From Algibacter sp. L1A34 (GTDB taxonomy: Bacteria > Bacteroidota > Bacteroidia > Flavobacteriales > Flavobacteriaceae): a DNA stretch of 64,000 nt. Positions 1-64,000 of this stretch are shown here, one piece after another (position 1 is the stretch's first letter; the number at the start of each line of letters is the position of its first letter). Where the stretch lies: the NCBI RefSeq assembly GCF_009796805.1, contig NZ_CP047029.1, forward strand, positions 310,001 to 374,000. The letters are read 5' to 3'. A model generated the notes under the pieces. It was not told where the DNA came from. It did no database searches and saw only the letters and a program-made list of their open reading frames with translations. The translations under genes and the position numbers were made by a program.

Positions 1-476
1 AAACTATTAGAAAACTCGTTAAAAACATTTTGATTTGCAAACGACTTAATTTTTTCCGGATCAAAATTACCTTGTAAATAATAGGCCGTTGTTTCATTTT
101 CAGTACTATTAAAAATAATAGCATCGGTTACTACTGCACCAAGTTCTTTAACAGAAATTATACGTGTATTACTCACATCATTTTTTCTAAAAACATCTGT
201 ATAACCGCCATTTGTAATCGCATTCATTTCTGCAATTAAGCTTTCTCTTTTAAATTTATTAAGCGCATCGAATTTTATGAATTTCAAGTCTGAAATATTT
301 CCGATAGTATTGTTAAGTTCCGGAGAAATCTGACTTAAAACAGACTTCATAAAGTTAGGAACCTGAAATGATGTTGTCCCCATATCGGCTTTATGGTTAT
401 TATAAAATCCTTGAAAACTACTCCCGCAAGAAAACAACAAAAAGCATAAACTAAAACCTATATATATTTTCTTCAT
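1..476 (-). CDS. DUF4252-type lipoprotein, 3' end cut by window edge
   Basis: The gene starts at 476 on the minus strand and runs off the left edge, so about 158 residues are visible and the C-terminus is missing. The first 17 residues form a lipoprotein signal peptide with lipobox LLFSC, so the protein is probably exported and lipidated. The remainder, with a predicted helix followed by the segment NTRIISVKELGAVV and a later NETTAYYLQGNFDPEKI, resembles the DUF4252 family of small Bacteroidota lipoproteins, often encoded in tandem near ECF sigma factors. The family assignment is from memory of its pattern; function is unknown. A TATTTTTG box on the minus strand at 495-502 fits as its promoter. 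Confidence 0.7.
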   Translation of the reverse strand, partial: MKKIYIGFSLCFLLFSCGSSFQGFYNNHKADMGTTSFQVPNFMKSVLSQISPELNNTIGNISDLKFIKFDALNKFKRESLIAEMNAITNGGYTDVFRKNDVSNTRIISVKELGAVVTDAIIFNSTENETTAYYLQGNFDPEKIKSFANQNVFNEFSNS

Positions 477-494
477 TTCTAAATTATTTCGTTT

Positions 495-502
495 CAAAAA
501 TA
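495..502 (-). promoter_or_regulatory. -7 box TATTTTTG upstream of the DUF4252-type gene
   Basis: Exact match to the Bacteroidota TAnnTTTG consensus, 19 bp upstream of the start codon at 476. No clear -33 TTG is seen. Confidence 0.45.
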
Positions 503-522
503 CAACTTAAGAAAATTTTAAA

Positions 523-530
523 TACATTTG
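523..530 (+). promoter_or_regulatory. -7 box TACATTTG of a short possible transcription unit
   Basis: Exact TAnnTTTG match on the plus strand. Transcription from it would start near 536, run over the 27-codon frame at 550-633 and end at the hairpin at 661-695. A -33 element is not obvious. Confidence 0.35.
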
Positions 531-549
531 ACGAAATAAATTATCAATA

Positions 550-633
550 ATGCAAAACAACGTCACTATTTATAGAAAGTTATATACCTCTTGCTCTAAG
601 CGAAAAGGTTGGACTTGCTATTTGTTGCGGTGA
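550..633 (+). CDS. possible 27-residue basic small protein
   Basis: An ATG frame of 27 codons starts about 14 nt after the transcript start expected from the TACATTTG box at 523-530 and is followed 28 bp later by a strong intrinsic terminator. The peptide has three Lys and three Arg, no Asp or Glu and two Cys (residues 15 and 23), with a C-terminal WTCYLLR. I recognise no family. It could be a real small protein, a short RNA with a chance reading frame, or nothing. The support is only the order promoter box, frame, terminator. Confidence 0.2.
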   Translation: MQNNVTIYRKLYTSCSKRKGWTCYLLR

Positions 634-660
634 TATAAAAATATATTATTTCAGTATTTT

Positions 661-695
661 AAAAAGTCCGACTTCACAGTCGGGCTTTTTTTGTT
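661..695 (+). terminator. intrinsic terminator between the DUF4252-type gene and the MFS gene
   Basis: Stem GTCCGACT / AGTCGGGC (one G-T pair) with loop TTCA, preceded by A5 and followed by T7. It lies upstream of the MFS gene and on the wrong side of the minus-strand gene to serve either, so it implies a short plus-strand transcript ending here. Confidence 0.7.
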
Positions 696-771
696 TAACT
701 AATTTCCAAATTTCAATATAACCACATATTACTAGAAGTTTTCTTTGAAGAGAAAACTAAAAATCACAAAA

Positions 772-1989
772 ATGAAAACGCTATTTAACAATTACATCAA
801 CACATTTAAAGGTTTATCTCAAGAGGTGTGGTGGCTAGCATTAATAACGCTAATTAACAGAGCCGGCACCATGGTAATCCCCTTTTTATCGCTTTACTTA
901 ACCGAAGATCTAGATTTTACATTGAAAGATGTAGGATGGATTATGAGTGCCTTTGGCCTTGGATCTGTAGTGGGCTCTTGGCTTGGCGGACGATTAACCG
1001 ATAAAATAGGCTACTACAAAGTAATGGTTAGAAGTTTAATTTCGACAGGAGTTCTATTTATTGCGCTTCAGTTTTTAGATACCTTCGAAGGTTTCTGCAT
1101 TGGTATATTTTTAGTTATGCTAGTAGCAGATATGTTCCGTCCAGCAATGTTTGTAGCTCTTAGTGCATACAGCAAACCGGAAAACAAAACACGTTCAGTA
1201 ACATTAATTAGACTAGCTATAAACCTAGGTTTTTCAGTTGGGCCAGCTATTGGTGGCATTATAATTACAACACTAAGCTATGGCGGTCTATTTTGGATCG
1301 ATGGCATAACTTGTATATTAGCAACCATAGTTCTTATTCAAGTATTACACCCTAAAAAAGCAAAAGTTTTAGATGAAGTAAAAATTAAGAATCCTAAATC
1401 GGCATATCACGACAAAGCTTTTTTTATATTTTTAATTGCCATGGTACTGTTCGGTATTGTATTTTTACAATATTTCTCGACTATGCCTTTGTACTACAAA
1501 GATGTACACCACTTAACTGAATTTGATATTGGTATTCTTTTAGGTATGAATGGATTTGTGATTTTTTTGTTAGAAATGCCACTGATAAAATGGTTAGAGT
1601 CTACACGTTTTACAAAATCTAGTTTAATGATTTTTGGAACAATACTACTTGCTATGAGTATTTTAGTTTTAAACCTAACCTCATGGATTGGCGTTTTAAT
1701 AATAGGTATGCTATTTATGAGTTTAGGCGAGATGATTACCTTTCCATTCTCAAATGCCTTTGCTTTAGATCGCGCAAAAAAAGGTAATCAAGGTGAATAT
1801 ATGGCATTGTATTCTATAGCTTTTTCTATAGCACATATTTTTGCACATAATGCTGGAATGCATATGGTTGACGATTTAGGATTCGATAACACTTGGTATA
1901 TTTTTACGATGTTAGCTGGCTTTTGTGTACTTTTATTGTTCTCTTTAAGTCAATATTTAAATACTCAAAAAAAGAAGAAAATTCGATGA
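772..1989 (+). CDS. MFS transporter (drug/solute exporter type)
   Basis: A 405-residue integral membrane protein of the major facilitator superfamily with about 12 hydrophobic segments. The loop after TM2 reads GGRLTDKIGYYKVMV, the MFS signature between TM2 and TM3, and a charged central loop (KKAKVLDEVKIKNPK) separates the two six-helix halves. It probably exports small molecules by proton antiport; the substrate cannot be read from sequence. I start it at the ATG at 772 because the longer version needs a TTG at 745 and adds a basic nine-residue extension not expected of this family. Its TGA stop overlaps the ATG of the following VOC gene, so the two are co-translated. Confidence 0.85.
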   Translation: MKTLFNNYINTFKGLSQEVWWLALITLINRAGTMVIPFLSLYLTEDLDFTLKDVGWIMSAFGLGSVVGSWLGGRLTDKIGYYKVMVRSLISTGVLFIALQFLDTFEGFCIGIFLVMLVADMFRPAMFVALSAYSKPENKTRSVTLIRLAINLGFSVGPAIGGIIITTLSYGGLFWIDGITCILATIVLIQVLHPKKAKVLDEVKIKNPKSAYHDKAFFIFLIAMVLFGIVFLQYFSTMPLYYKDVHHLTEFDIGILLGMNGFVIFLLEMPLIKWLESTRFTKSSLMIFGTILLAMSILVLNLTSWIGVLIIGMLFMSLGEMITFPFSNAFALDRAKKGNQGEYMALYSIAFSIAHIFAHNAGMHMVDDLGFDNTWYIFTMLAGFCVLLLFSLSQYLNTQKKKKIR

Positions 1990-2363
1990 ATTTAAACCAA
2001 ATAACCATACCATCAATTAACGTTGAAAAAGCTGTAGAATTTTATAAAATTTTGGGATTGAAACTTATTGTAGATTCAATCCCGAGATATGTTCGTTTTG
2101 AATGCCCAGATGGAGATGCAACCTTTTCAATACATAACGTAGAAGAATTACCAAAAGGAAACGGTATTACCATTTATTTTGAAGATGAAGATTTAGATAA
2201 TTGGGTCGCAAAACTTCAGCAAAAAGGTGTCATTTTTTCTGAATTACCAAACGATAAACCTTGGCTTTGGCGGGAAGCTCATTTAAAAGATCCCGACGGG
2301 AATAATCTAATTTTATTTGATGCCGGAAAAAACAGAAAAAACCCAGCTTGGCGGATAAATTAA
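1986..2363 (+). CDS. VOC family (glyoxalase/bleomycin resistance-like) protein
   Basis: A 125-residue protein with the beta-alpha-beta-beta-beta fold of the vicinal oxygen chelate superfamily. The typical N-terminal VEKAVEFYKILGLKL and C-terminal HLKDPDGNNLILFDAG motifs are present. Members bind a metal or sequester small molecules (glyoxalases, dioxygenases, antibiotic-binding proteins). The ATG at 1986 overlaps the stop of the MFS gene, so an export/sequestration pair is possible but that is inference. An upstream extension of 31 residues in the same frame lies wholly inside the MFS gene and is rejected. It ends five bases before the convergent Lrp gene. Confidence 0.85.
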   Translation: MNLNQITIPSINVEKAVEFYKILGLKLIVDSIPRYVRFECPDGDATFSIHNVEELPKGNGITIYFEDEDLDNWVAKLQQKGVIFSELPNDKPWLWREAHLKDPDGNNLILFDAGKNRKNPAWRIN

Positions 2364-2368
2364 GTCAA

Positions 2369-2809
2369 TTAAATTGGCTTAATTTCCTTCTGCTTAATAA
2401 CGCGAGAAAGTACAATATTCGTTTTAGATTCTCCATAACTTATAAGCTGATCGATGAACGTTTCTAAATGTTTATGATTTTTTAAAACCACTTCCATTAC
2501 AATATTTTCATCGCCCGTAATACGGTAACAATTTACTACTTCATCATAGGTTTTAACCTTATCTAAAAAGGGTTTTAGTTTCCCCATAAAAGCACGAAGT
2601 GTGATGATAGCTTTTAGTTGGTATCCAATTTCGAAAGGAGAAACAATAGCTTTATAAGCTTCAATAACCCCCAAGTCTTCCATTTTTTTTATACGCTCGG
2701 AAACCGCAGGAGAAGTTACACCAACCTGCCTGCCTATTTCGGCATTAGACATACGTGCATTTTGCTGTAAACACTTTAAAATCTTAGTATTAAGCGCATC
2801 TAGTTTCAT
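2369..2809 (-). CDS. Lrp/AsnC family transcriptional regulator
   Basis: A 146-residue feast/famine regulator. Residues 1-60 carry the winged helix (LDALNTKILKCLQQNARMS, then GVTSPAVSERIKKME as recognition region), and residues 65-146 form the RAM ligand-binding domain that builds dimers and octamers and usually binds an amino acid. Length is normal for the family. It is transcribed away from a 131-residue gene of unknown function, and a 25-bp palindrome at 2859-2883 just upstream of its -7 box may be its own operator. The effector cannot be deduced. Confidence 0.92.
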   Translation of the reverse strand: MKLDALNTKILKCLQQNARMSNAEIGRQVGVTSPAVSERIKKMEDLGVIEAYKAIVSPFEIGYQLKAIITLRAFMGKLKPFLDKVKTYDEVVNCYRITGDENIVMEVVLKNHKHLETFIDQLISYGESKTNIVLSRVIKQKEIKPI

Positions 2810-2847
2810 TTAAAAGAATTTTAACTATAAAAAATTAATATCTAAAG

Positions 2848-2855
2848 CAAATATA
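2848..2855 (-). promoter_or_regulatory. -7 box TATATTTG of the Lrp-family gene
   Basis: Exact TAnnTTTG match on the minus strand, 39 bp upstream of the Lrp start codon at 2809. The palindrome at 2859-2883 occupies the spacer toward the -33 position. Confidence 0.5.
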
Positions 2856-2858
2856 CGT

Positions 2859-2883
2859 TTTTACTTTAAAATCTAAAGTGAAA
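2859..2883. promoter_or_regulatory. 25-bp palindrome, possible Lrp-family operator
   Basis: Half-sites TTTTACTTTA and TAAAGTGAAA match in nine of ten positions around a 5-bp centre. It lies between the divergent Lrp gene and the gene at 2932, immediately upstream of the Lrp -7 box, where autoregulatory sites of this family are commonly found. The assignment is by position and symmetry only. Confidence 0.4.
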
Positions 2884-2931
2884 TGTAATTTCTTGTCGCT
2901 AAATTTGATAAAATTGCTAGAGATAAAAATA

Positions 2932-3327
2932 ATGAACCCGAATACCCCATCAAATCTATCGGAATTACCGGTTTATAAAAAAGCCATTGAGATTTTATCC
3001 TTATCTCAAAACATTTCCATGTATTTAAATCATGATTTATCTGGTTTAAGAGCTGATGGTACGGAAGATGCAGATATTTATTTTTCTGGTGATATTGTTC
3101 AGCAATCGGTATCACTTGTTCCTGAAATTGTAAATGTTGAGTTAGAACGCTATTCCGAAAGAAAGTATAAGCATATTGCATCTTTAAGACGATTAACAAA
3201 TATGCTTTATAAAAACTCGTACCGTTTGGAAAAATCTAACAGTAACGGGAAAGATTTTCTACCCATTCTACGTAGCGAATTAAAGAAATTTAAAAAACTT
3301 CAACGCAGTTGGTTACTTACTTTGTAA
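2932..3327 (+). CDS. small helical protein of unknown function
   Basis: A 131-residue protein with no signal peptide or membrane segment, mostly predicted helical, with a lysine-rich C-terminus (LRSELKKFKKLQRSWLL). The opening ELPVYKKAIEILSLSQNI recalls four-helix-bundle proteins of the 23S rRNA intervening-sequence type, but the match is weak and I do not assign it. I start at the ATG at 2932; the longer frame uses a GTG at 2878 inside the palindrome shared with the Lrp promoter and adds an unlikely hydrophobic stretch. It stands alone before tRNA-Leu. Confidence 0.6.
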   Translation: MNPNTPSNLSELPVYKKAIEILSLSQNISMYLNHDLSGLRADGTEDADIYFSGDIVQQSVSLVPEIVNVELERYSERKYKHIASLRRLTNMLYKNSYRLEKSNSNGKDFLPILRSELKKFKKLQRSWLLTL

Positions 3328-3396
3328 TTATTTGCTTTTTATATTTTTAGTTCACATAGACATCATTATATTTACGCCCGATTTAAAACCTTAAAT

Positions 3397-3482
3397 GCGC
3401 ACGTGGCGGAATTGGTAGACGCGCTGGCTTGAGGGGCCAGTATCCGTTTTAGGATGTGGAAGTTCGAATCTTCTCGTGCGCA
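3397..3482 (+). tRNA. tRNA-Leu (anticodon GAG)
   Basis: An 86-nt class II tRNA. The acceptor stem GCGCACG / CGTGCGC is perfect, the anticodon stem CTGGC / GCCAG encloses the seven-base loop TTGAGGG with anticodon GAG, a long variable arm (TATCCGTTTTAGGATG region) follows, and the T arm contains TTCGAAT. The discriminator base is A at 3482, as required for leucine tRNAs, and CCA is not encoded. It reads CUC and CUU codons. Confidence 0.96.
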
Positions 3483-3505
3483 CTTTATATTTTCTACCTA
3501 AATTT

Positions 3506-4468
3506 TCAATTCACCACATTAATTGGATTTCCGTGCAAAAAAGCCTTAATATTTTCAATAGTAGTTTGCATTAATCTCGCCCTTGCTTCTTTTGAAGCCC
3601 AAGCGATATGAGGTGTAATTATAATGTTTTCAGCTTTTAATAATGGATTATCGGCTTTAATGGGTTCACTAGAAACAACATCTACAGCTGCTCCTGCTAA
3701 TTTCCCGGAGTTGAGCGCATTTTTCAAATCTTCTTCAACTATTAATCCGCCTCTAGATGTATTTATCAAGAAGGCACTAGATTTCATTTTAGAAATAGAC
3801 TTCGTATTTATTAATCCTTCGGTACTTTCTGTTAACGGACAATGTAAACTCACAAAATCAGATTTTTCAAGAAGTTCATCTAATTCTACATATTTTAAAG
3901 TTTCGGATTCTAATCTTAAATCTTTACTTCGGTTATAAGCCAATATATTTAATCCAAAAGCTTGAGCTATTCTAGCCGTAGACTGCCCTATTTTTCCTAA
4001 ACCAACAATACCAAGGTTTTTTCCAGAAAGCTCTATGAGTGGGGAATTCCAAAAACAAAAATCTTTAGAATTTGTCCAATCGCCATTTTTAACAGCTATA
4101 TTATGATTACCAACATGGTGACACAATTCCAACATTAATGCCATTGTAAATTGCCCTACAGCCTGTGTACCGTAAATAGGAACATTACTCACAACCATTC
4201 CTAAATTTTTAGCAGTTACAACATCAACCACATTGTAGCCCGTAGCTAAAACACCTATATATTTAAGATTTGATGCCTTTACAAGAACTTCTTTTGGTAA
4301 TGGTGTCTTGTTTGTTAAAACCATTTCGGCATCACCTATATTTTTAATTATTGTTTCATTATCAAAATCCGTTCTTTCATATACTTTTACTGCTCCGAAT
4401 GCTTCAACAGCTTTCCAGCTTAAATCTCCAGGGTTTAATGTATATCCGTCTAAAACTACTATTTTCAT
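3506..4468 (-). CDS. D-2-hydroxyacid dehydrogenase (glycerate/hydroxypyruvate reductase type)
   Basis: A 320-residue NAD(P)-dependent dehydrogenase that interconverts a 2-keto acid and a D-2-hydroxy acid. The Rossmann motif GLGKIG lies near residue 150. The catalytic triad is visible as Arg in INTSRGGLIVEE, Glu in SSEPIKADNP and His in ITPHIAWAS. The layout is closest to glycerate dehydrogenase/hydroxypyruvate reductase, but substrate assignment within this family is unreliable. I start at MKIVVLDG (4468), the usual N-terminus; an in-frame extension of 41 basic residues up to 4591 has no family counterpart. Confidence 0.88.
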   Translation of the reverse strand: MKIVVLDGYTLNPGDLSWKAVEAFGAVKVYERTDFDNETIIKNIGDAEMVLTNKTPLPKEVLVKASNLKYIGVLATGYNVVDVVTAKNLGMVVSNVPIYGTQAVGQFTMALMLELCHHVGNHNIAVKNGDWTNSKDFCFWNSPLIELSGKNLGIVGLGKIGQSTARIAQAFGLNILAYNRSKDLRLESETLKYVELDELLEKSDFVSLHCPLTESTEGLINTKSISKMKSSAFLINTSRGGLIVEEDLKNALNSGKLAGAAVDVVSSEPIKADNPLLKAENIIITPHIAWASKEARARLMQTTIENIKAFLHGNPINVVN

Positions 4469-4590
4469 TTCCTTATGTTTTATTATGGTTCTATAACCTC
4501 TATTAAAGTAAGTTCTATAAATATAATATTTTTTAGCTTTGCTAAACCTCTTCTTCATAATTGAAAACACATAGTTTTCAATATTTACCA

Positions 4591-4628
4591 AAAAAAAAGA
4601 GCAATGCTTTCACATTACTCTTTTTTAA
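4591..4628. terminator. bidirectional intrinsic terminator after sucC
   Basis: Stem GAGCAATG / CATTACTC with one mismatch, flanked by an A-rich run on one side and T6 on the other. It lies 20 bp beyond the sucC stop and so ends sucC transcription on the minus strand. Confidence 0.7.
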
Positions 4629-4647
4629 AATATATTTTAATAAAGGC

Positions 4648-5838
4648 TTAACCTAAAACTTCTTGTACTTTATCTGCAGCTTCTTGGAATTCTGTTGCAC
4701 TCATAACATCTAAACCAGAATTATCGATTAATTCTTTAGCGATATCAGCATTGGTACCTTGTAAACGTACAATAATTGGTACATTAATAGTTCCCATGTT
4801 TTTGTAAGCATCTATAACACCTTGAGCTACTCTATCACAACGAACAATACCTCCAAAAATATTAATCAAAATTGCTTTTACAGCAGGATCTTTCAAAATA
4901 ATTTTAAAAGCCGCTTCTACACGAGCTGCATCTGCAGTACCACCAACATCTAAAAAGTTCGCAGGTTCTCCACCAGCTTGCTTAATTAAATCCATAGTTG
5001 CCATTGCTAAACCAGCACCATTAACCATACAACCAACGTTTCCTTCAAGGTCAACATAGTTTAAACCTAATTCGCCTGCTTCTACTTCAATAGCACTTTC
5101 TTCACGTGTATCACGTAAAGCTAAGTAATCTTTATGTCTGTAAAGTGCATTATCATCGATAGTCACTTTAGCATCAACTGCCATAATTAAATTATCGCTT
5201 GTTTTTAAAACAGGGTTAATTTCGAATAAAGACGAGTCAGATTTTACGTAAGCCGTATATAAAGCAGTAACAAATTTTGTCATTTCTTTAAATGCCAAAC
5301 CAGATAATCCTAAATTGAAAGCGATACGACGTGCTTGAAAAGGTAATAATCCAGCACTTGGATCTACTTCTTCATGAAAAATTAAATGAGGAGTTTCTTC
5401 AGCAACCGTTTCAATATCCATTCCACCTTCAGTAGAATACATAATCATGTTACGTCCTGTTCCTCTATTTAATAAAACCGACATATAAAACTCGTTAGTT
5501 TCAGATTCCCCAGGATAGTAAACATCTTCGGCAATTAAAACTTGGTGAACTCTTTTACCAGCAGCAGAAGTTTGAGGTGTTACTAAGTCCATCCCAATTA
5601 TTTGTCCTGCAATTTCTTCAACTTCTTTAAGGCTTTTGGCAATTTTTACTCCGCCACCTTTTCCACGACCACCTGCATGAACCTGTGCTTTAATCACGTG
5701 CCAGCTAGTTCCTGTTTCCGAAGTTAATTGTTTTGCGGCAGCAACTGCCTCCTGTGCATTTTGAGCAACAATACCACGTTGGATACGTACCCCAAAGCTG
5801 CTTAATATTTCTTTACCTTGATATTCGTGTAAATTCAT
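4648..5838 (-). CDS. sucC: succinate-CoA ligase (ADP-forming), beta subunit
   Basis: A 396-residue protein, the normal length for SucC. With SucD it converts succinyl-CoA, ADP and phosphate to succinate, CoA and ATP in the TCA cycle. The ATP-grasp N-terminal half begins MNLHEYQGKEILSSFGV, with the glycine-rich VHAGGRGKGGGVKIA loop near residue 55. The C-terminal CoA-ligase domain contains LDVGGTADAARVE and INIFGGIVRCD, which contact the phosphohistidine-bearing alpha subunit. sucD is not adjacent, which is common in Bacteroidota. A TACATTTG box lies 27 bp upstream and a terminator follows. Confidence 0.97.
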   Translation of the reverse strand: MNLHEYQGKEILSSFGVRIQRGIVAQNAQEAVAAAKQLTSETGTSWHVIKAQVHAGGRGKGGGVKIAKSLKEVEEIAGQIIGMDLVTPQTSAAGKRVHQVLIAEDVYYPGESETNEFYMSVLLNRGTGRNMIMYSTEGGMDIETVAEETPHLIFHEEVDPSAGLLPFQARRIAFNLGLSGLAFKEMTKFVTALYTAYVKSDSSLFEINPVLKTSDNLIMAVDAKVTIDDNALYRHKDYLALRDTREESAIEVEAGELGLNYVDLEGNVGCMVNGAGLAMATMDLIKQAGGEPANFLDVGGTADAARVEAAFKIILKDPAVKAILINIFGGIVRCDRVAQGVIDAYKNMGTINVPIIVRLQGTNADIAKELIDNSGLDVMSATEFQEAADKVQEVLG

Positions 5839-5864
5839 AATCTGCTTGATAGTTTTAAGTGCAA

Positions 5865-5872
5865 CAAATGTA
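5865..5872 (-). promoter_or_regulatory. -7 box TACATTTG of sucC
   Basis: Exact TAnnTTTG match on the minus strand, 27 bp upstream of the sucC start codon. Confidence 0.5.
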
Positions 5873-6006
5873 AATAATCGTCGGTAATTACACTAATTAT
5901 TTTATGCGGAAATTAGCAATTACCGCTTTTTCGGTGTTAAATAATTAACAAAATGTTTAATTTGTACAATTTTTACTTTATTTATTTTTTATTGAAGCAA
6001 AAAAAA

Positions 6007-6014
6007 TATCTTTG
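6007..6014 (+). promoter_or_regulatory. -7 box TATCTTTG of lysA
   Basis: Exact TAnnTTTG match 18 bp upstream of the lysA ATG, giving a very short leader as is usual in this group. Confidence 0.5.
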
Positions 6015-6031
6015 ACAAAAATTAAAAAACC

Positions 6032-7267
6032 ATGCAAGAGAGTCAATTGCTTAAAATTGCCAACGAATTTGGCAGCCCTGTATATGTTTATGATGGTCAT
6101 AAAATTGAGAGCCAATACAAGCGCCTAACGGATGCTTTTAAAGATGTTAAGAAATTAAAAATTAATTATGCAGTAAAAGCATTATCGAATATTTCGGTTT
6201 TAAAACTTTTACACAGCTTAGGCTCTGGCATTGATACGGTATCTATACAAGAGGTGCAATTAGGTTTAGCTGCAGGTTTTAAACCTGAGCAAATTATTTT
6301 TACACCAAACGGAGTTTCTTTAAATGAAATTGAAGAAGCAGCCAAATTAGGTGTTGAAATTAATATTGACAACCTTTCTATTCTTGAGCAATTTGGAACA
6401 AAACACCCTAACACACCGGTTTGTATTCGTATAAACCCACATGTTATGGCTGGTGGAAATGCTAATATTTCTGTAGGACATATTGATTCTAAATTTGGAA
6501 TATCTATTCACCAAATTCCTCATATTTTACGTATTGTGGAAAATACTAAAATGAATATTAATGGTATCCACATGCACACAGGAAGTGATATTTTAGATAT
6601 TGAAGTGTTCCTTTATGCTAGTGAAATTTTGTTTGAAACGGCAAAACAATTTGATAATTTAGAATTTATAGATTTTGGTTCTGGATTTAAGGTGCCTTAT
6701 AAAATAGGAGATATTGAAACTAATATTGAAGAATTAGGTAAAAAATTATCTAAACGATTCAACGATTTCTGTAAAGATTACGGTAAAGAATTAACTCTAG
6801 CCTTTGAGCCAGGAAAGTTTTTAGTAAGCGAATCGGGATACTTTTTAGCCCAAGTAAATGCGGTTAAACAAACAACCTCAACCGTTTTTGCACAGGTCGA
6901 TTCTGGTTTCAACCATTTAATTCGCCCTATGTTTTATGGATCGCATCATGAAATCACTAATATATCGAACATTAAAGGTCGTGAACGTTTTTATACTGTA
7001 GTAGGGTATATTTGCGAAACGGATACTTTTGGAAATAATAGAAGAATAAACGAAATTAACGAAGGTGATATTTTAGCATTTAAAAATGCAGGTGCTTATT
7101 GCTTCTCTATGGCGAGTAACTACAACTCTCGTTTGCGCCCTGCGGAGGTTTTATGGTATAATGAAAAAGCACACTTAATAAGAAAAAGAGAAACTTTTGA
7201 TGATATTTTACACAATCAAATAGCTGTCGATTTTTCAACAAAAAAGAAAAGTGTAGCCGCTAAGTAG
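6032..7267 (+). CDS. lysA: diaminopimelate decarboxylase
   Basis: A 411-residue PLP-dependent fold-III decarboxylase that converts meso-diaminopimelate to L-lysine, the last step of lysine synthesis. The PLP lysine lies in NYAVKALSN (near residue 49), HMHTGSD matches the family HxGS segment, EPGKFLVSESG and the C-terminal SMASNYNSRLRPAE supply PLP phosphate and dimer-interface residues. Length is normal. It is monocistronic, with a -7 box at 6007 and a strong terminator at 7291. Ornithine/arginine decarboxylases share the fold, but the motif spacing fits LysA best. Confidence 0.93.
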   Translation: MQESQLLKIANEFGSPVYVYDGHKIESQYKRLTDAFKDVKKLKINYAVKALSNISVLKLLHSLGSGIDTVSIQEVQLGLAAGFKPEQIIFTPNGVSLNEIEEAAKLGVEINIDNLSILEQFGTKHPNTPVCIRINPHVMAGGNANISVGHIDSKFGISIHQIPHILRIVENTKMNINGIHMHTGSDILDIEVFLYASEILFETAKQFDNLEFIDFGSGFKVPYKIGDIETNIEELGKKLSKRFNDFCKDYGKELTLAFEPGKFLVSESGYFLAQVNAVKQTTSTVFAQVDSGFNHLIRPMFYGSHHEITNISNIKGRERFYTVVGYICETDTFGNNRRINEINEGDILAFKNAGAYCFSMASNYNSRLRPAEVLWYNEKAHLIRKRETFDDILHNQIAVDFSTKKKSVAAK

Positions 7268-7290
7268 TCTACTTTTTTCGTAAAAATATA

Positions 7291-7330
7291 AATCCGTTTT
7301 AAGGTAATATTATCTTAAAACGGATTTTTT
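7291..7330 (+). terminator. intrinsic terminator after lysA
   Basis: A perfect 13-bp stem AATCCGTTTTAAG / CTTAAAACGGATT with a loop of about 10 nt, followed by a T-run. It lies 23 bp beyond the lysA stop. Confidence 0.85.
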
Positions 7331-7376
7331 TATTCAAAAAAACTATTTTTATTAAGGTTTTCGAGTAAAATCAAGT

Positions 7377-7384
7377 TATTTTTG
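7377..7384 (+). promoter_or_regulatory. -7 box TATTTTTG of the fatty acid hydroxylase gene
   Basis: Exact TAnnTTTG match 20 bp upstream of the ATG at 7405. Confidence 0.5.
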
Positions 7385-7404
7385 GAGATAATAAAATATT
7401 TTTA

Positions 7405-8343
7405 ATGGATTTTACAAACCCTTTAGTATATGGAGCTCCTTGCTTTTTAGGACTTATACTATTAGAACTCTCATACAGCAAGCATCGTAAAGAAGAACGA
7501 AGTCAGAAATTATACAACTGGAAAGATCTAGGTGCTAGCCTTACCATGGGTATTGGCTCCGCTATACTAGCTCCTCTTACAAAAACTATTGCTGCTATTG
7601 TACTTTTTAATTTTGTGTATGACATTTTTAACCCTTTAGTAGAAGGTGTTCGTACCAATATTATGGGTTACGAATCTTTTGGATATGCATGGTACATTTG
7701 GATAATTTGCCAATTACTAGATGATTTTAGTTATTATTGGTTTCACCGCCAAAACCACAATATCCGCTTTTTGTGGGCTGCACATATTGTACATCATTCT
7801 TCCGATAACTTTAATTTAGGGACTGCCGTAAGAAACGGTTGGTTTACTATTTTATACAAACCGTTTTTCTATATGTGGATTACCGCGATTGGTTTCCCGC
7901 CAGAAATGTTAGTAGTTTGCTTAGGTATTGAAGCACTTTGGCAATTTCAATTACATTCTGTTTATGTACCTAAATTAGGTTTTATAGAAAAGTTTATGAA
8001 TACGCACACCATGCACCAAGTACATCATGCTCAAAACTTTGAATACATGGATAAAAACCATGGTGGATTTCTAAATATTTTTGATAGGGTTTTTGGTACT
8101 TGGAAAGAGTTAGACGAAAATATAGAAATAAAATATGGTGTTACACACGCTCCGGATTCATACAATCCTCTCGTTATTTTAACCCATGAGTATAAAGATA
8201 TTTGGACCGATATGAAAAAATCGAAAAACTGGTATCACAAATTTATGTATGCTTTTGCAGCTCCCGGTTGGAGCCATGATGGTAGCTCACTTACCATAAA
8301 GCAACAACGAAAACTATTAGAAAAACAAAACCTGAAAATTTAA
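7405..8343 (+). CDS. sterol desaturase / fatty acid hydroxylase superfamily protein
   Basis: A 312-residue membrane enzyme of the di-iron hydroxylase/desaturase family. The histidine clusters that bind the two irons are HRQNH, HIVHH and HQVHH, preceded by several hydrophobic segments in the first 110 residues. Enzymes of this type hydroxylate or desaturate fatty acids, sterols or carotenoids, or cleave alkylglycerol ethers, using O2. The substrate is open; a role in membrane or hydroxy-fatty-acid lipids is likely. It is a single-gene unit with its own -7 box and a terminator that overlaps its stop codon. Confidence 0.85.
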   Translation: MDFTNPLVYGAPCFLGLILLELSYSKHRKEERSQKLYNWKDLGASLTMGIGSAILAPLTKTIAAIVLFNFVYDIFNPLVEGVRTNIMGYESFGYAWYIWIICQLLDDFSYYWFHRQNHNIRFLWAAHIVHHSSDNFNLGTAVRNGWFTILYKPFFYMWITAIGFPPEMLVVCLGIEALWQFQLHSVYVPKLGFIEKFMNTHTMHQVHHAQNFEYMDKNHGGFLNIFDRVFGTWKELDENIEIKYGVTHAPDSYNPLVILTHEYKDIWTDMKKSKNWYHKFMYAFAAPGWSHDGSSLTIKQQRKLLEKQNLKI

Positions 8344-8358
8344 TTTTCAGGTTTTTTG
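8331..8358 (+). terminator. intrinsic terminator overlapping the hydroxylase stop codon
   Basis: Palindrome CCTGAAAATT-t-AATTTTCAGG followed by T6. The TAA stop of the gene lies in the loop region. Confidence 0.75.
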
Positions 8359-8381
8359 TTTTTATTAAAATTTATATTGAA

Positions 8382-9392
8382 TTACTTCTTTACAAATTTT
8401 CGAGAGAAAGCACCTTTATTTGTTATAATATTTACAATATACAAACCAGATTTTAATTGATTTACAGCTAATACTTTTTCATTAGTTTTTACTTTCAAAA
8501 CTTGACGTCCTGAAAGATCTACTATTGAAATCGATTCGATATCTGCCTGAACACCTATATTAAGTTCATTATTTACTGGGTTTGGCAAAATAGCAAAATC
8601 TACTTGATTTAATTTTTGATCGTCTATACCGAGGGAACTAGTTGTTAGACTTTCTATAAAGGTTGAAGATGAATCTGTAATTAGCGATCCTGTTATATCA
8701 ATAGTTGATGTTCTAAAAACCAGGTCTCCATTTGCAGCATAGTAATAATAAGATATCTGATCGACCGATACTGCGTTTGTAAATATGGAATAGCTCAAAA
8801 GAACACTTTGAAAAACTTTCAACCTAGTCACACTTTTACTAAAATTTCCTGAAGCCAAACCATTAATATCAACATTTAAAATACCATAACCATCAACTTC
8901 GGTCGATAAGTTTCCTGAAAAAGAACCATTATAAGTTGTTCCATCATTATCAAAAACATAATTTCCTGAAATAGCATCAGTGTTAGAATCCGAGAAACTT
9001 AATGGAAAGTTACCTAGAACACCAGGGTCAGTATAAATTAATTTAAGCCCATTACTTTCTGCACCAACAAACTCAACAATATTTCCAGATTTCTTTAAAA
9101 AAAGTTGACCAACTGGTTCTGTTGAATTACTAGTTGTTAATACATTTGTAGCTCCGGGGTAATTTGCTACTTCTTGAGTTGTTGCTATTGTTAACTCATC
9201 AGAAGTACTATAATTATTATATGCAAGATTAAATGTCCATGTAGTGTTTGTTCCTACAGAACCTTGGTTTATTTCTGGCGACGATGTTACAACAGCATAC
9301 TCTGAACCTGCTGCGCTCTCAAATTTAGCAATGGAAGATTGAGAATATCCCCAACTTGTAATGAGAAATAATAAAAGTAATTTTAGTTTCAT
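8382..9392 (-). CDS. secreted protein with T9SS type A sorting domain
   Basis: A 336-residue exported protein. A signal peptide ends near residue 18 (LITSWGYSQ), and the last 75 residues are a type IX secretion sorting domain: FAILPNPVNNELNI, SIVDLSGRQVLKV, LKSGLYIVNI and the terminal basic FSRKFVKK. Such domains direct cargo through the outer membrane, where they are removed. The 240-residue passenger is rich in Ser, Thr, Asn and Gly, looks all-beta and matches no enzyme I recognise. The -7 box at 9426-9433 precedes it. The gene implies that the genome encodes a complete T9SS elsewhere. Confidence 0.88.
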   Translation of the reverse strand: MKLKLLLLFLITSWGYSQSSIAKFESAAGSEYAVVTSSPEINQGSVGTNTTWTFNLAYNNYSTSDELTIATTQEVANYPGATNVLTTSNSTEPVGQLFLKKSGNIVEFVGAESNGLKLIYTDPGVLGNFPLSFSDSNTDAISGNYVFDNDGTTYNGSFSGNLSTEVDGYGILNVDINGLASGNFSKSVTRLKVFQSVLLSYSIFTNAVSVDQISYYYYAANGDLVFRTSTIDITGSLITDSSSTFIESLTTSSLGIDDQKLNQVDFAILPNPVNNELNIGVQADIESISIVDLSGRQVLKVKTNEKVLAVNQLKSGLYIVNIITNKGAFSRKFVKK

Positions 9393-9425
9393 AGCAATTA
9401 TAATTTTATTGGATTAATTATAACA

Positions 9426-9433
9426 CAAACTTA
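9426..9433 (-). promoter_or_regulatory. -7 box TAAGTTTG of the T9SS cargo gene
   Basis: Exact TAnnTTTG match on the minus strand, 34 bp upstream of the start at 9392. Confidence 0.45.
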
Positions 9434-9556
9434 CGAAAAAACCATTCCCGTAAATCGATGAAAAACAGCCTTTCACGGGAATTAAAACTATTTTTTCACT
9501 AAAAAATCAAATTATTATTATTTCATTGGAAACTAAAAGCTTTAAAAAACAAAATC

Positions 9557-10111
9557 TTACTCTCGAACTTTACCACTTAACAAACCTACTTTAGAATTAA
9601 ACGGGTTTCCAGATGCACGCCGCATCATTACCAATTGTCCACAATGCCAGATGGCATCGCTAATTGGACCGTTTATAATGTTCCAAAATGGAAGCCTAGA
9701 TGAATCATATTGAGAAATACTCTTAGTTTCTCTTAAAATATCTGACGTTTTTTTTAAGTTAAACAAAGTTTGTTTTCTTTGTTCTTCGAATGATAAAATT
9801 TCCTTAGTAGACTTTTTAGCATCTTTTGAAATTGAATTCAATATAAATTGAGACAAACCAAAAATGTGCTCATTTGTTTCTGCACTAGTTCTTCCAGATT
9901 CACTTGCTTTATACTCCAAATCTACATCACGTAAACCTTCACTAGCCCAATAATACCGAAACCCTAAGGCATCTATCATTCTAGCTGCTACGCTACCTGC
10001 CGTGTAATCTTCGGTTGGATCTTCTAATTCATAATATGGTAACTCTTGTTCTTGTGCCATTACGCCTAAATTGATTATTAAAAATGAAATAAGAAGTTTA
10101 AATTTTATCAT
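9557..10111 (-). CDS. secreted DinB-like protein
   Basis: A 184-residue protein with a signal peptide ending near residue 19 (NLGVMAQ). The body is helical and resembles the DinB/YfiT four-helix fold: a His in ETNEHIFGL and another in the C-terminal DAIWHCGQLVMMRR, at positions where DinB proteins bind a metal. A DinB-like domain carrying a secretion signal is unusual outside Bacteroidota. It is the third gene of an operon with the M28 peptidase and the pseudopilin-like protein, with one base or less between coding regions. Function is unknown. Confidence 0.65.
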   Translation of the reverse strand: MIKFKLLISFLIINLGVMAQEQELPYYELEDPTEDYTAGSVAARMIDALGFRYYWASEGLRDVDLEYKASESGRTSAETNEHIFGLSQFILNSISKDAKKSTKEILSFEEQRKQTLFNLKKTSDILRETKSISQYDSSRLPFWNIINGPISDAIWHCGQLVMMRRASGNPFNSKVGLLSGKVRE

Positions 10112-10585
10112 TTATTCTTTTAATTTAATATCGTCATTTGTATTTAATTCTCCGTCTGGCCCTAAGGATTGCAACCTAAACTCAGTACTGTTATTTAACA
10201 ATTCATAATGAAACTCACGTTTCCAACGATCTAAAACAAGCCCCTTCCGTAATGGATTGTTTCGTATAATTACATTAAGTTTTTCAGGGTAACAACCAAT
10301 ATCTTCCTTTTCTTGCTTAAGAATACCTGTTATTTCAATCAATTGGTTTTGGGTAGAGTCGTCGGATCCTCTTATCGAGAAAAGAAGCAAACCACCTGCA
10401 CTAAACAATACGATAATGCCAACAAATACTTTAAGTCGAATTTCTACCGAAGGACGCATCATAACCGATTTAGGCAGACCATGCTCCTTTTCAAACTTAC
10501 GACGCTTTCTTTTTTTTAACCAAAACTTAAAATCTTGAAACCATAGCAGTATATCTGCTATGAAGCCAGCCAAATACCAATCCAT
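10112..10585 (-). CDS. membrane protein with GspG-like C-terminal domain
   Basis: A 157-residue protein. A basic cytoplasmic N-terminus (KFWLKKRKRRKFEKEHG near 22-36) is followed by one membrane helix at about 51-70 (VFVGIIVLFSAGGLLLF). The exported C-terminus ends with LQSLGPDGELNTNDDI, the calcium-binding pattern of type II secretion major pseudopilins (GspG). The prepilin peptidase motif of true pseudopilins is absent and the helix is far from the N-terminus, so it is not a standard pseudopilin. It starts immediately after the stop of the M28 peptidase gene and abuts the DinB-like gene. A role with those partners in the envelope is inference. Confidence 0.6.
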   Translation of the reverse strand: MDWYLAGFIADILLWFQDFKFWLKKRKRRKFEKEHGLPKSVMMRPSVEIRLKVFVGIIVLFSAGGLLLFSIRGSDDSTQNQLIEITGILKQEKEDIGCYPEKLNVIIRNNPLRKGLVLDRWKREFHYELLNNSTEFRLQSLGPDGELNTNDDIKLKE

Positions 10586-11998
10586 TTATCTCTTAATAAC
10601 TTTAGAAGTATTTATTGGGTTAATTCCATATTTGTCAAATAAGTAAACCAAAGACGTCATAGTTGCTGCTCCTAATTCTAACTCACGCTTGTTAATAGCA
10701 TCGAAGGTATCATTACTTGCGTGATGATGATCGAAATAACGTTGAGAATCTGGGCGTAAACCTGCTAAGACATTGGTTTCCGTTTTTAATGGACCAACAT
10801 CTGCTCCACTTCCACCCTTTTCAAAATAATGAATTAAGTAAGGTTTAAATAAGGGCTCCCAACTTAAAACTTGACTAAAACTAGCATCGGTACAATCAAA
10901 ACTAAAACCTCTTGGTGTAAAGCCACCAGAATCACTTTCTAAAGCAAATACATGGTTTTCATTTTTTTGTTTAGCAACTTCTGCATATTTTTTTCCGCCA
11001 CGTAAACCATTCTCTTCATTCATAAAAAGAACGACTCTAATACTACGTTTTGGTGTTATACCAGATTCTTTTAACAATCTTAAAACATCCATAGACTGTA
11101 CAACTCCTGCTCCATCATCATGAGAACCATCACCTAAATCCCAAGAATCTAAATGCCCACCAACTACCATATATTCATTTGGAAATTCACTACCAGTAAT
11201 TTGTCCGATAACGTTATAAGATTGTACATCTTTTAACTGTTTACAACTTTGCTTAAAATAGAATTTTATATTTTTATTAAGTTGTAACATGGTACTCAAT
11301 AAATTGGCATCGTTAGTACTAATGGCTGCCGATGGAATACGTTCATCAACTGGTAAATCCCCATAAGTCATGCTTCCTGTGTGTGGAAAATCGTCTTGTC
11401 TTAAATTCATAGAACGTACAATTACAGCAATTGCTCCATATTTAGCAGCTTCAACTGCGCCTTTATATCGCTGATTTACACAACCACCATAAGCTTCGAA
11501 GGTGCTAATTAAATCGGCCTGCATTGGGCGATTATAAAACACAATTTTTCCTTCAACTTGAGATTTCCCCAAAGCTTCTAATTCTTCAAAATTTTTAACC
11601 TCGACTATATTAGCTTTCAATCCTAAACCAGGTGTAGCAACCGAACCTCCCAAAGCACATATATTCACGGTATTAGTTTTACCCGGTTCTGTCTCTACAA
11701 AGGCATATTCTTTTGCTCCGCGCACCCAACGTGGCACCATTACAGGTTGCAACCAAACTTTATCTAAACCTAATTTATCGAGTTCTTCTTTTGTATAAGC
11801 AACCGCTCTTTCTGCTCCTAATGATCCAGATAAACGACTACCAATTTGATTGGACAAGTGGTTTAACCAATTGTAACTTTGCCCATTTGTTAAGGATTGT
11901 TTGTAGATGGTTTTAAGTACTTCTTGATCGGTTTGGGCAACTAGTACAACAGAACTTAAGACCATTGCAATAGTTATAACTCTTTTCAATTTTATCAT
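10586..11998 (-). CDS. M28 family metallopeptidase (carboxypeptidase Q-like)
   Basis: A 470-residue exported zinc peptidase. A signal peptide ends near residue 22 (SSVVLVAQ). A PA-type insert (about 120-250) precedes the catalytic M28 domain, whose zinc ligands and catalytic acids are visible in VVGGHLDSWDLGDGSHDDG, LFMNEENGLRGG and ALESDSGGF. A further His lies near the C-terminus in YFDHHHASND. Members remove amino acids from peptides in the periplasm or outside the cell. It is the first gene of a tightly packed three-gene operon, with a TATTTTTG box at 12066-12073. Confidence 0.9.
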   Translation of the reverse strand: MIKLKRVITIAMVLSSVVLVAQTDQEVLKTIYKQSLTNGQSYNWLNHLSNQIGSRLSGSLGAERAVAYTKEELDKLGLDKVWLQPVMVPRWVRGAKEYAFVETEPGKTNTVNICALGGSVATPGLGLKANIVEVKNFEELEALGKSQVEGKIVFYNRPMQADLISTFEAYGGCVNQRYKGAVEAAKYGAIAVIVRSMNLRQDDFPHTGSMTYGDLPVDERIPSAAISTNDANLLSTMLQLNKNIKFYFKQSCKQLKDVQSYNVIGQITGSEFPNEYMVVGGHLDSWDLGDGSHDDGAGVVQSMDVLRLLKESGITPKRSIRVVLFMNEENGLRGGKKYAEVAKQKNENHVFALESDSGGFTPRGFSFDCTDASFSQVLSWEPLFKPYLIHYFEKGGSGADVGPLKTETNVLAGLRPDSQRYFDHHHASNDTFDAINKRELELGAATMTSLVYLFDKYGINPINTSKVIKR

Positions 11999-12065
11999 TG
12001 GTAGTAATCTTTGGTGCTTGTTAAAGCGAGGTTAGTCTTTATAATTCGCTAAAGATACTATTTCA

Positions 12066-12073
12066 CAAAAATA
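12066..12073 (-). promoter_or_regulatory. -7 box TATTTTTG of the M28 peptidase operon
   Basis: Exact TAnnTTTG match on the minus strand, 68 bp upstream of the start codon at 11998. Confidence 0.45.
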
Positions 12074-12121
12074 GAGCACTTTTGAAAATTATAACTTTTT
12101 GTTAATTAAACAACTGTAACC

Positions 12122-12198
12122 GCGTTAACGATTGAACGGCTTGTTTGAGCTCCCCGACCTAAGGAGGGAGCGAGTAGTGAAAGCGTGTTAAAACGCCC
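12122..12198 (+). repeat. dispersed structured element, copy A
   Basis: A 77-nt copy of the element also present at 34616-34699 and 45313-45407. Shared unpaired blocks are ATTGAACG, GTTTGA and GAGTAGTGAAAGC. The outer ends pair (GCGTT / AACGC) and the central arm pairs GCTCCC / GGGAGC. This copy lacks the ACCC-GGGT hairpin of the other two. It lies 8 bp beyond the PPK2 stop, in the opposite orientation to PPK2 and the peptidase operon. Confidence 0.75.
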
Positions 12199-12206
12199 AA
12201 AAAGAA

Positions 12207-13073
12207 TTACTCATTATTAAGCTGCTCTATATAATCGTCTAAATTTTCTAAAATTTTATTATTTAATTTTGGCTCCGAAATATCGGTGTATTTAATTAAG
12301 GTATCGTGTAAAATTTTTGCAACTAACAGTCGAGCTGTTGGTTTATCGTCTGCTGGAATAGTATACCAAGGCGCATGAGGTTTTGATGTTCTATTTATGG
12401 CATCTTCATAACAATCTTGATATTTATCCCAAAGTTTACGTTCCTTAAGATCGTCTGGAGAAAATTTCCAGTTTTTTTCTGGCTTGTCTAAGCGACGTAA
12501 TAATCGGCTTTTCTGCTCTTCTTTAGATAGGTTTAAAAAGAACTTAAAAATAATTGTTCCATTATCTACTAGATGCTTTTCGAAGTTATTAATTTGCTCG
12601 AAACGCTTTTCCCAAAAAGCTTCGTCTATATCGGCTACCGAATTAATATCTGGAAGGTTTTCTCCCATAATATATTCTGGGTGCACTCTGGTAACCAGTA
12701 CGTTTTCATAATGTGTGCGGTTAAAAACGCCAAACTTACCACGTTGTGGAAGTACTAGATAATGACGCCATAAATAGTCGTGTCCGCGCTCTAAATCTGT
12801 TGGCACTTTAAAACTATGGCATTCAATACCACGCACATTAAATTCCTTAAAAACCTCACGCACCAAACTATCTTTTCCCGATGTATCCATACCCTGCAAA
12901 CACACTAAAACGGCATGTTTATCGTGGGCATACATGATATTTTGCCAGTCCCCTAGTTTTTTACGAATGGTTTTTAATTCACTTTTAGCATCTTTGATAA
13001 TAAACTTTGTTTCTGAGTTTTTTAAGGTAATATTAGACGTTACTTTATACTTATCTATTTTAATATTTTTCAT
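12207..13073 (-). CDS. ppk2: polyphosphate kinase 2 family protein
   Basis: A 288-residue PPK2-family phosphotransferase, which moves phosphate between polyphosphate and nucleotides. The Walker A motif GMDTSGKDS is near residue 62, and the lid and Walker B regions follow in FNRTHYENVLVTRVHP and SKEEQKSRLLRR. Length and single-domain form suit a PPK2 that phosphorylates nucleoside mono- or diphosphates using polyphosphate; the class cannot be decided safely. It is a single gene, convergent with nothing, and ends next to repeat copy A. Confidence 0.9.
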   Translation of the reverse strand: MKNIKIDKYKVTSNITLKNSETKFIIKDAKSELKTIRKKLGDWQNIMYAHDKHAVLVCLQGMDTSGKDSLVREVFKEFNVRGIECHSFKVPTDLERGHDYLWRHYLVLPQRGKFGVFNRTHYENVLVTRVHPEYIMGENLPDINSVADIDEAFWEKRFEQINNFEKHLVDNGTIIFKFFLNLSKEEQKSRLLRRLDKPEKNWKFSPDDLKERKLWDKYQDCYEDAINRTSKPHAPWYTIPADDKPTARLLVAKILHDTLIKYTDISEPKLNNKILENLDDYIEQLNNE

Positions 13074-13234
13074 ATTATAATTTTCGTAGAATTAATTTCT
13101 ATAAATATAATAAAGAATTTATTAAACCAACCTTTGCCAAATTAAGAAATATGTAATACACACCATTTAGTATGTTAATACTCTATATTATTCATATTTT
13201 CGATAAACGGCAAGCCTTACCAGATTGTTTTTAA

Positions 13235-13242
13235 TACTTTTG
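13235..13242 (+). promoter_or_regulatory. -7 box TACTTTTG of the coiled-coil protein gene
   Basis: Exact TAnnTTTG match 32 bp upstream of the ATG at 13275. Confidence 0.45.
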
Positions 13243-13274
13243 TTCAACCAAATCCCCTTAAAACACCTACTTAT

Positions 13275-14027
13275 ATGAAAACTTTTTTATTATTACCCAT
13301 TCTATTTTTTTCTTATCTCATTCATGGTCAAGGCAATTGTGAGGATGCCAGCGCATACCTTGTTAATGCTTACTCGCATGTTAAGGACGCGTACGATTCT
13401 AATAATATTAGCCATTTAAAATACTATGCCAACCGATCTGTAGAATCGATAAAACTATCTAAGCAAACCTTAGAAGACTGCAACTGTAAAAAAGCACTTG
13501 ATTTAGCTAACAAAAGTTTAGATTTATTAGTGCAAGTAGAAGCCGTAACAACGAATGACGATGGACGATTTTACGTGAAACGCGCCAGAGATTTAAGTAA
13601 AGAAAGCGTTATTGAAATTGATAAATGTTCTTATAGTAATGCGGATGATGAAGTTGCTGAAACCTCAACAGAAGATAATGCCCTTGCCAATTTACAAAAA
13701 GAACAAGAACAACTAAAACAACAGCAAGAGGCTTTGCAATTAAAAGCTGCAGAAATAAAGCAGAAACTAGCGCAACAAAAAGACGAGGCTCTAACGCTTA
13801 AAAAGAAACAATTGATAAGTGAGTATAAACTTGTTATGAACTCGAATATTAAAAGCTATAATGAAACTTTAAAGTTATGCAATGCCAATGATAAACTGAT
13901 AACAACTTCAGATCCTGATAAAGATTTATCTAGCGAAAGTATCGAAGCGATTAAAACCTATTATATTTCAAACCTGAAAAATTTAGCTTCCAATTATGTT
14001 GCTAAATTGGATTTGTGCGAAAACTAA
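13275..14027 (+). CDS. secreted coiled-coil protein of unknown function
   Basis: A 250-residue protein with a signal peptide (residues 1-19, ending LIHGQG). The exported part has a helical N-terminal half with Cys residues (GNCEDASAYL, DCNCKKALDL), then a long Gln/Lys/Glu-rich coiled coil at about 132-190 (KEQEQLKQQQEALQLKAAE), and a short helical end finishing with CEN. I recognise no named family; it looks like a conserved flavobacterial periplasmic protein. It has its own -7 box and terminator. Confidence 0.7.
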   Translation: MKTFLLLPILFFSYLIHGQGNCEDASAYLVNAYSHVKDAYDSNNISHLKYYANRSVESIKLSKQTLEDCNCKKALDLANKSLDLLVQVEAVTTNDDGRFYVKRARDLSKESVIEIDKCSYSNADDEVAETSTEDNALANLQKEQEQLKQQQEALQLKAAEIKQKLAQQKDEALTLKKKQLISEYKLVMNSNIKSYNETLKLCNANDKLITTSDPDKDLSSESIEAIKTYYISNLKNLASNYVAKLDLCEN

Positions 14028-14058
14028 AAACACAACCTATTGCCATTCAACATATATA

Positions 14059-14093
14059 TAACGCTTCGAATTAATTTTCGAGGCGTTTTTTTT
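14059..14093 (+). terminator. intrinsic terminator after the coiled-coil protein gene
   Basis: Arms AACGCTTCGAA and TTCGAGGCGTT pair around TTAATT, followed by a T-run of about nine. Confidence 0.75.
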
Positions 14094-14146
14094 TCGACTT
14101 ATTGCTTATCTAAGTTAAAAAGAAAATAAAAAAGTGACTTTTACAA

Positions 14147-14154
14147 TATATTTG
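14147..14154 (+). promoter_or_regulatory. -7 box TATATTTG of the M1 peptidase gene
   Basis: Exact TAnnTTTG match, 69 bp upstream of the ATG at 14223. Confidence 0.35.
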
Positions 14155-14222
14155 GTTTGAAAGATAAAAAATAATACTATTGTATAAGCACATAATAGAA
14201 TAAAGACCTAATACCCTAAACA

Positions 14223-15896
14223 ATGTTTAATACCAACCTAAAAATGTTTAACAAGAAATTTAAATGGCCTGTTTCGGCTTTAATGTTTCTATTTTCTTTA
14301 TCGTTATTCTCGCAAGGTTTAACGCAAGAAAAGCACAACTTTACAAGACAAGATACGCTGCGCGGAAGTATAACTCCAGAGCGAGAATGGTGGGATTTAA
14401 CGTATTATCATTTGGATATAAAAGTAAACCCTGATGATAAATTTATTTCAGGTAAAAACACCATTCAATATAAAGTATTGAAAACAGATTCTGTAATGCA
14501 AATCGATTTGCAATCGCCTTTAAAAATAACTAAAGTTATTCAAGATAATGTAGAGCTTACTGTTAAACATGACGGAAATGCCCACTTTATAAAACTTAAA
14601 GAAAACCAACCATTAAATGCTGTAAAAAGCCTAGATGTGTATTATGAAGGTAATCCAAAAGAAGCTGTTAACGCACCATGGGATGGCGGTATTTCTTGGA
14701 AAAAAGACAATAACGGCAATCCCTTTATTGCATCCTCTTGTCAAGGTTTAGGAGCCAGTGTTTGGTGGCCATGTAAAGACCATATGTACGACGAAGTAGA
14801 TAGTATGCTTATTAGTGTTAACGTACCGAAAGATTTAATGAATGTTTCTAACGGAAGGTTACGACTTGTAGAGCGAATTGGTGATACCAAAACTTATAGT
14901 TGGTTTGTAAAAAACCCAATAAATAATTATGGTGTAAATATAAACATTGGCGATTATACTCATTTTTCTGAAGTTTATGATGGACAAGGTGGCAATATAG
15001 ATATGGATTATTATGTTTTAAAGGACAATCTAGAAAAAGCTAAAGAACAATTTAAGGATGCTCCAAAAATGATGAAAGCCTTTGAGCATTGGTTTGGTCA
15101 ATACCCATTTTATGTTGATGGTTATAAACTTGTAGAGGCGCCGTATTTAGGTATGGAACATCAAAGTTCGGTAACTTATGGTAATAAATTTCAAAACGGT
15201 TATTTAGGTCGTGATTTATCTGGAACAGGCTGGGGTTTAAAATTCGATTTTATCATTATTCACGAATCTGGGCACGAATGGTTTGCTAATAATATAACCA
15301 ACAAAGATATTGCCGATATGTGGATCCATGAGAGTTTTACAGCATATTCTGAAAGTTTATTTTTAGATTATTACTATGGCAAACAAGCTGCATCGGAATA
15401 TGTAATTGGCACAAGAAAAAGTATTAAAAACGATCGCCCAATTATTGGAGTATACAACGTAAACAATGAAGGTTCTGGCGATATGTATTACAAAGGCGCC
15501 AATATGTTACACACCTTGCGCCAACTTATTGAAGATGACGAGAAATGGCGACAAATACTTCGTAAAATGAATATTACCTTTTATCACCAAACGGTAACGA
15601 CGAAGCAAATTGAAGATTATTTATCTGAAGAAACAGGCATCGACTTAACTGCATTTTTTAATCAATATTTAAGATCTGTAAAAACCCCTACTTTAGAATA
15701 TTCTATTGACAAGAAAGTATTAAAATACAGATGGATAAATATTGTTGAAGGATTTGATATGCCTGTACAGGTTTTAATAGATGATGTAGAATCTTGGATA
15801 CAACCTACTTCTGAATGGAACACTTTAGAATTAAATTCGAAACCCTCTACTTTTGAAATAGATCCCGATTTTTATATTGAAGCCCATAAATTATAA
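14223..15896 (+). CDS. M1 family metallopeptidase (aminopeptidase)
   Basis: A 557-residue exported zinc aminopeptidase. A signal peptide follows the start (hydrophobic stretch near 18-30, SALMFLFSLSLFSQG), and the ATG at 14244 is an equally possible start. The exopeptidase recognition motif appears as LGMEHQS (GAMEN type). The zinc site is HESGH (His347, His351) followed 19 residues later by Glu370 in IHESFTAY. The C-terminal helical domain of large M1 enzymes is short, as in many Bacteroidota members. It probably digests peptides in the periplasm. The following YdeI-like frame begins at its stop. Confidence 0.93.
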   Translation: MFNTNLKMFNKKFKWPVSALMFLFSLSLFSQGLTQEKHNFTRQDTLRGSITPEREWWDLTYYHLDIKVNPDDKFISGKNTIQYKVLKTDSVMQIDLQSPLKITKVIQDNVELTVKHDGNAHFIKLKENQPLNAVKSLDVYYEGNPKEAVNAPWDGGISWKKDNNGNPFIASSCQGLGASVWWPCKDHMYDEVDSMLISVNVPKDLMNVSNGRLRLVERIGDTKTYSWFVKNPINNYGVNINIGDYTHFSEVYDGQGGNIDMDYYVLKDNLEKAKEQFKDAPKMMKAFEHWFGQYPFYVDGYKLVEAPYLGMEHQSSVTYGNKFQNGYLGRDLSGTGWGLKFDFIIIHESGHEWFANNITNKDIADMWIHESFTAYSESLFLDYYYGKQAASEYVIGTRKSIKNDRPIIGVYNVNNEGSGDMYYKGANMLHTLRQLIEDDEKWRQILRKMNITFYHQTVTTKQIEDYLSEETGIDLTAFFNQYLRSVKTPTLEYSIDKKVLKYRWINIVEGFDMPVQVLIDDVESWIQPTSEWNTLELNSKPSTFEIDPDFYIEAHKL

Positions 15897-15900
15897 TCCT

Positions 15901-16474
15901 TTGGAAACTCCTGAACTATACTTTAAAACAGATACAGCATGGCGCGAATGGCTCCACGACAATCATAAAGATTTTAAAGGTGTCTATTTAATTTTTTTTA
16001 AAGTTGAAAATAGTGAAGCTTCCATGCGTTGGGAAGAAGCTGTAAAAGTTGCTATTTGCTATGGTTGGGATAGACTCTACAGTAAAAAGTTTGGGCAACG
16101 GAAAGCGACGACAATATTATTCTCCAAGAAACAAAAAAAGTGTTTGGAGTGCTTTAAATAAAAAATACATTAAAACCCTTACAGAAGAAGGCTTAATACA
16201 CCAATCAGGACTAGAAATTATTAAAATTGGTAAACAAAACGGTAGCTGGACGGCACTTAACCCTGTTGAGAAAGGTATTATACCAGAAGCCTTAAAAAAG
16301 GCCTTTGATGAAAACCCCGAAGCTTTTAAAAATTACAAAAACTTTGCTCCTTCATATAAAAAACATTATTTATTTTGGCTGCATAGTGCTAAACGTGATG
16401 CTACAAAAACAAAACGCATAACCGAAATTATTCGATTATGCGCTAATAATATTAAAAGTAGAGATACTTGGTAA
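15901..16474 (+). pseudogene. YdeI/OmpD-associated family gene, interrupted by a +1 frameshift
   Basis: Two reading frames together encode one protein of about 190 residues of the YdeI/OmpD-associated (bacteriocin-protection-like) family. The first frame runs from a TTG at 15901 (LETPELYFKTDTAWREW) to AICYGW, then slips into DRLYSKKF. The second frame continues with IDSTVKSLGNGKRRQYYSPR, the sequence expected directly after YGW. The break is at GGG 16067-16069: removing one G joins the frames exactly. The rest of the second frame is intact to the stop at 16474. Either the gene is inactivated or one base is a sequencing error. It follows the M1 gene directly and uses no ATG. Confidence 0.85.
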
Positions 16475-16488
16475 TTTAAGAGTCTCTG

Positions 16489-17769
16489 TTAATAAAACAG
16501 ATTAGATTCCATGGTATTTTGATTAATAGAACTTGTAAATACTTGTAACATACGCTTTGCAATACCTGTCCAACCAAAATTACGTCTAGCAAAACGTGCG
16601 CCTTCCACAGATAATTCATTACGCATTTTAGGATACAGTAAAGGCATAGCCATCATAGCTCCAAATTCCGTAGGTCTATGTGGGTCTGCAAATAATGCTT
16701 GATTTCCAAAATCTATTAAATCGTACAATCCGCCATGTACAGTAACTACACTTGGTGTTCCACAAGCCATAGCCTCGATTGCTACCATACCAAAAGGTTC
16801 ATAACGTGAAGGCATCACAAAAATATTAGCCGCTCGATAAACGTTGGCTAAATCTTCATCGGCTATATAATTTTTCCATGTTATTCTATCTAAAACCCCT
16901 AATTCCTTGGCTAATTTTTTTAAACCTGCAACCCCTTTATCATCTTGCTCAGACTGGTCGCCACCAATGGCTGCAACTAATCGAGCTTCCGGACAAAGTT
17001 CAAAAACCGTAGGAAGTGCTTTAATCAATAAATCGTAGCCTTTATTGTGTGCCATTCTACCTAAAGCAAGAATATCTGTAGGTTGTATATCGTATTTAGC
17101 TCTAATTTTATCATTCTCTTTTGATGGAACTGGATAAAACCGATTTTCATCAATGCCAGGCGGAATCATAGTACAGTTCTTAGAAAGCACATCGTATTGT
17201 TGAGTCAATAAATCTACTTGTGGTAGCGTTGTAGCCACAATATGGTTACACATTTGATACACGAAGTACTCCTTTCTAATACGTTCTTTAAAACGATACG
17301 TTTTTTCCATTTCCGCTTCATCCATATCACTCCCCATACTGTGTTGCTTCCACCAACCTAAAGAATGTGGTGTATGAACATGCGATATACCAAGTTCCTC
17401 AGCTATTTTTTGACCTGCCCAACCAGCATCCCAATAATGCGAGTAAACCACATCATATTTCTTATTCTCTTTTTTTATTGCGGCTAAAGTATTAGTAACA
17501 AAACCCTTTAGATGGTCGTGCATATCTTCTTTCCTGATGAATTTTTTGCCTCCAAAAGGAATACGCCATACACTATAATTTTCGTGAACATCGTCGTACT
17601 CTGGCTGATCTTCAAACTGTCGTGTTACTAAATCCACTCGTTTACCTAATCTACTAAATCGTTCTGCAAGTTCTAAAACATAAACTACTTGTCCTCCTGT
17701 ATCTGGTTTACCTAATTCCGGATTCGCTCCTACATAGCCATGTAAAGAGATCATTAATATTGATTTCAT
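16489..17769 (-). CDS. GT4 glycosyltransferase, sucrose-phosphate-synthase-like
   Basis: A 426-residue GT-B fold glycosyltransferase of family GT4. The N-terminal ISLHGYVGANPELG and PDTGGQVVYVLELA are typical of sucrose-phosphate, sucrose and mannosylfructose-phosphate synthases. The nucleotide-sugar site is seen in LALGRMAHNKGYDLL and the E-x7-E motif EPFGMVAIE near residue 330. It probably transfers a hexose from a nucleotide sugar to a hexose phosphate. The HAD-glycosidase fusion gene lies 24 bp upstream in the same operon, which fits a synthase-phosphatase pair for a sucrose-like disaccharide. Donor and acceptor are not proven. Confidence 0.82.
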   Translation of the reverse strand: MKSILMISLHGYVGANPELGKPDTGGQVVYVLELAERFSRLGKRVDLVTRQFEDQPEYDDVHENYSVWRIPFGGKKFIRKEDMHDHLKGFVTNTLAAIKKENKKYDVVYSHYWDAGWAGQKIAEELGISHVHTPHSLGWWKQHSMGSDMDEAEMEKTYRFKERIRKEYFVYQMCNHIVATTLPQVDLLTQQYDVLSKNCTMIPPGIDENRFYPVPSKENDKIRAKYDIQPTDILALGRMAHNKGYDLLIKALPTVFELCPEARLVAAIGGDQSEQDDKGVAGLKKLAKELGVLDRITWKNYIADEDLANVYRAANIFVMPSRYEPFGMVAIEAMACGTPSVVTVHGGLYDLIDFGNQALFADPHRPTEFGAMMAMPLLYPKMRNELSVEGARFARRNFGWTGIAKRMLQVFTSSINQNTMESNLFY

Positions 17770-17793
17770 AATTTTACGGTTTAGTTGTTTTTA

Positions 17794-19881
17794 TTATTTA
17801 TTAATTATTTTTAAATCATTACAAGCAGATATATATTGAGCAGCAGACCAAGCTTGATATGCTTTCCCCATTGCTTTTCCTGTTATACCATGCGCCCATT
17901 CATTAAATTCCCATTCATCATTTAAACCTTCCTTATTAATTAAGGCTAGTTTATGCAATTCGGAAATAGCCATGTCTCTAAAACCAAGTTTACCAATAAA
18001 TTTTACCCAAAATCCGCCTACAAAAGGCCATATACCACCATTGTGATAATGGTTTGGCAAATTCAATAAATTAACGGTGTAATATGGTTTCCAATCTGGA
18101 TCTCCTGGCGTTACTACCGGATAAACGTTAGATACAGGAAAAGGATCGTTGACCCCAACTCCTAGCATAAATTTAAAGGTTTGATGTGCTTTTTCAGCAT
18201 CGACTGTACCAAACAAAAAGGCGAGCACGTTTCCGAAGACATCGCAACGCCAACTAAAATCGAAAGGTGTAGTTTGTTGAATTAAATAAGGGGTATCGCC
18301 TAGTGTAAACTGACGCTCTGCAAACGATACTGATTGAAATAATTTTTGCTGCGTAGATGGCCAAAAATTCTGTAATATTTCCTTTTTTATAACTTGCGAC
18401 CATCGAATATATTCGCCTGCTTCATCATAATCGCCTAACATTTCTAACATTCTACCAAAGCATACATTAGAACGGTACCAGAGAATTTCATCGTATAAAA
18501 TATTATAACTTCCTCCAAACAAATCTGTCCAGTCTCCAGCCTCGGGTATTTCTAATAAGGCATCATTATTACTATCGTGAGCGCCAAGCCAACGCATAGT
18601 CTCTTTAATATCCGAAATATATTTTCGTAAAAATTTAATATCCTTTGTAACGTTTACATATTCGTAAAATGCAATTACAACCCATATACCACTATCTATA
18701 GAGCAAATACCACCTACTCCAGAATAATCTGGTTGATTGTCTTTTAGCCGTACATTAGAAGGAATTTGTCCGTTTCTAGAACTATTTTCTATTAATGTTA
18801 CTAAAGTCTGCCGTTGGCATTTATGTATTTCTTCATCATCTACTAACGACAAAGAACCTATAACCGTAATGGCTCCATCCCTAGCCCAAACGCTGTGGTA
18901 ATTTTCATCGGTACCATTAGTAACATTATCTTTAATTGAACAAGCCGAAAAACCAAGTGGCGTAATATTCTTTTTTAAAGCAATAATAGCTTTTTCATAG
19001 CCTTCAAGTATTAAATCTAATTTTTCCTGATCATCTTCTGAAGCTATATTAATTAATTCTTGTTGAATAACGTAATCATCTGTATGGTCTGCATTAATTT
19101 CTACAATGGCTTCTGCTGGTAAAATACCATAATACACTAACCCTTCAACAACACCATCTCCACAATCTTTTTCAGCATGATAAACCTGTCTGTATTTCGT
19201 ATATTTATAAAGCTCTTCGTGAGCATTAGCTACAACAATCCCTTTAATATCTTCCATATCGAACATCGCAGAATCATTTCCACTATCGCCGGCAACTAAA
19301 GCATTTGAAGGTGTTAAATTCAGTTTTCTTAACAACCATTGCAAAGCGTTACCCTTATTGGCCCATTTAGGAAGAATATCTAGATATTGTTCTTGAGAAT
19401 ACACCACATTAATATCCATATTAGCTTTAATAAAAGTATTTTCTATTTCTGCTATAACATCTTCTGAAGCGTTGTGGAAATAATAACTTCGCTTGTATGC
19501 ATGCTGATATTTACTTGGCTGTTCGTTTATTGGACCATCGATATTTTGAATGATATCTTCCACCAATTTTAAATCCCAACCATCATCTAAAACATCGTTA
19601 AACTCTTTAACAATACATTTTTTATTATAATCATAAATATGTGTTCCTACTCCAGAAATAATATAATCTGGCTCTGGCAAGGTCCCTTTTTGAATTAAAT
19701 GAATAACATCATCAATTAAACGCCCCGTATTATATGCAAGAAGAACACCCTGATCTGGCTTATAGGTTTTCCATATTTTACGAAAGTTACTTTTATGAGT
19801 ATTAAAATCAATAAGTGTGTTATCTATATCAAAGGATAATAGTTTTATATCATGTTGATTTTTAACATTAGGTTTTTCCAT
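17794..19881 (-). CDS. fusion of HAD phosphatase and (alpha/alpha)6-barrel glycoside hydrolase-like domain
   Basis: A 695-residue cytoplasmic two-domain protein. Residues about 12-260 are a HAD-IIB phosphatase like sucrose-phosphate phosphatase: motif I SFDIDNTLIDF and motif IV VAGDSGNDSAM. Residues about 280-695 are an (alpha/alpha)6 barrel related to amylo-1,6-glucosidase/neutral invertase families, with SVWARDGAITV, EAGDWTDLFGG, YHNGGIWPFVGG and FNEWAHGITGKAMG. It is first in an operon with the GT4 gene. The natural reading is a synthase whose product phosphate is removed by the HAD part, with the barrel cleaving or remodelling the sugar. No signal peptide is present. Confidence 0.8.
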   Translation of the reverse strand: MEKPNVKNQHDIKLLSFDIDNTLIDFNTHKSNFRKIWKTYKPDQGVLLAYNTGRLIDDVIHLIQKGTLPEPDYIISGVGTHIYDYNKKCIVKEFNDVLDDGWDLKLVEDIIQNIDGPINEQPSKYQHAYKRSYYFHNASEDVIAEIENTFIKANMDINVVYSQEQYLDILPKWANKGNALQWLLRKLNLTPSNALVAGDSGNDSAMFDMEDIKGIVVANAHEELYKYTKYRQVYHAEKDCGDGVVEGLVYYGILPAEAIVEINADHTDDYVIQQELINIASEDDQEKLDLILEGYEKAIIALKKNITPLGFSACSIKDNVTNGTDENYHSVWARDGAITVIGSLSLVDDEEIHKCQRQTLVTLIENSSRNGQIPSNVRLKDNQPDYSGVGGICSIDSGIWVVIAFYEYVNVTKDIKFLRKYISDIKETMRWLGAHDSNNDALLEIPEAGDWTDLFGGSYNILYDEILWYRSNVCFGRMLEMLGDYDEAGEYIRWSQVIKKEILQNFWPSTQQKLFQSVSFAERQFTLGDTPYLIQQTTPFDFSWRCDVFGNVLAFLFGTVDAEKAHQTFKFMLGVGVNDPFPVSNVYPVVTPGDPDWKPYYTVNLLNLPNHYHNGGIWPFVGGFWVKFIGKLGFRDMAISELHKLALINKEGLNDEWEFNEWAHGITGKAMGKAYQAWSAAQYISACNDLKIINK

Positions 19882-20075
19882 AAAATCTTTAATTTTTTTA
19901 GATTATGTTCAATTTTTACTCCGTTATGAGTAGAAAATAGAGCTTTTTAATCAAAAAACCAAAGAAAACGATTCAAACCAAAAGTGTTTTCCCTATATAG
20001 TAAACAGAAGGATAAAGACTACGAAATCTTAAAAGCTGTACTATAAATTTTGAGTATATGACAATTGATAAAACA

Positions 20076-20114
20076 AAAAAAGCGATAAGAAATTAATTTC
20101 TTATCGCTTTTTTA
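20076..20114. terminator. bidirectional intrinsic terminator after the MoxR gene
   Basis: A perfect stem of about 16 bp, AAGCGATAAGAAATTA / TAATTTCTTATCGCTT type, with A- and T-runs on both sides. It lies just beyond the MoxR stop on the minus strand; the rest of 19882-20137 holds only the leader of the fusion gene with no clear promoter box. Confidence 0.85.
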
Positions 20115-20137
20115 ATTAAAAATTTATTTATCTGATA

Positions 20138-21604
20138 TTAAATACCACTTATAAAACTTCCATAAGGATCTTTAAATTGAGTTCCTTCTGAGAAGCGCTG
20201 TTTGCTTAATAGTTTAAACTCTACCAATGCCCAAAGCACAAATTCTTTCATAAAATACGTGTCTTCCTTTTTTAAATTAGGTTGATATTCTCCTAATAAA
20301 TCATCCAAAGGAGAAATAGCATCCAACATAGCAGTATATTCTTTGTTTTTTAAATCATCTAACAATTCGAAGCCTTCTTTTTCATTGAAAAACCATGATA
20401 CAATATCATCATACGGGCCTTCTTCATCTTGTTTTTGAAGTTTTCCTATCTTCGGAAAAAACTCTTCAAACATACTTTTCACAGCTTCTCCAATTAAATT
20501 ATAAGCAACCGCAGCGGCACCTTCTTGTTCGCCCTCATAAACCAATTCTACTTTACCAGTTATAGATGGTATAATACCTGAAAAATCACTCAATCGAACC
20601 GTTGTACTATCATCACCACAAATTAACGCACGTCTTTCTGCTGTGCTTAATAAGTTTTCGAAAGCTGTAATACTTAGCCTAGCACTCACACCACTTTTAG
20701 CATCGATGTATTCGCTTTCTCTTGCTTCAAAAACAATTTGTTCTAATAAATCTTTTGCAAAATTGGGAACCTTTACTGCGCTTTTTTGTCCTTCAACTAA
20801 ATTAGATTCTTGCTCCGTAATACGTCTAGCCGTTTCTATATCTTCAGGGTAATGCGTTAATATTTGAGATCCAATTCTATCTTTTAATGGTGTTACAATA
20901 CTCCCTCTATTCGTGTAATCTTCTGGATTTGCTGTAAACAAAAACTGAATATCTAAAGGCAACCTCAACTTAAAACCTCTAATTTGAATATCGCCCTCTT
21001 GTAGAATATTAAACAATGCTACTTGTATTCTTGCTTGTAAATCGGGCAACTCATTAATTACGAAAATACAACGATTTGCTCTCGGAATCATGCCGTAATG
21101 AATAACACGATCGTCTGCATAACTTAACTTCAAATTTGCTGCTTTTATAGGATCCACATCTCCAATAATATCAGCTACTGTTACATCTGGTGTTGCTAAT
21201 TTCTCAGCAAATCTATCACTTCTATGTAACCATGAAATTGGTGTATCATCTCCTTTTTCCTTTATCAACTCTACAGCAAATCTTGAAATAGGTTGCAACG
21301 GATCGTCATTAATTTCCGAACCAGATACAAACGGGATATATTCATCTAAAAGATTAAGCATTAAACGTGCTAAACGAGTTTTTGCTTGTCCGCGTAATCC
21401 TAATAAATTTATATTATGTCTTGATAAAATAGCACGTTCTAACTCAGGAATCACAGTGTTTTCATACCCATGTACGCCTTCAAAAGTGGTTTCCTTATTT
21501 TTTATTTTCACTATTAAGTTATCTCTTAATTCGTCTTTTATAGATTTACTTTTGTAACCCGACTTTTTAAGTTCCCCTAAAGTTTTTATATTTTCTGTTT
21601 TCAT
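20138..21604 (-). CDS. MoxR/ChlI-like AAA+ ATPase
   Basis: A 488-residue AAA+ ATPase related to MoxR and magnesium chelatase subunit I. The P-loop region is GLRGQAKTRLARL (near residue 98), the Walker B-like segment CIFVINELPDLQARIQ, and sensor 1 LFTANPEDYTNRG. It has no HTH or REC domain, so it is not a transcription activator despite similarity to sigma-54 AAA modules. MoxR ATPases act with vWA-domain partners as chaperone-like insertion machines, and the vWA gene lies 93 bp upstream in the same direction. The client protein is unknown. Confidence 0.85.
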   Translation of the reverse strand: MKTENIKTLGELKKSGYKSKSIKDELRDNLIVKIKNKETTFEGVHGYENTVIPELERAILSRHNINLLGLRGQAKTRLARLMLNLLDEYIPFVSGSEINDDPLQPISRFAVELIKEKGDDTPISWLHRSDRFAEKLATPDVTVADIIGDVDPIKAANLKLSYADDRVIHYGMIPRANRCIFVINELPDLQARIQVALFNILQEGDIQIRGFKLRLPLDIQFLFTANPEDYTNRGSIVTPLKDRIGSQILTHYPEDIETARRITEQESNLVEGQKSAVKVPNFAKDLLEQIVFEARESEYIDAKSGVSARLSITAFENLLSTAERRALICGDDSTTVRLSDFSGIIPSITGKVELVYEGEQEGAAAVAYNLIGEAVKSMFEEFFPKIGKLQKQDEEGPYDDIVSWFFNEKEGFELLDDLKNKEYTAMLDAISPLDDLLGEYQPNLKKEDTYFMKEFVLWALVEFKLLSKQRFSEGTQFKDPYGSFISGI

Positions 21605-21697
21605 ATTCTATTTTTTACAAACCTCTAAATTCCGATTATCATCGCAATCCACTTCCCTTAAAAACAAAGAAGCCTCGAGTGCTATTTATATTTTCAC

Positions 21698-22822
21698 TTA
21701 TCCTTTAATTCTCTTTTTTCTATTAGTTTCGTAATCTTCGAAAATCATTTCTCCTAATCCTTTTAAACCCGTATAAAATGCTTTCCCTTGGTTCGCTTTA
21801 GTGAATTCCTGCACAAACTGCATTAAATAATTATCCTGAGCAATCATAAACGTGGTAATAGGAATATGCAATCGTCTTGCTTGCTGTGCCATAGCATAAC
21901 ATTTATTAACAATATGCGAATCTAAACCATTACTATTTTTATAATATTGGCCGTCTGGCAAACGCAAACAACTTGGCTTTCCATCGGTAATCATAAAAAT
22001 TTGTTTATTGGTATTTCTTTTTCTTCGGAGTAAATCCATTGCCAACTGCAAACCAGCTACCGTATTTGTATGGTATGGCCCTACTTTTAAATATGGAAGG
22101 TCTTTAATTTCTATTTGCCAAGCATCATTTCCAAACACTAAAATATCGAGCGTATCTTTTGGATATCGTGTTGTAATTAATTCGGCTAAAGCCATGGCTA
22201 CTTTTTTTGCAGGCGTAATTCTGTCTTCACCATACAAAATCATACTATGGCTAATATCTATCATTAACACTGTACTCATTTGAGCTTTATGCAAGGTTTC
22301 TTCCACAACCAAATCATCTTCAGATAATCTAAATTCTGAAATACCATGATTTATTTGTGCATTCTTCAAACTCTCCGTCATAGACACTTTATCTAAAGCA
22401 TCACCAAATTGATAGTTTCTAAAATCTCCGGTATGCTCGTCTCCGATGCCTTGGCCTTTACTTTTATGGTTACCTTGCCCGCTACGCTTAATGTTTCCAA
22501 AAATTTGATCTAACGCTTGTTGCCTAATAGCACGCTCGGTTTTTGCCGTAATAGCCATTCCGCCATTACCATCTGGATCTATTTCTTCTTTTATATAACC
22601 TTTCTTTTTAAGATCTTCAATAAAATCGTCGATAGTATATTCTGCAGTGGTTAAGGTATATTCCTTGTCTAATTCGCGCAACCAATCTATGGCTTCGTCG
22701 AAATCGCCAGAAGTATGTGTAATTAATTCTTTAAAGATATCGAATAACTTATCGAAAGGAGATTGATAAGGTGCTTCGTAAGTTTTAAAAATGAAACCTT
22801 TTCTTGATGTATTTTTATTCAT
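21698..22822 (-). CDS. vWA domain protein, MoxR partner
   Basis: A 374-residue soluble protein. The C-terminal half is a von Willebrand A domain with an intact metal-adhesion site: LMIDISHSMILYG (DxSxS), a Thr in HTNTVAG and MITDGKPS. The N-terminal 170 residues are charged and helical (FDKLFDIFKELITHTSGD). MoxR-vWA pairs form chelatase-like complexes in which the vWA protein contacts the client. The gene precedes the MoxR gene on the same strand and follows a Crp/Fnr gene by 90 bp. No signal or membrane segment is present. Confidence 0.85.
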   Translation of the reverse strand: MNKNTSRKGFIFKTYEAPYQSPFDKLFDIFKELITHTSGDFDEAIDWLRELDKEYTLTTAEYTIDDFIEDLKKKGYIKEEIDPDGNGGMAITAKTERAIRQQALDQIFGNIKRSGQGNHKSKGQGIGDEHTGDFRNYQFGDALDKVSMTESLKNAQINHGISEFRLSEDDLVVEETLHKAQMSTVLMIDISHSMILYGEDRITPAKKVAMALAELITTRYPKDTLDILVFGNDAWQIEIKDLPYLKVGPYHTNTVAGLQLAMDLLRRKRNTNKQIFMITDGKPSCLRLPDGQYYKNSNGLDSHIVNKCYAMAQQARRLHIPITTFMIAQDNYLMQFVQEFTKANQGKAFYTGLKGLGEMIFEDYETNRKKRIKG

Positions 22823-22912
22823 AACTCTATAAAAATACTATATTTTAAATCAAAAAAAGGACAAGTAATAATCAGAAATATCTATGAGCAGAAATTATTT
22901 TATTATAATGCA

Positions 22913-23596
22913 CTATTCTACGCGTTGTAATCCTGCTAAATCTTCAATTTTTATATACTTACCTTTTGTAGAAATAAGTTTTTCTTTTTTTAGTTGAGAA
23001 ATAATACGAATAGCAGATTCTGTTGCTGTACCTACAATGTTTGCATAATCTTCCCGAGATAACAAAACACTCAACGTACCATCTCCATTAACACCAAAAC
23101 TATTATTAAGATAAATTAAAACATCTGCAAGCCTTTTTCTTACGGTTTTTTGAGCCATGTTTACAATAATATCGTCCGATTCTCGTAAATCTCGCGCCAT
23201 CACTTTAAGCACATCCAAAGAAAAGTTAAGATTTGTTTGAAGATCTTCCATAATTTCGGCCTTGGGAATAAAACAAACATCCATATCGCTTAATGCAACA
23301 GCTTGTAAATTTGTGCTTTCATCTGTAATCAACGAACGTTGGCCTAATAGCTGCCCTTTTACAACCATTTTCACTATTTGATCCTTGCCGTTTTCGCTTA
23401 ACTTAGACAGCTTACAGATACCGTCCTTAATGCAATATACACCATTAATCACTTCTCCTTCTTCAAAAATTACTTCGCCTTTTTTTAATTTTCTTGAGGT
23501 TTTACAACCAGAAATACGAATTAATTCATCTTTAGTTAAAGACTTCATTGAATTAAATTGTTTAATTATACATTGTTCACACTTTCCCATAACCAT
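22913..23596 (-). CDS. Crp/Fnr family transcriptional regulator
   Basis: A 227-residue regulator with an N-terminal cyclic-nucleotide-type sensory barrel (KKGEVIFEEGEVINGVYC, about 38-150) and a C-terminal winged helix (LSREDYANIVGTATESAIRI). The recognition helix TATESAIR keeps the Glu and Arg of Fnr/Crp (E-x3-R). It is almost the same as in the response regulator at 24571-25620. Cys6 and Cys9 (KCEQC) stand before the barrel, but the full four-Cys pattern of oxygen-sensing FNR is not seen, so cluster binding is uncertain. Start at 23596 or two codons later. It lies within the oxygen-response block beside usp and the two-component pair. Confidence 0.88.
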   Translation of the reverse strand: MVMGKCEQCIIKQFNSMKSLTKDELIRISGCKTSRKLKKGEVIFEEGEVINGVYCIKDGICKLSKLSENGKDQIVKMVVKGQLLGQRSLITDESTNLQAVALSDMDVCFIPKAEIMEDLQTNLNFSLDVLKVMARDLRESDDIIVNMAQKTVRKRLADVLIYLNNSFGVNGDGTLSVLLSREDYANIVGTATESAIRIISQLKKEKLISTKGKYIKIEDLAGLQRVE

Positions 23597-23644
23597 TTTG
23601 AGGTTTTATAAAACTAACTAAAAACATATTATTTGAAAACTCTT

Positions 23645-24484
23645 TTAATGTAAAACTAAAAAAGGAACATCGGTATAATAACTTATTTTTGGAGTTGTAG
23701 GATTAAATAAAATCTTTTGGAAATAATTTAAATTTTTCGCCAACATGGCTATTAAATCAATTTGCTTATTCTCAACGAAACCTTGCACCGCATCTTCAAT
23801 ATCATTATTTGTTAAGAAATGAAAACTGTGTTCTTGGTTGTTAAAATAATCGTCTAGAAATTCTTTATTCTTTTTTTGATCTTCATTTAAATCTGCCTTA
23901 TTTTTATTAATATGAAGTGCTCTTACTGCCGCATGGTTTCCTTCTACAATATCTGCCATAGGCTGTAATGTTTCTGCATGATAAAAAAATGAAAAATCTG
24001 TTGGAAATGCAATCTCTTTCATGTTCACATATTTAGCGTTTTCGGGAACAACTAATGTTGTGCATTTTACTTTTGTAATTACATTACCGGTATTCCTACC
24101 TACCGCCAAATTATTTAACCCCGATTCTCCACGGGTACCCATTACAATAAAATCAATCTTTTTTTCTGCAACCTGCTTCCTAATAGAATTAATAATGTAA
24201 TTATTATCCATAACAGGATAAAACCTATGGTTAGAATTTAAGTAAGGGCTTTTTATTATTCGTTTAATAGTTTGTTGTAAAAGTTTTTTTGAAGGACTTT
24301 TTACAATACTAGAAACTTTAGTACCACCAACGGCAGGCACTTTTTCGTGAAATCTTGAATCATCGGAAGTATCAACATGTAATATGTAAAAATTACATGC
24401 CGATTTACTAAAAAAGCGGAGGGCATACTCAATGGCATTCCATGCGTTTTCAGAAAAATCTGTGGGTATTAAAATATTCTTCAT
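23645..24484 (-). CDS. universal stress protein, two UspA domains
   Basis: A 279-residue tandem UspA protein. Domain 1 starts MKNILIPTDFSENAW and has the ATP-binding loop GTRGESGLNNLAVGRNTGNV near residue 120-140. Domain 2 (from about 155, IAFPTDFSFFYH) lacks the glycine-rich loop and probably no longer binds nucleotide. Flavobacterial Usp proteins are often induced when oxygen or energy is low. An Fnr-like palindrome (24535-24548) and a TATTTTTG box (24505-24512) lie in front with the same spacing as in front of ccoS and hemN, so it probably belongs to the same regulon. Confidence 0.9.
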   Translation of the reverse strand: MKNILIPTDFSENAWNAIEYALRFFSKSACNFYILHVDTSDDSRFHEKVPAVGGTKVSSIVKSPSKKLLQQTIKRIIKSPYLNSNHRFYPVMDNNYIINSIRKQVAEKKIDFIVMGTRGESGLNNLAVGRNTGNVITKVKCTTLVVPENAKYVNMKEIAFPTDFSFFYHAETLQPMADIVEGNHAAVRALHINKNKADLNEDQKKNKEFLDDYFNNQEHSFHFLTNNDIEDAVQGFVENKQIDLIAMLAKNLNYFQKILFNPTTPKISYYTDVPFLVLH

Positions 24485-24504
24485 GCCTATCTTCTTCTAG
24501 AAGG

Positions 24505-24512
24505 CAAAAATA
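24505..24512 (-). promoter_or_regulatory. -7 box TATTTTTG of usp
   Basis: Exact TAnnTTTG match on the minus strand, 20 bp before the usp start codon; the last G (24505) is 36.5 bp from the centre of the palindrome at 24535-24548. Confidence 0.7.
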
Positions 24513-24534
24513 AAGGCAGGACACTTAAGGAAAT

Positions 24535-24548
24535 ATGACCAATATCAT
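24535..24548. promoter_or_regulatory. Fnr/FixK-like site upstream of usp
   Basis: ATGACCAATATCAT, of the form ATGAY-N4-RTCAT. Together with the -7 box it matches a class II activator position near -41. Confidence 0.7.
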
Positions 24549-24570
24549 AAATCCCCTATATTGCTAGAAT

Positions 24571-25620
24571 TTATTGGACTTCTTGAAGTTTATCTAAGTC
24601 TAAAATTTTAATGTTTCTACCTTCAATTTCAATAATACCACTGTCTTTAAAGCCAGAAAGTGTTCTAATTAAACTTTCGGTTGCTATACCTGCAACACTA
24701 GCTAAATCATTACGAGAAATTCTTATGGTATCTTCTGGATTTCGATTCAGTTTTTCGGCAAATTTTAAGATGGTATTTGCTGTTCTTTTTTTAACCGAGC
24801 TATATGCCATTTGTAGTAAGTGATCTTTAACATCGGTAAGGTTTTCTGTTAATAACTGAATAAGCTCTAAAGTAACTTGGTGATTATTATTAAGCACATC
24901 TTTAAGCGCACTTTTGGTAACACCTATTAAGGTAGTTTCTTTTATAGCCGTTGTAGATTCTTGATAAGTTGTATTTTGAATAAATGATGTATAACCAAAT
25001 AAATCGTCTTCCTTATAAAGCGCTGTTGTTAAGTCTTTACCTTTCTCATCAAATTTATGAGACTTCACTAAACCTTTAGAAATTAAATAAATATAATTAG
25101 AATTTTGCCCTTCCTGATAAATAACATCACCTTTTCCAAAGTTTATTACTTCACCATTATCATCAAAAAAATTCTTTAAATCGTTTAATGTTCTAATTTC
25201 AGATTCATCGGAACTTGTTCCTTCCTGTTCTTCATGTATATCTTTTAAAATAGCAGCTTTGGCTAGTCTACTTTCTATAGCACTAATAAGTTCTTCTTCT
25301 TCAAAAGGCTTGGTAATATAATCATCGGCACCTAAATCCATTCCTTTTCTAACATCTCTACGCTCCGTTTTTGCAGATAAAAATATAAAAGGGATATGCT
25401 TTGTACTTTCGTTTTTAGATAATGCTTCCAAAACGCCATAACCATCAAGTTCTGGCATCATAATATCGCAGATAATAATATTAGGTAAATTTTTAATAGC
25501 CCGTTCTACTCCAATTTTTCCATTTGGAGCTGTAATCATATTATAGTTAGATAATTCTAGTAATTCCGCTGTGTTCTCTCTTAAAACAACATCATCTTCT
25601 ATCAATAATACTTTATTCAT
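24571..25620 (-). CDS. response regulator with Crp/Fnr-type output (FixJ-FixK-like fusion)
   Basis: A 349-residue protein. Residues 1-120 are a receiver domain with acidic pair Asp9-Asp10, phospho-acceptor Asp52 (IICDIMMPELDG) and Lys104. Residues about 145-265 are a Crp-type sensory barrel (FGKGDVIYQEGQNSNYIY), and 270-349 a Crp/Fnr winged helix (ISRNDLASVAGIATESLIRT). It thus joins what rhizobia split into FixJ and FixK. Its ATG overlaps the stop of the histidine kinase by one base, so the two are a pair. It probably acts at the ATGAY-N4-RTCAT sites near usp, ccoI, ccoS and hemN; that link is inferred. Confidence 0.88.
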   Translation of the reverse strand: MNKVLLIEDDVVLRENTAELLELSNYNMITAPNGKIGVERAIKNLPNIIICDIMMPELDGYGVLEALSKNESTKHIPFIFLSAKTERRDVRKGMDLGADDYITKPFEEEELISAIESRLAKAAILKDIHEEQEGTSSDESEIRTLNDLKNFFDDNGEVINFGKGDVIYQEGQNSNYIYLISKGLVKSHKFDEKGKDLTTALYKEDDLFGYTSFIQNTTYQESTTAIKETTLIGVTKSALKDVLNNNHQVTLELIQLLTENLTDVKDHLLQMAYSSVKKRTANTILKFAEKLNRNPEDTIRISRNDLASVAGIATESLIRTLSGFKDSGIIEIEGRNIKILDLDKLQEVQ

Positions 25621-26867
25621 TATTCTGCTTTATTTTTTATTATAATTGTAAATATACTTCCTTTATTTTCTTCACTTACAAAACTTATAGTACCTCCTAA
25701 ATTTTCTAAATGATTTTTAACAATATTTAAACCAATACCTGTACCTTGTTCTAGTAAAGCATTTTCTGCTCTAAAATAGCGGTTAAATATCCTTTTTTGA
25801 TCTTTAATAGGAATCCCAATACCATTATCCTTTATATCAAATGTAGTATGCGTATTATCTTGCTTTATATGAATATCTACAATGGTGTTTTCAGATGAAT
25901 ACTTAATGGCATTATGCACCAAATTTGATAATGCTAATTCTAAAATCTTCTCATCCTGATGCATCGAATAATCGTCAATATTCTCAGGATAATTAATTTT
26001 CTGTCCATCTTTTAAAAGCATATTGGCATTATAAACCACCTCGTTAACCACTTTACTTAATTTAAAAGTAGTTAATTTATAATTCATTTTTCCGGTTTCT
26101 AATTTTTCAATAGATAAAAAATCGTTCAATATATTATTTAGGTAATGTACCTTATCAGAAATTGTTTTTATATGCTTATCTCTTCGTTCCTGCTGCTCAG
26201 TTAACTTATACTTACTCAGTAACATAGCCGACGTTAAAATACCACTTAAAGGTGTTTTAAACTCATGTGAAACTAAGGACAAAAACTTAGTTTTCAACTC
26301 ATTAAGCTCCTTTTCTTTTTTAAGCGCATTACTTATTTCATTTTGAGCATCAATACGTTTCTTTATTTCCTCGTCACGCTGAACATTTACTGTTTTTAAT
26401 TCTTTAACAGTATTACTTAATTCATTGGTACGCTCCTGCACTTTTTGTTCTAATTCCGTATTTAACTCTAGCAACTGGAGTTCTTGTTGCTTACGTATAG
26501 AAATATCTATAACCAAAGTCATTATATAAGACTCTCCATTAATTTCTAACGGATTTAAACCTGCTTCTACTGGAAATATAGAACCGTCTTTACGTGCGCC
26601 ATACAAATCCCGACCACGTCCCATTTTACGACTTTCCTTATGCTTCATAAAACCATCAAAATGAGCACCATGATCGGCATGATAGGTTTTTGGTATTAAA
26701 ATATTAAGGTCACTGTTTAGAAGTTCATTTTTAGTATAACCAAACATACTCTCGGAAGACCTGTTTGTAGCAACAATTTTCTGATGTTTATCTACAACAA
26801 TAACACCTTCTGAAACAGCTTCAAAAAGGACATTAAAAACACGATCATTATTTTGAAACATTAACAA
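25620..26867 (-). CDS. PAS histidine kinase, FixL-like
   Basis: A 415-residue soluble sensor kinase without membrane segments. Residues about 10-125 are a PAS domain whose segment ILIPKTYHADHGAHF aligns with the haem-binding helix of FixL; His66 aligns with the FixL proximal His (200 in Bradyrhizobium) and Arg86 with the distal Arg220, with identical 20-residue spacing. A coiled coil (about 130-195) leads to the H-box (LVSHEFKTPLSG, His202) and an HATPase domain (NAIKYSSEN, DNGIGIP, GTGIGLNIV). It overlaps the response regulator gene. Haem binding is a hypothesis because many non-haem PAS domains share parts of this motif. Confidence 0.88.
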   Translation of the reverse strand: MLMFQNNDRVFNVLFEAVSEGVIVVDKHQKIVATNRSSESMFGYTKNELLNSDLNILIPKTYHADHGAHFDGFMKHKESRKMGRGRDLYGARKDGSIFPVEAGLNPLEINGESYIMTLVIDISIRKQQELQLLELNTELEQKVQERTNELSNTVKELKTVNVQRDEEIKKRIDAQNEISNALKKEKELNELKTKFLSLVSHEFKTPLSGILTSAMLLSKYKLTEQQERRDKHIKTISDKVHYLNNILNDFLSIEKLETGKMNYKLTTFKLSKVVNEVVYNANMLLKDGQKINYPENIDDYSMHQDEKILELALSNLVHNAIKYSSENTIVDIHIKQDNTHTTFDIKDNGIGIPIKDQKRIFNRYFRAENALLEQGTGIGLNIVKNHLENLGGTISFVSEENKGSIFTIIIKNKAE

Positions 26868-26978
26868 ATATGATTTTAAACTTTATAATAAATATTAAAA
26901 TTGTAAACAAACAGAAAGAGTTATATAGCTTACAACTACTCACACCAAAATATTGTATTTTGTAAAAATAAATAAAAC

Positions 26979-26992
26979 ATGACAAATATCAT
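26979..26992. promoter_or_regulatory. Fnr/FixK-like site upstream of ccoI
   Basis: ATGACAAATATCAT in the divergent region between the histidine kinase and ccoI. The centre lies 36.5 bp before the last G of GATTTTTG (27015-27022). Confidence 0.72.
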
Positions 26993-27014
26993 ATTTAAAA
27001 TCGAGTTGATTTGT

Positions 27015-27022
27015 GATTTTTG
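27015..27022 (+). promoter_or_regulatory. -7 box GATTTTTG of ccoI
   Basis: TAnnTTTG with one mismatch in the first base, placed at the same distance from its palindrome as the usp, ccoS and hemN boxes. Confidence 0.6.
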
Positions 27023-27048
27023 TTTTAGGTATAATTGAGCAAATTTAA

Positions 27049-29427
27049 ATGAGTAAAACCCCTTGTTTTCACTGTGGTTTAGACGCGTCTGCGGCTAATA
27101 TCACATTTGATGATAAATCATTCTGTTGTAATGGTTGCAAAACCGTCTACGAAATATTCTCTACAAACGATTTAACGTGTTACTATGATTTACAAGCATC
27201 TGCAGGTACAAAACCTAGCGACATTGATGGTAAATACAACTTTCTAGACAATGCTAAAATTGTTGAAAGTATATTGGAATTCAACGATGAAAAAACTCAA
27301 ATAGCAACATTATACATTCCGCACATTCATTGTAGTTCTTGTATTTGGGTTCTTGAAAATTTAAATAAATTAAATCCTTCAATAAGGTCTTCTATTGTAA
27401 ACTTCGGAAAGAAAACAGTTAGAGTAACATACAACTGCGAAGCGATTTCGATAAAACAATTGGTTAAACTTTTAAGCAGTATTGGTTACGAACCTTTTAT
27501 TAGTTTAGACGATTATAGCGTTGGTAAAAAGAATGTAGACAGATCCTTAATTTATAAACTAGGCGTAGCTGGTTTTGCCTTCGGAAACATTATGTTTTTA
27601 TCGTTTCCAGAGTATTTCCAGGTAACTGGTTTTTGGATTGAAACATATGCACCTGTTTTTAGATGGCTCATGTTTTCCTTCTCACTTCCTGTGGTTTTTT
27701 ATTCGGGGCAAGATTATCTAATTTCAGCTTATAAAGGCTTACGTGCTAAAATTTTAAATATTGATGTCCCCATTTCACTGGGAATTATTGTTTTATTTAT
27801 AAGAAGCACGGCGGAAATTATTTTAAACCTTGGAACAGGCTTTTTTGATAGTTTGGCAGGACTTATTTTTTTCTTATTACTCGGAAAGTTTTTTCAGCAA
27901 AAAACCTATAACTTCCTATCATTCGAACGTGATTACAAATCGTATTTCCCTATCGGAATAACCAAATTACATACCGATGGAAAAGAAGAATCTGTACAAG
28001 TTTACGATATTGAAAAAGGCGATCGATTACTTATTAGAAATGAAGAATTAATTCCTGTAGACTGTATATTAATTAGCGGTAAAGCACGTATTGATTATAG
28101 CTTTGTAACTGGAGAATCTGAAGCAGTCTCAAAACAATCTGGCGATAAATTATTTGCAGGGGGAAAACAGCTAAAAGGCAGTATTGAGGTAGATGTTTTA
28201 AAAACCGTAGAACAAAGTTATTTAACCCAACTTTGGAGTAACGATGTTTTTAATAAAAATAAAGAAGATGGTTTTACAACCCTAACAAATGCTATTAGTA
28301 AAAAATTCACGATAGCCGTTTTAAGCATTGCCTTTATAGCCACTGTTTATTGGTTATTTATAGATCCATCAAAAGCTCTAAATGTTTTTACAGCCGTTTT
28401 AATAATAGCTTGCCCTTGTGCTATAGCATTAGCCGCACCTTTTACTTTCGGTAATTTACTTCGTATTTTTGGGAAACTAAAATTCTATGCAAAAAACGCT
28501 TCGGTTATCGAGCAGTTAGCAGCTATTAACACTATTATTTTTGATAAAACAGGAACTATAACGGCAAACAAGGAAACATCTATAAAATATGAAGGCTCTA
28601 ATCTTTCAAATGAAGAAGAAGCGCTTCTTAAAAGCACCTTACGTAATTCAAACCATCCTTTAAGCAGGTCCTTATACAGTCTTTTAGATAAGCATAACAT
28701 TGTAACTCTAGACAACTACGAAGAGCATATTGGTAAAGGTATTGAAGCAAAACACAACCAAGATACCATTAAAATAGGCTCTGCCCCTTTTGTTGGCTTT
28801 AATTCTGAAAACGCAACACTAAACACAGCTGTGTATGTTAGTACTAATAGCCAATATAAAGGACGATTTACTTTTTATAATAAATACAGAAAAGGACTTT
28901 CTAAATTGTTTAATAAATTAAAAAAACATTACGATTTAGTTATTCTTTCGGGCGATAATGCAGGTGAAACAGAAAACCTAACAAAGTTACTACCTGCAAA
29001 AACAAAACTATTTTTTAATCAGAAACCAGAAGATAAATTAGAATACATAAAACACCATCAAAAATCTGGAGCAAAAGTATTAATGATTGGTGATGGTCTA
29101 AACGATGCTGGGGCCTTGGCTCAAAGTAATGTAGGTATTGCTATTTCAGAAAACGTAAACATATTTTCTCCAGCATGTGATGCTATTCTCGACGCTTCAA
29201 AATTTAACGAATTACCCGATTTTATAAAAGCCTCCAAATCTGCTGTAAAAATTATAAAATATAGTTTTTTACTATCATTCGTTTATAATAGTATAGGGCT
29301 TTACTTTGCAGTTACAGGACAACTAGCACCTGTTATTGCTGCTATTTTAATGCCTTTAAGCTCAATTAGTATTGTTCTATTTACAACGGTTAGCACAAAT
29401 ATTTTAGGAAGAAAATTAAAAAATTAA
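27049..29427 (+). CDS. ccoI: P1B-type copper ATPase for cbb3 oxidase assembly
   Basis: A 792-residue heavy-metal P-type ATPase. The N-terminus has a Cys-rich segment (CFHCGL, CCNGCKTVYEIF) typical of CcoI/FixI, then an HMA-like domain with HCSSCIWVLENL. The membrane ion motif is IIACPCAIALAAP, the phosphorylation site FDKTGTIT, the HP motif NHPLSRS and the hinge GDGLNDAGAL. CcoI moves copper out of the cytoplasm for the oxidase Cu site. It heads the cco gene run, with an Fnr-like site and -7 box in front and a second such unit between it and ccoS. Confidence 0.93.
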   Translation: MSKTPCFHCGLDASAANITFDDKSFCCNGCKTVYEIFSTNDLTCYYDLQASAGTKPSDIDGKYNFLDNAKIVESILEFNDEKTQIATLYIPHIHCSSCIWVLENLNKLNPSIRSSIVNFGKKTVRVTYNCEAISIKQLVKLLSSIGYEPFISLDDYSVGKKNVDRSLIYKLGVAGFAFGNIMFLSFPEYFQVTGFWIETYAPVFRWLMFSFSLPVVFYSGQDYLISAYKGLRAKILNIDVPISLGIIVLFIRSTAEIILNLGTGFFDSLAGLIFFLLLGKFFQQKTYNFLSFERDYKSYFPIGITKLHTDGKEESVQVYDIEKGDRLLIRNEELIPVDCILISGKARIDYSFVTGESEAVSKQSGDKLFAGGKQLKGSIEVDVLKTVEQSYLTQLWSNDVFNKNKEDGFTTLTNAISKKFTIAVLSIAFIATVYWLFIDPSKALNVFTAVLIIACPCAIALAAPFTFGNLLRIFGKLKFYAKNASVIEQLAAINTIIFDKTGTITANKETSIKYEGSNLSNEEEALLKSTLRNSNHPLSRSLYSLLDKHNIVTLDNYEEHIGKGIEAKHNQDTIKIGSAPFVGFNSENATLNTAVYVSTNSQYKGRFTFYNKYRKGLSKLFNKLKKHYDLVILSGDNAGETENLTKLLPAKTKLFFNQKPEDKLEYIKHHQKSGAKVLMIGDGLNDAGALAQSNVGIAISENVNIFSPACDAILDASKFNELPDFIKASKSAVKIIKYSFLLSFVYNSIGLYFAVTGQLAPVIAAILMPLSSISIVLFTTVSTNILGRKLKN

Positions 29428-29507
29428 AAAAAATGCTTTTAACAAAATTTTAAGTTAAAAAAAAGTAATACATTTATCTAAATTAAAACATCAGAAACTA
29501 ATAAAAC

Positions 29508-29521
29508 ATGATAAATGTCAT
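29508..29521. promoter_or_regulatory. Fnr/FixK-like site upstream of ccoS-ccoNO
   Basis: ATGATAAATGTCAT, centred 36.5 bp before the last G of an exact TAnnTTTG box (29544-29551). It gives the oxidase structural genes their own promoter separate from ccoI. Confidence 0.75.
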
Positions 29522-29543
29522 GTTTTAGCCAAAAACATAAAAG

Positions 29544-29551
29544 TATTTTTG
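29544..29551 (+). promoter_or_regulatory. -7 box TATTTTTG of the ccoS-ccoNOQP run
   Basis: Exact TAnnTTTG match 21 bp upstream of the ccoS ATG. Confidence 0.72.
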
Positions 29552-29572
29552 GCGCATAACTTCAATTAAGGT

Positions 29573-29758
29573 ATGAGTGTTATATATATATTATTAACTA
29601 TTAGCATAATTGTTGCTATTGGCTTTTTTGTAGCGTTTATTATTGCTGTTCGAAATGGACAGTTCGATGATAGCTACACCCCCTCTGTTCGTATGCTTTT
29701 TGAAGATGAACTAGTTAAAGAAAAAACCAAAAAAACAATTTCAACTAAAAACGATTAA
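29573..29758 (+). CDS. ccoS: cbb3 oxidase assembly protein CcoS
   Basis: A 61-residue membrane protein with one N-terminal helix (VIYILLTISIIVAIGFFVAF) and a hydrophilic tail containing the family segment RNGQFDDSYTPSVRMLF. CcoS is needed for insertion of the haem and copper cofactors into cbb3 oxidase. It lies directly after ccoI and 10 bp before ccoNO, the expected place. Confidence 0.92.
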   Translation: MSVIYILLTISIIVAIGFFVAFIIAVRNGQFDDSYTPSVRMLFEDELVKEKTKKTISTKND

Positions 29759-29768
29759 CTTTTAATTT

Positions 29769-31964
29769 ATGGAAATGCAACAGTTTAAGTACGATAATAA
29801 AATCGTTACAAAATTTATTTATGCCACCATCGTTTTTGGTGTTGTGGGTATGTCGGTAGGTTTACTACTAGCATTCTTATTTTTATTCCCAAATTTAACC
29901 GATGGAATTCCTTGGTTAAGTTTTGGTAGATTAAGACCTCTACACACCAATGCTGTAATTTTTGCTTTTGTAGGTAACGCCATGTTTGCGGGTATTTATT
30001 ACTCTTTACAACGTTTACTAAAAACAAGAATGGCTAGTGATTTATTAAGTAATATTAACTTTTGGGGTTGGCAACTTATTATTGTTGCAGCAGCTATTAC
30101 ATTACCTTTAGGTTATACATCTACTAAAGAATATGCCGAATTAGAATGGCCAATAGATATAGCCATTACAATTGTTTGGGTTATTTTTGGTATCAACATG
30201 ATTTGGACTATTTTAAAACGTAGACAACGCCATTTATATGTTGCTATATGGTTTTACTTAGCCACATTCGTTACGGTTGCTGTACTTCATATTTTTAATA
30301 ATTTAGAATTACCTGTAAGTGCATTTAAAAGTTATTCTGTTTACGCAGGTGTTCAAGATGCCTTAGTGCAATGGTGGTATGGCCACAATGCAGTAGCATT
30401 CTTTTTAACAACACCATATTTAGGACTTATGTATTACTTTGTTCCTAAAGCTGCAAACAGACCCGTATACTCATATAGATTATCTATTGTACACTTTTGG
30501 TCTCTTATATTTATTTATATCTGGGCTGGACCTCACCACTTATTATATACAGCATTACCAGAATGGGCACAAGCCTTAGGTACTACATTCTCAATAATGT
30601 TATTAATGCCATCTTGGGGTGGTATGATTAATGGTTTATTAACACTTCGTGGTGCTTGGGACAAAGTACGTACCGATCCTGTTTTAAAATTCATGGTTGT
30701 AGCTATTACAGGTTATGGTATGGCAACGTTTGAAGGCCCAATGCTTTCTCTTAAAAGTGTAAATGCCGTAGCGCATTTTACCGATTGGATTATTGCACAC
30801 GTACACGTTGGTGCTCTAGCTTGGAATGGTTTCTTAGCCTTCGGTATGATCTATTATTTGATACCTCGTTTATTTAAAACAAAAATGCACTCCTTAAGCT
30901 TAATGAATCTACACTTTTGGATAGGTACATTAGGGATCATTATGTATGCATTACCTTTATATGTTGCTGGATTTACTCAATATTCTATGTGGCAACAATT
31001 TAATCCAGACGGTACCTTAGTATACGGTAACTTCTTGGAAACTGTTACCGAAATTATGCCAATGTACATGATGCGTGCTATTGGTGGTTGTTTATATATT
31101 AGTGGTATGTTTATCTTGGTTTTCAACGTCATCATGACTATAAGACAAGGTAGTAAAGTTGAAGACGAATTAGCCGAAGCACCAGCACTAGAACGCGTAT
31201 CTAAAAAACGTACTGCAAACGAAGGATGGCACACTTGGTTAGAGCGTAAACCGATCCAATTAACAATTTTAGCAACCATAGCCATTTTAATTGGTGGTAT
31301 TGTTCAAATTGTACCAACCCTTATGGTAAAATCTAATATCCCAACAATATCAAGTGTAAAACCATATACACCATTAGAATTAGAGGGTAGAGATATTTAT
31401 ATCCGTGAAGGTTGTGTAAGCTGCCACACACAAATGGTTCGTCCGTTTAGACATGAAGTTGAACGTTATGGTGAATACTCGAAAGCAGGAGAATTTGTTT
31501 ACGATCACCCATTCCTTTGGGGTTCTAAGCGTACCGGTCCAGATTTACATAGAATTGGAGCAAAATACTCAGACAACTGGCACTTTAACCACATGTACGA
31601 TCCACAAAGTACCTCTTCAGGTTCTATTATGCCAAGATATCCTTGGTTAATTACTGGAACGGGTAGTGAACTTGACAAATCTTTAACCGAAACAAAAATG
31701 GAAGCTATGGTTACTCTTGGCGTACCTTATTCGGAAGAAGAAATTGCAAACGCCCAAGAAGACATGTTGACACAAGGCGCTCAAATTGAAGAGAACTTAC
31801 ACCAAGATCCCGATTTCGCAAAAACTTATGAAGCTGATAAAAAATACGCAGCCGATAATGGAGAGCCGTTTATAGAAATGAAAAACAGAGAAATTGTTGC
31901 GCTAATTGCTTATTTACAGCGTTTAGGCACCGATATATCAGTTAAACCAGAACAACAAAATTAA
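29769..31964 (+). CDS. ccoNO: cbb3 cytochrome c oxidase, fused subunits I and II
   Basis: A 731-residue fusion. Residues about 1-490 are CcoN, the 12-helix haem-copper catalytic subunit; conserved histidines include those in RPLHTNAVIFAF, QWWYGHNAV, GPHHLLYT and IAHVHVGAL. Residues about 505-731 are CcoO, with one membrane anchor (LTILATIAILIGGIVQIVP) and a haem c site EGCVSCHTQMVRPF, and axial Met candidates such as GSIMPRYPWL. It reduces O2 to water at low oxygen and pumps protons. The N-O fusion is the usual Bacteroidota form; proteobacteria encode two proteins. Confidence 0.96.
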   Translation: MEMQQFKYDNKIVTKFIYATIVFGVVGMSVGLLLAFLFLFPNLTDGIPWLSFGRLRPLHTNAVIFAFVGNAMFAGIYYSLQRLLKTRMASDLLSNINFWGWQLIIVAAAITLPLGYTSTKEYAELEWPIDIAITIVWVIFGINMIWTILKRRQRHLYVAIWFYLATFVTVAVLHIFNNLELPVSAFKSYSVYAGVQDALVQWWYGHNAVAFFLTTPYLGLMYYFVPKAANRPVYSYRLSIVHFWSLIFIYIWAGPHHLLYTALPEWAQALGTTFSIMLLMPSWGGMINGLLTLRGAWDKVRTDPVLKFMVVAITGYGMATFEGPMLSLKSVNAVAHFTDWIIAHVHVGALAWNGFLAFGMIYYLIPRLFKTKMHSLSLMNLHFWIGTLGIIMYALPLYVAGFTQYSMWQQFNPDGTLVYGNFLETVTEIMPMYMMRAIGGCLYISGMFILVFNVIMTIRQGSKVEDELAEAPALERVSKKRTANEGWHTWLERKPIQLTILATIAILIGGIVQIVPTLMVKSNIPTISSVKPYTPLELEGRDIYIREGCVSCHTQMVRPFRHEVERYGEYSKAGEFVYDHPFLWGSKRTGPDLHRIGAKYSDNWHFNHMYDPQSTSSGSIMPRYPWLITGTGSELDKSLTETKMEAMVTLGVPYSEEEIANAQEDMLTQGAQIEENLHQDPDFAKTYEADKKYAADNGEPFIEMKNREIVALIAYLQRLGTDISVKPEQQN

Positions 31965-31988
31965 TAACCTCCAAAACAATATAAAATC

Positions 31989-32174
31989 ATGTTGAAATTT
32001 ATAAAATACCACATGGAGAGTATTGATGGTATCGAGATTTACCCAATAATTTCGTTAATCATATTCTTTACTTTTTTTGTACTTCTTTTTTGGTGGGTTA
32101 TTACTGCAAAAAAAGACTATATACAAAACGTTAGCAACCTGCCTTTAGAAACTCAAAACGACGAAACATTATGA
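31989..32174 (+). CDS. ccoQ: cbb3 oxidase subunit IV (CcoQ)
   Basis: A 61-residue protein with one membrane helix (IISLIIFFTFFVLLFWWVIT) and a short charged tail, matching CcoQ/FixQ in size and place between ccoNO and ccoP. CcoQ stabilises the oxidase complex. Its TGA overlaps the ATG of ccoP. The assignment rests mainly on position. Confidence 0.85.
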   Translation: MLKFIKYHMESIDGIEIYPIISLIIFFTFFVLLFWWVITAKKDYIQNVSNLPLETQNDETL

Positions 32175-33064
32175 GAAAACTAATTCCATCTTGGATACGA
32201 ATTCCCGTAGCCTTTTTAATAATTGTAGCCATAACAGAATACTTTGTAGATTCTGGTGGAAAACCAGCATTTATGGAATATACTGCTGTTCAATTATTTT
32301 TAATTTTAGTTCTTTTAATTTTAATAGCTATTGAAGCTGTTCTTGGAGCATTGGAAACTATTATGCTTCATAAATTAGATGAAGAAGCTAAAGCACGTTT
32401 CTTAGCCGAAAAGGAATTTGGTTATAAGTTTACTTGGTTAAAAGAGACTTACACCAAATTACTAGGTCAGAAACCTATTGAACAAGAAAGCGAAATAATT
32501 TTAGATCATAATTATGATGGCATAAAAGAATTAGATAATAATTTACCACCATGGTGGGTTTATGCTTTTTATATGTCGATTATTTTTGCTGTTGTATACT
32601 TCTTAAAGTATCAAGTATTTAATGGAGACACCCAACTTGATGAATTAGAAACAGAAATAGCAGAAGCTAGAATTTCTATTGAAGAATATAAAAAAACGGC
32701 TAAAGATTTAGTTGATTTTAATACTGTAACTCTACTAAGTGATGCTTCGGATTTAAAAGCAGGAAAAGCAACTTTTGAAACCAACTGCGTAGCATGCCAC
32801 ATGGCTGATGGTGGCGGTGGAATTGGCCCAAACTTAACCGATAAACATTGGATTTTAGGCGGTGATATTAAGCATGTATTTAAAACAGTATCTGAAGGAG
32901 GTCGTTCAGGAAAAGGAATGATTGCTTGGAAATCACAACTTAAACCTGCTCAAATGGCACAAGTAGCTAGTTATGTTTTAAGCTTACAAGGTACAGCACC
33001 AGCAAACCCGAAAGAACCGCAAGGAGATATTTGGGAAGGCGAAGATACCGCAGAAATACAATAA
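32171..33064 (+). CDS. ccoP: cbb3 oxidase subunit III, mono-haem CcoP
   Basis: A 297-residue membrane-anchored cytochrome c. Two or three N-terminal helices (IPVAFLIIVAITEYF, LFLILVLLILIAIEAV, WVYAFYMSIIFAVVYF) precede a single cytochrome c domain with NCVACHMADGGGG and an axial Met in GKGMIAWKSQ. Proteobacterial CcoP has two haem c groups; only one CxxCH is present here, as in other Bacteroidota. It passes electrons to CcoO. Start ATG overlaps the ccoQ stop. Confidence 0.94.
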   Translation: MRKLIPSWIRIPVAFLIIVAITEYFVDSGGKPAFMEYTAVQLFLILVLLILIAIEAVLGALETIMLHKLDEEAKARFLAEKEFGYKFTWLKETYTKLLGQKPIEQESEIILDHNYDGIKELDNNLPPWWVYAFYMSIIFAVVYFLKYQVFNGDTQLDELETEIAEARISIEEYKKTAKDLVDFNTVTLLSDASDLKAGKATFETNCVACHMADGGGGIGPNLTDKHWILGGDIKHVFKTVSEGGRSGKGMIAWKSQLKPAQMAQVASYVLSLQGTAPANPKEPQGDIWEGEDTAEIQ

Positions 33065-33150
33065 AATTTAAGAATAGAATACAACTAACTCAATATATAT
33101 TCAAGACTTGCTAGTAAAACTAACTGGTAGGTCTACAATACCTAAAACAA

Positions 33151-34575
33151 GTGGAAACCCCAGAAAACGAAACATTTAGAGACTCCATAGGAACGATTAC
33201 CGAAGATGGTAAACGTGCTTGGGTATTCCCAAAGAAACCTAGTGGAAAGTTTTATAAGTATCGTAAATACGTAAGCTACGGTTTATTAGCATTTTTATTA
33301 CTCGCACCATTTATAAAGATTAATGGTAATCAGTTTTTAATGTTTAATATTCTTGAGCGCCGATTTAATATTTTTGGTTTTCCTTTTTGGCCACAAGATT
33401 TTCATCTATTTGTAATATCGATGATTATTGGCGTTGTATTTGTAGCGCTCTTTACTGTAGCGTTTGGACGTATTTTCTGTGGATGGATTTGTCCGCAAAC
33501 CATTTTTATGGAAATGGTATTTAGACGTATCGAGTATTGGATTGAAGGTGATAGAGGTAAACAAATGCGTTTAGCAAAAATGCCTTGGAATGCTGAAAAG
33601 ATTAGAAAGAAAACATTAAAAACGGTAATTTTCATATTAATATCGTTTATAATAGCCAATGTATTTTTAGCTTATTTAATAAGCAGCGATACGCTAATTT
33701 CCTATATAACCGATGGCCCCGCAGAACATTTAAGTACGCTAATATCTCTAACGATATTTACAGCCGTATTCTATTTTATTTTTGCATGGTTTAGAGAGCA
33801 AGTTTGTATTATAGCTTGTCCTTATGGAAGGTTACAAGGTGTACTTTTAGATACAAAATCTATTGTTGTGGCTTACGACCATAAACGCGGAGAGGCTGAA
33901 AATGGTAGAAAAAAATTCAGAAAAAGTGAAGACCGAGAAGCTTTAGGGCATGGAGATTGTATAGATTGTATGCAATGTGTAAACGTTTGTCCTACAGGAA
34001 TAGATATTAGAAACGGTACGCAATTAGAATGTGTAAATTGTACAGCTTGTATTGATGAATGCGACCATATTATGGAAAGTATTAACCTTCCAAAAGGGTT
34101 AATTCGTTATACGAGTGAAGAAAATATAGAAAAGAAAACGCCGTTTAAATTTACACCAAGAATTAAAGGGTATACAGCGGTATTGGCTATTTTAACAGGT
34201 TTACTTATTGGTATGTTATTTTTAAGAAATGATGTAGAAGCCAATATTTTAAGGCTACCAGGTCAACTTTATGAACATAAGGACAATAACATTATTAGTA
34301 ACGTGTTTACTTATAAATTGGTTAACAAAACATCGGAAGATATAAATGATGTTAGTTTTAAGCTGATGTCACATAAAGGAGAATTGAAATTAGTAGCAAC
34401 TCACGATCATTTTATAGTACCTAGACAGCAAATCTCTAAAGGGACTTTGTTTGTTGAAATAAACAATTCGGCTTTAAGTGGCGATAGAAATAAAATTAAA
34501 ATCGGAATTTACTCTGGTGATAAATTAATTGAAACCACTACTGCTAACTTTTTAGGGCCACGAAGTTTTAAGTAA
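33151..34575 (+). CDS. ccoG: cytochrome c oxidase accessory protein CcoG
   Basis: A 474-residue membrane iron-sulfur protein (FixG family). It has several membrane helices, conserved Cys in FCGWICPQTIF and IIACPYGRLQG, and a two-cluster ferredoxin domain (CIDCMQCVNVCP near 270 and CVNCTACIDECD). The C-terminal 120 residues form the periplasmic Ig-like domain. CcoG reduces Cu(II) for cbb3 assembly. The start is a GTG at 33151, 86 bp after ccoP, and no earlier ATG gives the family N-terminus. It is followed by repeat copy B before ccoH. Confidence 0.95.
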   Translation: METPENETFRDSIGTITEDGKRAWVFPKKPSGKFYKYRKYVSYGLLAFLLLAPFIKINGNQFLMFNILERRFNIFGFPFWPQDFHLFVISMIIGVVFVALFTVAFGRIFCGWICPQTIFMEMVFRRIEYWIEGDRGKQMRLAKMPWNAEKIRKKTLKTVIFILISFIIANVFLAYLISSDTLISYITDGPAEHLSTLISLTIFTAVFYFIFAWFREQVCIIACPYGRLQGVLLDTKSIVVAYDHKRGEAENGRKKFRKSEDREALGHGDCIDCMQCVNVCPTGIDIRNGTQLECVNCTACIDECDHIMESINLPKGLIRYTSEENIEKKTPFKFTPRIKGYTAVLAILTGLLIGMLFLRNDVEANILRLPGQLYEHKDNNIISNVFTYKLVNKTSEDINDVSFKLMSHKGELKLVATHDHFIVPRQQISKGTLFVEINNSALSGDRNKIKIGIYSGDKLIETTTANFLGPRSFK

Positions 34576-34615
34576 ACCAATAATTATAAATTGAAAAGCA
34601 CCTTGGCAGATGTGT

Positions 34616-34699
34616 GCATTAGGGATTGAACGACCTGTTTGAGCTCCCCGACCAAAGGAAGGGAGCGAGTAGTGAAAGCCCGACCCGTAGGGTAATGCC
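34616..34699 (+). repeat. dispersed structured element, copy B, inside the cco run
   Basis: An 84-nt copy. The ends pair perfectly (GCATTA / TAATGC), the central arm is GAGCTCCC / GGGAGCGAG-like, and a small hairpin ACCC-gta-GGGT follows GAAAGCCCG. It is on the same strand as the cco genes, 40 bp after ccoG and 77 bp before ccoH. Confidence 0.8.
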
Positions 34700-34708
34700 A
34701 TTAATTAA

Positions 34709-34729
34709 GTAGACCGTGAATTAGTCTAC
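34709..34729 (+). other. short hairpin between repeat copy B and ccoH
   Basis: Stem GTAGAC / GTCTAC with a nine-base loop and no T-run, so not a typical terminator. It may be a processing or pausing site in the ccoG-ccoH leader; nothing else supports this. Confidence 0.3.
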
Positions 34730-34776
34730 AGTTGTACAGTCTTTAAGATTGTGTAAAATGAATAAAAAAATGTGTT

Positions 34777-35226
34777 ATGAAATTTAATTGGGGAACTGGA
34801 GTTGTATTAGCATTTATTGGCTTTATAACATTTATAATGTACTTTGTTATTAGTATGTTTTCGAGCGAAAATTTTAAAAATGACTTAGTTACAGAAGATT
34901 ATTATGGAGCAGAATTGCTGTACCAAAATGATATAAACAAAATTAAAAATTCGGAGCAATTAACAGAAAACGTTAGCTATTTACAAACCAGCGCGGGCTT
35001 AAAAATTGTTTTTCCTAAGGAATTTGATTCTAAAAAAATTACAGGAAAAGTGTTCCTATATAGACCATCTAACAAACAACTAGACTTTGAGACTTCTATT
35101 GTTTCACTGTCTGATTCTAATTTGCTCATACCTGACAAACGTTTGGTAGATGGTCGTTGGAACATTAAAATTGATTGGCAATATAAGGGAAATTCTTATC
35201 TATTTAAAGAATCTATAATTTATTAA
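34777..35226 (+). CDS. ccoH: FixH/CcoH family protein
   Basis: A 149-residue protein with one membrane helix (residues about 8-28, VVLAFIGFITFIMYFV), the family segment LVTEDYYGAELLYQ just after it, and a periplasmic beta-rich domain. CcoH contributes to cbb3 assembly, late copper or subunit insertion. It follows ccoG after a 201-bp gap filled by repeat copy B and is two bases from the SafE-like gene. Confidence 0.9.
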   Translation: MKFNWGTGVVLAFIGFITFIMYFVISMFSSENFKNDLVTEDYYGAELLYQNDINKIKNSEQLTENVSYLQTSAGLKIVFPKEFDSKKITGKVFLYRPSNKQLDFETSIVSLSDSNLLIPDKRLVDGRWNIKIDWQYKGNSYLFKESIIY

Positions 35227-35227
35227 C

Positions 35228-35929
35228 ATGCTTTTCTCGGCATTTATACTTGGCTTATTGGGTAGTTTTCACTGTGTGGGCATGTGTGGACCTATTGCTT
35301 TTATGCTTCCCGTTGACCGGAATAATGCGTTTAAAAAAGCAGTTCAGATTGGTGTTTATCACTTTGGCAGACTGCTTGCTTACAGTATAATTGGCCTTGT
35401 TTTTGGATTAATTGGCAAGAGTTTATTTTTGTTTGGGTTCCAACAACAGCTTTCTATTTTTATTGGTGTTTTAATGATTTTAGTGGTTTTAATTCCGCAG
35501 AAAATCTTTAATAAATATAATTTTTCGAAACCTATTTATCGACTTATTTCTAAAGTTAAATCTGCTTTAGGCTCTGCCATGAAGAAAAAAACGATGGATA
35601 CCTTTTTAACTATTGGTTTTTTGAATGGATTTTTACCTTGTGGCTTAGTTTATATGGCTGTTTTTGCTGCTATTGCAAGCGGAAACGCACTAAGTGGTAG
35701 TTTGTATATGGCTGTTTTTGGTTTAGGAACTATACCCTTAATGACTACGGCAATATATTTCTCACAATTTTTAAAGGGTGCTGCACGACAAAAAATACAG
35801 AAAGCTATTCCTGTTTTTATTGTAATTATTGGTCTTTTATTTATTATTCGAGGTTTAGGCTTGGGTATTCCGTACTTATCTCCTACTCCTGTTTATGATA
35901 TGGTTTCGTCTGGTATAGACTGCCATTAA
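35228..35929 (+). CDS. SafE/TauE-like membrane protein linked to cbb3 assembly
   Basis: A 233-residue protein with about six membrane helices of the sulfite exporter TauE/SafE superfamily. The first helix ends in the motif FHCVGMCGPI, found in the branch that lies next to ccoI/ccoG/ccoH genes and often proposed to handle copper. The start is one base after the ccoH stop, so the two are co-translated. True sulfite export is unlikely in this context; a metal-related role is inferred from position and the His/Cys/Met motif. Confidence 0.88.
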   Translation: MLFSAFILGLLGSFHCVGMCGPIAFMLPVDRNNAFKKAVQIGVYHFGRLLAYSIIGLVFGLIGKSLFLFGFQQQLSIFIGVLMILVVLIPQKIFNKYNFSKPIYRLISKVKSALGSAMKKKTMDTFLTIGFLNGFLPCGLVYMAVFAAIASGNALSGSLYMAVFGLGTIPLMTTAIYFSQFLKGAARQKIQKAIPVFIVIIGLLFIIRGLGLGIPYLSPTPVYDMVSSGIDCH

Positions 35930-35963
35930 CAATTATTTTTTATTTGAATTTCATATAAAAAAA

Positions 35964-36003
35964 TAATTTCGCCACCCTGAGTTTAATCAGAATGACGAAA
36001 TTA
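35964..36003. terminator. inverted repeat between convergent SafE-like and usp genes
   Basis: Outer arms TAATTTCG / CGAAATTA and inner arms CACCCTGA / TCAGAATG (imperfect) around TTTAA. Placed between two convergent genes, it could terminate both. The inner part resembles short CACCCTGA...TCAGAATGAC palindromes that recur in Bacteroidota genomes, so it may also be a dispersed repeat. Confidence 0.5.
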
Positions 36004-36026
36004 CATCCATTACAACAGAAAATCTT

Positions 36027-36863
36027 TTATTCCATCTTTATTGTTAGAACTGGTAAAGTAGAATGATTAACAACATCCTCTCCTACACTTCCTTGAAAGA
36101 AGTGAGCTAAACCTTTTCGTCCATGTGTTGGCATTACAATTAAGTCTGCTTTACTTTTATTAGAGAAATGTAAAATACCATCATCTACCGTATAATCGGA
36201 AACGAAACGTAAATCTTCTAAGTGGTTTAAGCTTCTATCGGCTTTAGTAAAAAAGTGAACTGCCTTTTTCTCTAATTCCGTAGTACTTTGAAATCTCTCG
36301 TTTGGCAAATTAACATGTACTAAATATATTTTAGAAGCAACATCTTGAAACATCTTACGAGTATTTATGTAAGACTGTATAGATTCTTCTTCTAAATCTG
36401 TTGCAAGCACAATAACATCGAAATTAACATCTACAACATTATTCTTTACTATTAAAACAGGTATTTCGGAATTTCTAACCACACGCTCAGTATTAGATCC
36501 AATAAACATTTCTTGGATTCCACTTGAGCCATGAGAACCCATAATTATAATATCGACATTATTCTCTTTGGCAACATCATTAACTTCACTAAATACCTTA
36601 AAATGCTTTATTATAGGAGTTACATTCACTCCTTTTAAATAATCTTTATCTAAGAAATCTTTAAACTTTTTTTCTGCTAATTTCATAAAAAAAACAGCTT
36701 GTTGTCCTAACAGCTCATCTGAGGCAGTTAGTGCAACTGTAGACATTTCTAGCATATGTAAAACAAGCACCTCTGCGTCATGTTTTTTTGCTAATGTAGC
36801 TGCGGTTTTTAAAGCATATTCTGAATGTTCTGAAAAATCGATGGGTACAATAATTTTTTTCAT
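36027..36863 (-). CDS. universal stress protein, two UspA domains
   Basis: A 278-residue tandem UspA protein. Domain 1 begins MKKIIVPIDFSEHSEYALK and has MGSHGSSGIQEMFIGSNTE. Domain 2 ends with MPTHGRKGLAHFFQGSVGED, so both domains keep the nucleotide-binding loop, unlike the paralogue at 23645-24484. It lies between the cco run and hemN, suggesting a role in low-oxygen or energy stress. No Fnr-like palindrome is found upstream, so its regulation may differ. Confidence 0.92.
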   Translation of the reverse strand: MKKIIVPIDFSEHSEYALKTAATLAKKHDAEVLVLHMLEMSTVALTASDELLGQQAVFFMKLAEKKFKDFLDKDYLKGVNVTPIIKHFKVFSEVNDVAKENNVDIIIMGSHGSSGIQEMFIGSNTERVVRNSEIPVLIVKNNVVDVNFDVIVLATDLEEESIQSYINTRKMFQDVASKIYLVHVNLPNERFQSTTELEKKAVHFFTKADRSLNHLEDLRFVSDYTVDDGILHFSNKSKADLIVMPTHGRKGLAHFFQGSVGEDVVNHSTLPVLTIKME

Positions 36864-36941
36864 TTTTTTTCTTTTTAAGTTGTTGTTAGATTTAAGGGAA
36901 ATTACAGCTTACTAAATTATTAAAATAATTGGATTAAACTA

Positions 36942-38306
36942 TTAAACCGTCATAGAAAATAATTGTGTATCGGGTTGTTTACGCTGCAGCAACAAATCGA
37001 AAGCCATACAGATGTTTCTAACAAATGGTTGTCCTTTTTCGGTAACCTCAATACTATTCTTGTCTATTGTTAATAAACCGTCCTGCTCCATTTCTTTTAA
37101 GCGAACTAAGACATCCGGCAACTCTGGAAAGCGAAGTTCTTCATTCATCCAACTTGTTTTAAAACGACACATTAAATTAAGAATGTGTTGCCTTATTACT
37201 AAATCTTCTTCATTTAAAATATGCCCTCTATAAACGGGTATAATATTATCTTCTAATAAATTATAATAACTCTCTAGGCCTTTAACGTTTTGTGAAAACC
37301 CATACCAACTATCACTTATAGAAGAAACCCCTAAACCTATCATAGCCTGCGTTTTAGAAGCGGTATACCCCATGAAGTTACGGTGTAAATTACCGTTTTC
37401 CATAGATTTAAAAAGGCTGTCTGTTTTTAATGCAAAATGGTCCATACCAATTTCATTATAACCTACTTCGGCAAGTAATTGTTTTCCTAACTCGTATTGT
37501 TTTCTTTTTAATTCTGGTGCTGGTAAATCTTGATCGTTAAAACCTCGTTGACCATTACCTTTTATCCATGGCACATGCGCATAACTGTAAAACGCCAATC
37601 GATCTGGCAATAGCTCCTTTGTTTTTAAGATTGTAGATTTAACATGATCTATAGTCTGAAATGGTAAACCGAAAATAATATCATGACCAACAGAGGTGTA
37701 ACCAACTTCTCTAGCCAATTCTGTAGCACGCTTTACGTTTTCAAAAGGTTGAATACGATGAATGGCTTTCTGAACGGTTTCGTTGTAATCTTGCACTCCA
37801 TAACTTACTCGTCTAAATCCAACATCAAAAAGAGCTTGTAAATGTTCACGAGTGGTATTATTAGGATGTCCCTCAAAGCTAAATTCGTAATTATCGGCTA
37901 AAACAGATCGTTTTATAATACCGTTAATTAATAGTTTTAAATGTTCTGGACTAAAAAATGTTGGTGTTCCACCTCCAAGGTGTAATTCCTTAATAATTGG
38001 TTTTTCATCGAACAACTCTAAATATAAATCCCACTCTCTTAAAACTGCATTTATGTATGGAGACTCTACACTGTGTTGTTTAGTAATACGCTTATTACAA
38101 CCACAAAATGTACATAAACTTTCGCAAAAAGGAAGATGAATATAAAGGCTAATACCTTCTTTGGAATTACTTTCCTTAAAAGATTGTATTAACGATTGTT
38201 TCCATTGGTTTAATGAAAAAGTCTCATTATTCCAATAGGGAACAGTTGGATAACTCGTATATCGAGGTCCAGAAATATTATATTTATCAACTAATGAATT
38301 ATTCAT
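36942..38306 (-). CDS. hemN: oxygen-independent coproporphyrinogen III oxidase
   Basis: A 454-residue radical SAM enzyme that converts coproporphyrinogen III to protoporphyrinogen IX without O2. The cluster motif is FCESLCTFCGC near residue 62, followed by the SAM-binding GGGTPTFF and a C-terminal HemN domain (GHILNEEDLVIRQHILNL). I place the start at the ATG at 38306 rather than 38315 because the -7 box TAATTTTG at 38324-38331 would leave almost no leader for the upstream codon. The Fnr-like palindrome at 38354-38367 fits anaerobic induction. It supplies haem for the cbb3 cytochromes when oxygen is low. Confidence 0.95.
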   Translation of the reverse strand: MNNSLVDKYNISGPRYTSYPTVPYWNNETFSLNQWKQSLIQSFKESNSKEGISLYIHLPFCESLCTFCGCNKRITKQHSVESPYINAVLREWDLYLELFDEKPIIKELHLGGGTPTFFSPEHLKLLINGIIKRSVLADNYEFSFEGHPNNTTREHLQALFDVGFRRVSYGVQDYNETVQKAIHRIQPFENVKRATELAREVGYTSVGHDIIFGLPFQTIDHVKSTILKTKELLPDRLAFYSYAHVPWIKGNGQRGFNDQDLPAPELKRKQYELGKQLLAEVGYNEIGMDHFALKTDSLFKSMENGNLHRNFMGYTASKTQAMIGLGVSSISDSWYGFSQNVKGLESYYNLLEDNIIPVYRGHILNEEDLVIRQHILNLMCRFKTSWMNEELRFPELPDVLVRLKEMEQDGLLTIDKNSIEVTEKGQPFVRNICMAFDLLLQRKQPDTQLFSMTV

Positions 38307-38323
38307 GCTTAACATTTAATATT

Positions 38324-38331
38324 CAAAATTA
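38324..38331 (-). promoter_or_regulatory. -7 box TAATTTTG of hemN
   Basis: Exact TAnnTTTG match on the minus strand; its last G (38324) is 36.5 bp from the centre of the palindrome at 38354-38367. Confidence 0.72.
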
Positions 38332-38353
38332 TAGGAATCCTTTCGTTAAATAT

Positions 38354-38367
38354 ATGATATATATCAT
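38354..38367. promoter_or_regulatory. Fnr/FixK-like site between hemN and the YceI gene
   Basis: ATGATATATATCAT, a perfect palindrome. It has the standard spacing to the hemN box. Toward the YceI gene the nearest box, TATTATTG at 38388-38395, has one mismatch and is 34.5 bp away, so control of that gene is less certain. Confidence 0.75.
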
Positions 38368-38431
38368 GCCTAATCTTGCATGTCATTTATTATTGCCTTA
38401 ACTTTCGACTAAATAAAAAAAGCATAAAAAA

Positions 38432-39061
38432 ATGAAAAAAATAAGTATTCTATTCTTTGCATTAGCTATCAGTTTAACCTCTTGCAAAAACGACAAAAAA
38501 GAAACTAAAACTGAAACAACAGAAGATGTTGTAACTGCAGTAAAATATGTTATTAAGCCTGAAGCAACTTCAGTAAAATGGACTGCTTATAAAACTACAG
38601 AAAAGAAGCCTGTTGGAGGAGAATTTAAAATTGTAAATTTTGAAGAAAAAACTGGATCTACTCCAGAAGAAGCTTTAAATGATTTAGAATTTTCTATTCC
38701 TATTAGTAGTCTCTTTACAAATGATGCTACCAACACTCGTGATGCTAAGATTATGACTTCGTTTTTCGGAGCAATGCTAGATACAGAATTTTTAACAGGA
38801 ACCATTAATCATACAGATGGTTCGTACTCTGCAACAATTACAATGAATGGTGTGACTACCAATTTACCTCTAGACATTAAAATTACTGAAGGACGACGTG
38901 TAGTAATGACAGGTGTTATGAATTTAAAAGATTGGGATGCACTTGGAGCTTTAGAATCGCTTAACAAAGTTTGTTTCGATTTACATAAAGGTGCAGATGG
39001 TGTTAGTAAAACATGGGAAGATGTTGCTATTGAAGTTAATACCTTTCTAGGCGAAAATTAA
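38432..39061 (+). CDS. YceI family lipoprotein
   Basis: A 209-residue exported lipoprotein. The signal peptide ends in the lipobox SLTSC at Cys18. The remainder is a YceI domain (lipocalin-like barrel that binds isoprenoid-type lipids): starts YVIKPEATSVKWTAYK, then DLEFSIPISSLFTND and a C-terminal WEDVAIEVNTF. It is divergent from hemN across an Fnr-like palindrome, so it may share low-oxygen control. A second YceI lipoprotein at 59079-59738 is more typical of the family. The ligand is unknown. Confidence 0.85.
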   Translation: MKKISILFFALAISLTSCKNDKKETKTETTEDVVTAVKYVIKPEATSVKWTAYKTTEKKPVGGEFKIVNFEEKTGSTPEEALNDLEFSIPISSLFTNDATNTRDAKIMTSFFGAMLDTEFLTGTINHTDGSYSATITMNGVTTNLPLDIKITEGRRVVMTGVMNLKDWDALGALESLNKVCFDLHKGADGVSKTWEDVAIEVNTFLGEN

Positions 39062-39108
39062 ACCATTTCCATTTTTTAAAGATTTACAATTACAAAAAAA
39101 GATAAATT

Positions 39109-39135
39109 AAGCTACTTTAACGAGTAGCTTTTTTA
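39109..39135 (+). terminator. intrinsic terminator after the YceI gene
   Basis: Stem AAGCTACT / AGTAGCTT with loop TTAACG, then T-rich tail, 48 bp beyond the stop. Confidence 0.75.
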
Positions 39136-39166
39136 CTTTTACAACATAAAACAAAAGTTTTTAGAA

Positions 39167-40339
39167 ATGAACCCATCGGCTTCAGGTTGGATTAATAAAC
39201 TGTTAACAGATGTTAGCAAGAAGGACTCTTTATTTAATTTAGATAAAGAATCTTTTTACGATTCATTACGAGATTCTGGTTTTATCTACGGAAGTAACTT
39301 AGAGGTTGTAGAAAATACTTTTGACGCCAAAAACCTCACAGAAGATGAGCTTTGCAAAGCAAATTTATGCCTAGCCTTTTTATATACATATAAAAAATCT
39401 GATTCTGAAACAGAATTTGTTAATAGCGTAATAGGTTTCTACACAGCTATAAAAGAATTGAAAACTTCTTTTTTTCAAGATTTATTAGGAGGAAAAAAGT
39501 CGAGCGAACAACTAGAGAATATAATAAATAAACGCGTCCAAATAGATGCGAATATTTTAACAAAAAACTTCAACTACTTTATAATAAACGCATTGCTCTA
39601 CATCGACGTCCTGGCATACCAAACGTATTTAAAAAACGAAACTATTTCAATTGAGTATTTAAAAAATTTAGAAGCAGCAATTACCTCTATTACTTTAGAA
39701 GTGTTAAACGCTAAAGCAACAAAGAATAAATATGATGAAAGTTTAATTAAATTATTTGAATCTTCGCTACGCTACCAAAACGATAAACTAATTGATTATG
39801 CCACAGCTGTAGCTATGGTACAAACAACTAAAGAAGCTTATTACATCTTAGATATTGCTTGCATGGCATCCTGGAGCGATGCTATTATAGATGAAAAAGA
39901 ATATCAATTTTTAGTAAAACTCGGGTACGATTTAAACTTAAGTAGCGACCGAATTCAGCTATCCATTCAAACTGTTAACGCCTTTTACACTGCAAATAAA
40001 AATAATATTGCACTTTTAAGTTCTAAAAACATTGCGCATAGTTTTTACGATAATTCTAGCAAAATAGTGCACAAACTTATTACTAGAAACAGTAAACGTT
40101 TGTATCGAGAATTGATAGATAGTAAGGAACTCATGATTTTACTAACACAATCTACCGTTAGAGATTTAACTAAAGAAGAGCAGAAAAAAGTAACCGATCA
40201 ATTATTAGATATTTTTAAATCCATTCCTAGTTTGGCCATTTTTCTATTACCTGGAGGCGCTATTTTATTGCCTTTGGTTATAAAATTTATTCCAAAATTA
40301 TTACCTTCTGCTTTTGATGAGAATAGGATAAAAAAATAA
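39167..40339 (+). CDS. LETM1-related protein of unknown function
   Basis: A 390-residue protein. Most of it is helical with no signal peptide; the middle part (DIACMASWSDAIIDEKEY, about 225-245) recalls TerB-like domains. The last 50 residues include a hydrophobic segment SLAIFLLPGGAILLPLVIKF followed by IPKLLPSAF, the motif shared with the LETM1 family of mitochondrial ion-exchange proteins. Flavobacteriia carry such proteins, sometimes labelled biofilm-associated. Function is not known. It is a single gene between the YceI and PLP decarboxylase genes. Confidence 0.65.
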   Translation: MNPSASGWINKLLTDVSKKDSLFNLDKESFYDSLRDSGFIYGSNLEVVENTFDAKNLTEDELCKANLCLAFLYTYKKSDSETEFVNSVIGFYTAIKELKTSFFQDLLGGKKSSEQLENIINKRVQIDANILTKNFNYFIINALLYIDVLAYQTYLKNETISIEYLKNLEAAITSITLEVLNAKATKNKYDESLIKLFESSLRYQNDKLIDYATAVAMVQTTKEAYYILDIACMASWSDAIIDEKEYQFLVKLGYDLNLSSDRIQLSIQTVNAFYTANKNNIALLSSKNIAHSFYDNSSKIVHKLITRNSKRLYRELIDSKELMILLTQSTVRDLTKEEQKKVTDQLLDIFKSIPSLAIFLLPGGAILLPLVIKFIPKLLPSAFDENRIKK

Positions 40340-40414
40340 TACTTTTATCTTATATCAATTTATAACATTATGGAGTAAACTGGTCTGAATTACTTCAACT
40401 AAAACTAAAAAACC

Positions 40415-41866
40415 ATGTCGAATTCAATAAACGATAATGAATCTTTAGATCCAGAAAACTGGGAAGAATCGAAAGCCTTAATGCATAAAATGGTTGATGA
40501 TGCTTTCGATTACGTAAAAAACGTAAGAGATCGAAAAATTTGGCAAGATATGCCAGAATCGGTTTTAGAACAATTTAAAACCGATTTACCCAAAGCACCT
40601 AGCAAAGCAGAATCTGTTTATGAGGACTTACAAGAAAACGTATTACCCTACCCTATGGGGAATATCCACCCGAGATTTTGGGCTTGGTATATGGGAAATG
40701 GAACCATTTCTGGTGTTATGGGCGATTTTTGGGCCTCTATTATAAACCCTAATTTAGGTGGAGGAAACCATGCAGGACACCAAGTTGAATTACAAGTTAT
40801 TAATTGGATAAAAGAAATTATTGAATTCCCTAAAACCGCTAGTGGCCTTTTAGTTAGTGGTGGTTCTATGGCAAATTTTGCAGGTCTTGCCGTTGCCCGA
40901 AACGTAAAAGCAGGTTACGATATTAGAAAAGAAGGTCTAAAAGAAAATAATCTTGTCTTTTATGGTTCTTCGGAAGTACATAGTTGCAACACAAAAGCGA
41001 TAGAACTTCTAGGTTTAGGCACAAAAAGCCTTAAAAAAATTGAAGTTAACGACGATTATACTATAAATATTGACGCTCTAAAAGAACAAATAAAAACGGA
41101 TAAAGCCAACGGATTAAAACCTGTTTGCGTTATAGGCACATCGGGAACTGTAAACACTGGTGCTATAGACAATCTAAATGCCATTGCAGATATATGCAAA
41201 GCTGAAAATTTATGGTTTCATGTTGATGGAGCAATTGGAGCTATTGCCATGCTTTCTGATATTGTAAAACCTCAACTTAAAGGTATTGAACGTGCAGATT
41301 CGGTTGCTTTAGATTTACACAAATGGTTGCACATGCCTTTTGAGGCCGGTTGCGTACTTGTAAAAGACAGCAAAGAACATAAAGATACATTTTCTTTAAT
41401 TCCAGAATATTTAGCTAAAAACACTCGCGGATTGGCTTCTGGAGAGAATTGGTTTAGCGAATATGGCTTGCAACTATCAAGACGCTTTAGAGCTTTAAAA
41501 GTTTGGATGTCTCTTAAAGAACACGGCAGTGAAAAATTTGGCAGAATGATTACTAAAAATGTAAACCAAGCCTTTTATTTAAAAGATTTAATAAACAAAC
41601 ACCAAGATTTAGAATTACTCGCTCCCATTGGTTTAGATATTGTATGTTTTAGATACAAACCTAAAAATCTAAGTTTAGAAGATTTAAATGCTTTAAACAA
41701 AGAAATTAAACTTCAGCTTGAAGAACGCGCCATTGCATTACCAGGCTACACAACGCTAAAAGGAATGTACTGCATCCGTTGTGCTATTTCGAGTCATCGT
41801 GTAACCAACGCGGATTTTGATGTTTTAATTACTGAAGTTTTAAATATTGGGAGAGAGATAATTTAA
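40415..41866 (+). CDS. group II PLP-dependent decarboxylase
   Basis: A 483-residue fold-I PLP enzyme of the DDC/glutamate decarboxylase group. The N-terminal NIHPRFWAWYMG and GLLVSGGSMANFAGL segments, the Asp-Ala pocket WFHVDGAIGAIA and the PLP lysine in ALDLHKWLHMPFE are intact. Enzymes of this group decarboxylate aromatic amino acids, glutamate, aspartate or diaminobutyrate. The substrate cannot be fixed from the sequence, and no neighbour points to a pathway. Confidence 0.88.
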   Translation: MSNSINDNESLDPENWEESKALMHKMVDDAFDYVKNVRDRKIWQDMPESVLEQFKTDLPKAPSKAESVYEDLQENVLPYPMGNIHPRFWAWYMGNGTISGVMGDFWASIINPNLGGGNHAGHQVELQVINWIKEIIEFPKTASGLLVSGGSMANFAGLAVARNVKAGYDIRKEGLKENNLVFYGSSEVHSCNTKAIELLGLGTKSLKKIEVNDDYTINIDALKEQIKTDKANGLKPVCVIGTSGTVNTGAIDNLNAIADICKAENLWFHVDGAIGAIAMLSDIVKPQLKGIERADSVALDLHKWLHMPFEAGCVLVKDSKEHKDTFSLIPEYLAKNTRGLASGENWFSEYGLQLSRRFRALKVWMSLKEHGSEKFGRMITKNVNQAFYLKDLINKHQDLELLAPIGLDIVCFRYKPKNLSLEDLNALNKEIKLQLEERAIALPGYTTLKGMYCIRCAISSHRVTNADFDVLITEVLNIGREII

Positions 41867-41940
41867 TATAGTAAAGTTAATTTTGATAAGCCTAATGAGT
41901 ATTTATAGTTGGGCTCCATTTACTCATAATCGCTAAAAAA

Positions 41941-42408
41941 GTGAAAATTAAAAAAAAGTCATTATTAATTATAAGTGGAATTATTCTAATCGGATTTTTC
42001 TTTTATTATTTAGGTTGGTCTCTATCACCCGGAAGCTATTCAAGAGCCGAAACATACGAATTTAATATTTCTGAAGAAACCCTTATTGAAATAATAAACG
42101 AGGTAAAAACGGAAAACAAGGAACTTGATGCGAAAACTTATTTTGAAGATTACAAAAACAAACATTGGCACTTTTTTTACTTCCAATATCTAGACAAAAA
42201 TCAAATAATCCATACTTGGTCTAGACCGAAGAATAAAACAACCACCACATTTGCCTTTGTTGCATATAAAAGTAGGAATGATGTTGGAAACTGGATTTCA
42301 GCCAATAAATATTTTTGGTGGTGGAAAAACTCAGAAGCAAAAAACGAATTTGAAACAAGGATATTAAAGAAAATTGAAGACAAAATAAAAAAATCTATTT
42401 TGCGCTAA
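41941..42408 (+). CDS. membrane-anchored protein of unknown function
   Basis: A 155-residue protein with a GTG start, a basic N-terminus (KIKKKS) and one hydrophobic segment (LLIISGIILIGFFFYYLG). The exported remainder is rich in aromatic and charged residues (NKHWHFFYFQYLDKN, KYFWWWKN). No family is recognised. The hydrophobic start without a Cys or clear cleavage site suggests an anchored protein. The 191 bp that follow hold only the upstream region of the lpxD-like gene. Confidence 0.55.
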   Translation: MKIKKKSLLIISGIILIGFFFYYLGWSLSPGSYSRAETYEFNISEETLIEIINEVKTENKELDAKTYFEDYKNKHWHFFYFQYLDKNQIIHTWSRPKNKTTTTFAFVAYKSRNDVGNWISANKYFWWWKNSEAKNEFETRILKKIEDKIKKSILR

Positions 42409-42599
42409 TATGTTTTTTTTGAATTCCCTTGCGAAAATCCTTCGCTAACAAAAACGCAACGATCCAGAGACAAAGCGATTAAAGCATAAATTTCTATCCA
42501 CATTCAAACATAACGACTTACAATATCAAAGATATTTAACTAAATCACAATCATTTTTATTTTTTTTGTTAGTTTTACGAAAACTAATTACAAATAAAT

Positions 42600-43595
42600 T
42601 TGAAGACATCATATACTATTGAGGAAATTAACGACGTATTACAAGGCGAACTAATTGGCCATACTACGCAAAAAATTAATGGACCAGAACAATTACAAAA
42701 TGCAAATAATAACCATATCACTTTCGTTGGAAGTGTAAAATATGTTAAGTTTTGGGCCGACTCAAAAGCATGCGCCGCTGTAGTAAACGATAATTTAAAA
42801 ATTGAACCAGGAGAAAATCGCGCGATAATTAAAGTGAAAAATGCCGATTTAGCTATGGCAAAAATATTGGAACTTTACAACCAACCAGCTCCAGTATTTG
42901 ATACAGATATTCACCCAACGGCCGTTATACATGAAACAGCATCAATAGGAAGCGGTTGTAAAATTGGTGCAAATTGCTATGTTGGTAAAGATGTAGAATT
43001 AGGTAACGAGGTTATTTTATATCCAAATGTTTGTGTTTTTGATGAAACCATTATTGGTGATAAAACCATAGTTTGGTCGGGAACCGTAATTCGTGAGCGC
43101 TGCATTATTGGTAGTAATTGTATTTTCCATACCAATGTTAGCATTGGTGCCGACGGATTTGGTTATAGACCAAGTGATGATGGTAGAGGTTTAGTTAAAA
43201 TACCACAAATAGGAAACGTAATTATTGGTCATTTTGTTGAAATTGGAGCTAACTCTTGCGTAGATAGAGCCAAATTTAGCTCAACTATTATTGGTGATGG
43301 CTGCAAAATTGACAACCTCGTACAAGTTGCTCATAATAGTGTTATGGGACGTTCTTGTATTATGGCAGGACATAGCGGACTTGCAGGTTCTGTTACTTTA
43401 GGCGATGGTGTTATTATTGGCGGAAGCGCATCTATAAAAGACCATACAAAAATAGATTCTGGTGCAACAGTTGGTGCCGGATCTGGAGTTATGAACGATG
43501 TAAAAGCTGGGCAAACCGTTTTGGGTTATCCTGCGCAAGATGCTCGTGATATGCTAAAACAATGGGTTGCTATGCGTAGATTGGTTAAGAAATAG
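42600..43595 (+). CDS. lpxD: UDP-3-O-acylglucosamine N-acyltransferase (LpxD-like)
   Basis: A 331-residue left-handed beta-helix acyltransferase. The N-terminal uridine-binding domain (about 1-100, TFVGSVKYVKFWADSKA) is followed by hexapeptide repeats (IGSGCKIGANCYVGKDVELG and on) with the catalytic His in LVQVAHNSVMG. LpxD adds the second acyl chain in lipid A synthesis. The start is a TTG at 42600, in frame with the usual N-terminus; no ATG is available. It stands away from lpxA/lpxC, so it could be a second LpxD paralogue. Confidence 0.87.
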   Translation: MKTSYTIEEINDVLQGELIGHTTQKINGPEQLQNANNNHITFVGSVKYVKFWADSKACAAVVNDNLKIEPGENRAIIKVKNADLAMAKILELYNQPAPVFDTDIHPTAVIHETASIGSGCKIGANCYVGKDVELGNEVILYPNVCVFDETIIGDKTIVWSGTVIRERCIIGSNCIFHTNVSIGADGFGYRPSDDGRGLVKIPQIGNVIIGHFVEIGANSCVDRAKFSSTIIGDGCKIDNLVQVAHNSVMGRSCIMAGHSGLAGSVTLGDGVIIGGSASIKDHTKIDSGATVGAGSGVMNDVKAGQTVLGYPAQDARDMLKQWVAMRRLVKK

Positions 43596-43754
43596 AATGG
43601 ATGTATTATTTACAATCCATTAATTACGTAACACACTAAAAAACGAATTCCTTTACTATAATATAAATTAAAAAACACGCTGAACACCTTGCCTAGACAC
43701 AAATGGCGTAAAAATGACGTATTAAAGTCGTTACATAAATGATAGAAAGCAGAA

Positions 43755-43762
43755 TACTTTTG
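43755..43762 (+). promoter_or_regulatory. -7 box TACTTTTG of the XRE-type gene
   Basis: Exact TAnnTTTG match 23 bp upstream of the ATG at 43786. The rest of 43596-43754 shows nothing I recognise. Confidence 0.45.
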
Positions 43763-43785
43763 TTTCAAATTAATAGGATATAAAA

Positions 43786-44370
43786 ATGAAAGGTCTGAAT
43801 TTATCACAACGCGTAAAAACTTTAAGAAACCTAAAGGGCATGACTCAAGAATCATTAGCAGAAAACTCCGGATTAAGTTTAAGAACTATTCAGCGTATTG
43901 AAAATAACAAAACCGAACCGCGAGGCGATTCCTTAAAACGATTAGCTATCGCTTTGAAAACAACTCCCGACGATCTTCTTGATTGGGCCATTCAAGAAGA
44001 CAAAGGGTACTTAACATTAATGAGTTTATCTGCACTTGGTTTTTTATTCTTTCCAGTTTTAGGAATAATAATTCCTTTGGTATTTTGGATTCTCAAAAAG
44101 GACAAATTAAAACATGTAGATAAAATAGGGAAATCCATTTTAAATTTTGAAATTACTTGGTCTATTATCTTTTTCTCTTATTTTATCTTAATATTTTTAG
44201 CCCTATTCAGTAGAGTAATGACTCACATAGGCCCGTCGAGTATTTTGAAAATTTATATTCCAATCATTATTTTATACCTCTATAATTTCACTATAATTAT
44301 TGTTAACTCCATTAGGATTTCTAAAAATAAAGACACTAAATATATTCCGGCATTTAGAATATTTAAATAA
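43786..44370 (+). CDS. membrane-bound XRE-family HTH protein
   Basis: A 194-residue protein. Residues about 5-65 are a Cro/C1-type helix-turn-helix (LRNLKGMTQESLAENSGLSL, then RTIQRIENNKTEPRG). From about 75 on it has three or four membrane helices (LGFLFFPVLGIIIPLVFW, IIFFSYFILIFLALF, YIPIIILYLYNFTII), in a layout like DUF4870. A DNA-binding domain tied to the membrane suggests a one-component sensor that responds at the membrane. The signal and targets are unknown. It converges on the LytTR gene. Confidence 0.75.
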   Translation: MKGLNLSQRVKTLRNLKGMTQESLAENSGLSLRTIQRIENNKTEPRGDSLKRLAIALKTTPDDLLDWAIQEDKGYLTLMSLSALGFLFFPVLGIIIPLVFWILKKDKLKHVDKIGKSILNFEITWSIIFFSYFILIFLALFSRVMTHIGPSSILKIYIPIIILYLYNFTIIIVNSIRISKNKDTKYIPAFRIFK

Positions 44371-44419
44371 ACAGACGACTACTTTACCCAAGCGATTGAT
44401 TTTCATCGTCTCCCACTCA

Positions 44420-45175
44420 CTACTCCAACCAATTCTTAAAATCTTTAACCCGTTCGCGGGCAACAATAACATCTTGCTCGCTATACGACTGTAATTTTAT
44501 TTGCAAGCGCGAGTTGGTGTAACTTATCATATCTTTTATCGCATTTATATTTACGAAGAATTTACGATTTATTCGGAAGAAGGTTTGTGGTTCCAATTCA
44601 TTTTCTAACTGGTCTAGGGTAGTATCTAATAGATAATTTCTACCTTCGGATGTAAATGCATACGTTCCTTTATTTTCGCTGTAAAAACATTCTATATCGT
44701 CTATATTAATAAGTTTTAAGTGCTGCCCAACTTTAACTGAAAAACGTTTTTTATAAACACGATCTAACGGGTTTACAAGTAGTTTTTTAATATCATCAAA
44801 ATCTAAGGTCACGCCTTGTTTTTGAGGTGCACGTTCTTGATATTTATTTACAGCAATTTCTAAATCCTCGTCGTCAATGGGTTTTAATAAATAATCAATA
44901 CTATTAAGTTTGAAAGCCTGTAGTGCGTATTCATCGTAGGCTGTAGTAAAAATAACTGCGCTTTTTATATCGATAGTTTCAAAGATTTCGAATGAAAGTC
45001 CGTCGCTTAATTGAATATCTAAAAATATTAAATCGGGATGCGGATTGTTTTGAAACCACTCTACAGATTCTTCTACAGAATGAAGCATAGTTTCAGCTTC
45101 GACATTTAAAACTTTTAATTGACGTTGAAGTCGGCGTGCCGATGGTTTCTCATCTTCTATAATAATTACTTTCAT
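44420..45175 (-). CDS. LytTR family response regulator
   Basis: A 251-residue regulator with a receiver domain (acidic Glu7-Asp8, phospho-acceptor Asp53 in LIFLDIQLSDG, Lys in YLLKPIDD) and a C-terminal LytTR DNA-binding domain (VKVGQHLKLINIDDIECFYS, then FFRINRKFFVNINAI). It is the partner of the LytS-type kinase at 45790-47124, separated by a 2TM protein gene and repeat copy C. Targets are unknown; such pairs in Bacteroidota often act on their own operon. Confidence 0.92.
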   Translation of the reverse strand: MKVIIIEDEKPSARRLQRQLKVLNVEAETMLHSVEESVEWFQNNPHPDLIFLDIQLSDGLSFEIFETIDIKSAVIFTTAYDEYALQAFKLNSIDYLLKPIDDEDLEIAVNKYQERAPQKQGVTLDFDDIKKLLVNPLDRVYKKRFSVKVGQHLKLINIDDIECFYSENKGTYAFTSEGRNYLLDTTLDQLENELEPQTFFRINRKFFVNINAIKDMISYTNSRLQIKLQSYSEQDVIVARERVKDFKNWLE

Positions 45176-45312
45176 GTATTTTGTTTCTGTTTAAAACTAC
45201 AGTTTTTCTTTTAACGATGTCATGTTCAATGGGAATATAATTACTCTTTGATACGCATTTTAAAACGTTCCAAAAAATCACTGTAAAAAACGACTTTTAG
45301 CAAACTTGCCCC

Positions 45313-45407
45313 GCGTTAAGGATTGAACGGTTTGTTTGAAATCCTTTTTGTTTTGTGAAAAACAAAAAGATTGAGTAGTGAAAGCCTGACCCGATAGGGT
45401 AACGCCC
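45313..45407 (+). repeat. dispersed structured element, copy C
   Basis: A 95-nt copy. Ends pair perfectly (GCGTTA / TAACGC). The central arm is entirely different in sequence from copies A and B (AATC CTTTTTGTTTT / AAAACAAAAA GATT) yet still base-paired, and the ACCC-gata-GGGT hairpin is kept. It lies 20 bp beyond the 2TM gene stop, opposite in strand. Confidence 0.8.
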
Positions 45408-45427
45408 AAATATTCATAGCCATTTTT

Positions 45428-45754
45428 TTATTCCCACTTGGTTTGATCGTTCTTCATATATTCTTGAATTTTACGTTCTTCCCAACTTTTACTAAACATA
45501 GCATTTTTACCGAATACACCCATAGCGTGAAAAGCCAAGCCAATACCCCAGAAAAAAGCGGTGCTAAAGGTTCCAAAATGCCAGAAATCTGCGCCGGAAT
45601 TAAAGGCTATCATGCCTATTAAAAATAAGTTAATTATCACGTAGAAAAAGGCATGTGAATAAAAACCTTTGAGTGCTTTTAGACGTTTTTCGGCACGTAA
45701 ATAAGCGTCTTCTTTTTCAAAATCATTATTGTTATTATTGTAGATCCTTTCCAT
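45428..45754 (-). CDS. 2TM domain protein
   Basis: A 108-residue membrane protein with two helices (HAFFYVIINLFLIGMIAF and FSTAFFWGIGLAFHAMGVF) and the C-terminal signature MFSKSWEERKIQEYM of the 2TM family, small proteins found beside LytS/LytTR systems. I start at the ATG at 45754; a longer frame up to 45799 overlaps the end of the kinase gene and is less likely. It is a paralogue of the domain fused to the C-terminus of the adjacent kinase. Confidence 0.82.
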   Translation of the reverse strand: MERIYNNNNNDFEKEDAYLRAEKRLKALKGFYSHAFFYVIINLFLIGMIAFNSGADFWHFGTFSTAFFWGIGLAFHAMGVFGKNAMFSKSWEERKIQEYMKNDQTKWE

Positions 45755-45789
45755 GATGTTTTGTTTTAAGGGTTTGCAAAAACTCGATT

Positions 45790-47124
45790 CTAATTCCATT
45801 TATTCTGTTCGTTACGCATAAACTCGTCCATTTTTCGCTTTTCCCAGTTTCTACCAAAAAGGCCATTTCTTACAAATACACGGTAAGCATGAATGCATAA
45901 ACCTATACCCCAACCAAACATTGGAAACCAGAACCATTGTACATTCCAGAACGTTTTGTAATTTACAAATACTAAAAAAGGAATAACTAGGCAGTATGAT
46001 AAAAGGCTATAATAAAAACTTTTTAACTCGTCTACGTGATTGCGGGCTCTTAAATATTGATCGTTTACTTCTGTTTTATGTGTGTTCATGATTGTTATTT
46101 TTTTTGTGAGCATCGGGATACTTACCGCAAAGGTGCTCGCTTGTTGATTGATGTTTATTTTTTTATTGGTTAAAAGTTGATAGCGCTGCTTGATGTTGTT
46201 TAAGCCTACTCCACTACTTTTTTTAACTATTTGCTTGGGTTGTAAATTATTTTCGACTACCAAGTTGCCGTTACTTTCGTAAATTTTAATACTTAATGGT
46301 TTGCTTGATGTTACCATGTTGTGTTTTACAGCATTTTCTAGCAGTAATTGCAAAGATAATGGCACTACTTTGCTTTCGGGATCTTGAGACGTTTCGGGCA
46401 TTGTAAAAACAATACTATCTTCAAACCGCATTTTTAGTAGCGACATGTAGGTTTTTGCAAACTTGAGCTCCTCGTTAACCGTTACTAATTCTTTGCTTTT
46501 TTGCTCTAAAACGTAGCGATATACTTTGGATAACGACGTTGTAAACTTTTGCGCGTTTACCGGGTTTTCTTCAATTAAACTGCTTAATACATTTAAACTA
46601 TTGAATAAAAAATGTGGATCTAACTGGTTTTTTAAAGCATCGAATTTTGCACTTGCTGTTCCTGCTATTACTTTCTGTTCTTTTACTCTATTTTGTTGAT
46701 AACGGTTGTAAAAAAACACTACATGAAACCCAATTACGATAGTTAAAGTAACCCATAAACCAAATTGATAGTTTTGCCATTTTTGATTAGCTAGAAAGGT
46801 GCTGAATGAGTTTCCAAAATAAAAAACATTGGTTACAGCTAGTAGAAAAAAGAGTCCGATAAGTGTTATAACTGTCGATCCTGCAATACCTAAAAGGATG
46901 CGTTTAATATAATCGGCTTGTTTCCAGTTTTTTCGCTCCATATAATCGAAGAAAAACATATTTGAATACCCCAAAACAAAAGCGTACAACTGATAAAAAA
47001 CAAAACTTATAACTGATTCATTAAAGCTTCCAAACTGAAATCCATTTTGTAAAAAACTCCCAACTAAAAACACCAAACATCCCAATATAAAGGTAACGAT
47101 GATATATTTTACTGATTTTGTCAT
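45790..47124 (-). CDS. LytS-type histidine kinase fused to a C-terminal 2TM domain
   Basis: A 444-residue membrane protein. Residues 1-140 have four membrane helices; the His_kinase motif NQLDPHFLFNSLNVL has His171, and the ATPase domain follows with LLLENAVKHN and SSGVGLNNIKQRY, ending near residue 340. Residues 346-444 are a complete 2TM domain that begins with its own Met (MNTHKTEVNDQYLRAR). In relatives these are usually separate genes. The join has an A8 run in the coding strand (46098-46105); one A fewer would create a TAA directly before the 2TM ATG at 46089. The fusion may be real or a single-base indel. Confidence 0.87.
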   Translation of the reverse strand: MTKSVKYIIVTFILGCLVFLVGSFLQNGFQFGSFNESVISFVFYQLYAFVLGYSNMFFFDYMERKNWKQADYIKRILLGIAGSTVITLIGLFFLLAVTNVFYFGNSFSTFLANQKWQNYQFGLWVTLTIVIGFHVVFFYNRYQQNRVKEQKVIAGTASAKFDALKNQLDPHFLFNSLNVLSSLIEENPVNAQKFTTSLSKVYRYVLEQKSKELVTVNEELKFAKTYMSLLKMRFEDSIVFTMPETSQDPESKVVPLSLQLLLENAVKHNMVTSSKPLSIKIYESNGNLVVENNLQPKQIVKKSSGVGLNNIKQRYQLLTNKKININQQASTFAVSIPMLTKKITIMNTHKTEVNDQYLRARNHVDELKSFYYSLLSYCLVIPFLVFVNYKTFWNVQWFWFPMFGWGIGLCIHAYRVFVRNGLFGRNWEKRKMDEFMRNEQNKWN

Positions 47125-47323
47125 GCTTTAATTTTAATAGGTTTTGTTTTTACTTTTTTCATTCTGAATTACTTTGACTGTGTCGCTTCCTCTAATTTTA
47201 ATAATAGTTTGTTCCATGATTATTTGTTTTATGATTAATGATAGTACAAATATCGAACAGAACTATTGTTTTATTAAAATTGAATTACCGAACTGTAATT
47301 ATTTTATGATGAATTGTAATTTA

Positions 47324-47361
47324 CAAAAAAAAGCAGCCTAAAAAATATTTTAGACTGCTTA
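47324..47361 (-). terminator. intrinsic terminator after tonB
   Basis: Read on the minus strand, arms AAGCAGTCTAAAA and TTTTAGGCTGCTT pair and are followed by T7. It lies 25 bp beyond the tonB stop. Confidence 0.75.
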
Positions 47362-47385
47362 CAAATTAACTTTTAGACTTTACTG

Positions 47386-48117
47386 TTATCCCTCGTATTT
47401 AAAAAAGATAGGAACAGCATATGCTACTTTTACTGGTTTTCCACGTTGTTTGCCTGGTTTCATTTTTGGCAACTTACCAATGATACGTTCTGCTTCTTTC
47501 TCTAAAACTTTATCTGGACCACGAGAACGAATGTTTGTTGTATTACCATCTGTATCAATTATAAATACTACAGAAACACGACCTTGAATCCCCATATCTA
47601 ATGCTGTCTGTGGGTAAGTAAAGTTTTTAACCACATGCTCTTGCATTTTTTTCTGAAAACAATCTTTTGTTTGTTTCTTGCTCAAACCTTCGCATCCTGG
47701 AAAAACAGGAACATCTTCAATAACAGCGAAAGCAACTTCAGCTTCTTCTTCATACTTTTCAACTATAACATCACCTACCGCTACAATATGCTCTGAGATC
47801 GCGTCGTCTTGTCCTGTTTCTGTACTTTCAAAAACAGTTTCTTCTATTTCCGCAACATCTTCAACAATTTCAATCGTTTGCGTAACAACAACAGGAGGAG
47901 CTGCAGGGGGGGGCGGTGTATTTACCTTTACAATAGGAATATCGTCCTCATAGATAACTTCCATATCTAGGGTATCCATTGCAATAGATTCTTGTGGTTC
48001 GTAAGTCTTGAATTCCAAGGCTTGCCAAGACAAAAATAACATCAAATTAAGACCTATAGCAAAATACAAACTGCTGTTACGGCCAATTTCTAATTGTGGG
48101 TTCTTTTTAACTTCCAT
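47386..48117 (-). CDS. tonB: energy transducer TonB
   Basis: A 243-residue protein with one membrane helix near 18-34 (YFAIGLNLMLFLSWQAL), a proline-rich stretch (VNTPPPPAAPPVV) and an acidic linker, then a C-terminal TonB domain (FTYPQTALDMGIQGRVSVVF, ending MKPGKQRGKPVKVAY). It couples the proton motive force through ExbBD to outer-membrane receptors. No exbBD lies next to it, so it is one of the several orphan TonB proteins of this group. An Fnr-like palindrome lies at 48168-48181. Confidence 0.93.
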   Translation of the reverse strand: MEVKKNPQLEIGRNSSLYFAIGLNLMLFLSWQALEFKTYEPQESIAMDTLDMEVIYEDDIPIVKVNTPPPPAAPPVVVTQTIEIVEDVAEIEETVFESTETGQDDAISEHIVAVGDVIVEKYEEEAEVAFAVIEDVPVFPGCEGLSKKQTKDCFQKKMQEHVVKNFTYPQTALDMGIQGRVSVVFIIDTDGNTTNIRSRGPDKVLEKEAERIIGKLPKMKPGKQRGKPVKVAYAVPIFFKYEG

Positions 48118-48167
48118 GACTACTTATTTTAATACTGTAAAATTATTATAATTAGCAAAAAGCAACT

Positions 48168-48181
48168 ATGACAATTATCAT
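48168..48181. promoter_or_regulatory. Fnr-like palindrome upstream of tonB
   Basis: ATGACAATTATCAT fits ATGAY-N4-RTCAT and is 57 bp from the tonB start, but no TAnnTTTG-like box lies at the 36.5-bp distance seen at the other sites, so function is uncertain. Confidence 0.4.
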
Positions 48182-48241
48182 ATTCCTCAAATACTAGTCA
48201 AAAAATTACGAATTCATAAAAAAATAACCATTAAAACCAAA

Positions 48242-48270
48242 AAAGACCGTCCTGAAGGACAGCCAATTAC
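48242..48270 (-). terminator. probable intrinsic terminator after the PfkB kinase gene
   Basis: On the minus strand GGCTGTCC-ttca-GGACGGTC forms a hairpin (with G-T pairs) followed by T6. It lies 69 bp beyond the stop at 48339. Confidence 0.65.
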
Positions 48271-48338
48271 TTTTGTTTCTATTTATTTCAAATTAAATAC
48301 CTCTTATAATATTTAATTTGAAAGGATGAAAAATATTA

Positions 48339-49346
48339 CTACCTCGTTAATCGTCCAGATTTGTTTCCGCCTAAAATCCCCATCACTTCATTAACGGTAG
48401 CCAAATTAACATCACCCTCGTAAGTGTGTTTTAAAGCACAAGCAGCACTTGCAAACTCAATAGCTTTATAATCGTCATGCAATTCTTGCAACCCATAAAT
48501 AAGTCCTGCAGCAAATGCATCTCCCGTTCCAATTCTATCTATTACGTGAGTAATATCTAAATCTTCCGTTTCTCTAAATTCTATACCATTCCACATTCTA
48601 GCACGTATTTTATGCCAAGATGCGTTAACTGATGTTCTAATTTTATCAAAAACTTTTTCTATGGAAGGAAATTCCTCTATTAATTGTTTACTGGCTGTAA
48701 TAAAATCTTCATTTGAATAACTGAAGTTTGTTCCTAAAACTTCATTCATTTCATTAACCCCTCCTATAAAGATGGTTGAATAATTAAGTAATTCCGTTAA
48801 AGCCTCTTTTGGATTTTTACCATATTTCCACAATCCATTTCGGTAAGTAGGATCTGCCGAAATATGAAACCCTCTTTCTTTTGCCAAAATCAACCCTTCT
48901 CTTAAAGTATCAAAACTACCTTGTGTAAGCGCTGGCGTAATACCCGTCCAATGAAACCATTTCCCATCATCCAAAGCCTTATCCCAATCTACTTTAGATG
49001 GTACAATCTCTGAAAAAGAGGAATGCGAGCGGTTATAAGAAATATTACTAGGTCTCATTACTGCTCCAACTTCAAAGAAATAAACACCGAGTGGACGTTT
49101 AGAATAACTAATCGCCGAGGTGTCAACTCCAAATTTACGTATATATGATAACGCTGTTTCTCCAATAAAATCATCAGAAACAGCACTAATATGCCTAACA
49201 TTACCACCAAAATTGGCAATAGAAATCCCAACATTTAATTCGGTACCTCCAAAATAAAACTCAACCATATTAGATTGCATAAATTTTTTGTGTCCACGAG
49301 GTGAAATGCGCATTAATACTTCTCCAAAGGTGATTATTTGACTCAT
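48339..49346 (-). CDS. PfkB family sugar kinase (KDG kinase-like)
   Basis: A 335-residue ribokinase-fold kinase. The N-terminal FGGTELNVGISIANFGG and the C-terminal DRIGTGDAFAAGLIYGL (catalytic Asp and anion hole) are intact. The overall layout, with GEVLMRISP at the start, is closest to 2-keto-3-deoxygluconate kinases, which phosphorylate KDG from uronate or pectin breakdown, but no aldolase or uronate gene is adjacent. Fructokinase activity is a second option. A TAAATTTG box lies at 49372-49379. Confidence 0.82.
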   Translation of the reverse strand: MSQIITFGEVLMRISPRGHKKFMQSNMVEFYFGGTELNVGISIANFGGNVRHISAVSDDFIGETALSYIRKFGVDTSAISYSKRPLGVYFFEVGAVMRPSNISYNRSHSSFSEIVPSKVDWDKALDDGKWFHWTGITPALTQGSFDTLREGLILAKERGFHISADPTYRNGLWKYGKNPKEALTELLNYSTIFIGGVNEMNEVLGTNFSYSNEDFITASKQLIEEFPSIEKVFDKIRTSVNASWHKIRARMWNGIEFRETEDLDITHVIDRIGTGDAFAAGLIYGLQELHDDYKAIEFASAACALKHTYEGDVNLATVNEVMGILGGNKSGRLTR

Positions 49347-49371
49347 AAATATATTTGTGAAATTATTCGAA

Positions 49372-49379
49372 CAAATTTA
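49372..49379 (-). promoter_or_regulatory. -7 box TAAATTTG of the PfkB kinase gene
   Basis: Exact TAnnTTTG match on the minus strand, 26 bp upstream of the start codon at 49346. Confidence 0.5.
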
Positions 49380-49515
49380 ACATTTGATTTTGGTATTACT
49401 CAGTAAACCTTATTTTTTTTGCTAAAATTACAGATATCGCATTGAATTTGTTAGCTTATTAAAATTAGAGTAACTTCGTTAAGCTTCTTCTAACAAAATT
49501 TAAATTATATTTTTT

Positions 49516-50151
49516 ATGAAAATTATAGCCACTAACCTTGCCAAACCCACCACCATTAAGTGGAATAACAAAGATGTTGTTACTGGTATTTATAAAACAC
49601 CAACTAACTCACCTATTTTTCTAGGTAAAACGGATGTTGATAAAGATGAAGTAACCGACCGTAAATACCACGGAGGTGAATTTAAAGCATGTTATATTTT
49701 CTCGGAAAAACATTATGATTATTGGAAAAACCTTTATCCAAACTTAGATTGGAATTGGGGCATGTTCGGAGAAAATTTAACTATTTCTAATTTCGATGAA
49801 TCGGAAGTTTTTGTGGGTAGTATTTACAAAATTGGAGAGGCTTTAGTGCAAATAACACAACCGCGAGAACCTTGTTTTAAGTTGGGTGTAAAATTTGGCA
49901 ACCAGAATATATTGAAGGCTTTTATAGATCATGGATTTCCGGGTACTTATATTCGAATTTTAAAAGAAGGCTTTGTAAAAACTGGAGATTATATGGTTTT
50001 AGAGGAAGAAGCAACAAACTCTTTAACGATTTCTGAAATGTACAATTTACTTTATGCCAAAGAAAAAGACCAGAATTTACTTAAGTTAGTTATTAAAAAT
50101 GATGCACTTCCGCAGAAAAAAAGAGACAAATTAGCTGCTTATTTAAAATAA
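49516..50151 (+). CDS. MOSC domain protein (YiiM-like)
   Basis: A 211-residue soluble protein with a MOSC domain. The fold signature is visible in DVDKDEVTDRKYHGGEFKA, FGENLTIS and the conserved Cys in ITQPREPCFKLGVKF (about residue 123). MOSC proteins, such as YiiM, bind molybdenum cofactor and reduce N-hydroxylated compounds. Length fits YiiM-type proteins. It is followed after 42 bp by the helicase gene, which has its own -7 box. Confidence 0.88.
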   Translation: MKIIATNLAKPTTIKWNNKDVVTGIYKTPTNSPIFLGKTDVDKDEVTDRKYHGGEFKACYIFSEKHYDYWKNLYPNLDWNWGMFGENLTISNFDESEVFVGSIYKIGEALVQITQPREPCFKLGVKFGNQNILKAFIDHGFPGTYIRILKEGFVKTGDYMVLEEEATNSLTISEMYNLLYAKEKDQNLLKLVIKNDALPQKKRDKLAAYLK

Positions 50152-50168
50152 GGTGAAAGGGTTTATAG

Positions 50169-50176
50169 TATCTTTG
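50169..50176 (+). promoter_or_regulatory. -7 box TATCTTTG of the DEAD-box helicase gene
   Basis: Exact TAnnTTTG match 17 bp upstream of the ATG at 50194. Confidence 0.5.
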
Positions 50177-50193
50177 CCATAAATTATTTTTAT

Positions 50194-51435
50194 ATGTCGT
50201 TTAAAGACTTACAATTAAATCGCCCAATTTTAAGAGCCGTTGCCGAAGCTGGTTACGATAACCCTACTTTGGTTCAAGAAAAAACCATTCCTTTAGTTTT
50301 AGAAGGAAAAGATGTTATTGTTTCTGCACAAACCGGAACTGGAAAAACAGCAGCTTTCGCTCTTCCTATATTACAGCGCTTATTTAATAATCAAGAAGCA
50401 CCAAAAAAGGGTAAAAAAATTAAGGCTTTAATTATTAGTCCAACAAGAGAATTGGCGATTCAAATCGAAAATAATTTTAAAACTTACAGTACATACACGA
50501 GTTTAACAACTACTGTCATTTTTGGAGGTGCTCCCATCGAGCCTCAAAAAGAAGTATTAAAAAAAGGTATAGATATTTTAATTGCTACACCTGGACGTTT
50601 ACTCGATTTACACAAACAAGATGCTGTAAATTTAGATTATGTAGAAACACTTGTGCTAGATGAAGCCGATTTAATGCTCGATATGGGTTTTATTGATGAT
50701 GTTAAAAAAGTGGAACGCCTTTGCACAAACGAAAAACAAATTTTATTATTTTCGGCAACTATTCCATATAAGGTTGAGCAATTAGCCAATACTCTATTAA
50801 ACGAGCCCGAACGTGTTGAAGTCGCTCAAAACTCTTCAACTTCAAAAAATGTAAATCAGTTATTATATTTTGTACCAAAACAGGATAAAATAGAACTAGG
50901 CTTGCATTTACTTCGGAATACGATTAAGGGTAATATTATCATTTTTAGACGTACTAAATTCGGTGTTGATAAACTCGAAAAAACCTTAGTGAAAAACGGC
51001 TATAAAGTAGATAGTATTCATGGAGACAAAAGCCAAACAGCTCGTCAAGATGCTCTACTTCGCTTTAAAAAAGGCGAAGTAAATATTTTAATTGCTACCG
51101 ATGTTGCTGCGCGAGGTATTGATATTAGTGATCTAGATGCTGTAGTAAATTTCGATTTACCAAATATACCAGAAACATACGTACACCGTATTGGTAGAAC
51201 GGCTAGAGCTGGAAAAACAGGAATGGCATATTCATTATGTTCTGCAGACGAAAAAAATTATCTACTGGCTATACAACAACTTATCCAAATACAGCTCGAT
51301 GTTATAGATGAGCACCCTTATCCTTTAGATCCAAAAGCAAAACCTATTGTGCATAAATCGCAAAAAACGGGAAGTAAGCATAAAAAAGGTCGTAAAAGTG
51401 AAGCTTCAAAGAAGAAGAAAAAACGTTGGTATTAA
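50194..51435 (+). CDS. DEAD-box RNA helicase (RhlE-like)
   Basis: A 413-residue ATP-dependent RNA helicase. All core motifs are present: Q motif LVQEKTIP, motif I AQTGTGKTAAF, Ia PTRELAIQ, II DEAD, III SAT, V TDVAARGID and VI HRIGRTARAG. The tail is a lysine-rich stretch (KGRKSEASKKKKKRW) for RNA binding, as in RhlE-type helicases active in ribosome assembly and mRNA turnover. Its own promoter box and a strong terminator make it a single unit. Confidence 0.94.
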   Translation: MSFKDLQLNRPILRAVAEAGYDNPTLVQEKTIPLVLEGKDVIVSAQTGTGKTAAFALPILQRLFNNQEAPKKGKKIKALIISPTRELAIQIENNFKTYSTYTSLTTTVIFGGAPIEPQKEVLKKGIDILIATPGRLLDLHKQDAVNLDYVETLVLDEADLMLDMGFIDDVKKVERLCTNEKQILLFSATIPYKVEQLANTLLNEPERVEVAQNSSTSKNVNQLLYFVPKQDKIELGLHLLRNTIKGNIIIFRRTKFGVDKLEKTLVKNGYKVDSIHGDKSQTARQDALLRFKKGEVNILIATDVAARGIDISDLDAVVNFDLPNIPETYVHRIGRTARAGKTGMAYSLCSADEKNYLLAIQQLIQIQLDVIDEHPYPLDPKAKPIVHKSQKTGSKHKKGRKSEASKKKKKRWY

Positions 51436-51470
51436 TAATTTTTACGAATATTAATATTTCAAAATAAAGC

Positions 51471-51503
51471 AAAAAAAAGAACCTTACAAGGTTCTTTTTT
51501 TTA
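51471..51503. terminator. bidirectional terminator between helicase and response regulator genes
   Basis: Stem AAAAGAACCTT / AAGGTTCTTTT with loop ACA, flanked by A8 and T8. It serves both convergent units. Confidence 0.85.
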
Positions 51504-51523
51504 TTCTAACTTATTTTATAAAA

Positions 51524-52687
51524 CTACTTACTAGCAAATAATTTAACGTCTTTCTCGCTAACCTCAGCACCACCAAGTATAATTAAACGTTCTACTACAT
51601 TCCGCAGTTCACGAATATTACCTGTCCAATCGTATTCTTGCAATAATTTTACTGCTTTTTCAGTAAACTTCTTTTCATTAGTACCTTGTTCACCTGATAT
51701 TTTAGCTGAAAAATGTTTAATAAGTAATGGAATATCATTACGCCTATCGTTTAAAGCTGGTACTTTTATTAAAATTACTGCCAATCGATGATATAAATCT
51801 TCTCTAAAATTACCTTCTTCAATCTCTTTTTTAAGGTTTTTATTAGTTGCAGCAACAACGCGAACATTAACTTTAATATCCTTATCACTTCCTACACGTT
51901 GAATACGACTTTCTTGCAAAGCACGCAATACTTTGGCTTGCGCCGAAAGACTCATGTCTCCAATTTCATCTAAAAAAATGGTACCACCATTAGCTGCTTC
52001 AAATTTACCAGCACGATCTTTATTCGCACTTGTAAAAGCTCCTTTTACGTGACCAAATAATTCACTCTCAATTAATTCACTTGGTATTGCAGCACAATTA
52101 ACCTCAATTAAGTTTCCTTTTGCACGATCGCTTTTTTCATGTAACCAGTGCGCAACAAGCTCTTTTCCTGTCCCGTTTGGTCCTGTAATTAATACACGAG
52201 CATCGGTTGGTGCAACTTTATCTATAATATCTTTGATTTGCGAAATCTCGTCACTTTCACCAATCATTTCGTATTTCTTACTTACCTTTTTCTTCAGAAT
52301 TTTATTTTCTACAAACAATTCTTTTCGATCTAAAGCATTACGTACGGTGTTTAATAAACGATTTAAATCTGGCGGTTTCGAGATATAATCGAAAGCCCCC
52401 AAACGCATAGTATTTACCGCTGTATCAAGATCACCATGCCCAGAAATCATCACCATCGGTATTTCCGGTTTAATTTTCTTAGTAGCTTCCAAAACTTCAA
52501 CACCATCCATTTTTGGCATTTTTATATCACAAAGAATTAAATCGTAATCTTCATTTTTTATCTTTTCGATGCCGACTAAGCCATCTTCTGCTTCTTCAAC
52601 TTGATAGGTATCATTTTCTTCCGAAAGAATTTTTATCAGCACACGTCTAATCGCTGCTTCATCTTCTATTACTAGTATTTTTGGCAT
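51524..52687 (-). CDS. sigma-54-type response regulator lacking a DNA-binding domain
   Basis: A 387-residue NtrC-like protein. Residues 1-120 are a receiver domain (phospho-acceptor Asp54 in LILCDIKMPKMDG, Lys in YISKPPDLN). Residues about 140-380 are an AAA+ domain with Walker A GPNGTGKE, Walker B GGTIFLDEIGDM and the sigma-54 contact loop GAFTSA, which departs from the usual GAFTGA. It ends at VKLFASK just after the AAA+ lid, so the Fis-type HTH found in most NtrC proteins is missing. It is the last gene of a five-gene operon, two bases after the outer-membrane protein gene. Confidence 0.9.
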   Translation of the reverse strand: MPKILVIEDEAAIRRVLIKILSEENDTYQVEEAEDGLVGIEKIKNEDYDLILCDIKMPKMDGVEVLEATKKIKPEIPMVMISGHGDLDTAVNTMRLGAFDYISKPPDLNRLLNTVRNALDRKELFVENKILKKKVSKKYEMIGESDEISQIKDIIDKVAPTDARVLITGPNGTGKELVAHWLHEKSDRAKGNLIEVNCAAIPSELIESELFGHVKGAFTSANKDRAGKFEAANGGTIFLDEIGDMSLSAQAKVLRALQESRIQRVGSDKDIKVNVRVVAATNKNLKKEIEEGNFREDLYHRLAVILIKVPALNDRRNDIPLLIKHFSAKISGEQGTNEKKFTEKAVKLLQEYDWTGNIRELRNVVERLIILGGAEVSEKDVKLFASK

Positions 52688-52689
52688 CT

Positions 52690-53577
52690 TTATATTTTAA
52701 ATTTTAGTCCGCTTCTTAAATAGAACGCATTAATATCGTCTAATTTAAAAATTTCATCTCTATTTTTACTTCTAATTACATTATTTAATCTTAGCGTATA
52801 GCCAGTGTACAAATATGCTGCCAAATGTTTAGTAAAACAATATTCGTACCCTAATCCACTAACGGCTAATGATAATGATATATGTTCCGCTTCTTTACCA
52901 TTAATAACCAACGGTTTTTGAAGATGCGCCAAATAGCCATCGAGTCCAGTAAATATTTGAACATTATTTTTTTCATTGAAAATATACTTAACATTAGATT
53001 TCGGTATTCCAGCCGTATAAGTCCAATTTTCATCAATTTGTCTAAAATAACTTATAAACGGCAACGGAAAAGGAAGCCCCGTGGTTGCATTATAGGTTAA
53101 CCCTAAAATTAATCGACTATTGCGCTTTATAGTCTCATCCTTTGTTCTTTTATTTATAAAAAACACACCGCCATTCATAAAATAATCTTGAGAACTTAGC
53201 TTATGTGTTAACGTAGATGCTATTCTAGGATTAAATTTAATTCCAAAACGCCATTTTTGATTCCATTTAAAGGTATAAGCAAGATTTAAATCGATAATGT
53301 GAATTTTATCTATACTAGAAGTTTCAAAACTATAATCATCTTCTAAGTTTAATAAAACCCGATTATATTCACCACCTATAATAAAATAGGAATCTTTTTT
53401 AAGTTCAATAGGGTAATTTATAAGCGCTTTTAATCGAGTGTACTGGTCTTCGGATTTACTTTTTGGAATAAACGAATATTCCAAGCGTGCCAAATCGGTT
53501 AATTGTGCATTTGCAAACTGAAACCCTATAATAAACACTAAAAATAATACCGTTTTAAATTCCAGATTCCTCATCAC
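52690..53577 (-). CDS. outer-membrane beta-barrel protein (DUF6268-like)
   Basis: A 295-residue exported protein with a signal peptide (VLFLVFIIGFQFANAQ, cleavage near residue 25). The rest alternates hydrophobic and polar residues in strands with aromatic girdles (YFIIGGEYNRVLLNL, WRFGIKFNPRI) and ends with AFYLRSGLKFKI, a barrel-type C-terminus. It resembles the DUF6268 barrel family; the function is unknown. It lies between the MscS and response-regulator genes of the operon. Confidence 0.72.
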   Translation of the reverse strand: MMRNLEFKTVLFLVFIIGFQFANAQLTDLARLEYSFIPKSKSEDQYTRLKALINYPIELKKDSYFIIGGEYNRVLLNLEDDYSFETSSIDKIHIIDLNLAYTFKWNQKWRFGIKFNPRIASTLTHKLSSQDYFMNGGVFFINKRTKDETIKRNSRLILGLTYNATTGLPFPLPFISYFRQIDENWTYTAGIPKSNVKYIFNEKNNVQIFTGLDGYLAHLQKPLVINGKEAEHISLSLAVSGLGYEYCFTKHLAAYLYTGYTLRLNNVIRSKNRDEIFKLDDINAFYLRSGLKFKI

Positions 53578-53591
53578 AATTTACAAAATAT

Positions 53592-54494
53592 CTATTGTTT
53601 AATAATATGAATATCTCTTTGAGGGAAAGGGATTGAAACATTATTCTCTCTAAATAGTCTATCTATTTCAAATCGAATATCACTTTTAGGTATAGCACCT
53701 TGAAAACTATCATTTAAGGTGAAAACCAATTTAAATTCTAAAGCACTATCACCAAAATTGGTAAAAAACACATAAGGTTCAGGATACTTCATAACTAACT
53801 TATGATTTTTAGCTGCTTTTAAAAGTAACTTTTTAACCAACTGCACATCACTACCGTAAGCCACACCAATTTCAACAGCTTCTCGTGTGGACGAACCGTT
53901 TTGTGTCCAATTATACAAACTATTTGCCAAATACAAATGGTTTGGTATTATTAATACCCGATTATCAATGGTTACTGCTCTTGTGGTACGTAATTTAATT
54001 TCTTCCACTCGACCAACCTTACCTTCAATTTCGATAATGTCACCAACATGTACCGACTGATCTATTAATATAAATATTCCAGAAATAATATCCTGAAACA
54101 ATGTTTGCAACGCCAAACCCACACCAATTAATAAAGCAGCTGAAGCCGCAAATACAGCAGTAACATTAATACCTATGGAATCCATGGCTACAAGTAAAAC
54201 TATCAAATAGATTAACCACCGAGCAAAGGAAAAGACCGTAATAAACTTAGCTTTATCTTCATCAGGCAACTTACGAGTCAATAAATTTCTTGCAAAACGC
54301 AAAAAATAAGTAGTCGCTATTAGAATGATAATTACAAGTAAAACAGATTTAACTTTTAACACGCCCGTTTCTATCCCACTTCCATCGGTAATTGTGTAGG
54401 TATAAATGTTATAATTAAGAAACGACATAAACTGCTCCCAAATAGAACTATTCCCTATTGTGTCCTCTATTTTATCTATAACCTGATCTTGCAT
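53592..54494 (-). CDS. MscS family mechanosensitive channel
   Basis: A 300-residue inner-membrane protein. Three membrane helices (LLVIIILIATTYFLRFA; ARWLIYLIVLLVAMDSIGI; VFAASAALLIGVGLALQT) are followed by the MscS beta domain (IDQSVHVGDIIEIEGKVGRVEEIKLRT type). The pore-lining helix TM3 has the Ala/Gly-rich ALLIGVGLALQ packing motif. It releases ions when membrane tension rises. One base separates it from the upstream ABC permease gene. Confidence 0.92.
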   Translation of the reverse strand: MQDQVIDKIEDTIGNSSIWEQFMSFLNYNIYTYTITDGSGIETGVLKVKSVLLVIIILIATTYFLRFARNLLTRKLPDEDKAKFITVFSFARWLIYLIVLLVAMDSIGINVTAVFAASAALLIGVGLALQTLFQDIISGIFILIDQSVHVGDIIEIEGKVGRVEEIKLRTTRAVTIDNRVLIIPNHLYLANSLYNWTQNGSSTREAVEIGVAYGSDVQLVKKLLLKAAKNHKLVMKYPEPYVFFTNFGDSALEFKLVFTLNDSFQGAIPKSDIRFEIDRLFRENNVSIPFPQRDIHIIKQ

Positions 54495-54495
54495 T

Positions 54496-55809
54496 TTAAT
54501 ATTTCATCCATTTAATTAACTCTTTGTAGGTTGGTTTTTTGCCGTACATTAAAATACCAACTCGGTAAATTTTTGCAGCAAACCAAACGGTAAGCATAAA
54601 TGTGCCTACTAAAATTAAAAACGACAACACTTGCTGCCAAATTGGTACACCAAACGGGATACGCATAAGCATAACCACAGGCGATGTTAACGGTATAAAC
54701 GAAAAAACCGTCGATACAGTTCCATGCGGATCTTCCACAACTGTAAAGATACCAATATAAACGGCTAAAACTAAAGGCATTATTATAGGCATCATAAATT
54801 GTTGTGTATCAGTTTCATTATCTACGGCTGCACCAATCGCGGCATAAAAGGAACTGTAGAGTAAATATCCGCCAATAAAAAACAAAATAAAAGCTAATAC
54901 TAAATTAAATAATGGAAGATTGTAAAATGCAGTTAGCACATCTTGAACTTTCATATTTAAATCTGGATTCTCCATAGCTTGCTGCATCATTTGTTGTTGC
55001 GGTGTTTGTACTTGTGCTAAATCGATTCCAAATACGGCAGATACTATTAACATTAATACAAAACCCAAAATAGTCCAAATTACAAACTGTGTAATTCCAG
55101 CTAAAGACGTTCCGAAAATTTTACCCAACATAAGTTGTACAGGCTTTACGGAAGAAATAATAACCTCTATAATTCGGCTTGTTTTTTCTTCAATAACACT
55201 TCGCATAATCATGTTCCCGTAAATGATAATGAACATAAAAAGCAAATAACCCAAAGCTCCTCCAAAAGCAATTTTAACAATGCTATCAATTTTTGATGTT
55301 TTTTCACCATCAAAACTTTCTTGTGCTATTTCTACTCCAATTTTGGAAGCATTAATCATATCTACATCTACACCATTTTCCAGAAGTTTAATATTGGTTA
55401 ATTTAGCCTCTATTTGATTTTCTAAATCTGAAATGGTATTTATAGACGGTGATTCTTCAGAATAAAATGTGATATGCTTTGAAAGTGTCTTTAAATCCTC
55501 CATTTTATCAACATGCAACAAACCGTAAGCTTGTGTTTCTTTTGCTAGATCCTTGGCATCATCCAAAGACATGTTTTCTAAAACATGATACGTTGTAAAC
55601 TCAGAATTTTTAAAAATATCTTTAACTAATCCCGATTCGTCTAAAACGGAAATAACACGAATTTTATCGTTATTTAATTGTGCTAAATAGGCAACAACAC
55701 CTATAAGCGCTACAAAAATAATAGGACTTAAAAAGGTCATGATTATAAACGATTTATTCCTAACTTTATTAAGGTATTCTCGTTTTATAATAAGTGGTAA
55801 ATGATTCAT
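54496..55809 (-). CDS. ABC transporter permease (NatB-like)
   Basis: A 437-residue permease of the ABC-2 exporter type. One N-terminal helix (SFIIMTFLSPIIFVALIGV) is followed by a large extracytoplasmic domain of about 150 residues and a group of five or more C-terminal helices (SVIEEKTSRIIEVIISSVKP precedes the first). This layout matches NatB sodium/drug exporters. The start is six bases after the ATP-binding gene. The substrate cannot be deduced. Confidence 0.88.
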   Translation of the reverse strand: MNHLPLIIKREYLNKVRNKSFIIMTFLSPIIFVALIGVVAYLAQLNNDKIRVISVLDESGLVKDIFKNSEFTTYHVLENMSLDDAKDLAKETQAYGLLHVDKMEDLKTLSKHITFYSEESPSINTISDLENQIEAKLTNIKLLENGVDVDMINASKIGVEIAQESFDGEKTSKIDSIVKIAFGGALGYLLFMFIIIYGNMIMRSVIEEKTSRIIEVIISSVKPVQLMLGKIFGTSLAGITQFVIWTILGFVLMLIVSAVFGIDLAQVQTPQQQMMQQAMENPDLNMKVQDVLTAFYNLPLFNLVLAFILFFIGGYLLYSSFYAAIGAAVDNETDTQQFMMPIIMPLVLAVYIGIFTVVEDPHGTVSTVFSFIPLTSPVVMLMRIPFGVPIWQQVLSFLILVGTFMLTVWFAAKIYRVGILMYGKKPTYKELIKWMKY

Positions 55810-55814
55810 AAAAA

Positions 55815-56741
55815 TTAATTATTCTTTACAGTTTGAATAAAAATATCGTTAACGCTCGGTATTAACTCTACAAAGTGAGACACCTCGCCTTTACTAGCTA
55901 AAAAGCCAAGTAAATCGTTTGATTTTTCGAGATCCTTAAGCTTAATATTAAGTTTTAACTCGTTTTCTAAAGTTTTAAAATTAGCATCGGAAACATTAAA
56001 TTTCTGAGATAATTCTTGTCTTAATTCAGATTGATTATTCGATCGAATTCCAACTTCATAAGTATTCGATTTAAACCTTCGTTTTACATCAACTAACTTA
56101 CCTTCTAATATTTTATTGGATTTATGAATTAACGCAATATCATCACATAATTCTTCTACAGATTCCATTCTATGGGTTGAAAAAATAATAGTCGCTCCTT
56201 GATCTCTTAAATTCAAAATTTCATCCTTAATGATATCGGCATTTATAGGATCGAAACCAGAAAAAGGCTCATCGAAAATTAATAATTTAGGTTCATGTAG
56301 AACAGTAACCACAAATTGAATTTTTTGTGCCATTCCTTTTGAAAGTTCCTGGATCTTTTTATTCCACCAATCGCCTATATCCAAACGGTCGAACCAATAT
56401 TTTAAACGTGCTTTTGCTTCTGTTTTACTTAAACCTTTAAGTTGTGCTAAATACAGTGCTTGTTCTCCTACTTTCATGGTTTTATACAAACCACGCTCTT
56501 CTGGCAAGTAACCAATATCCTTAATATGATTTTCTCTTAAAGCCTCTCCGTCCAAAATAACCGCTCCGGAATCGGGCATAGTTATTTGATTAATAACGCG
56601 GATTAAGGTTGTTTTCCCTGCTCCATTTGGGCCTAAAAGCCCAAAAATACTACCTTTAGGAACAGAAAGGGATACTTTATTTAGTGCGGTAAAGCTGCCG
56701 AAGTTTTTAGAAACTTCATTAACTTCTAATAAATTACTCAT
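55815..56741 (-). CDS. ABC transporter ATP-binding protein (NatA-like)
   Basis: A 308-residue ABC ATPase. Walker A GLLGPNGAGKTTLIRV, signature LSKGMAQKIQF (a variant of LSGGQ), Walker B LLIFDEPFSGFDPIN and H-loop STHRMESVEE are present. The C-terminal 90 residues form the extension found in NatA-type subunits. It is first in the operon NatA-NatB-MscS-barrel-response regulator. A TATTTTTG box lies 78 bp upstream at 56819-56826. Confidence 0.92.
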   Translation of the reverse strand: MSNLLEVNEVSKNFGSFTALNKVSLSVPKGSIFGLLGPNGAGKTTLIRVINQITMPDSGAVILDGEALRENHIKDIGYLPEERGLYKTMKVGEQALYLAQLKGLSKTEAKARLKYWFDRLDIGDWWNKKIQELSKGMAQKIQFVVTVLHEPKLLIFDEPFSGFDPINADIIKDEILNLRDQGATIIFSTHRMESVEELCDDIALIHKSNKILEGKLVDVKRRFKSNTYEVGIRSNNQSELRQELSQKFNVSDANFKTLENELKLNIKLKDLEKSNDLLGFLASKGEVSHFVELIPSVNDIFIQTVKNN

Positions 56742-56818
56742 TAATTTTATAGTTGACTTGTTTGCCGTAAAGATATTAAATGTTTAGTTGTTAGTTTAAA
56801 TTGGACGTGTGCTTTATT

Positions 56819-56826
56819 CAAAAATA
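56819..56826 (-). promoter_or_regulatory. -7 box TATTTTTG of the NatA operon
   Basis: Exact TAnnTTTG match on the minus strand, 78 bp upstream of the natA-like start. Confidence 0.4.
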
Positions 56827-56949
56827 AGTTTTTAGTGATATAAGCTATATGATAGATCTTTAAGCATTACAAAATGCTTAAACAAAATTAGTTTAAATCT
56901 AATATTTAGGTGAAATTTTATATCTTTTAAAAGAGCCCAAATTTCATTA

Positions 56950-57034
56950 AAAACAAAACCCACCCTTAAAAAATTAAGGATGGGAAAAAAAATTGCTATG
57001 AAAAAGAAAAATTACCACTAAAATTAATTAGTGA
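56950..57034 (-). ncRNA. candidate small RNA with two hairpins
   Basis: On the minus strand a TATATTTG box (57047-57040) precedes a stem CACTAA / TTAGTG (57016-57033) and a terminator-like hairpin CCCATCCTTAA / TTAAGGGTGGG (56959-56984) with a U-rich tail. A TTTG lies about 22 bp upstream of the box as a possible -33 element. Predicted length is about 80 nt. No family is recognised and it could be coincidence. Confidence 0.3.
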
Positions 57035-57099
57035 TACCTCAAATATAGTTTTTTTTTAACAATTTTTAACAAAACAGTTAAGTTTATTCCTTTATAAAC

Positions 57100-57128
57100 A
57101 AAAAATCCGCTAAAATAGCGGATTTTTT
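57100..57128. terminator. intrinsic terminator after dnaJ
   Basis: Stem AAAATCCGCTA / TAGCGGATTTT with a three-base loop and A/T flanks, 55 bp beyond the dnaJ stop. Confidence 0.85.
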
Positions 57129-57182
57129 AAATTTTGAATTATCTTTTTTGTAAACTGTGAAAGCTTCGAAAAAAAGATTTTA

Positions 57183-58319
57183 TTAAGAAAACATATCCTT
57201 TACTTTTTCGAAAAAGGATTTATCAGACTTTTCTGGTTTTGGTGAGAAATGATCATCATCTCTCATACTTTCAAAAAATTCTTTTTGTTCTTTGTTTAAT
57301 GTTTTTGGTGTCCAAACATTAACGTGTACCAATAAATCTCCTGTTCCGTACCCATTGATACTCGGGATTCCTTTTCCGCGTAAGCGTAAAATTTTACCAG
57401 ATTGTACTCCTGCTTCCACCTTAATACGTACTTTTCCTGTTACCGTATCTATTTCTTTAGATGTTCCTAATACAGCGTCTGGCAAACTAATGTATAAATC
57501 GTAATGTAAATTATCACCTTCACGTTGCAATGTATCGTGATCGGCTTCTTCTATAGCTACTAATAAATCTCCAGAAACTCCATTACCTGGTGCTTCGTTA
57601 CCTTTTCCAGAAACCTTAAGTTGCATACCATCTACAACACCTGCAGGGATTTTAATTGTAACCGTTTCTTCGGATACTTTTAAACCTTGTGCATCGGCAT
57701 CGGCTGGTTTTTTATCAATGGTTTGTCCTGCTCCACCACAAACATTACATGGTGCAGAGGTTTGCATACGTCCTAAAATAGTATTTGCAATACGTGTTAC
57801 TTGTCCGCTACCATTACAAGTAGAGCAAGTTTTATAAGTAGTCCCCTTGGCTTGTACTTTACGTTTTACTTTTATTTTCTTTTCTACACCGTTAGCAATT
57901 TCTTCTAAGGTTAATTTTACGCGAATACGTAGGTTACTGCCTTTAACACGGCGTTGGCCTCCGCCACCACCAAAGCCAGAAAACCCACCGCCTCCGAAGC
58001 CGCCACCGCCGCCACCGAAGATATCACCAAACTGACTGAATATGTCATCCATATTCATGCCACCGCCGCCAAAGCCGCCGCCACCGCCACCATTCTCGAA
58101 GGCTTGATGACCATATTGATCGTAACGTGCTTTTTTATTATCGTCGCTTAAAACTTCATATGCTTCGGCTGCTTCTTTAAATTTACCTTCAGCACTTTTA
58201 TCATCTGGATTTTTATCTGGATGAAATTCAATTGCCTTTTTTCGGTAAGCTTTTTTTATTTCAGCTGCCGTTGCTCCTTTGCTAATGCCTAATATTTCGT
58301 AATAATCTCTTTTTGCCAT
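57183..58319 (-). CDS. dnaJ: chaperone DnaJ
   Basis: A 378-residue J-protein. The J domain (1-70) has the HPD motif in FHPDKNP, followed by a long Gly/Phe-rich linker (about 75-122, GGGGFGGGG repeats). The zinc region has only two CxxCxGxG motifs (CSTCNGSG and CNVCGGAG) instead of the usual four, joined by the segment [12 protein letters not shown]-terminal substrate-binding domains follow. It stimulates DnaK ATPase. It follows grpE by 53 bp in one operon. Confidence 0.94.
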
Positions 58320-58372
58320 TGCTATGTAAACTCTTCCAAAAAGGAAGTATTTGTTTTAATTAATAATACTTT

Positions 58373-58921
58373 CTATTGTCCGATAACCACTTTCGGAAAA
58401 CGAATTACTTTTTCACCAAGCTTATAGCCTTTTTCAACTACATCAATAATTTTTCCTTTCATATCCTCTGTTGGTGCAGGGATTTGAGTTATAGCTTCGT
58501 GATTATCAGCATTAAAAACTTCGCCTTTTTCTACTACAATAGTTTTTAATCCTTTTTGATCTAGTGTATTTACTAGTTTCTGATAAATTAAAAGAACACC
58601 TTTACGTAATACCTCAGCTTCTTTATCGTCTTCGATATGACTTAAAGCACGCTCAAAATCGTCAAGTATTGGGAGTAACGTTTTCATAACATCCTCGCTT
58701 GCTGTAGAAAACAACTCAATACGCTCTCTAGAAGTACGTTTTTTATAGTTTTCAAACTCTGCAAAAAGTCTTAAAAATTTATCTTTTTCCTGTTTAACTT
58801 CAGCCTGTAGTTTTTCTTCAACAGTCAGTTCTACAGTCTCTTGCTCTTCAACAACAACGTTTTCAGCTTCATTAGCTTCAACTTGTTCGTTTTCTATATC
58901 ATTATTATCTTTATCACTCAT
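58373..58921 (-). CDS. grpE: nucleotide exchange factor GrpE
   Basis: A 182-residue protein that releases ADP from DnaK. An acidic N-terminus (NDIENEQVEANEAENVVVEE) leads to a long coiled coil (KDKFLRLFAEFENYKKRT) and a C-terminal beta domain ending EKVIRFPKVVIG. I start at the ATG at 58921, after which the typical MSDKDN... begins; an in-frame extension of 17 residues to 58972 lies over the -7 box TACTTTTG (58958-58965) and is rejected. grpE-dnaJ is the common pair in this group. Confidence 0.95.
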   Translation of the reverse strand: MSDKDNNDIENEQVEANEAENVVVEEQETVELTVEEKLQAEVKQEKDKFLRLFAEFENYKKRTSRERIELFSTASEDVMKTLLPILDDFERALSHIEDDKEAEVLRKGVLLIYQKLVNTLDQKGLKTIVVEKGEVFNADNHEAITQIPAPTEDMKGKIIDVVEKGYKLGEKVIRFPKVVIGQ

Positions 58922-58957
58922 CGTAATTTCAATTTTGCAATTCCTAAAATTAGTTGG

Positions 58958-58965
58958 CAAAAGTA
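58958..58965 (-). promoter_or_regulatory. -7 box TACTTTTG of grpE-dnaJ
   Basis: Exact TAnnTTTG match on the minus strand, 37 bp upstream of the grpE start at 58921. No CIRCE element is seen. Confidence 0.5.
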
Positions 58966-59078
58966 CTGCCAATATTGTTAAAATGCCATAATGTCACTAA
59001 TTTATTTTGTTCTAATTTCCTTCATATTGAATTCTCTTTTGTGTAATTTTACAGAATAAACACTAAAACAATTTAACT

Positions 59079-59738
59079 ATGAAAAAGAAATTTGTAAATA
59101 TTTTATTCATTACCGCTTTAAGTATTTCTCTATTTAGCTGCAAAGACAAGGCTAAAGAAGCTAAAACTACAGAAGCCGAAACTCCTGTTGTAACCGAAGC
59201 TGCAGATGCTAAAGTTTACGCTGTAGATAAAGCTGCTTCTGCCATAGCATGGACAGGTTTTAAACCTACAGGATCGCACAATGGAACTATTGGTTTAGAA
59301 AGTGGTGTGCTTAATGTTGCTAATGGAAAAGTTGTTGGCGGATCTTTTATTATTGATATGAAATCGATTACGGTTTTAGATATTCCTGCTGATGATGAAG
59401 GCAATGCTAAATTACATGGCCATTTAACAAATGCTGACTTTTTTGATGTTGAAAAATACCCAAGTGCTATTTTTACAATTACTGAGGTTAAGGAAGTAGA
59501 AGGTAAAACAATGCTTTCTGGAAACTTAACGCTTAAAGAAGTAAAAAACAACGTAACTTTCCCTGTAGCTATTAGCAGCGAAGGTGGTGCTGTTACTATT
59601 ACTAGTGAAGCTTTTTCTATTGATAGAACGAAATGGAACGTGCAGTATGGTTCTAAATCAATTTTTGATAATTTAGGTGATAAATTCATCAATGATGATA
59701 TTGAATTAAAAATTACAGTTAAAGCTGCAAAGTCTTAA
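59079..59738 (+). CDS. YceI family lipoprotein
   Basis: A 219-residue lipoprotein with lipobox SLFSC (Cys21) and a short acidic linker. The YceI barrel begins VYAVDKAASAIAWTGFKPTG and includes DIPADDEGNAKLHGHL and FDVEKYPSAIFTIT, all family hallmarks, ending DDIELKITVKA. It probably binds a long-chain lipid or isoprenoid. It is more canonical than the YceI protein at 38432-39061. A single gene with a terminator. Confidence 0.92.
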   Translation: MKKKFVNILFITALSISLFSCKDKAKEAKTTEAETPVVTEAADAKVYAVDKAASAIAWTGFKPTGSHNGTIGLESGVLNVANGKVVGGSFIIDMKSITVLDIPADDEGNAKLHGHLTNADFFDVEKYPSAIFTITEVKEVEGKTMLSGNLTLKEVKNNVTFPVAISSEGGAVTITSEAFSIDRTKWNVQYGSKSIFDNLGDKFINDDIELKITVKAAKS

Positions 59739-59760
59739 TTACAACATAATTTTTTATTGA

Positions 59761-59793
59761 AAGCCACCTTCTGAAAACGGGGTGGTTTTTTAT
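59761..59793 (+). terminator. intrinsic terminator after the second YceI gene
   Basis: Stem AAGCCACC / GGTGGTTT with a loop of about 13 nt, followed by T6. Confidence 0.65.
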
Positions 59794-59951
59794 TTTATAA
59801 AAGAACGTAATATCTTTTTTCATTAAAAAGAATTTAGCGAAAACCTCAAAGCATTAAACTTATTTTAAAAAAGACATAACGTAAATGCATTGGCCGAATT
59901 ATTAATAGAATACGAGCTACCAAAACACTGAACTTTCTCTATTGTAAACCT

Positions 59952-59959
59952 TAACTTTG
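59952..59959 (+). promoter_or_regulatory. -7 box TAACTTTG of the lipoprotein gene at 59970
   Basis: Exact TAnnTTTG match only 10 bp before the first ATG at 59970 and 16 bp before the second at 59976, which favours the second ATG or a very short leader. Confidence 0.45.
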
Positions 59960-59969
59960 TAAAAAAAAC

Positions 59970-60809
59970 ATGAAAATGAAAATTAATTTCCTACTTAGCA
60001 TCGTTACCGTTTTTGCTTTAACATCTTGCAAAAATGATGCGAAACAAAACAAAAAAGAAACACCAATTAATTCGGTTGTAGAACAAAAACAAGAATTTCA
60101 AAACCAGGCTCATGAGCTAGTTTACCAAATGGTACAAAAAGTTGGAGATTACAGTAAACTTGCTAGCAAAAAAGATGTTGTTTACACTTATACTTACCAA
60201 ACACCAGATGGTAAAACCGATGTTATAATAGAAAAATATATTTTTAATGGTGAACTATCATACGGTGCGTATCAAAAACACGAACGTACACTTGCCGACC
60301 TTCACGGTTTAATTGAACAAGGGTATGATGGTAACGGATTTTGGATAAAACATAACGGAGCTCCATTAAATGACCCTGCAGCTTTAAAAAAAGCAGCTTT
60401 TAATAGACCCACAAATTTTTATTGGTTTGCCATGATGCAAAAATTGCTAGATCCAGGTTTACAATACGAATACATTAGCGAACAAACTATTAACAATAAT
60501 ACATACGATGTTGTTAAAGTTTCTTTTGATCCTAAAAATGATAAACCATCCGATACTTACCAATTGTATATTAATAAAGAAACGAAATTGGCCGATCAGT
60601 TTTTGTTTACGGTTATGGATTTTGGTAGAACGGAACCTATGCTAATGGTTATGGAATATGAGCAAGTTGAAGATTTACTAATACCTACAAAACGCAAATA
60701 CAAAAAATCTAATTGGGATGCAGAAGTAACCAAAGAACCTTGGATACTTGTAAACTGGACAGATATAAAATTCAATAACGGTTTAACTAAAGCCGATTTC
60801 ACAAAATAA
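59970..60809 (+). CDS. lipoprotein of unknown function (DUF6503-like)
   Basis: A 279-residue lipoprotein with lipobox ALTSC (Cys20); the start may also be the ATG two codons later. The mature part is beta-rich with a pattern like lipoprotein-carrier (LolA-type) folds: VVYTYTYQTPDGKTDVI, NNTYDVVKVSFDP, DTYQLYINKETKLADQF and TKRKYKKSNWD. I think it belongs to DUF6503, which is common in Flavobacteriia, but without a search this is tentative. A single gene with a strong terminator. Confidence 0.68.
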   Translation: MKMKINFLLSIVTVFALTSCKNDAKQNKKETPINSVVEQKQEFQNQAHELVYQMVQKVGDYSKLASKKDVVYTYTYQTPDGKTDVIIEKYIFNGELSYGAYQKHERTLADLHGLIEQGYDGNGFWIKHNGAPLNDPAALKKAAFNRPTNFYWFAMMQKLLDPGLQYEYISEQTINNNTYDVVKVSFDPKNDKPSDTYQLYINKETKLADQFLFTVMDFGRTEPMLMVMEYEQVEDLLIPTKRKYKKSNWDAEVTKEPWILVNWTDIKFNNGLTKADFTK

Positions 60810-60817
60810 TGTATTCC

Positions 60818-60853
60818 AAATGCAGTTCTTAATTTAAGAACTGCATTTTTTTT
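60818..60853. terminator. bidirectional terminator between lipoprotein and epimerase genes
   Basis: Stem AAATGCAGTTCTT / AAGAACTGCATTT with loop AATTT, followed by T8. It separates two convergent genes. Confidence 0.85.
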
Positions 60854-60866
60854 AGCAGAACTCTAC

Positions 60867-61775
60867 TTAATTAAGCAAGTTATCTAAAGCCGGTTGTAAG
60901 TGGTGGAATTTAAAATCGAAACCTACATCTTCTATTTTTTTAGAACTTACTCGTTGGCTTTCAAAAAGCAATAGATGCATTTCACCTAAAACCAATTTCA
61001 TTGCAAACTTTGGTATTTTAGGTAAAAAAAATGGACGCTCTAAAGTTGTTGCTATGCTTTTAGTCAACTCGTAATTAGTTGTCGGGTTGGGTGCAACAGC
61101 ATTAAAAACGCCTTCTAGCTTTTCTAAAAGTGTAAACAGAAAAATTTCTGACAAATCTTCTATATGAATCCACGATTGCCATTGTTTTCCGCTACCAAAG
61201 GCAGATCCTAAACCTAACTTTATAGGTTTTATCATTTCAGCTAATGCACCTCCATTTTCGGCTAAAACCAAACCTATTCTAATTTTAGTAACTTTTATAT
61301 TTAGTTCTGAGAACCTATCGACCGCTGTTTCCCAGACATTCACTACTTCACTTAAAAATGAATTAGCACTCGTAATTTTAAAATCTTCAGTATAGTAATT
61401 TGTTAACGAATCGGGATACAAACCAATGGCACTTGCCGAAACAATTTGCTGCACGTTATGAGGTGTGTTTTTAAGGCTTTCAAAAAGTAATTCGGCACTA
61501 TCTTTTCGGCTTGATAAAATTATTTTTTTATATGAATCGGTCCATCGTTTTGAAATCGTAGCTCCTGCCAAATTTATAATAGCATCTACATTTTTAAAAC
61601 AATCTAAATCAATTTCCTTAGCATCAGGATTCCAAAGAAAGCCTTGATAGTTTTCATTTTTTACAAGTTTAGATTTACTTGTGGTTAAGAAATTAACCTT
61701 AATATTTTCCGCATGGCAAAGACTAACAATTTCTTGTCCAATTAATCCCGTAGCTCCTGTAATTAAAACCCGCAT
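60867..61775 (-). CDS. TIGR01777 family NAD-dependent epimerase-like protein
   Basis: A 302-residue extended short-chain dehydrogenase. The nucleotide motif is ITGATGLIGQEIV at the N-terminus, followed by the segment INLAGATISKRW, typical of the YfcH/TIGR01777 group, and WQSWIHIEDLSEIFLF. The usual catalytic Tyr is not in a clear YxxxK. The biological role of this group is unresolved; plant homologues act in cell division (GIANT CHLOROPLAST 1). A single gene on the minus strand. Confidence 0.9.
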   Translation of the reverse strand: MRVLITGATGLIGQEIVSLCHAENIKVNFLTTSKSKLVKNENYQGFLWNPDAKEIDLDCFKNVDAIINLAGATISKRWTDSYKKIILSSRKDSAELLFESLKNTPHNVQQIVSASAIGLYPDSLTNYYTEDFKITSANSFLSEVVNVWETAVDRFSELNIKVTKIRIGLVLAENGGALAEMIKPIKLGLGSAFGSGKQWQSWIHIEDLSEIFLFTLLEKLEGVFNAVAPNPTTNYELTKSIATTLERPFFLPKIPKFAMKLVLGEMHLLLFESQRVSSKKIEDVGFDFKFHHLQPALDNLLN

Positions 61776-61957
61776 GTCTTTTTTTTTAAATTTACAAAAT
61801 GAAAGGTTTGTTTGCTACTATTTTATGGAAGGTTTAACAGAATTTTTCCGATGAAATTTTCTTAGAATTTTTTCAAACAAAACAAGCGTTAAATTAAAAC
61901 AAATAGATATCCAGAATGCCAATCTACGAACATCCTAAACAGGTACGAAACTATAAC

Positions 61958-62638
61958 CTATTTAATCCCACGTAACATTTCTCGTTTTCCTGGAGGACCT
62001 TCTAAACGCTGTACTGTAAAGCCAACAGCTTGCATAGCACGACGCACACTTCCTTTTGCTGCATAAGTTACTAAAACACCGTTTTTCTTTAGCGCTTTAT
62101 ACATACTTTCAAAAATAGGCTCTGTCCATAACTCTGGTTGAACACGAGCTCCAAAAGCATCAAAATAAATGATATTGAAAACGTCTTCATCTTTTATTTC
62201 TGCAAAAAATTTCTTCTGTTTCTCAATTGAAAAATGAGGAGTTATATCATGTTTTTCATTCCAAGTAACATCGTGAAGTGCCTTAAAAACAGTCTCGTTT
62301 TCTTCTGCTTTTAACTGCTTAGCGTAGTTTAACAAAGTTATTTCTTCCGAAGAAACAGGATACGCCTCTACTCCAACATAATTTGTTTTGATGTTTAATT
62401 TTTCTGCTTCTAAAAAAGTAATAAAGGCATTCAAACCCGTCCCGAAACCGATTTCTAAAATAGAAATGCTCTCTAATTCCTTCTTTATATTTTCTGTATA
62501 AAAATATTGCAAACCATGTTTTATAAACACATGATAAGCTTCTTGAATGGCGCCATGCTTAGAATGATATTGCTCGTCCCAATCTGGTAAATGGATGGTT
62601 GACGAACCATCGGCTGTTATTACAACTTCTCGTTTCAA
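61958..62638 (-). CDS. mnmD: tRNA 34-methyltransferase MnmD
   Basis: A 226-residue SAM-dependent methyltransferase of the MnmC N-terminal (DUF752) family, without the oxidase domain, hence MnmD. The opening DGSSTIHLPDWDEQYHSKHG, SAM loop LEIGFGTGLNAF and YFDAFGARVQPELWT are diagnostic. It finishes the mnm5s2U modification at the wobble uridine of tRNAs. It lies two bases after the DUF4920-type lipoprotein gene, so the two are one unit. Confidence 0.93.
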   Translation of the reverse strand: MKREVVITADGSSTIHLPDWDEQYHSKHGAIQEAYHVFIKHGLQYFYTENIKKELESISILEIGFGTGLNAFITFLEAEKLNIKTNYVGVEAYPVSSEEITLLNYAKQLKAEENETVFKALHDVTWNEKHDITPHFSIEKQKKFFAEIKDEDVFNIIYFDAFGARVQPELWTEPIFESMYKALKKNGVLVTYAAKGSVRRAMQAVGFTVQRLEGPPGKREMLRGIK

Positions 62639-62640
62639 AT

Positions 62641-63144
62641 TTATTGTTTTAAAAGTACACCATCGGCTTCAAAAGAAAACGTCTTTTTAGGTTCGATAAT
62701 TTGTGCTATTTCTTCTTCGGTTTTTCCTGCATCCTCTGCATAATGGCGTTGCTCATCGACTGAAACTTCGGTAACAAATGCATTTCCATTAATAATAACT
62801 TCTTTGCCGGTTATATCCTTCGGCATAAAAAAACCGTAATCCTTAAATTTAACCATTACTTCGTTACCATCTTCCAAATCTAAACGCATCCAACAACCTT
62901 TTGCTTGACAAACACTATTTACTTTAGCTTTTATTTTTGAAGGAATACTATCTCCAACATTCATAGATTTATAATGTGAAGCCATGGAAGTTGCAGGAAT
63001 AGCATCGTCGGCTATAATTTTATTTCCGAAGGAAGCATAACTAACCGTTTCTGTTTTAGTAGGTTTGGCTTGTTGCACATCTGCTTTCTTTTTACATGAT
63101 ATCATAAAAAAAACGCAAATAAAAGTGAGAAAAAGTGATTTCAT
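62641..63144 (-). CDS. DUF4920-like lipoprotein
   Basis: A 167-residue exported lipoprotein with lipobox FMISC (Cys17) and a basic KKK after it. The mature part resembles DUF4920: SIPSKIKAKVNSVCQAKGCW with two Cys, then MRLDLEDGNEVMVKF and a phrase like FFMPKDITGKEVIING. The Cys pair may bind metal or form a disulfide. It is co-transcribed with mnmD, a link repeated in related genomes as far as I recall. Function is unknown. Confidence 0.82.
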   Translation of the reverse strand: MKSLFLTFICVFFMISCKKKADVQQAKPTKTETVSYASFGNKIIADDAIPATSMASHYKSMNVGDSIPSKIKAKVNSVCQAKGCWMRLDLEDGNEVMVKFKDYGFFMPKDITGKEVIINGNAFVTEVSVDEQRHYAEDAGKTEEEIAQIIEPKKTFSFEADGVLLKQ

Positions 63145-63227
63145 TTGATGAATGTTTAGATTTTATACAATTTCTGTAAATATACCCAAATTTTAAAAAC
63201 GAATTTACTTAAATTTACAATCTAAAT

Positions 63228-64000
63228 ATGAACAATATGAGTGCTATAATCAACAACATCGAGATTATAAAAGCAAAATCTACAAAAATTAATGATGTAG
63301 ATTTTGACAATTTAAAGTTTGGAAGTGTTTTTTCAGACCACATGTTAGTGTGCAACTATGAAAACGGTAAGTGGCAAACCCCAAAGGTTACGCCTTACGA
63401 GCCGATTACTTTAGACCCTGCGTCAAAGATTTTCCATTACGGTCAATCGATTTTCGAGGGTATGAAAGCATATAAAGATGCCGATGAGAAAGTCTGGTTA
63501 TTTCGTCCGTTAGAAAACTTTAAACGTTTAAACATTTCTGCTAAACGATTAGCAATTCCTGAATTACCTGAGAACTATTTTATGGATGGGTTAAAAACGT
63601 TATTAGAAGTTGATAGCGATTGGATTCCTAAAAATGAAGGAAGTTCATTATATATTCGTCCGTTTATTTTTGCTTCAGGAAACGGTTTTCATGCCTCACC
63701 TGCCGATGCTTATAAGTTTATAATTTGTACAGCACCATCGGGAGCTTATTTTTCAGGAAAAGTAAAGGTTTTAATTGAAGAAAAATACTCACGTTCTGCA
63801 AACGGCGGTGTAGGTTTCGCAAAAGCTGGAGGTAATTATGCTGGGCAATTTTACCCAACACAATTAGCTATAGAAAAAGGTTACCAACAAGTAATTTGGA
63901 CCGACGATAATACACACGAATATATTGAAGAAGCTGGTGCAATGAATATTTTTGTACGCATAAACGATACATTAATTACAGGCCCAACGAGTGATAGAAT
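63228..64000 (+). CDS. ilvE: branched-chain amino acid aminotransferase, 3' end cut by window edge
   Basis: The first 257 residues of a fold-IV PLP aminotransferase are visible; the rest lies beyond the right edge. Segments FHYGQSIFEGMKAYK, SLYIRPFIFASG and the PLP-lysine region VGFAKAGGNYAGQ are present, and VIWTDDNTHEYIEEAGAMN matches the branched-chain type. It catalyses the last step of Ile, Leu and Val synthesis. I use the ATG at 63228; an in-frame ATG at 63237 is also possible. It is divergent from the DUF4920-like gene. Confidence 0.93.
   Translation, partial: MNNMSAIINNIEIIKAKSTKINDVDFDNLKFGSVFSDHMLVCNYENGKWQTPKVTPYEPITLDPASKIFHYGQSIFEGMKAYKDADEKVWLFRPLENFKRLNISAKRLAIPELPENYFMDGLKTLLEVDSDWIPKNEGSSLYIRPFIFASGNGFHASPADAYKFIICTAPSGAYFSGKVKVLIEEKYSRSANGGVGFAKAGGNYAGQFYPTQLAIEKGYQQVIWTDDNTHEYIEEAGAMNIFVRINDTLITGPTSDR

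Follow-up and report, generated by a model that had tools for sequence, protein, structure and literature searches.

In Proteobacteria, FF-41.5 has been used as a class II FNR promoter (accessible part of PMC4505428), and at rhizobial fixNOQP an hFixL-FxkR-FixK route and FnrN have been placed on one anaerobox (accessible part of PMC7888657). For a Flavobacteriales genome, the accessible part of another article assigned the Crp/Fnr proteins to a carbon-sensing MalR-like group (PMC8510549). In the open-access literature, judged by titles and abstract openings, no report was found that describes a class II regulon of the FNR type for Bacteroidota. To our knowledge, the geometry of activators at Bacteroidota promoters is little known.

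The window analysed here is a stretch of 64,000 nucleotides from Algibacter sp. L1A34 (NZ_CP047029.1, positions 310,001 to 374,000). An earlier note had described four Fnr-like palindromes in it, each at an identical distance from a TAnnTTTG-type box, upstream of usp, ccoI, ccoS-NOQP and hemN. All four palindromes and boxes were present at the places and on the strands claimed, and a fifth intact palindrome, absent from that note, was located before a tonB-like gene. The features were as follows.

22913..23596, minus strand: FNR-like Crp/Fnr regulator, 227 aa
23645..24484, minus strand: usp, universal stress protein
24505..24512, minus strand: -7 box TATTTTTG, 22 nt from the usp palindrome
24535..24548, minus strand: operator before usp(-fnr), palindrome ATGATATTGGTCAT (as on the minus strand)
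24571..25620, minus strand: receiver-Crp fusion regulator, 349 aa, Response_reg + cNMP_binding + HTH_Crp_2
25620..26867, minus strand: PAS histidine kinase with FixL-like PAS domain
26979..26992, plus strand: operator before ccoI, ATGACAAATATCAT
27015..27022, plus strand: -7 box of ccoI, GATTTTTG, one base off, gap 22
27049..29427, plus strand: ccoI-type heavy-metal P-type ATPase (ccoI name from its position beside the cco operon)
29508..29521, plus strand: operator before ccoS-NOQP, ATGATAAATGTCAT, conserved at ccoN in relatives
29544..29551, plus strand: -7 box of ccoS-NOQP, TATTTTTG, gap 22
29573..29758, plus strand: ccoS, FixS family
29769..31964, plus strand: ccoNO, fused cbb3 oxidase subunits I/II
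36942..38315, minus strand: hemN, oxygen-independent coproporphyrinogen III oxidase
38324..38331, minus strand: -7 box of hemN, TAATTTTG, gap 22
38354..38367, minus strand: operator before hemN, ATGATATATATCAT
47386..48117, minus strand: tonB-like gene (TonB_C)
48138..48145, minus strand: -7 box of the tonB-like gene, TAATTTTA, one base off, gap 22
48168..48181, minus strand: fifth operator, before the tonB-like gene, ATGATAATTGTCAT

In all four of the promoters described earlier, 22 nt separated the 14-mer from the 8-base box, corresponding to 36.5 from the palindrome centre to the last G, exactly as had been claimed. At usp, ccoS-NOQP and hemN, ATGAY-N4-RTCAT preceded an exact TAnnTTTG, whereas the box of ccoI was GAnnTTTG (7/8 bases), so that the claim of a TAnnTTTG-type box held without mismatch at three promoters and with one base off at the fourth. 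The fifth palindrome lay at the same gap from a TAnnTTTA box (7/8). The distance of 29 bp given earlier is correct when measured from the palindrome centre but is not the number of bases that separate palindrome from box; a genome scan with a gap of N25-33 gave zero matches. With the window's own box frequency, the chance of at least three exact boxes at one common spacing was about 5e-6, covering 5 palindromes, 10 orientations and 61 spacings, and 1.4e-4 with the box taken as three times as common. The fnr-like gene follows 48 bp downstream of usp on the same strand, and the usp promoter may also drive it.

As an independent test, the 4.64 Mb genome was scanned. It contained 28 ATGAY-N4-RTCAT sites (56 orientations), the five window sites included. 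Nine exact TAnnTTTG boxes lay at gap 22 from these sites, and no other gap between 0 and 79 had more than one; with at least 7/8 box bases, gap 22 was seen 19 times and every other gap no more than 4 times. The palindrome by itself was not enriched genome-wide (28 places vs 27 for the reversed pattern) and was rejected as a marker on this count. The combination of palindrome and box, a scan suggested in the earlier note and run here with gap 22, gave 21 exact matches vs 1 for the reversed pattern, and 61 vs 23 when one mismatch was allowed. The combination was not equally frequent within coding regions, an outcome that the same note would have counted against its proposal: a same-strand ORF began within 400 bp downstream of 43 of the 49 intact-palindrome matches and of all 21 exact ones, compared with 4/12 of the matches with a broken palindrome. 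Six intact-palindrome matches had no such ORF within 400 bp; two of them (339478 and 1745031) are the back sides of two other sites, the others are at 2203238, 3128421, 3602978 and 4573969, and all six were taken as chance or as wrong ORF starts.

The 43 promoter matches lie ahead of 42 genes, including pfl, pta, nirK, nrfH, hemN, cco, hpf and five usp genes; the nrfH and pckA matches carry one mismatch, at 140 and 201 bp, respectively. The gene at 3183697 is named alternate F1F0 ATPase beta by NCBIfam (TIGR03305, above cut-off). The proposed regulon of usp, ccoI, ccoSNOQP and hemN was thus supported by the genome-wide scan, as it was by the comparison of genomes below, and it is about ten times larger than these four promoters, with the fifth window promoter as a member. 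Low-oxygen and respiration genes sharing one promoter layout, here and in most of the family genomes examined, point to a large oxygen-response network that two different kinds of regulator seem to serve. The operator at the 43 promoter matches departs from the TTGAT-N4-ATCAA of FNR, although the core TGAY-N4-RTCA is common to both: here the core is mostly flanked by A or C and not by T, the outer base on its left being A in 47%, C in 35%, G in 14% and T in 5%.

The same layout was counted in 149 genomes of the family Flavobacteriaceae, the genome studied here included, with 1165 matches vs 22 for the reversed pattern. When the gap was left variable in a family scan, 140 matches were listed from genomes other than the one studied here; of these listed matches, 60 had this gap, 15 had one more nucleotide and at most 8 any other gap. 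Upstream of ccoN, 83 intact palindromes were found in 73 of 80 ccoNO loci, and none in the remaining seven, one of which had only 2 bp of upstream sequence. An exact box accompanied these 83 palindromes at gap 22 in 41 cases, at 44 in 6, at 21 in 3, at 23 in 2 and at 58 in 1; the remaining gaps up to 59 had none. If one mismatch was allowed, 55 boxes were at gap 22, 23 at 44, 10 at -1 and at most 5 elsewhere, and the matches at -1 reflect the palindrome end overlapping a T run. The 55 spacers at gap 22 had a mean likeness of only 39%. Choosing the best box per locus gave gap 22 in 58/80, 21 in 4, 23 in 2, 28 in 1 and no box in 15, a count that favours gaps near 22, and we rely on the unbiased count of 83 palindromes instead. 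Palindrome and box are both short and AT-rich, and without the box the palindrome is about as frequent as its reversed control, as a chance alignment of such motifs would have it; this reading has a negligible probability, being refuted by the genome-wide and family-wide counts, the ccoN footprinting and the probability calculated for the window.

Spacing to the core element was therefore strict in the genome itself, in the family scan and at the ccoN loci. Since the mapped sigma-A boxes of Flavobacterium psychrophilum (F. psychrophilum) span -12 to -5 (accessible part of PMC9723704), the palindrome centre is placed by analogy at -41.5, the class II position of Crp/Fnr proteins. The earlier note had put the site at about -41 to -43 in class II; the class was retained and the centre was refined. 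A palindrome at this position would cover about -48 to -35, where a repressor blocking the -33 region could also exclude polymerase. Repressor sites tolerate many positions, in contrast to the one spacing kept here across diverged genomes while the spacer sequence drifts. Furthermore, the cbb3 oxidase and haem-synthesis enzymes of F. psychrophilum rise on oxygen limitation, as stated in the accessible part of PMC9723704, and repression from the palindrome is accordingly improbable. Activation from -41.5 remains the preferred reading.

In other Bacteroidia, a second palindrome is often present 22 bp upstream, and in 27 of 40 such tandem loci gap 22 led to a box if one mismatch was allowed, and to an exact box in 14/40. 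A fixed spacing to a common box would also suit a composite promoter read by an alternative sigma factor, yet the upstream element is a symmetric 12-mer of Crp/Fnr type and can be doubled at 22 bp, the box is the ordinary sigma-A box and the layout tracks Crp/Fnr genes as described below. We consider this explanation highly improbable, even more so than repression, and prefer a Crp/Fnr-type activator.

With regulator classes assigned by chosen cut-offs (FNR, E <= ~1e-41; receiver-Crp, E <= ~1e-70), the mean number of matches per genome was 14.1 with both regulators (n=36), 8.9 with receiver-Crp only (n=30), 6.5 with FNR only (n=55) and 1.2 with neither (n=28), an association that is correlative, the genomes with neither often being small and related genomes not being independent. 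Zero matches were found in 15/28 genomes with neither regulator and in none of the 55 FNR-only or 30 receiver-Crp-only genomes. Exceptions with neither regulator at the chosen thresholds were G138 (5 matches), G048 (9; 82% complete) and G147 (7; 73% complete); among FNR-only genomes, G131, G123 and G085 had only 2 matches each, and the fnr match of G059 has an internal stop.

On these results, the window's two Crp/Fnr proteins appear to be alternatives to each other at a single operator. It could instead be that only one of them uses it and that the association of the other comes from common descent or a third Crp/Fnr paralogue. The correlative nature of the association leaves room for this, as do the ten HTH_Crp_2 matches and four proteins with a TExxIR helix in the Algibacter genome. 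Beyond the two regulators, two Crp/Fnr proteins there have TExxIR and a third has a related helix, so that these too may act at some of the promoters. Use of the operator by only one of the two regulators is nevertheless rather unlikely, because genomes with either regulator alone all retain the layout and it stands at the same genes in the nine genomes read: ccoS in 5/5 and hemN in 5/5 FNR-only genomes, and ccoS in 3/4 and hemN in 4/4 receiver-Crp-only genomes. In G101, moreover, the FNR query matches a single protein (E <= 1e-10), which is the receiver-Crp fusion, and this genome still has 9 exact sites. Use of the operator by both regulators is thus preferred.

The FNR-like protein has a Crp/Fnr fold with a DNA-binding HTH (structure model with mean pLDDT 89.7; best fold match 2gau, a Crp/Fnr protein of Porphyromonas gingivalis). 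Cys 6, 9, 55 and 108 were invariant in 36/36 aligned sequences (its own and 35 relatives) in two sets, and 36 sequences of one alignment have the recognition helix ATESxIR. Three of the four positions of the FNR cysteine ligands are filled by C6, C9 and C108, and the protein is probably an Fe-S oxygen sensor. Compared with FNR of Aliivibrio fischeri (5E44 and related entries) and E. coli, the Crp fold is shared and the cysteines of the N-terminal CxxC and the VCxIP strand align, whereas, as a point against this assignment, the third N-terminal cysteine is lacking and its position aligns with Asn15, a new invariant Cys55 is found in the beta-roll, and the recognition helix reads E-S-x-I-R instead of E-T-I-S-R. 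For the kinase, 13 of the 14 PDB sequences matched by its PAS domain at E <= 1e-5 were haem-PAS sensors. The domain keeps the His and Arg positions that presumably serve as haem His and distal Arg.

Taken together, the geometry, the enrichment within and across genomes, the target classes and the tendency of the layout to accompany either regulator gene were observed. A Bacteroidota class II (-41.5) low-oxygen regulon with one operator for both a one-component FNR and a two-component receiver-Crp protein is, in our judgement, highly probable; its binding, activation, oxygen signal, phosphorylation and exact starts are what we infer. In the proposed mechanism, a Crp/Fnr-type dimer would bind the TGAY-N4-RTCA whose centre lies at -41.5, stand in for a working -33 element and aid the housekeeping RNA polymerase in opening at TAnnTTTG (-12 to -5). 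Two kinds of activator would act on this one operator, the one-component FNR-like protein and the receiver-Crp fusion; the neighbouring FixL-like kinase, a putative haem-PAS sensor, probably switches on the fusion. A single promoter probably drives both usp and fnr, which would form a positive loop.

A broader proposal, to which we give even chances, is that one low-oxygen operator code, a Crp/Fnr palindrome at -41.5, extends across Bacteroidia and that outside Flavobacteriaceae a second copy often stands at exactly -63.5. Two unlike oxygen routes would read this code interchangeably: an FNR whose fourth cysteine has moved, and a FixL-like haem kinase that acts on receiver-Crp (FixJ and FixK in one protein). 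Lineages would have lost or exchanged the regulator and kept the operators at the same genes, with stress genes in islands around the receiver-Crp gene.

The Bacteroidota polymerase reads an unusual -7 box, and these data indicate that its promoters likewise follow the class II rule (-41.5). From one genome they give 43 promoter matches as a regulon open to testing, together with a search pattern for other flavobacteria and two named regulators that seem interchangeable on a single operator. How a large group of environmental bacteria controls its genes by oxygen can thereby be tested directly.

The layout resembles the class II FNR/CRP promoters of Proteobacteria (FF-41.5), in which a symmetric Crp/Fnr site at -41.5 stands beside the -10 region, but the core element here is the Bacteroidota TAnnTTTG box and the value of -41.5 comes from the box position in F. 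psychrophilum. HcpR and HcpR2 of Bacteroides and Porphyromonas are likewise Bacteroidota Crp/Fnr regulators with palindromic sites; unlike the operator studied here, the HcpR2 motif is GTAAC-N4-GTTAC, and for most Bacteroides the predicted targets are hcp genes alone (accessible part of PMC1274295). As at rhizobial fixNOQP, so far as the accessible part of that description goes, a FixL-type kinase route and an FNR-type route would meet on one cbb3 operator. Unlike in rhizobia, the FixJ-like receiver and the FixK-like Crp/Fnr DNA-binding part are not separate but fused in one protein of 349 aa, and many genomes here seem to have just one of the two routes.

The genome is a single contig of 4.64 Mb, in which the window forms bases 310001-374000. 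The palindromes (ATGAY-N4-RTCAT) and Bacteroidota -7 boxes (TAnnTTTG) that the earlier note had placed at usp, ccoI, ccoS-NOQP, and hemN were present as stated, and the gap between palindrome and box was 22 nt at all four genes. A fifth intact palindrome in the window was found upstream of a tonB-like gene, where TAATTTTA also stood at a gap of 22. Mapping in F. psychrophilum puts the sigma-A box TAnnTTTG at -12 to -5 (PMC9723704). When the last G of the box is set at -5 by this numbering, the palindrome centre falls at -41.5, which is where the activator site of class II FNR promoters lies (PMC4505428). The centre of -41 to -43 claimed earlier was thus substantially right, with -41.5 as the value from the F. 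psychrophilum box span.

The palindrome alone was not enriched in the whole genome (28 places vs. 27 for the reversed control). When these 28 sites were read in both orientations at gaps of 0-79, the exact box occurred nine times at a gap of 22, no other gap having it more than once, and a box with at least seven of the eight bases occurred 19 times at 22 and at most four times at other gaps. The palindrome-box link is therefore strict, although the palindrome itself is no commoner than its control. In a genome-wide scan of the combined pattern in a wider form, TGAY-N4-RTCA-N23-TAnnTTTG had 21 exact matches vs. 1 for the reversed pattern, and 61 vs. 23 with up to one mismatch. All 21 exact matches stood at most 400 bp before a same-strand ORF. 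Among the 61 matches, the palindrome was intact in 49 and broken in 12; a same-strand ORF followed within 400 bp in 43 of the former (42 genes) and 4 of the latter, and hence the pattern was not equally frequent in coding regions.

The palindrome with its box at gap 22 (hereafter, the layout) was also found in relatives, the closest named ccoNO relative found being Tamlana agarivorans (90%), which most likely places the source in Flavobacteriaceae. A variable-gap search of 149 Flavobacteriaceae genomes gave at least 150 matches, from 19 genomes among the matches listed; with the own genome excluded, the gap was 22 in 60 of 140 listed matches, 23 in 15, and each other value in at most 8. With the gap fixed, the layout was detected in 134 of the 149 genomes (1165 matches vs. 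22 for the reversed pattern). Among 247 genomes drawn from across the phylum, it was present in 27/27 of the family, 3/3 of the order, 27/31 of the class, and 47/186 of the rest, most of which had none or one match.

For footprinting, up to 600 bp upstream of ccoN was taken from 80 ccoNO loci with public titles. These regions contained 83 intact palindromes in 73 of the loci, and exact boxes stood 41 times at gap 22, six at 44, three at 21, two at 23, and once at 58. The gap-22 spacers had a mean likeness of only 39% (n = 55, box with at most one mismatch), indicating that the distance is kept and not the sequence. The best-kept spacer part was a stretch of T at -33 to -30, immediately after the palindrome on its 3' side, with T in 46-50 of the 55 spacers; it may be what remains of a -33 element.

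Promoters with a pair of palindromes account for the peak at gap 44; the two lie 22 bp apart, with their centres at -63.5 and -41.5. Such tandems were found upstream of ccoN at 16 loci with one mismatch allowed in the far site (our loci L121, L134, L140-L142, L144-L147, L151, L154-L157, L162, and L163), and their near palindrome often had a weak left half (CTAAT). The tandem layout lay mainly outside Flavobacteriaceae, with the exception of L163, titled Flavobacteriaceae bacterium. A search for two palindromes with free spacing in 295 genomes drawn from across the class, with both-strand duplicates merged, gave at least 112 distinct sites in 46 genomes among the matches listed; there, a centre spacing of 22 accounted for 52 sites in 30 genomes and other spacings for at most six each. 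Forty of these 52 loci were taken without requiring a box (82 orientations). Gap 22 had 15 exact boxes and every other gap two or fewer; when one mismatch was tolerated, the counts were 30 and no more than five, respectively. By locus, 27 of 40 had a box at gap 22 (14 exact), and the genes behind include ccoN, ccoI, usp, and BON.

Downstream genes in the own genome were named by family matches. The proposed regulon of usp, ccoI, ccoSNOQP, and hemN was recovered in full within a larger set.

Genes behind the layout in the own genome
ccoI, ccoS-NOQP, and hemN: cbb3/haem targets
Five usp genes
Cytochrome c gene
nirK: copper nitrite reductase (TIGR02376, above cut-off)
nrfH (TIGR03153, above cut-off): one-mismatch match at 140 bp
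Pyruvate formate lyase: fragment at the locus end (TIGR01255, 685 bits vs. whole-protein cut-off of 994)
Phosphate acetyltransferase: fragment
PEP carboxykinase: one-mismatch match at 201 bp
Ribosome hibernation-type factor
Hsp20, CBS-domain protein, and BON protein
Ferritin-like (Dps-type) protein
NADH:flavin oxidoreductase and alternate F1F0 ATPase beta subunit
Several further genes without assigned function

This set resembles a low-oxygen and survival regulon of the FNR/Anr type. An 83-kb stretch at 3.104-3.187 Mb (G000:C1:3104000-3187000 of the own genome; loci L046-L050) held 16 of the 49 intact-palindrome matches; it contains three usp genes, hsp20, the ferritin-like, BON, and alternate F1F0 ATPase beta genes, and a receiver-Crp gene (3137244-3138293). 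The ATPase beta gene is preceded by two copies of the same palindrome, ATGACCTAGGTCAT, at a distance of 33 bp from each other (G000:C1:3183596 and 3183629), the near one with TAATTTTA at gap 22.

Ten HTH_Crp_2 matches were found in the own genome, two of them in the window.

Regulators and kinase of the window
22913-23596, minus strand: FNR-like protein, 227 aa
24571-25620, minus strand: receiver-Crp fusion, 349 aa (Response_reg, cNMP_binding, and HTH_Crp_2), adjoining the PAS kinase
25620-26867, minus strand: PAS histidine kinase, whose gene overlaps that of the receiver-Crp fusion; PAS domain like FixL-type haem-PAS oxygen sensors

In two alignment sets, one extending down to 37% identity, Cys 6, 9, 55, and 108 of the FNR-like protein were invariant in 36 of 36 sequences (the protein plus 35 relatives). 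Cys 6, 9, and 108 align with cysteines of A. fischeri FNR, whose third N-terminal Cys corresponds to Asn15. Cys55 is thus an invariant cysteine at a place unused in FNR, and the third N-terminal FNR Cys is absent. By the ligand assignments that we assume, one of the FNR ligands would have shifted to the beta-roll in this protein. Its recognition helix was ATES-x-IR in 36 sequences of one set, with E, I, and R invariant in the wider set; that of the three own receiver-Crp proteins was TES or TET-x-IR. The kinase PAS domain had 14 PDB matches at E of 1e-5 or better, 13 of which were haem-PAS oxygen sensors (FixL, DosP/Dos), and it retains the positions of what are presumably the haem His and distal Arg.

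Both regulators were sought in the same 149 family genomes. Mean layout matches were 14.1 with both regulators (n = 36), 6.5 with FNR only (n = 55), 8.9 with receiver-Crp only (n = 30), and 1.2 with neither (n = 28, often small genomes; zero in 15). Among genomes at least 90% complete, the means were 14.1 (n = 35), 6.15 (n = 46), 9.07 (n = 28), and 0.76 (n = 17, zero in 9), respectively. No genome with either regulator lacked a match among the 149, these counts ignoring kinship. One genome, G138, had five exact matches and neither regulator above the thresholds used. In the class-wide genomes, tandems of any spacing were commoner with receiver-Crp (mean 3.24 strand-matches, n = 140, 34 zero) than without it (1.16, n = 154, 83 zero), kinship being ignored.

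The genes following the layout were then examined in four receiver-Crp-only genomes and in five of the six listed FNR-only genomes (all but G033). This covered 76 matches, namely all 38 listed for the first group and 38 of the 41 listed for the five genomes of the second; in G059, one of these five, the fnr match holds an internal stop. The layout preceded ccoS in 3/4 and 5/5 genomes, respectively, hemN in 4/4 and 5/5, cytochrome c in 3/4 and 3/5, hpf in 2/4 and 2/5, and usp in 3/4 and 1/5. In these small samples, pta, pfl, and nrfH turned up in the FNR-only group alone, and mlaE in the receiver-Crp-only group alone. The overlap indicates that several genes common to the two groups retain their operators under either regulator.

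At the level of sequence, these results demonstrate the fixed geometry, the predicted targets, the conservation, and the association with either regulator gene. A Crp/Fnr dimer would bind the palindrome at -41.5, and the bound activator would contact the polymerase; oxygen would be sensed by the modified Fe-S site, or by the haem kinase with phosphotransfer. The first gene behind the usp promoter of the window is usp; the fnr-like gene comes next on that strand after 48 bp, an order which suggests that the fnr-like gene may be autoactivated through the usp-fnr promoter.

Class II Crp/Fnr activation is in itself a known kind of mechanism. Searches of an open-access library listed no account of such activation at Bacteroidota -7 boxes or of this regulon, and none of an operator shared by FNR and receiver-Crp or of the 22-bp tandem; accounts may exist elsewhere in print. 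The nearest parallel is rhizobial fixNOQP, where two oxygen routes meet on one anaerobox (PMC7888657). Here, the receiver and the Crp/Fnr part are fused into a single protein, and either route or both can be present in a given lineage.
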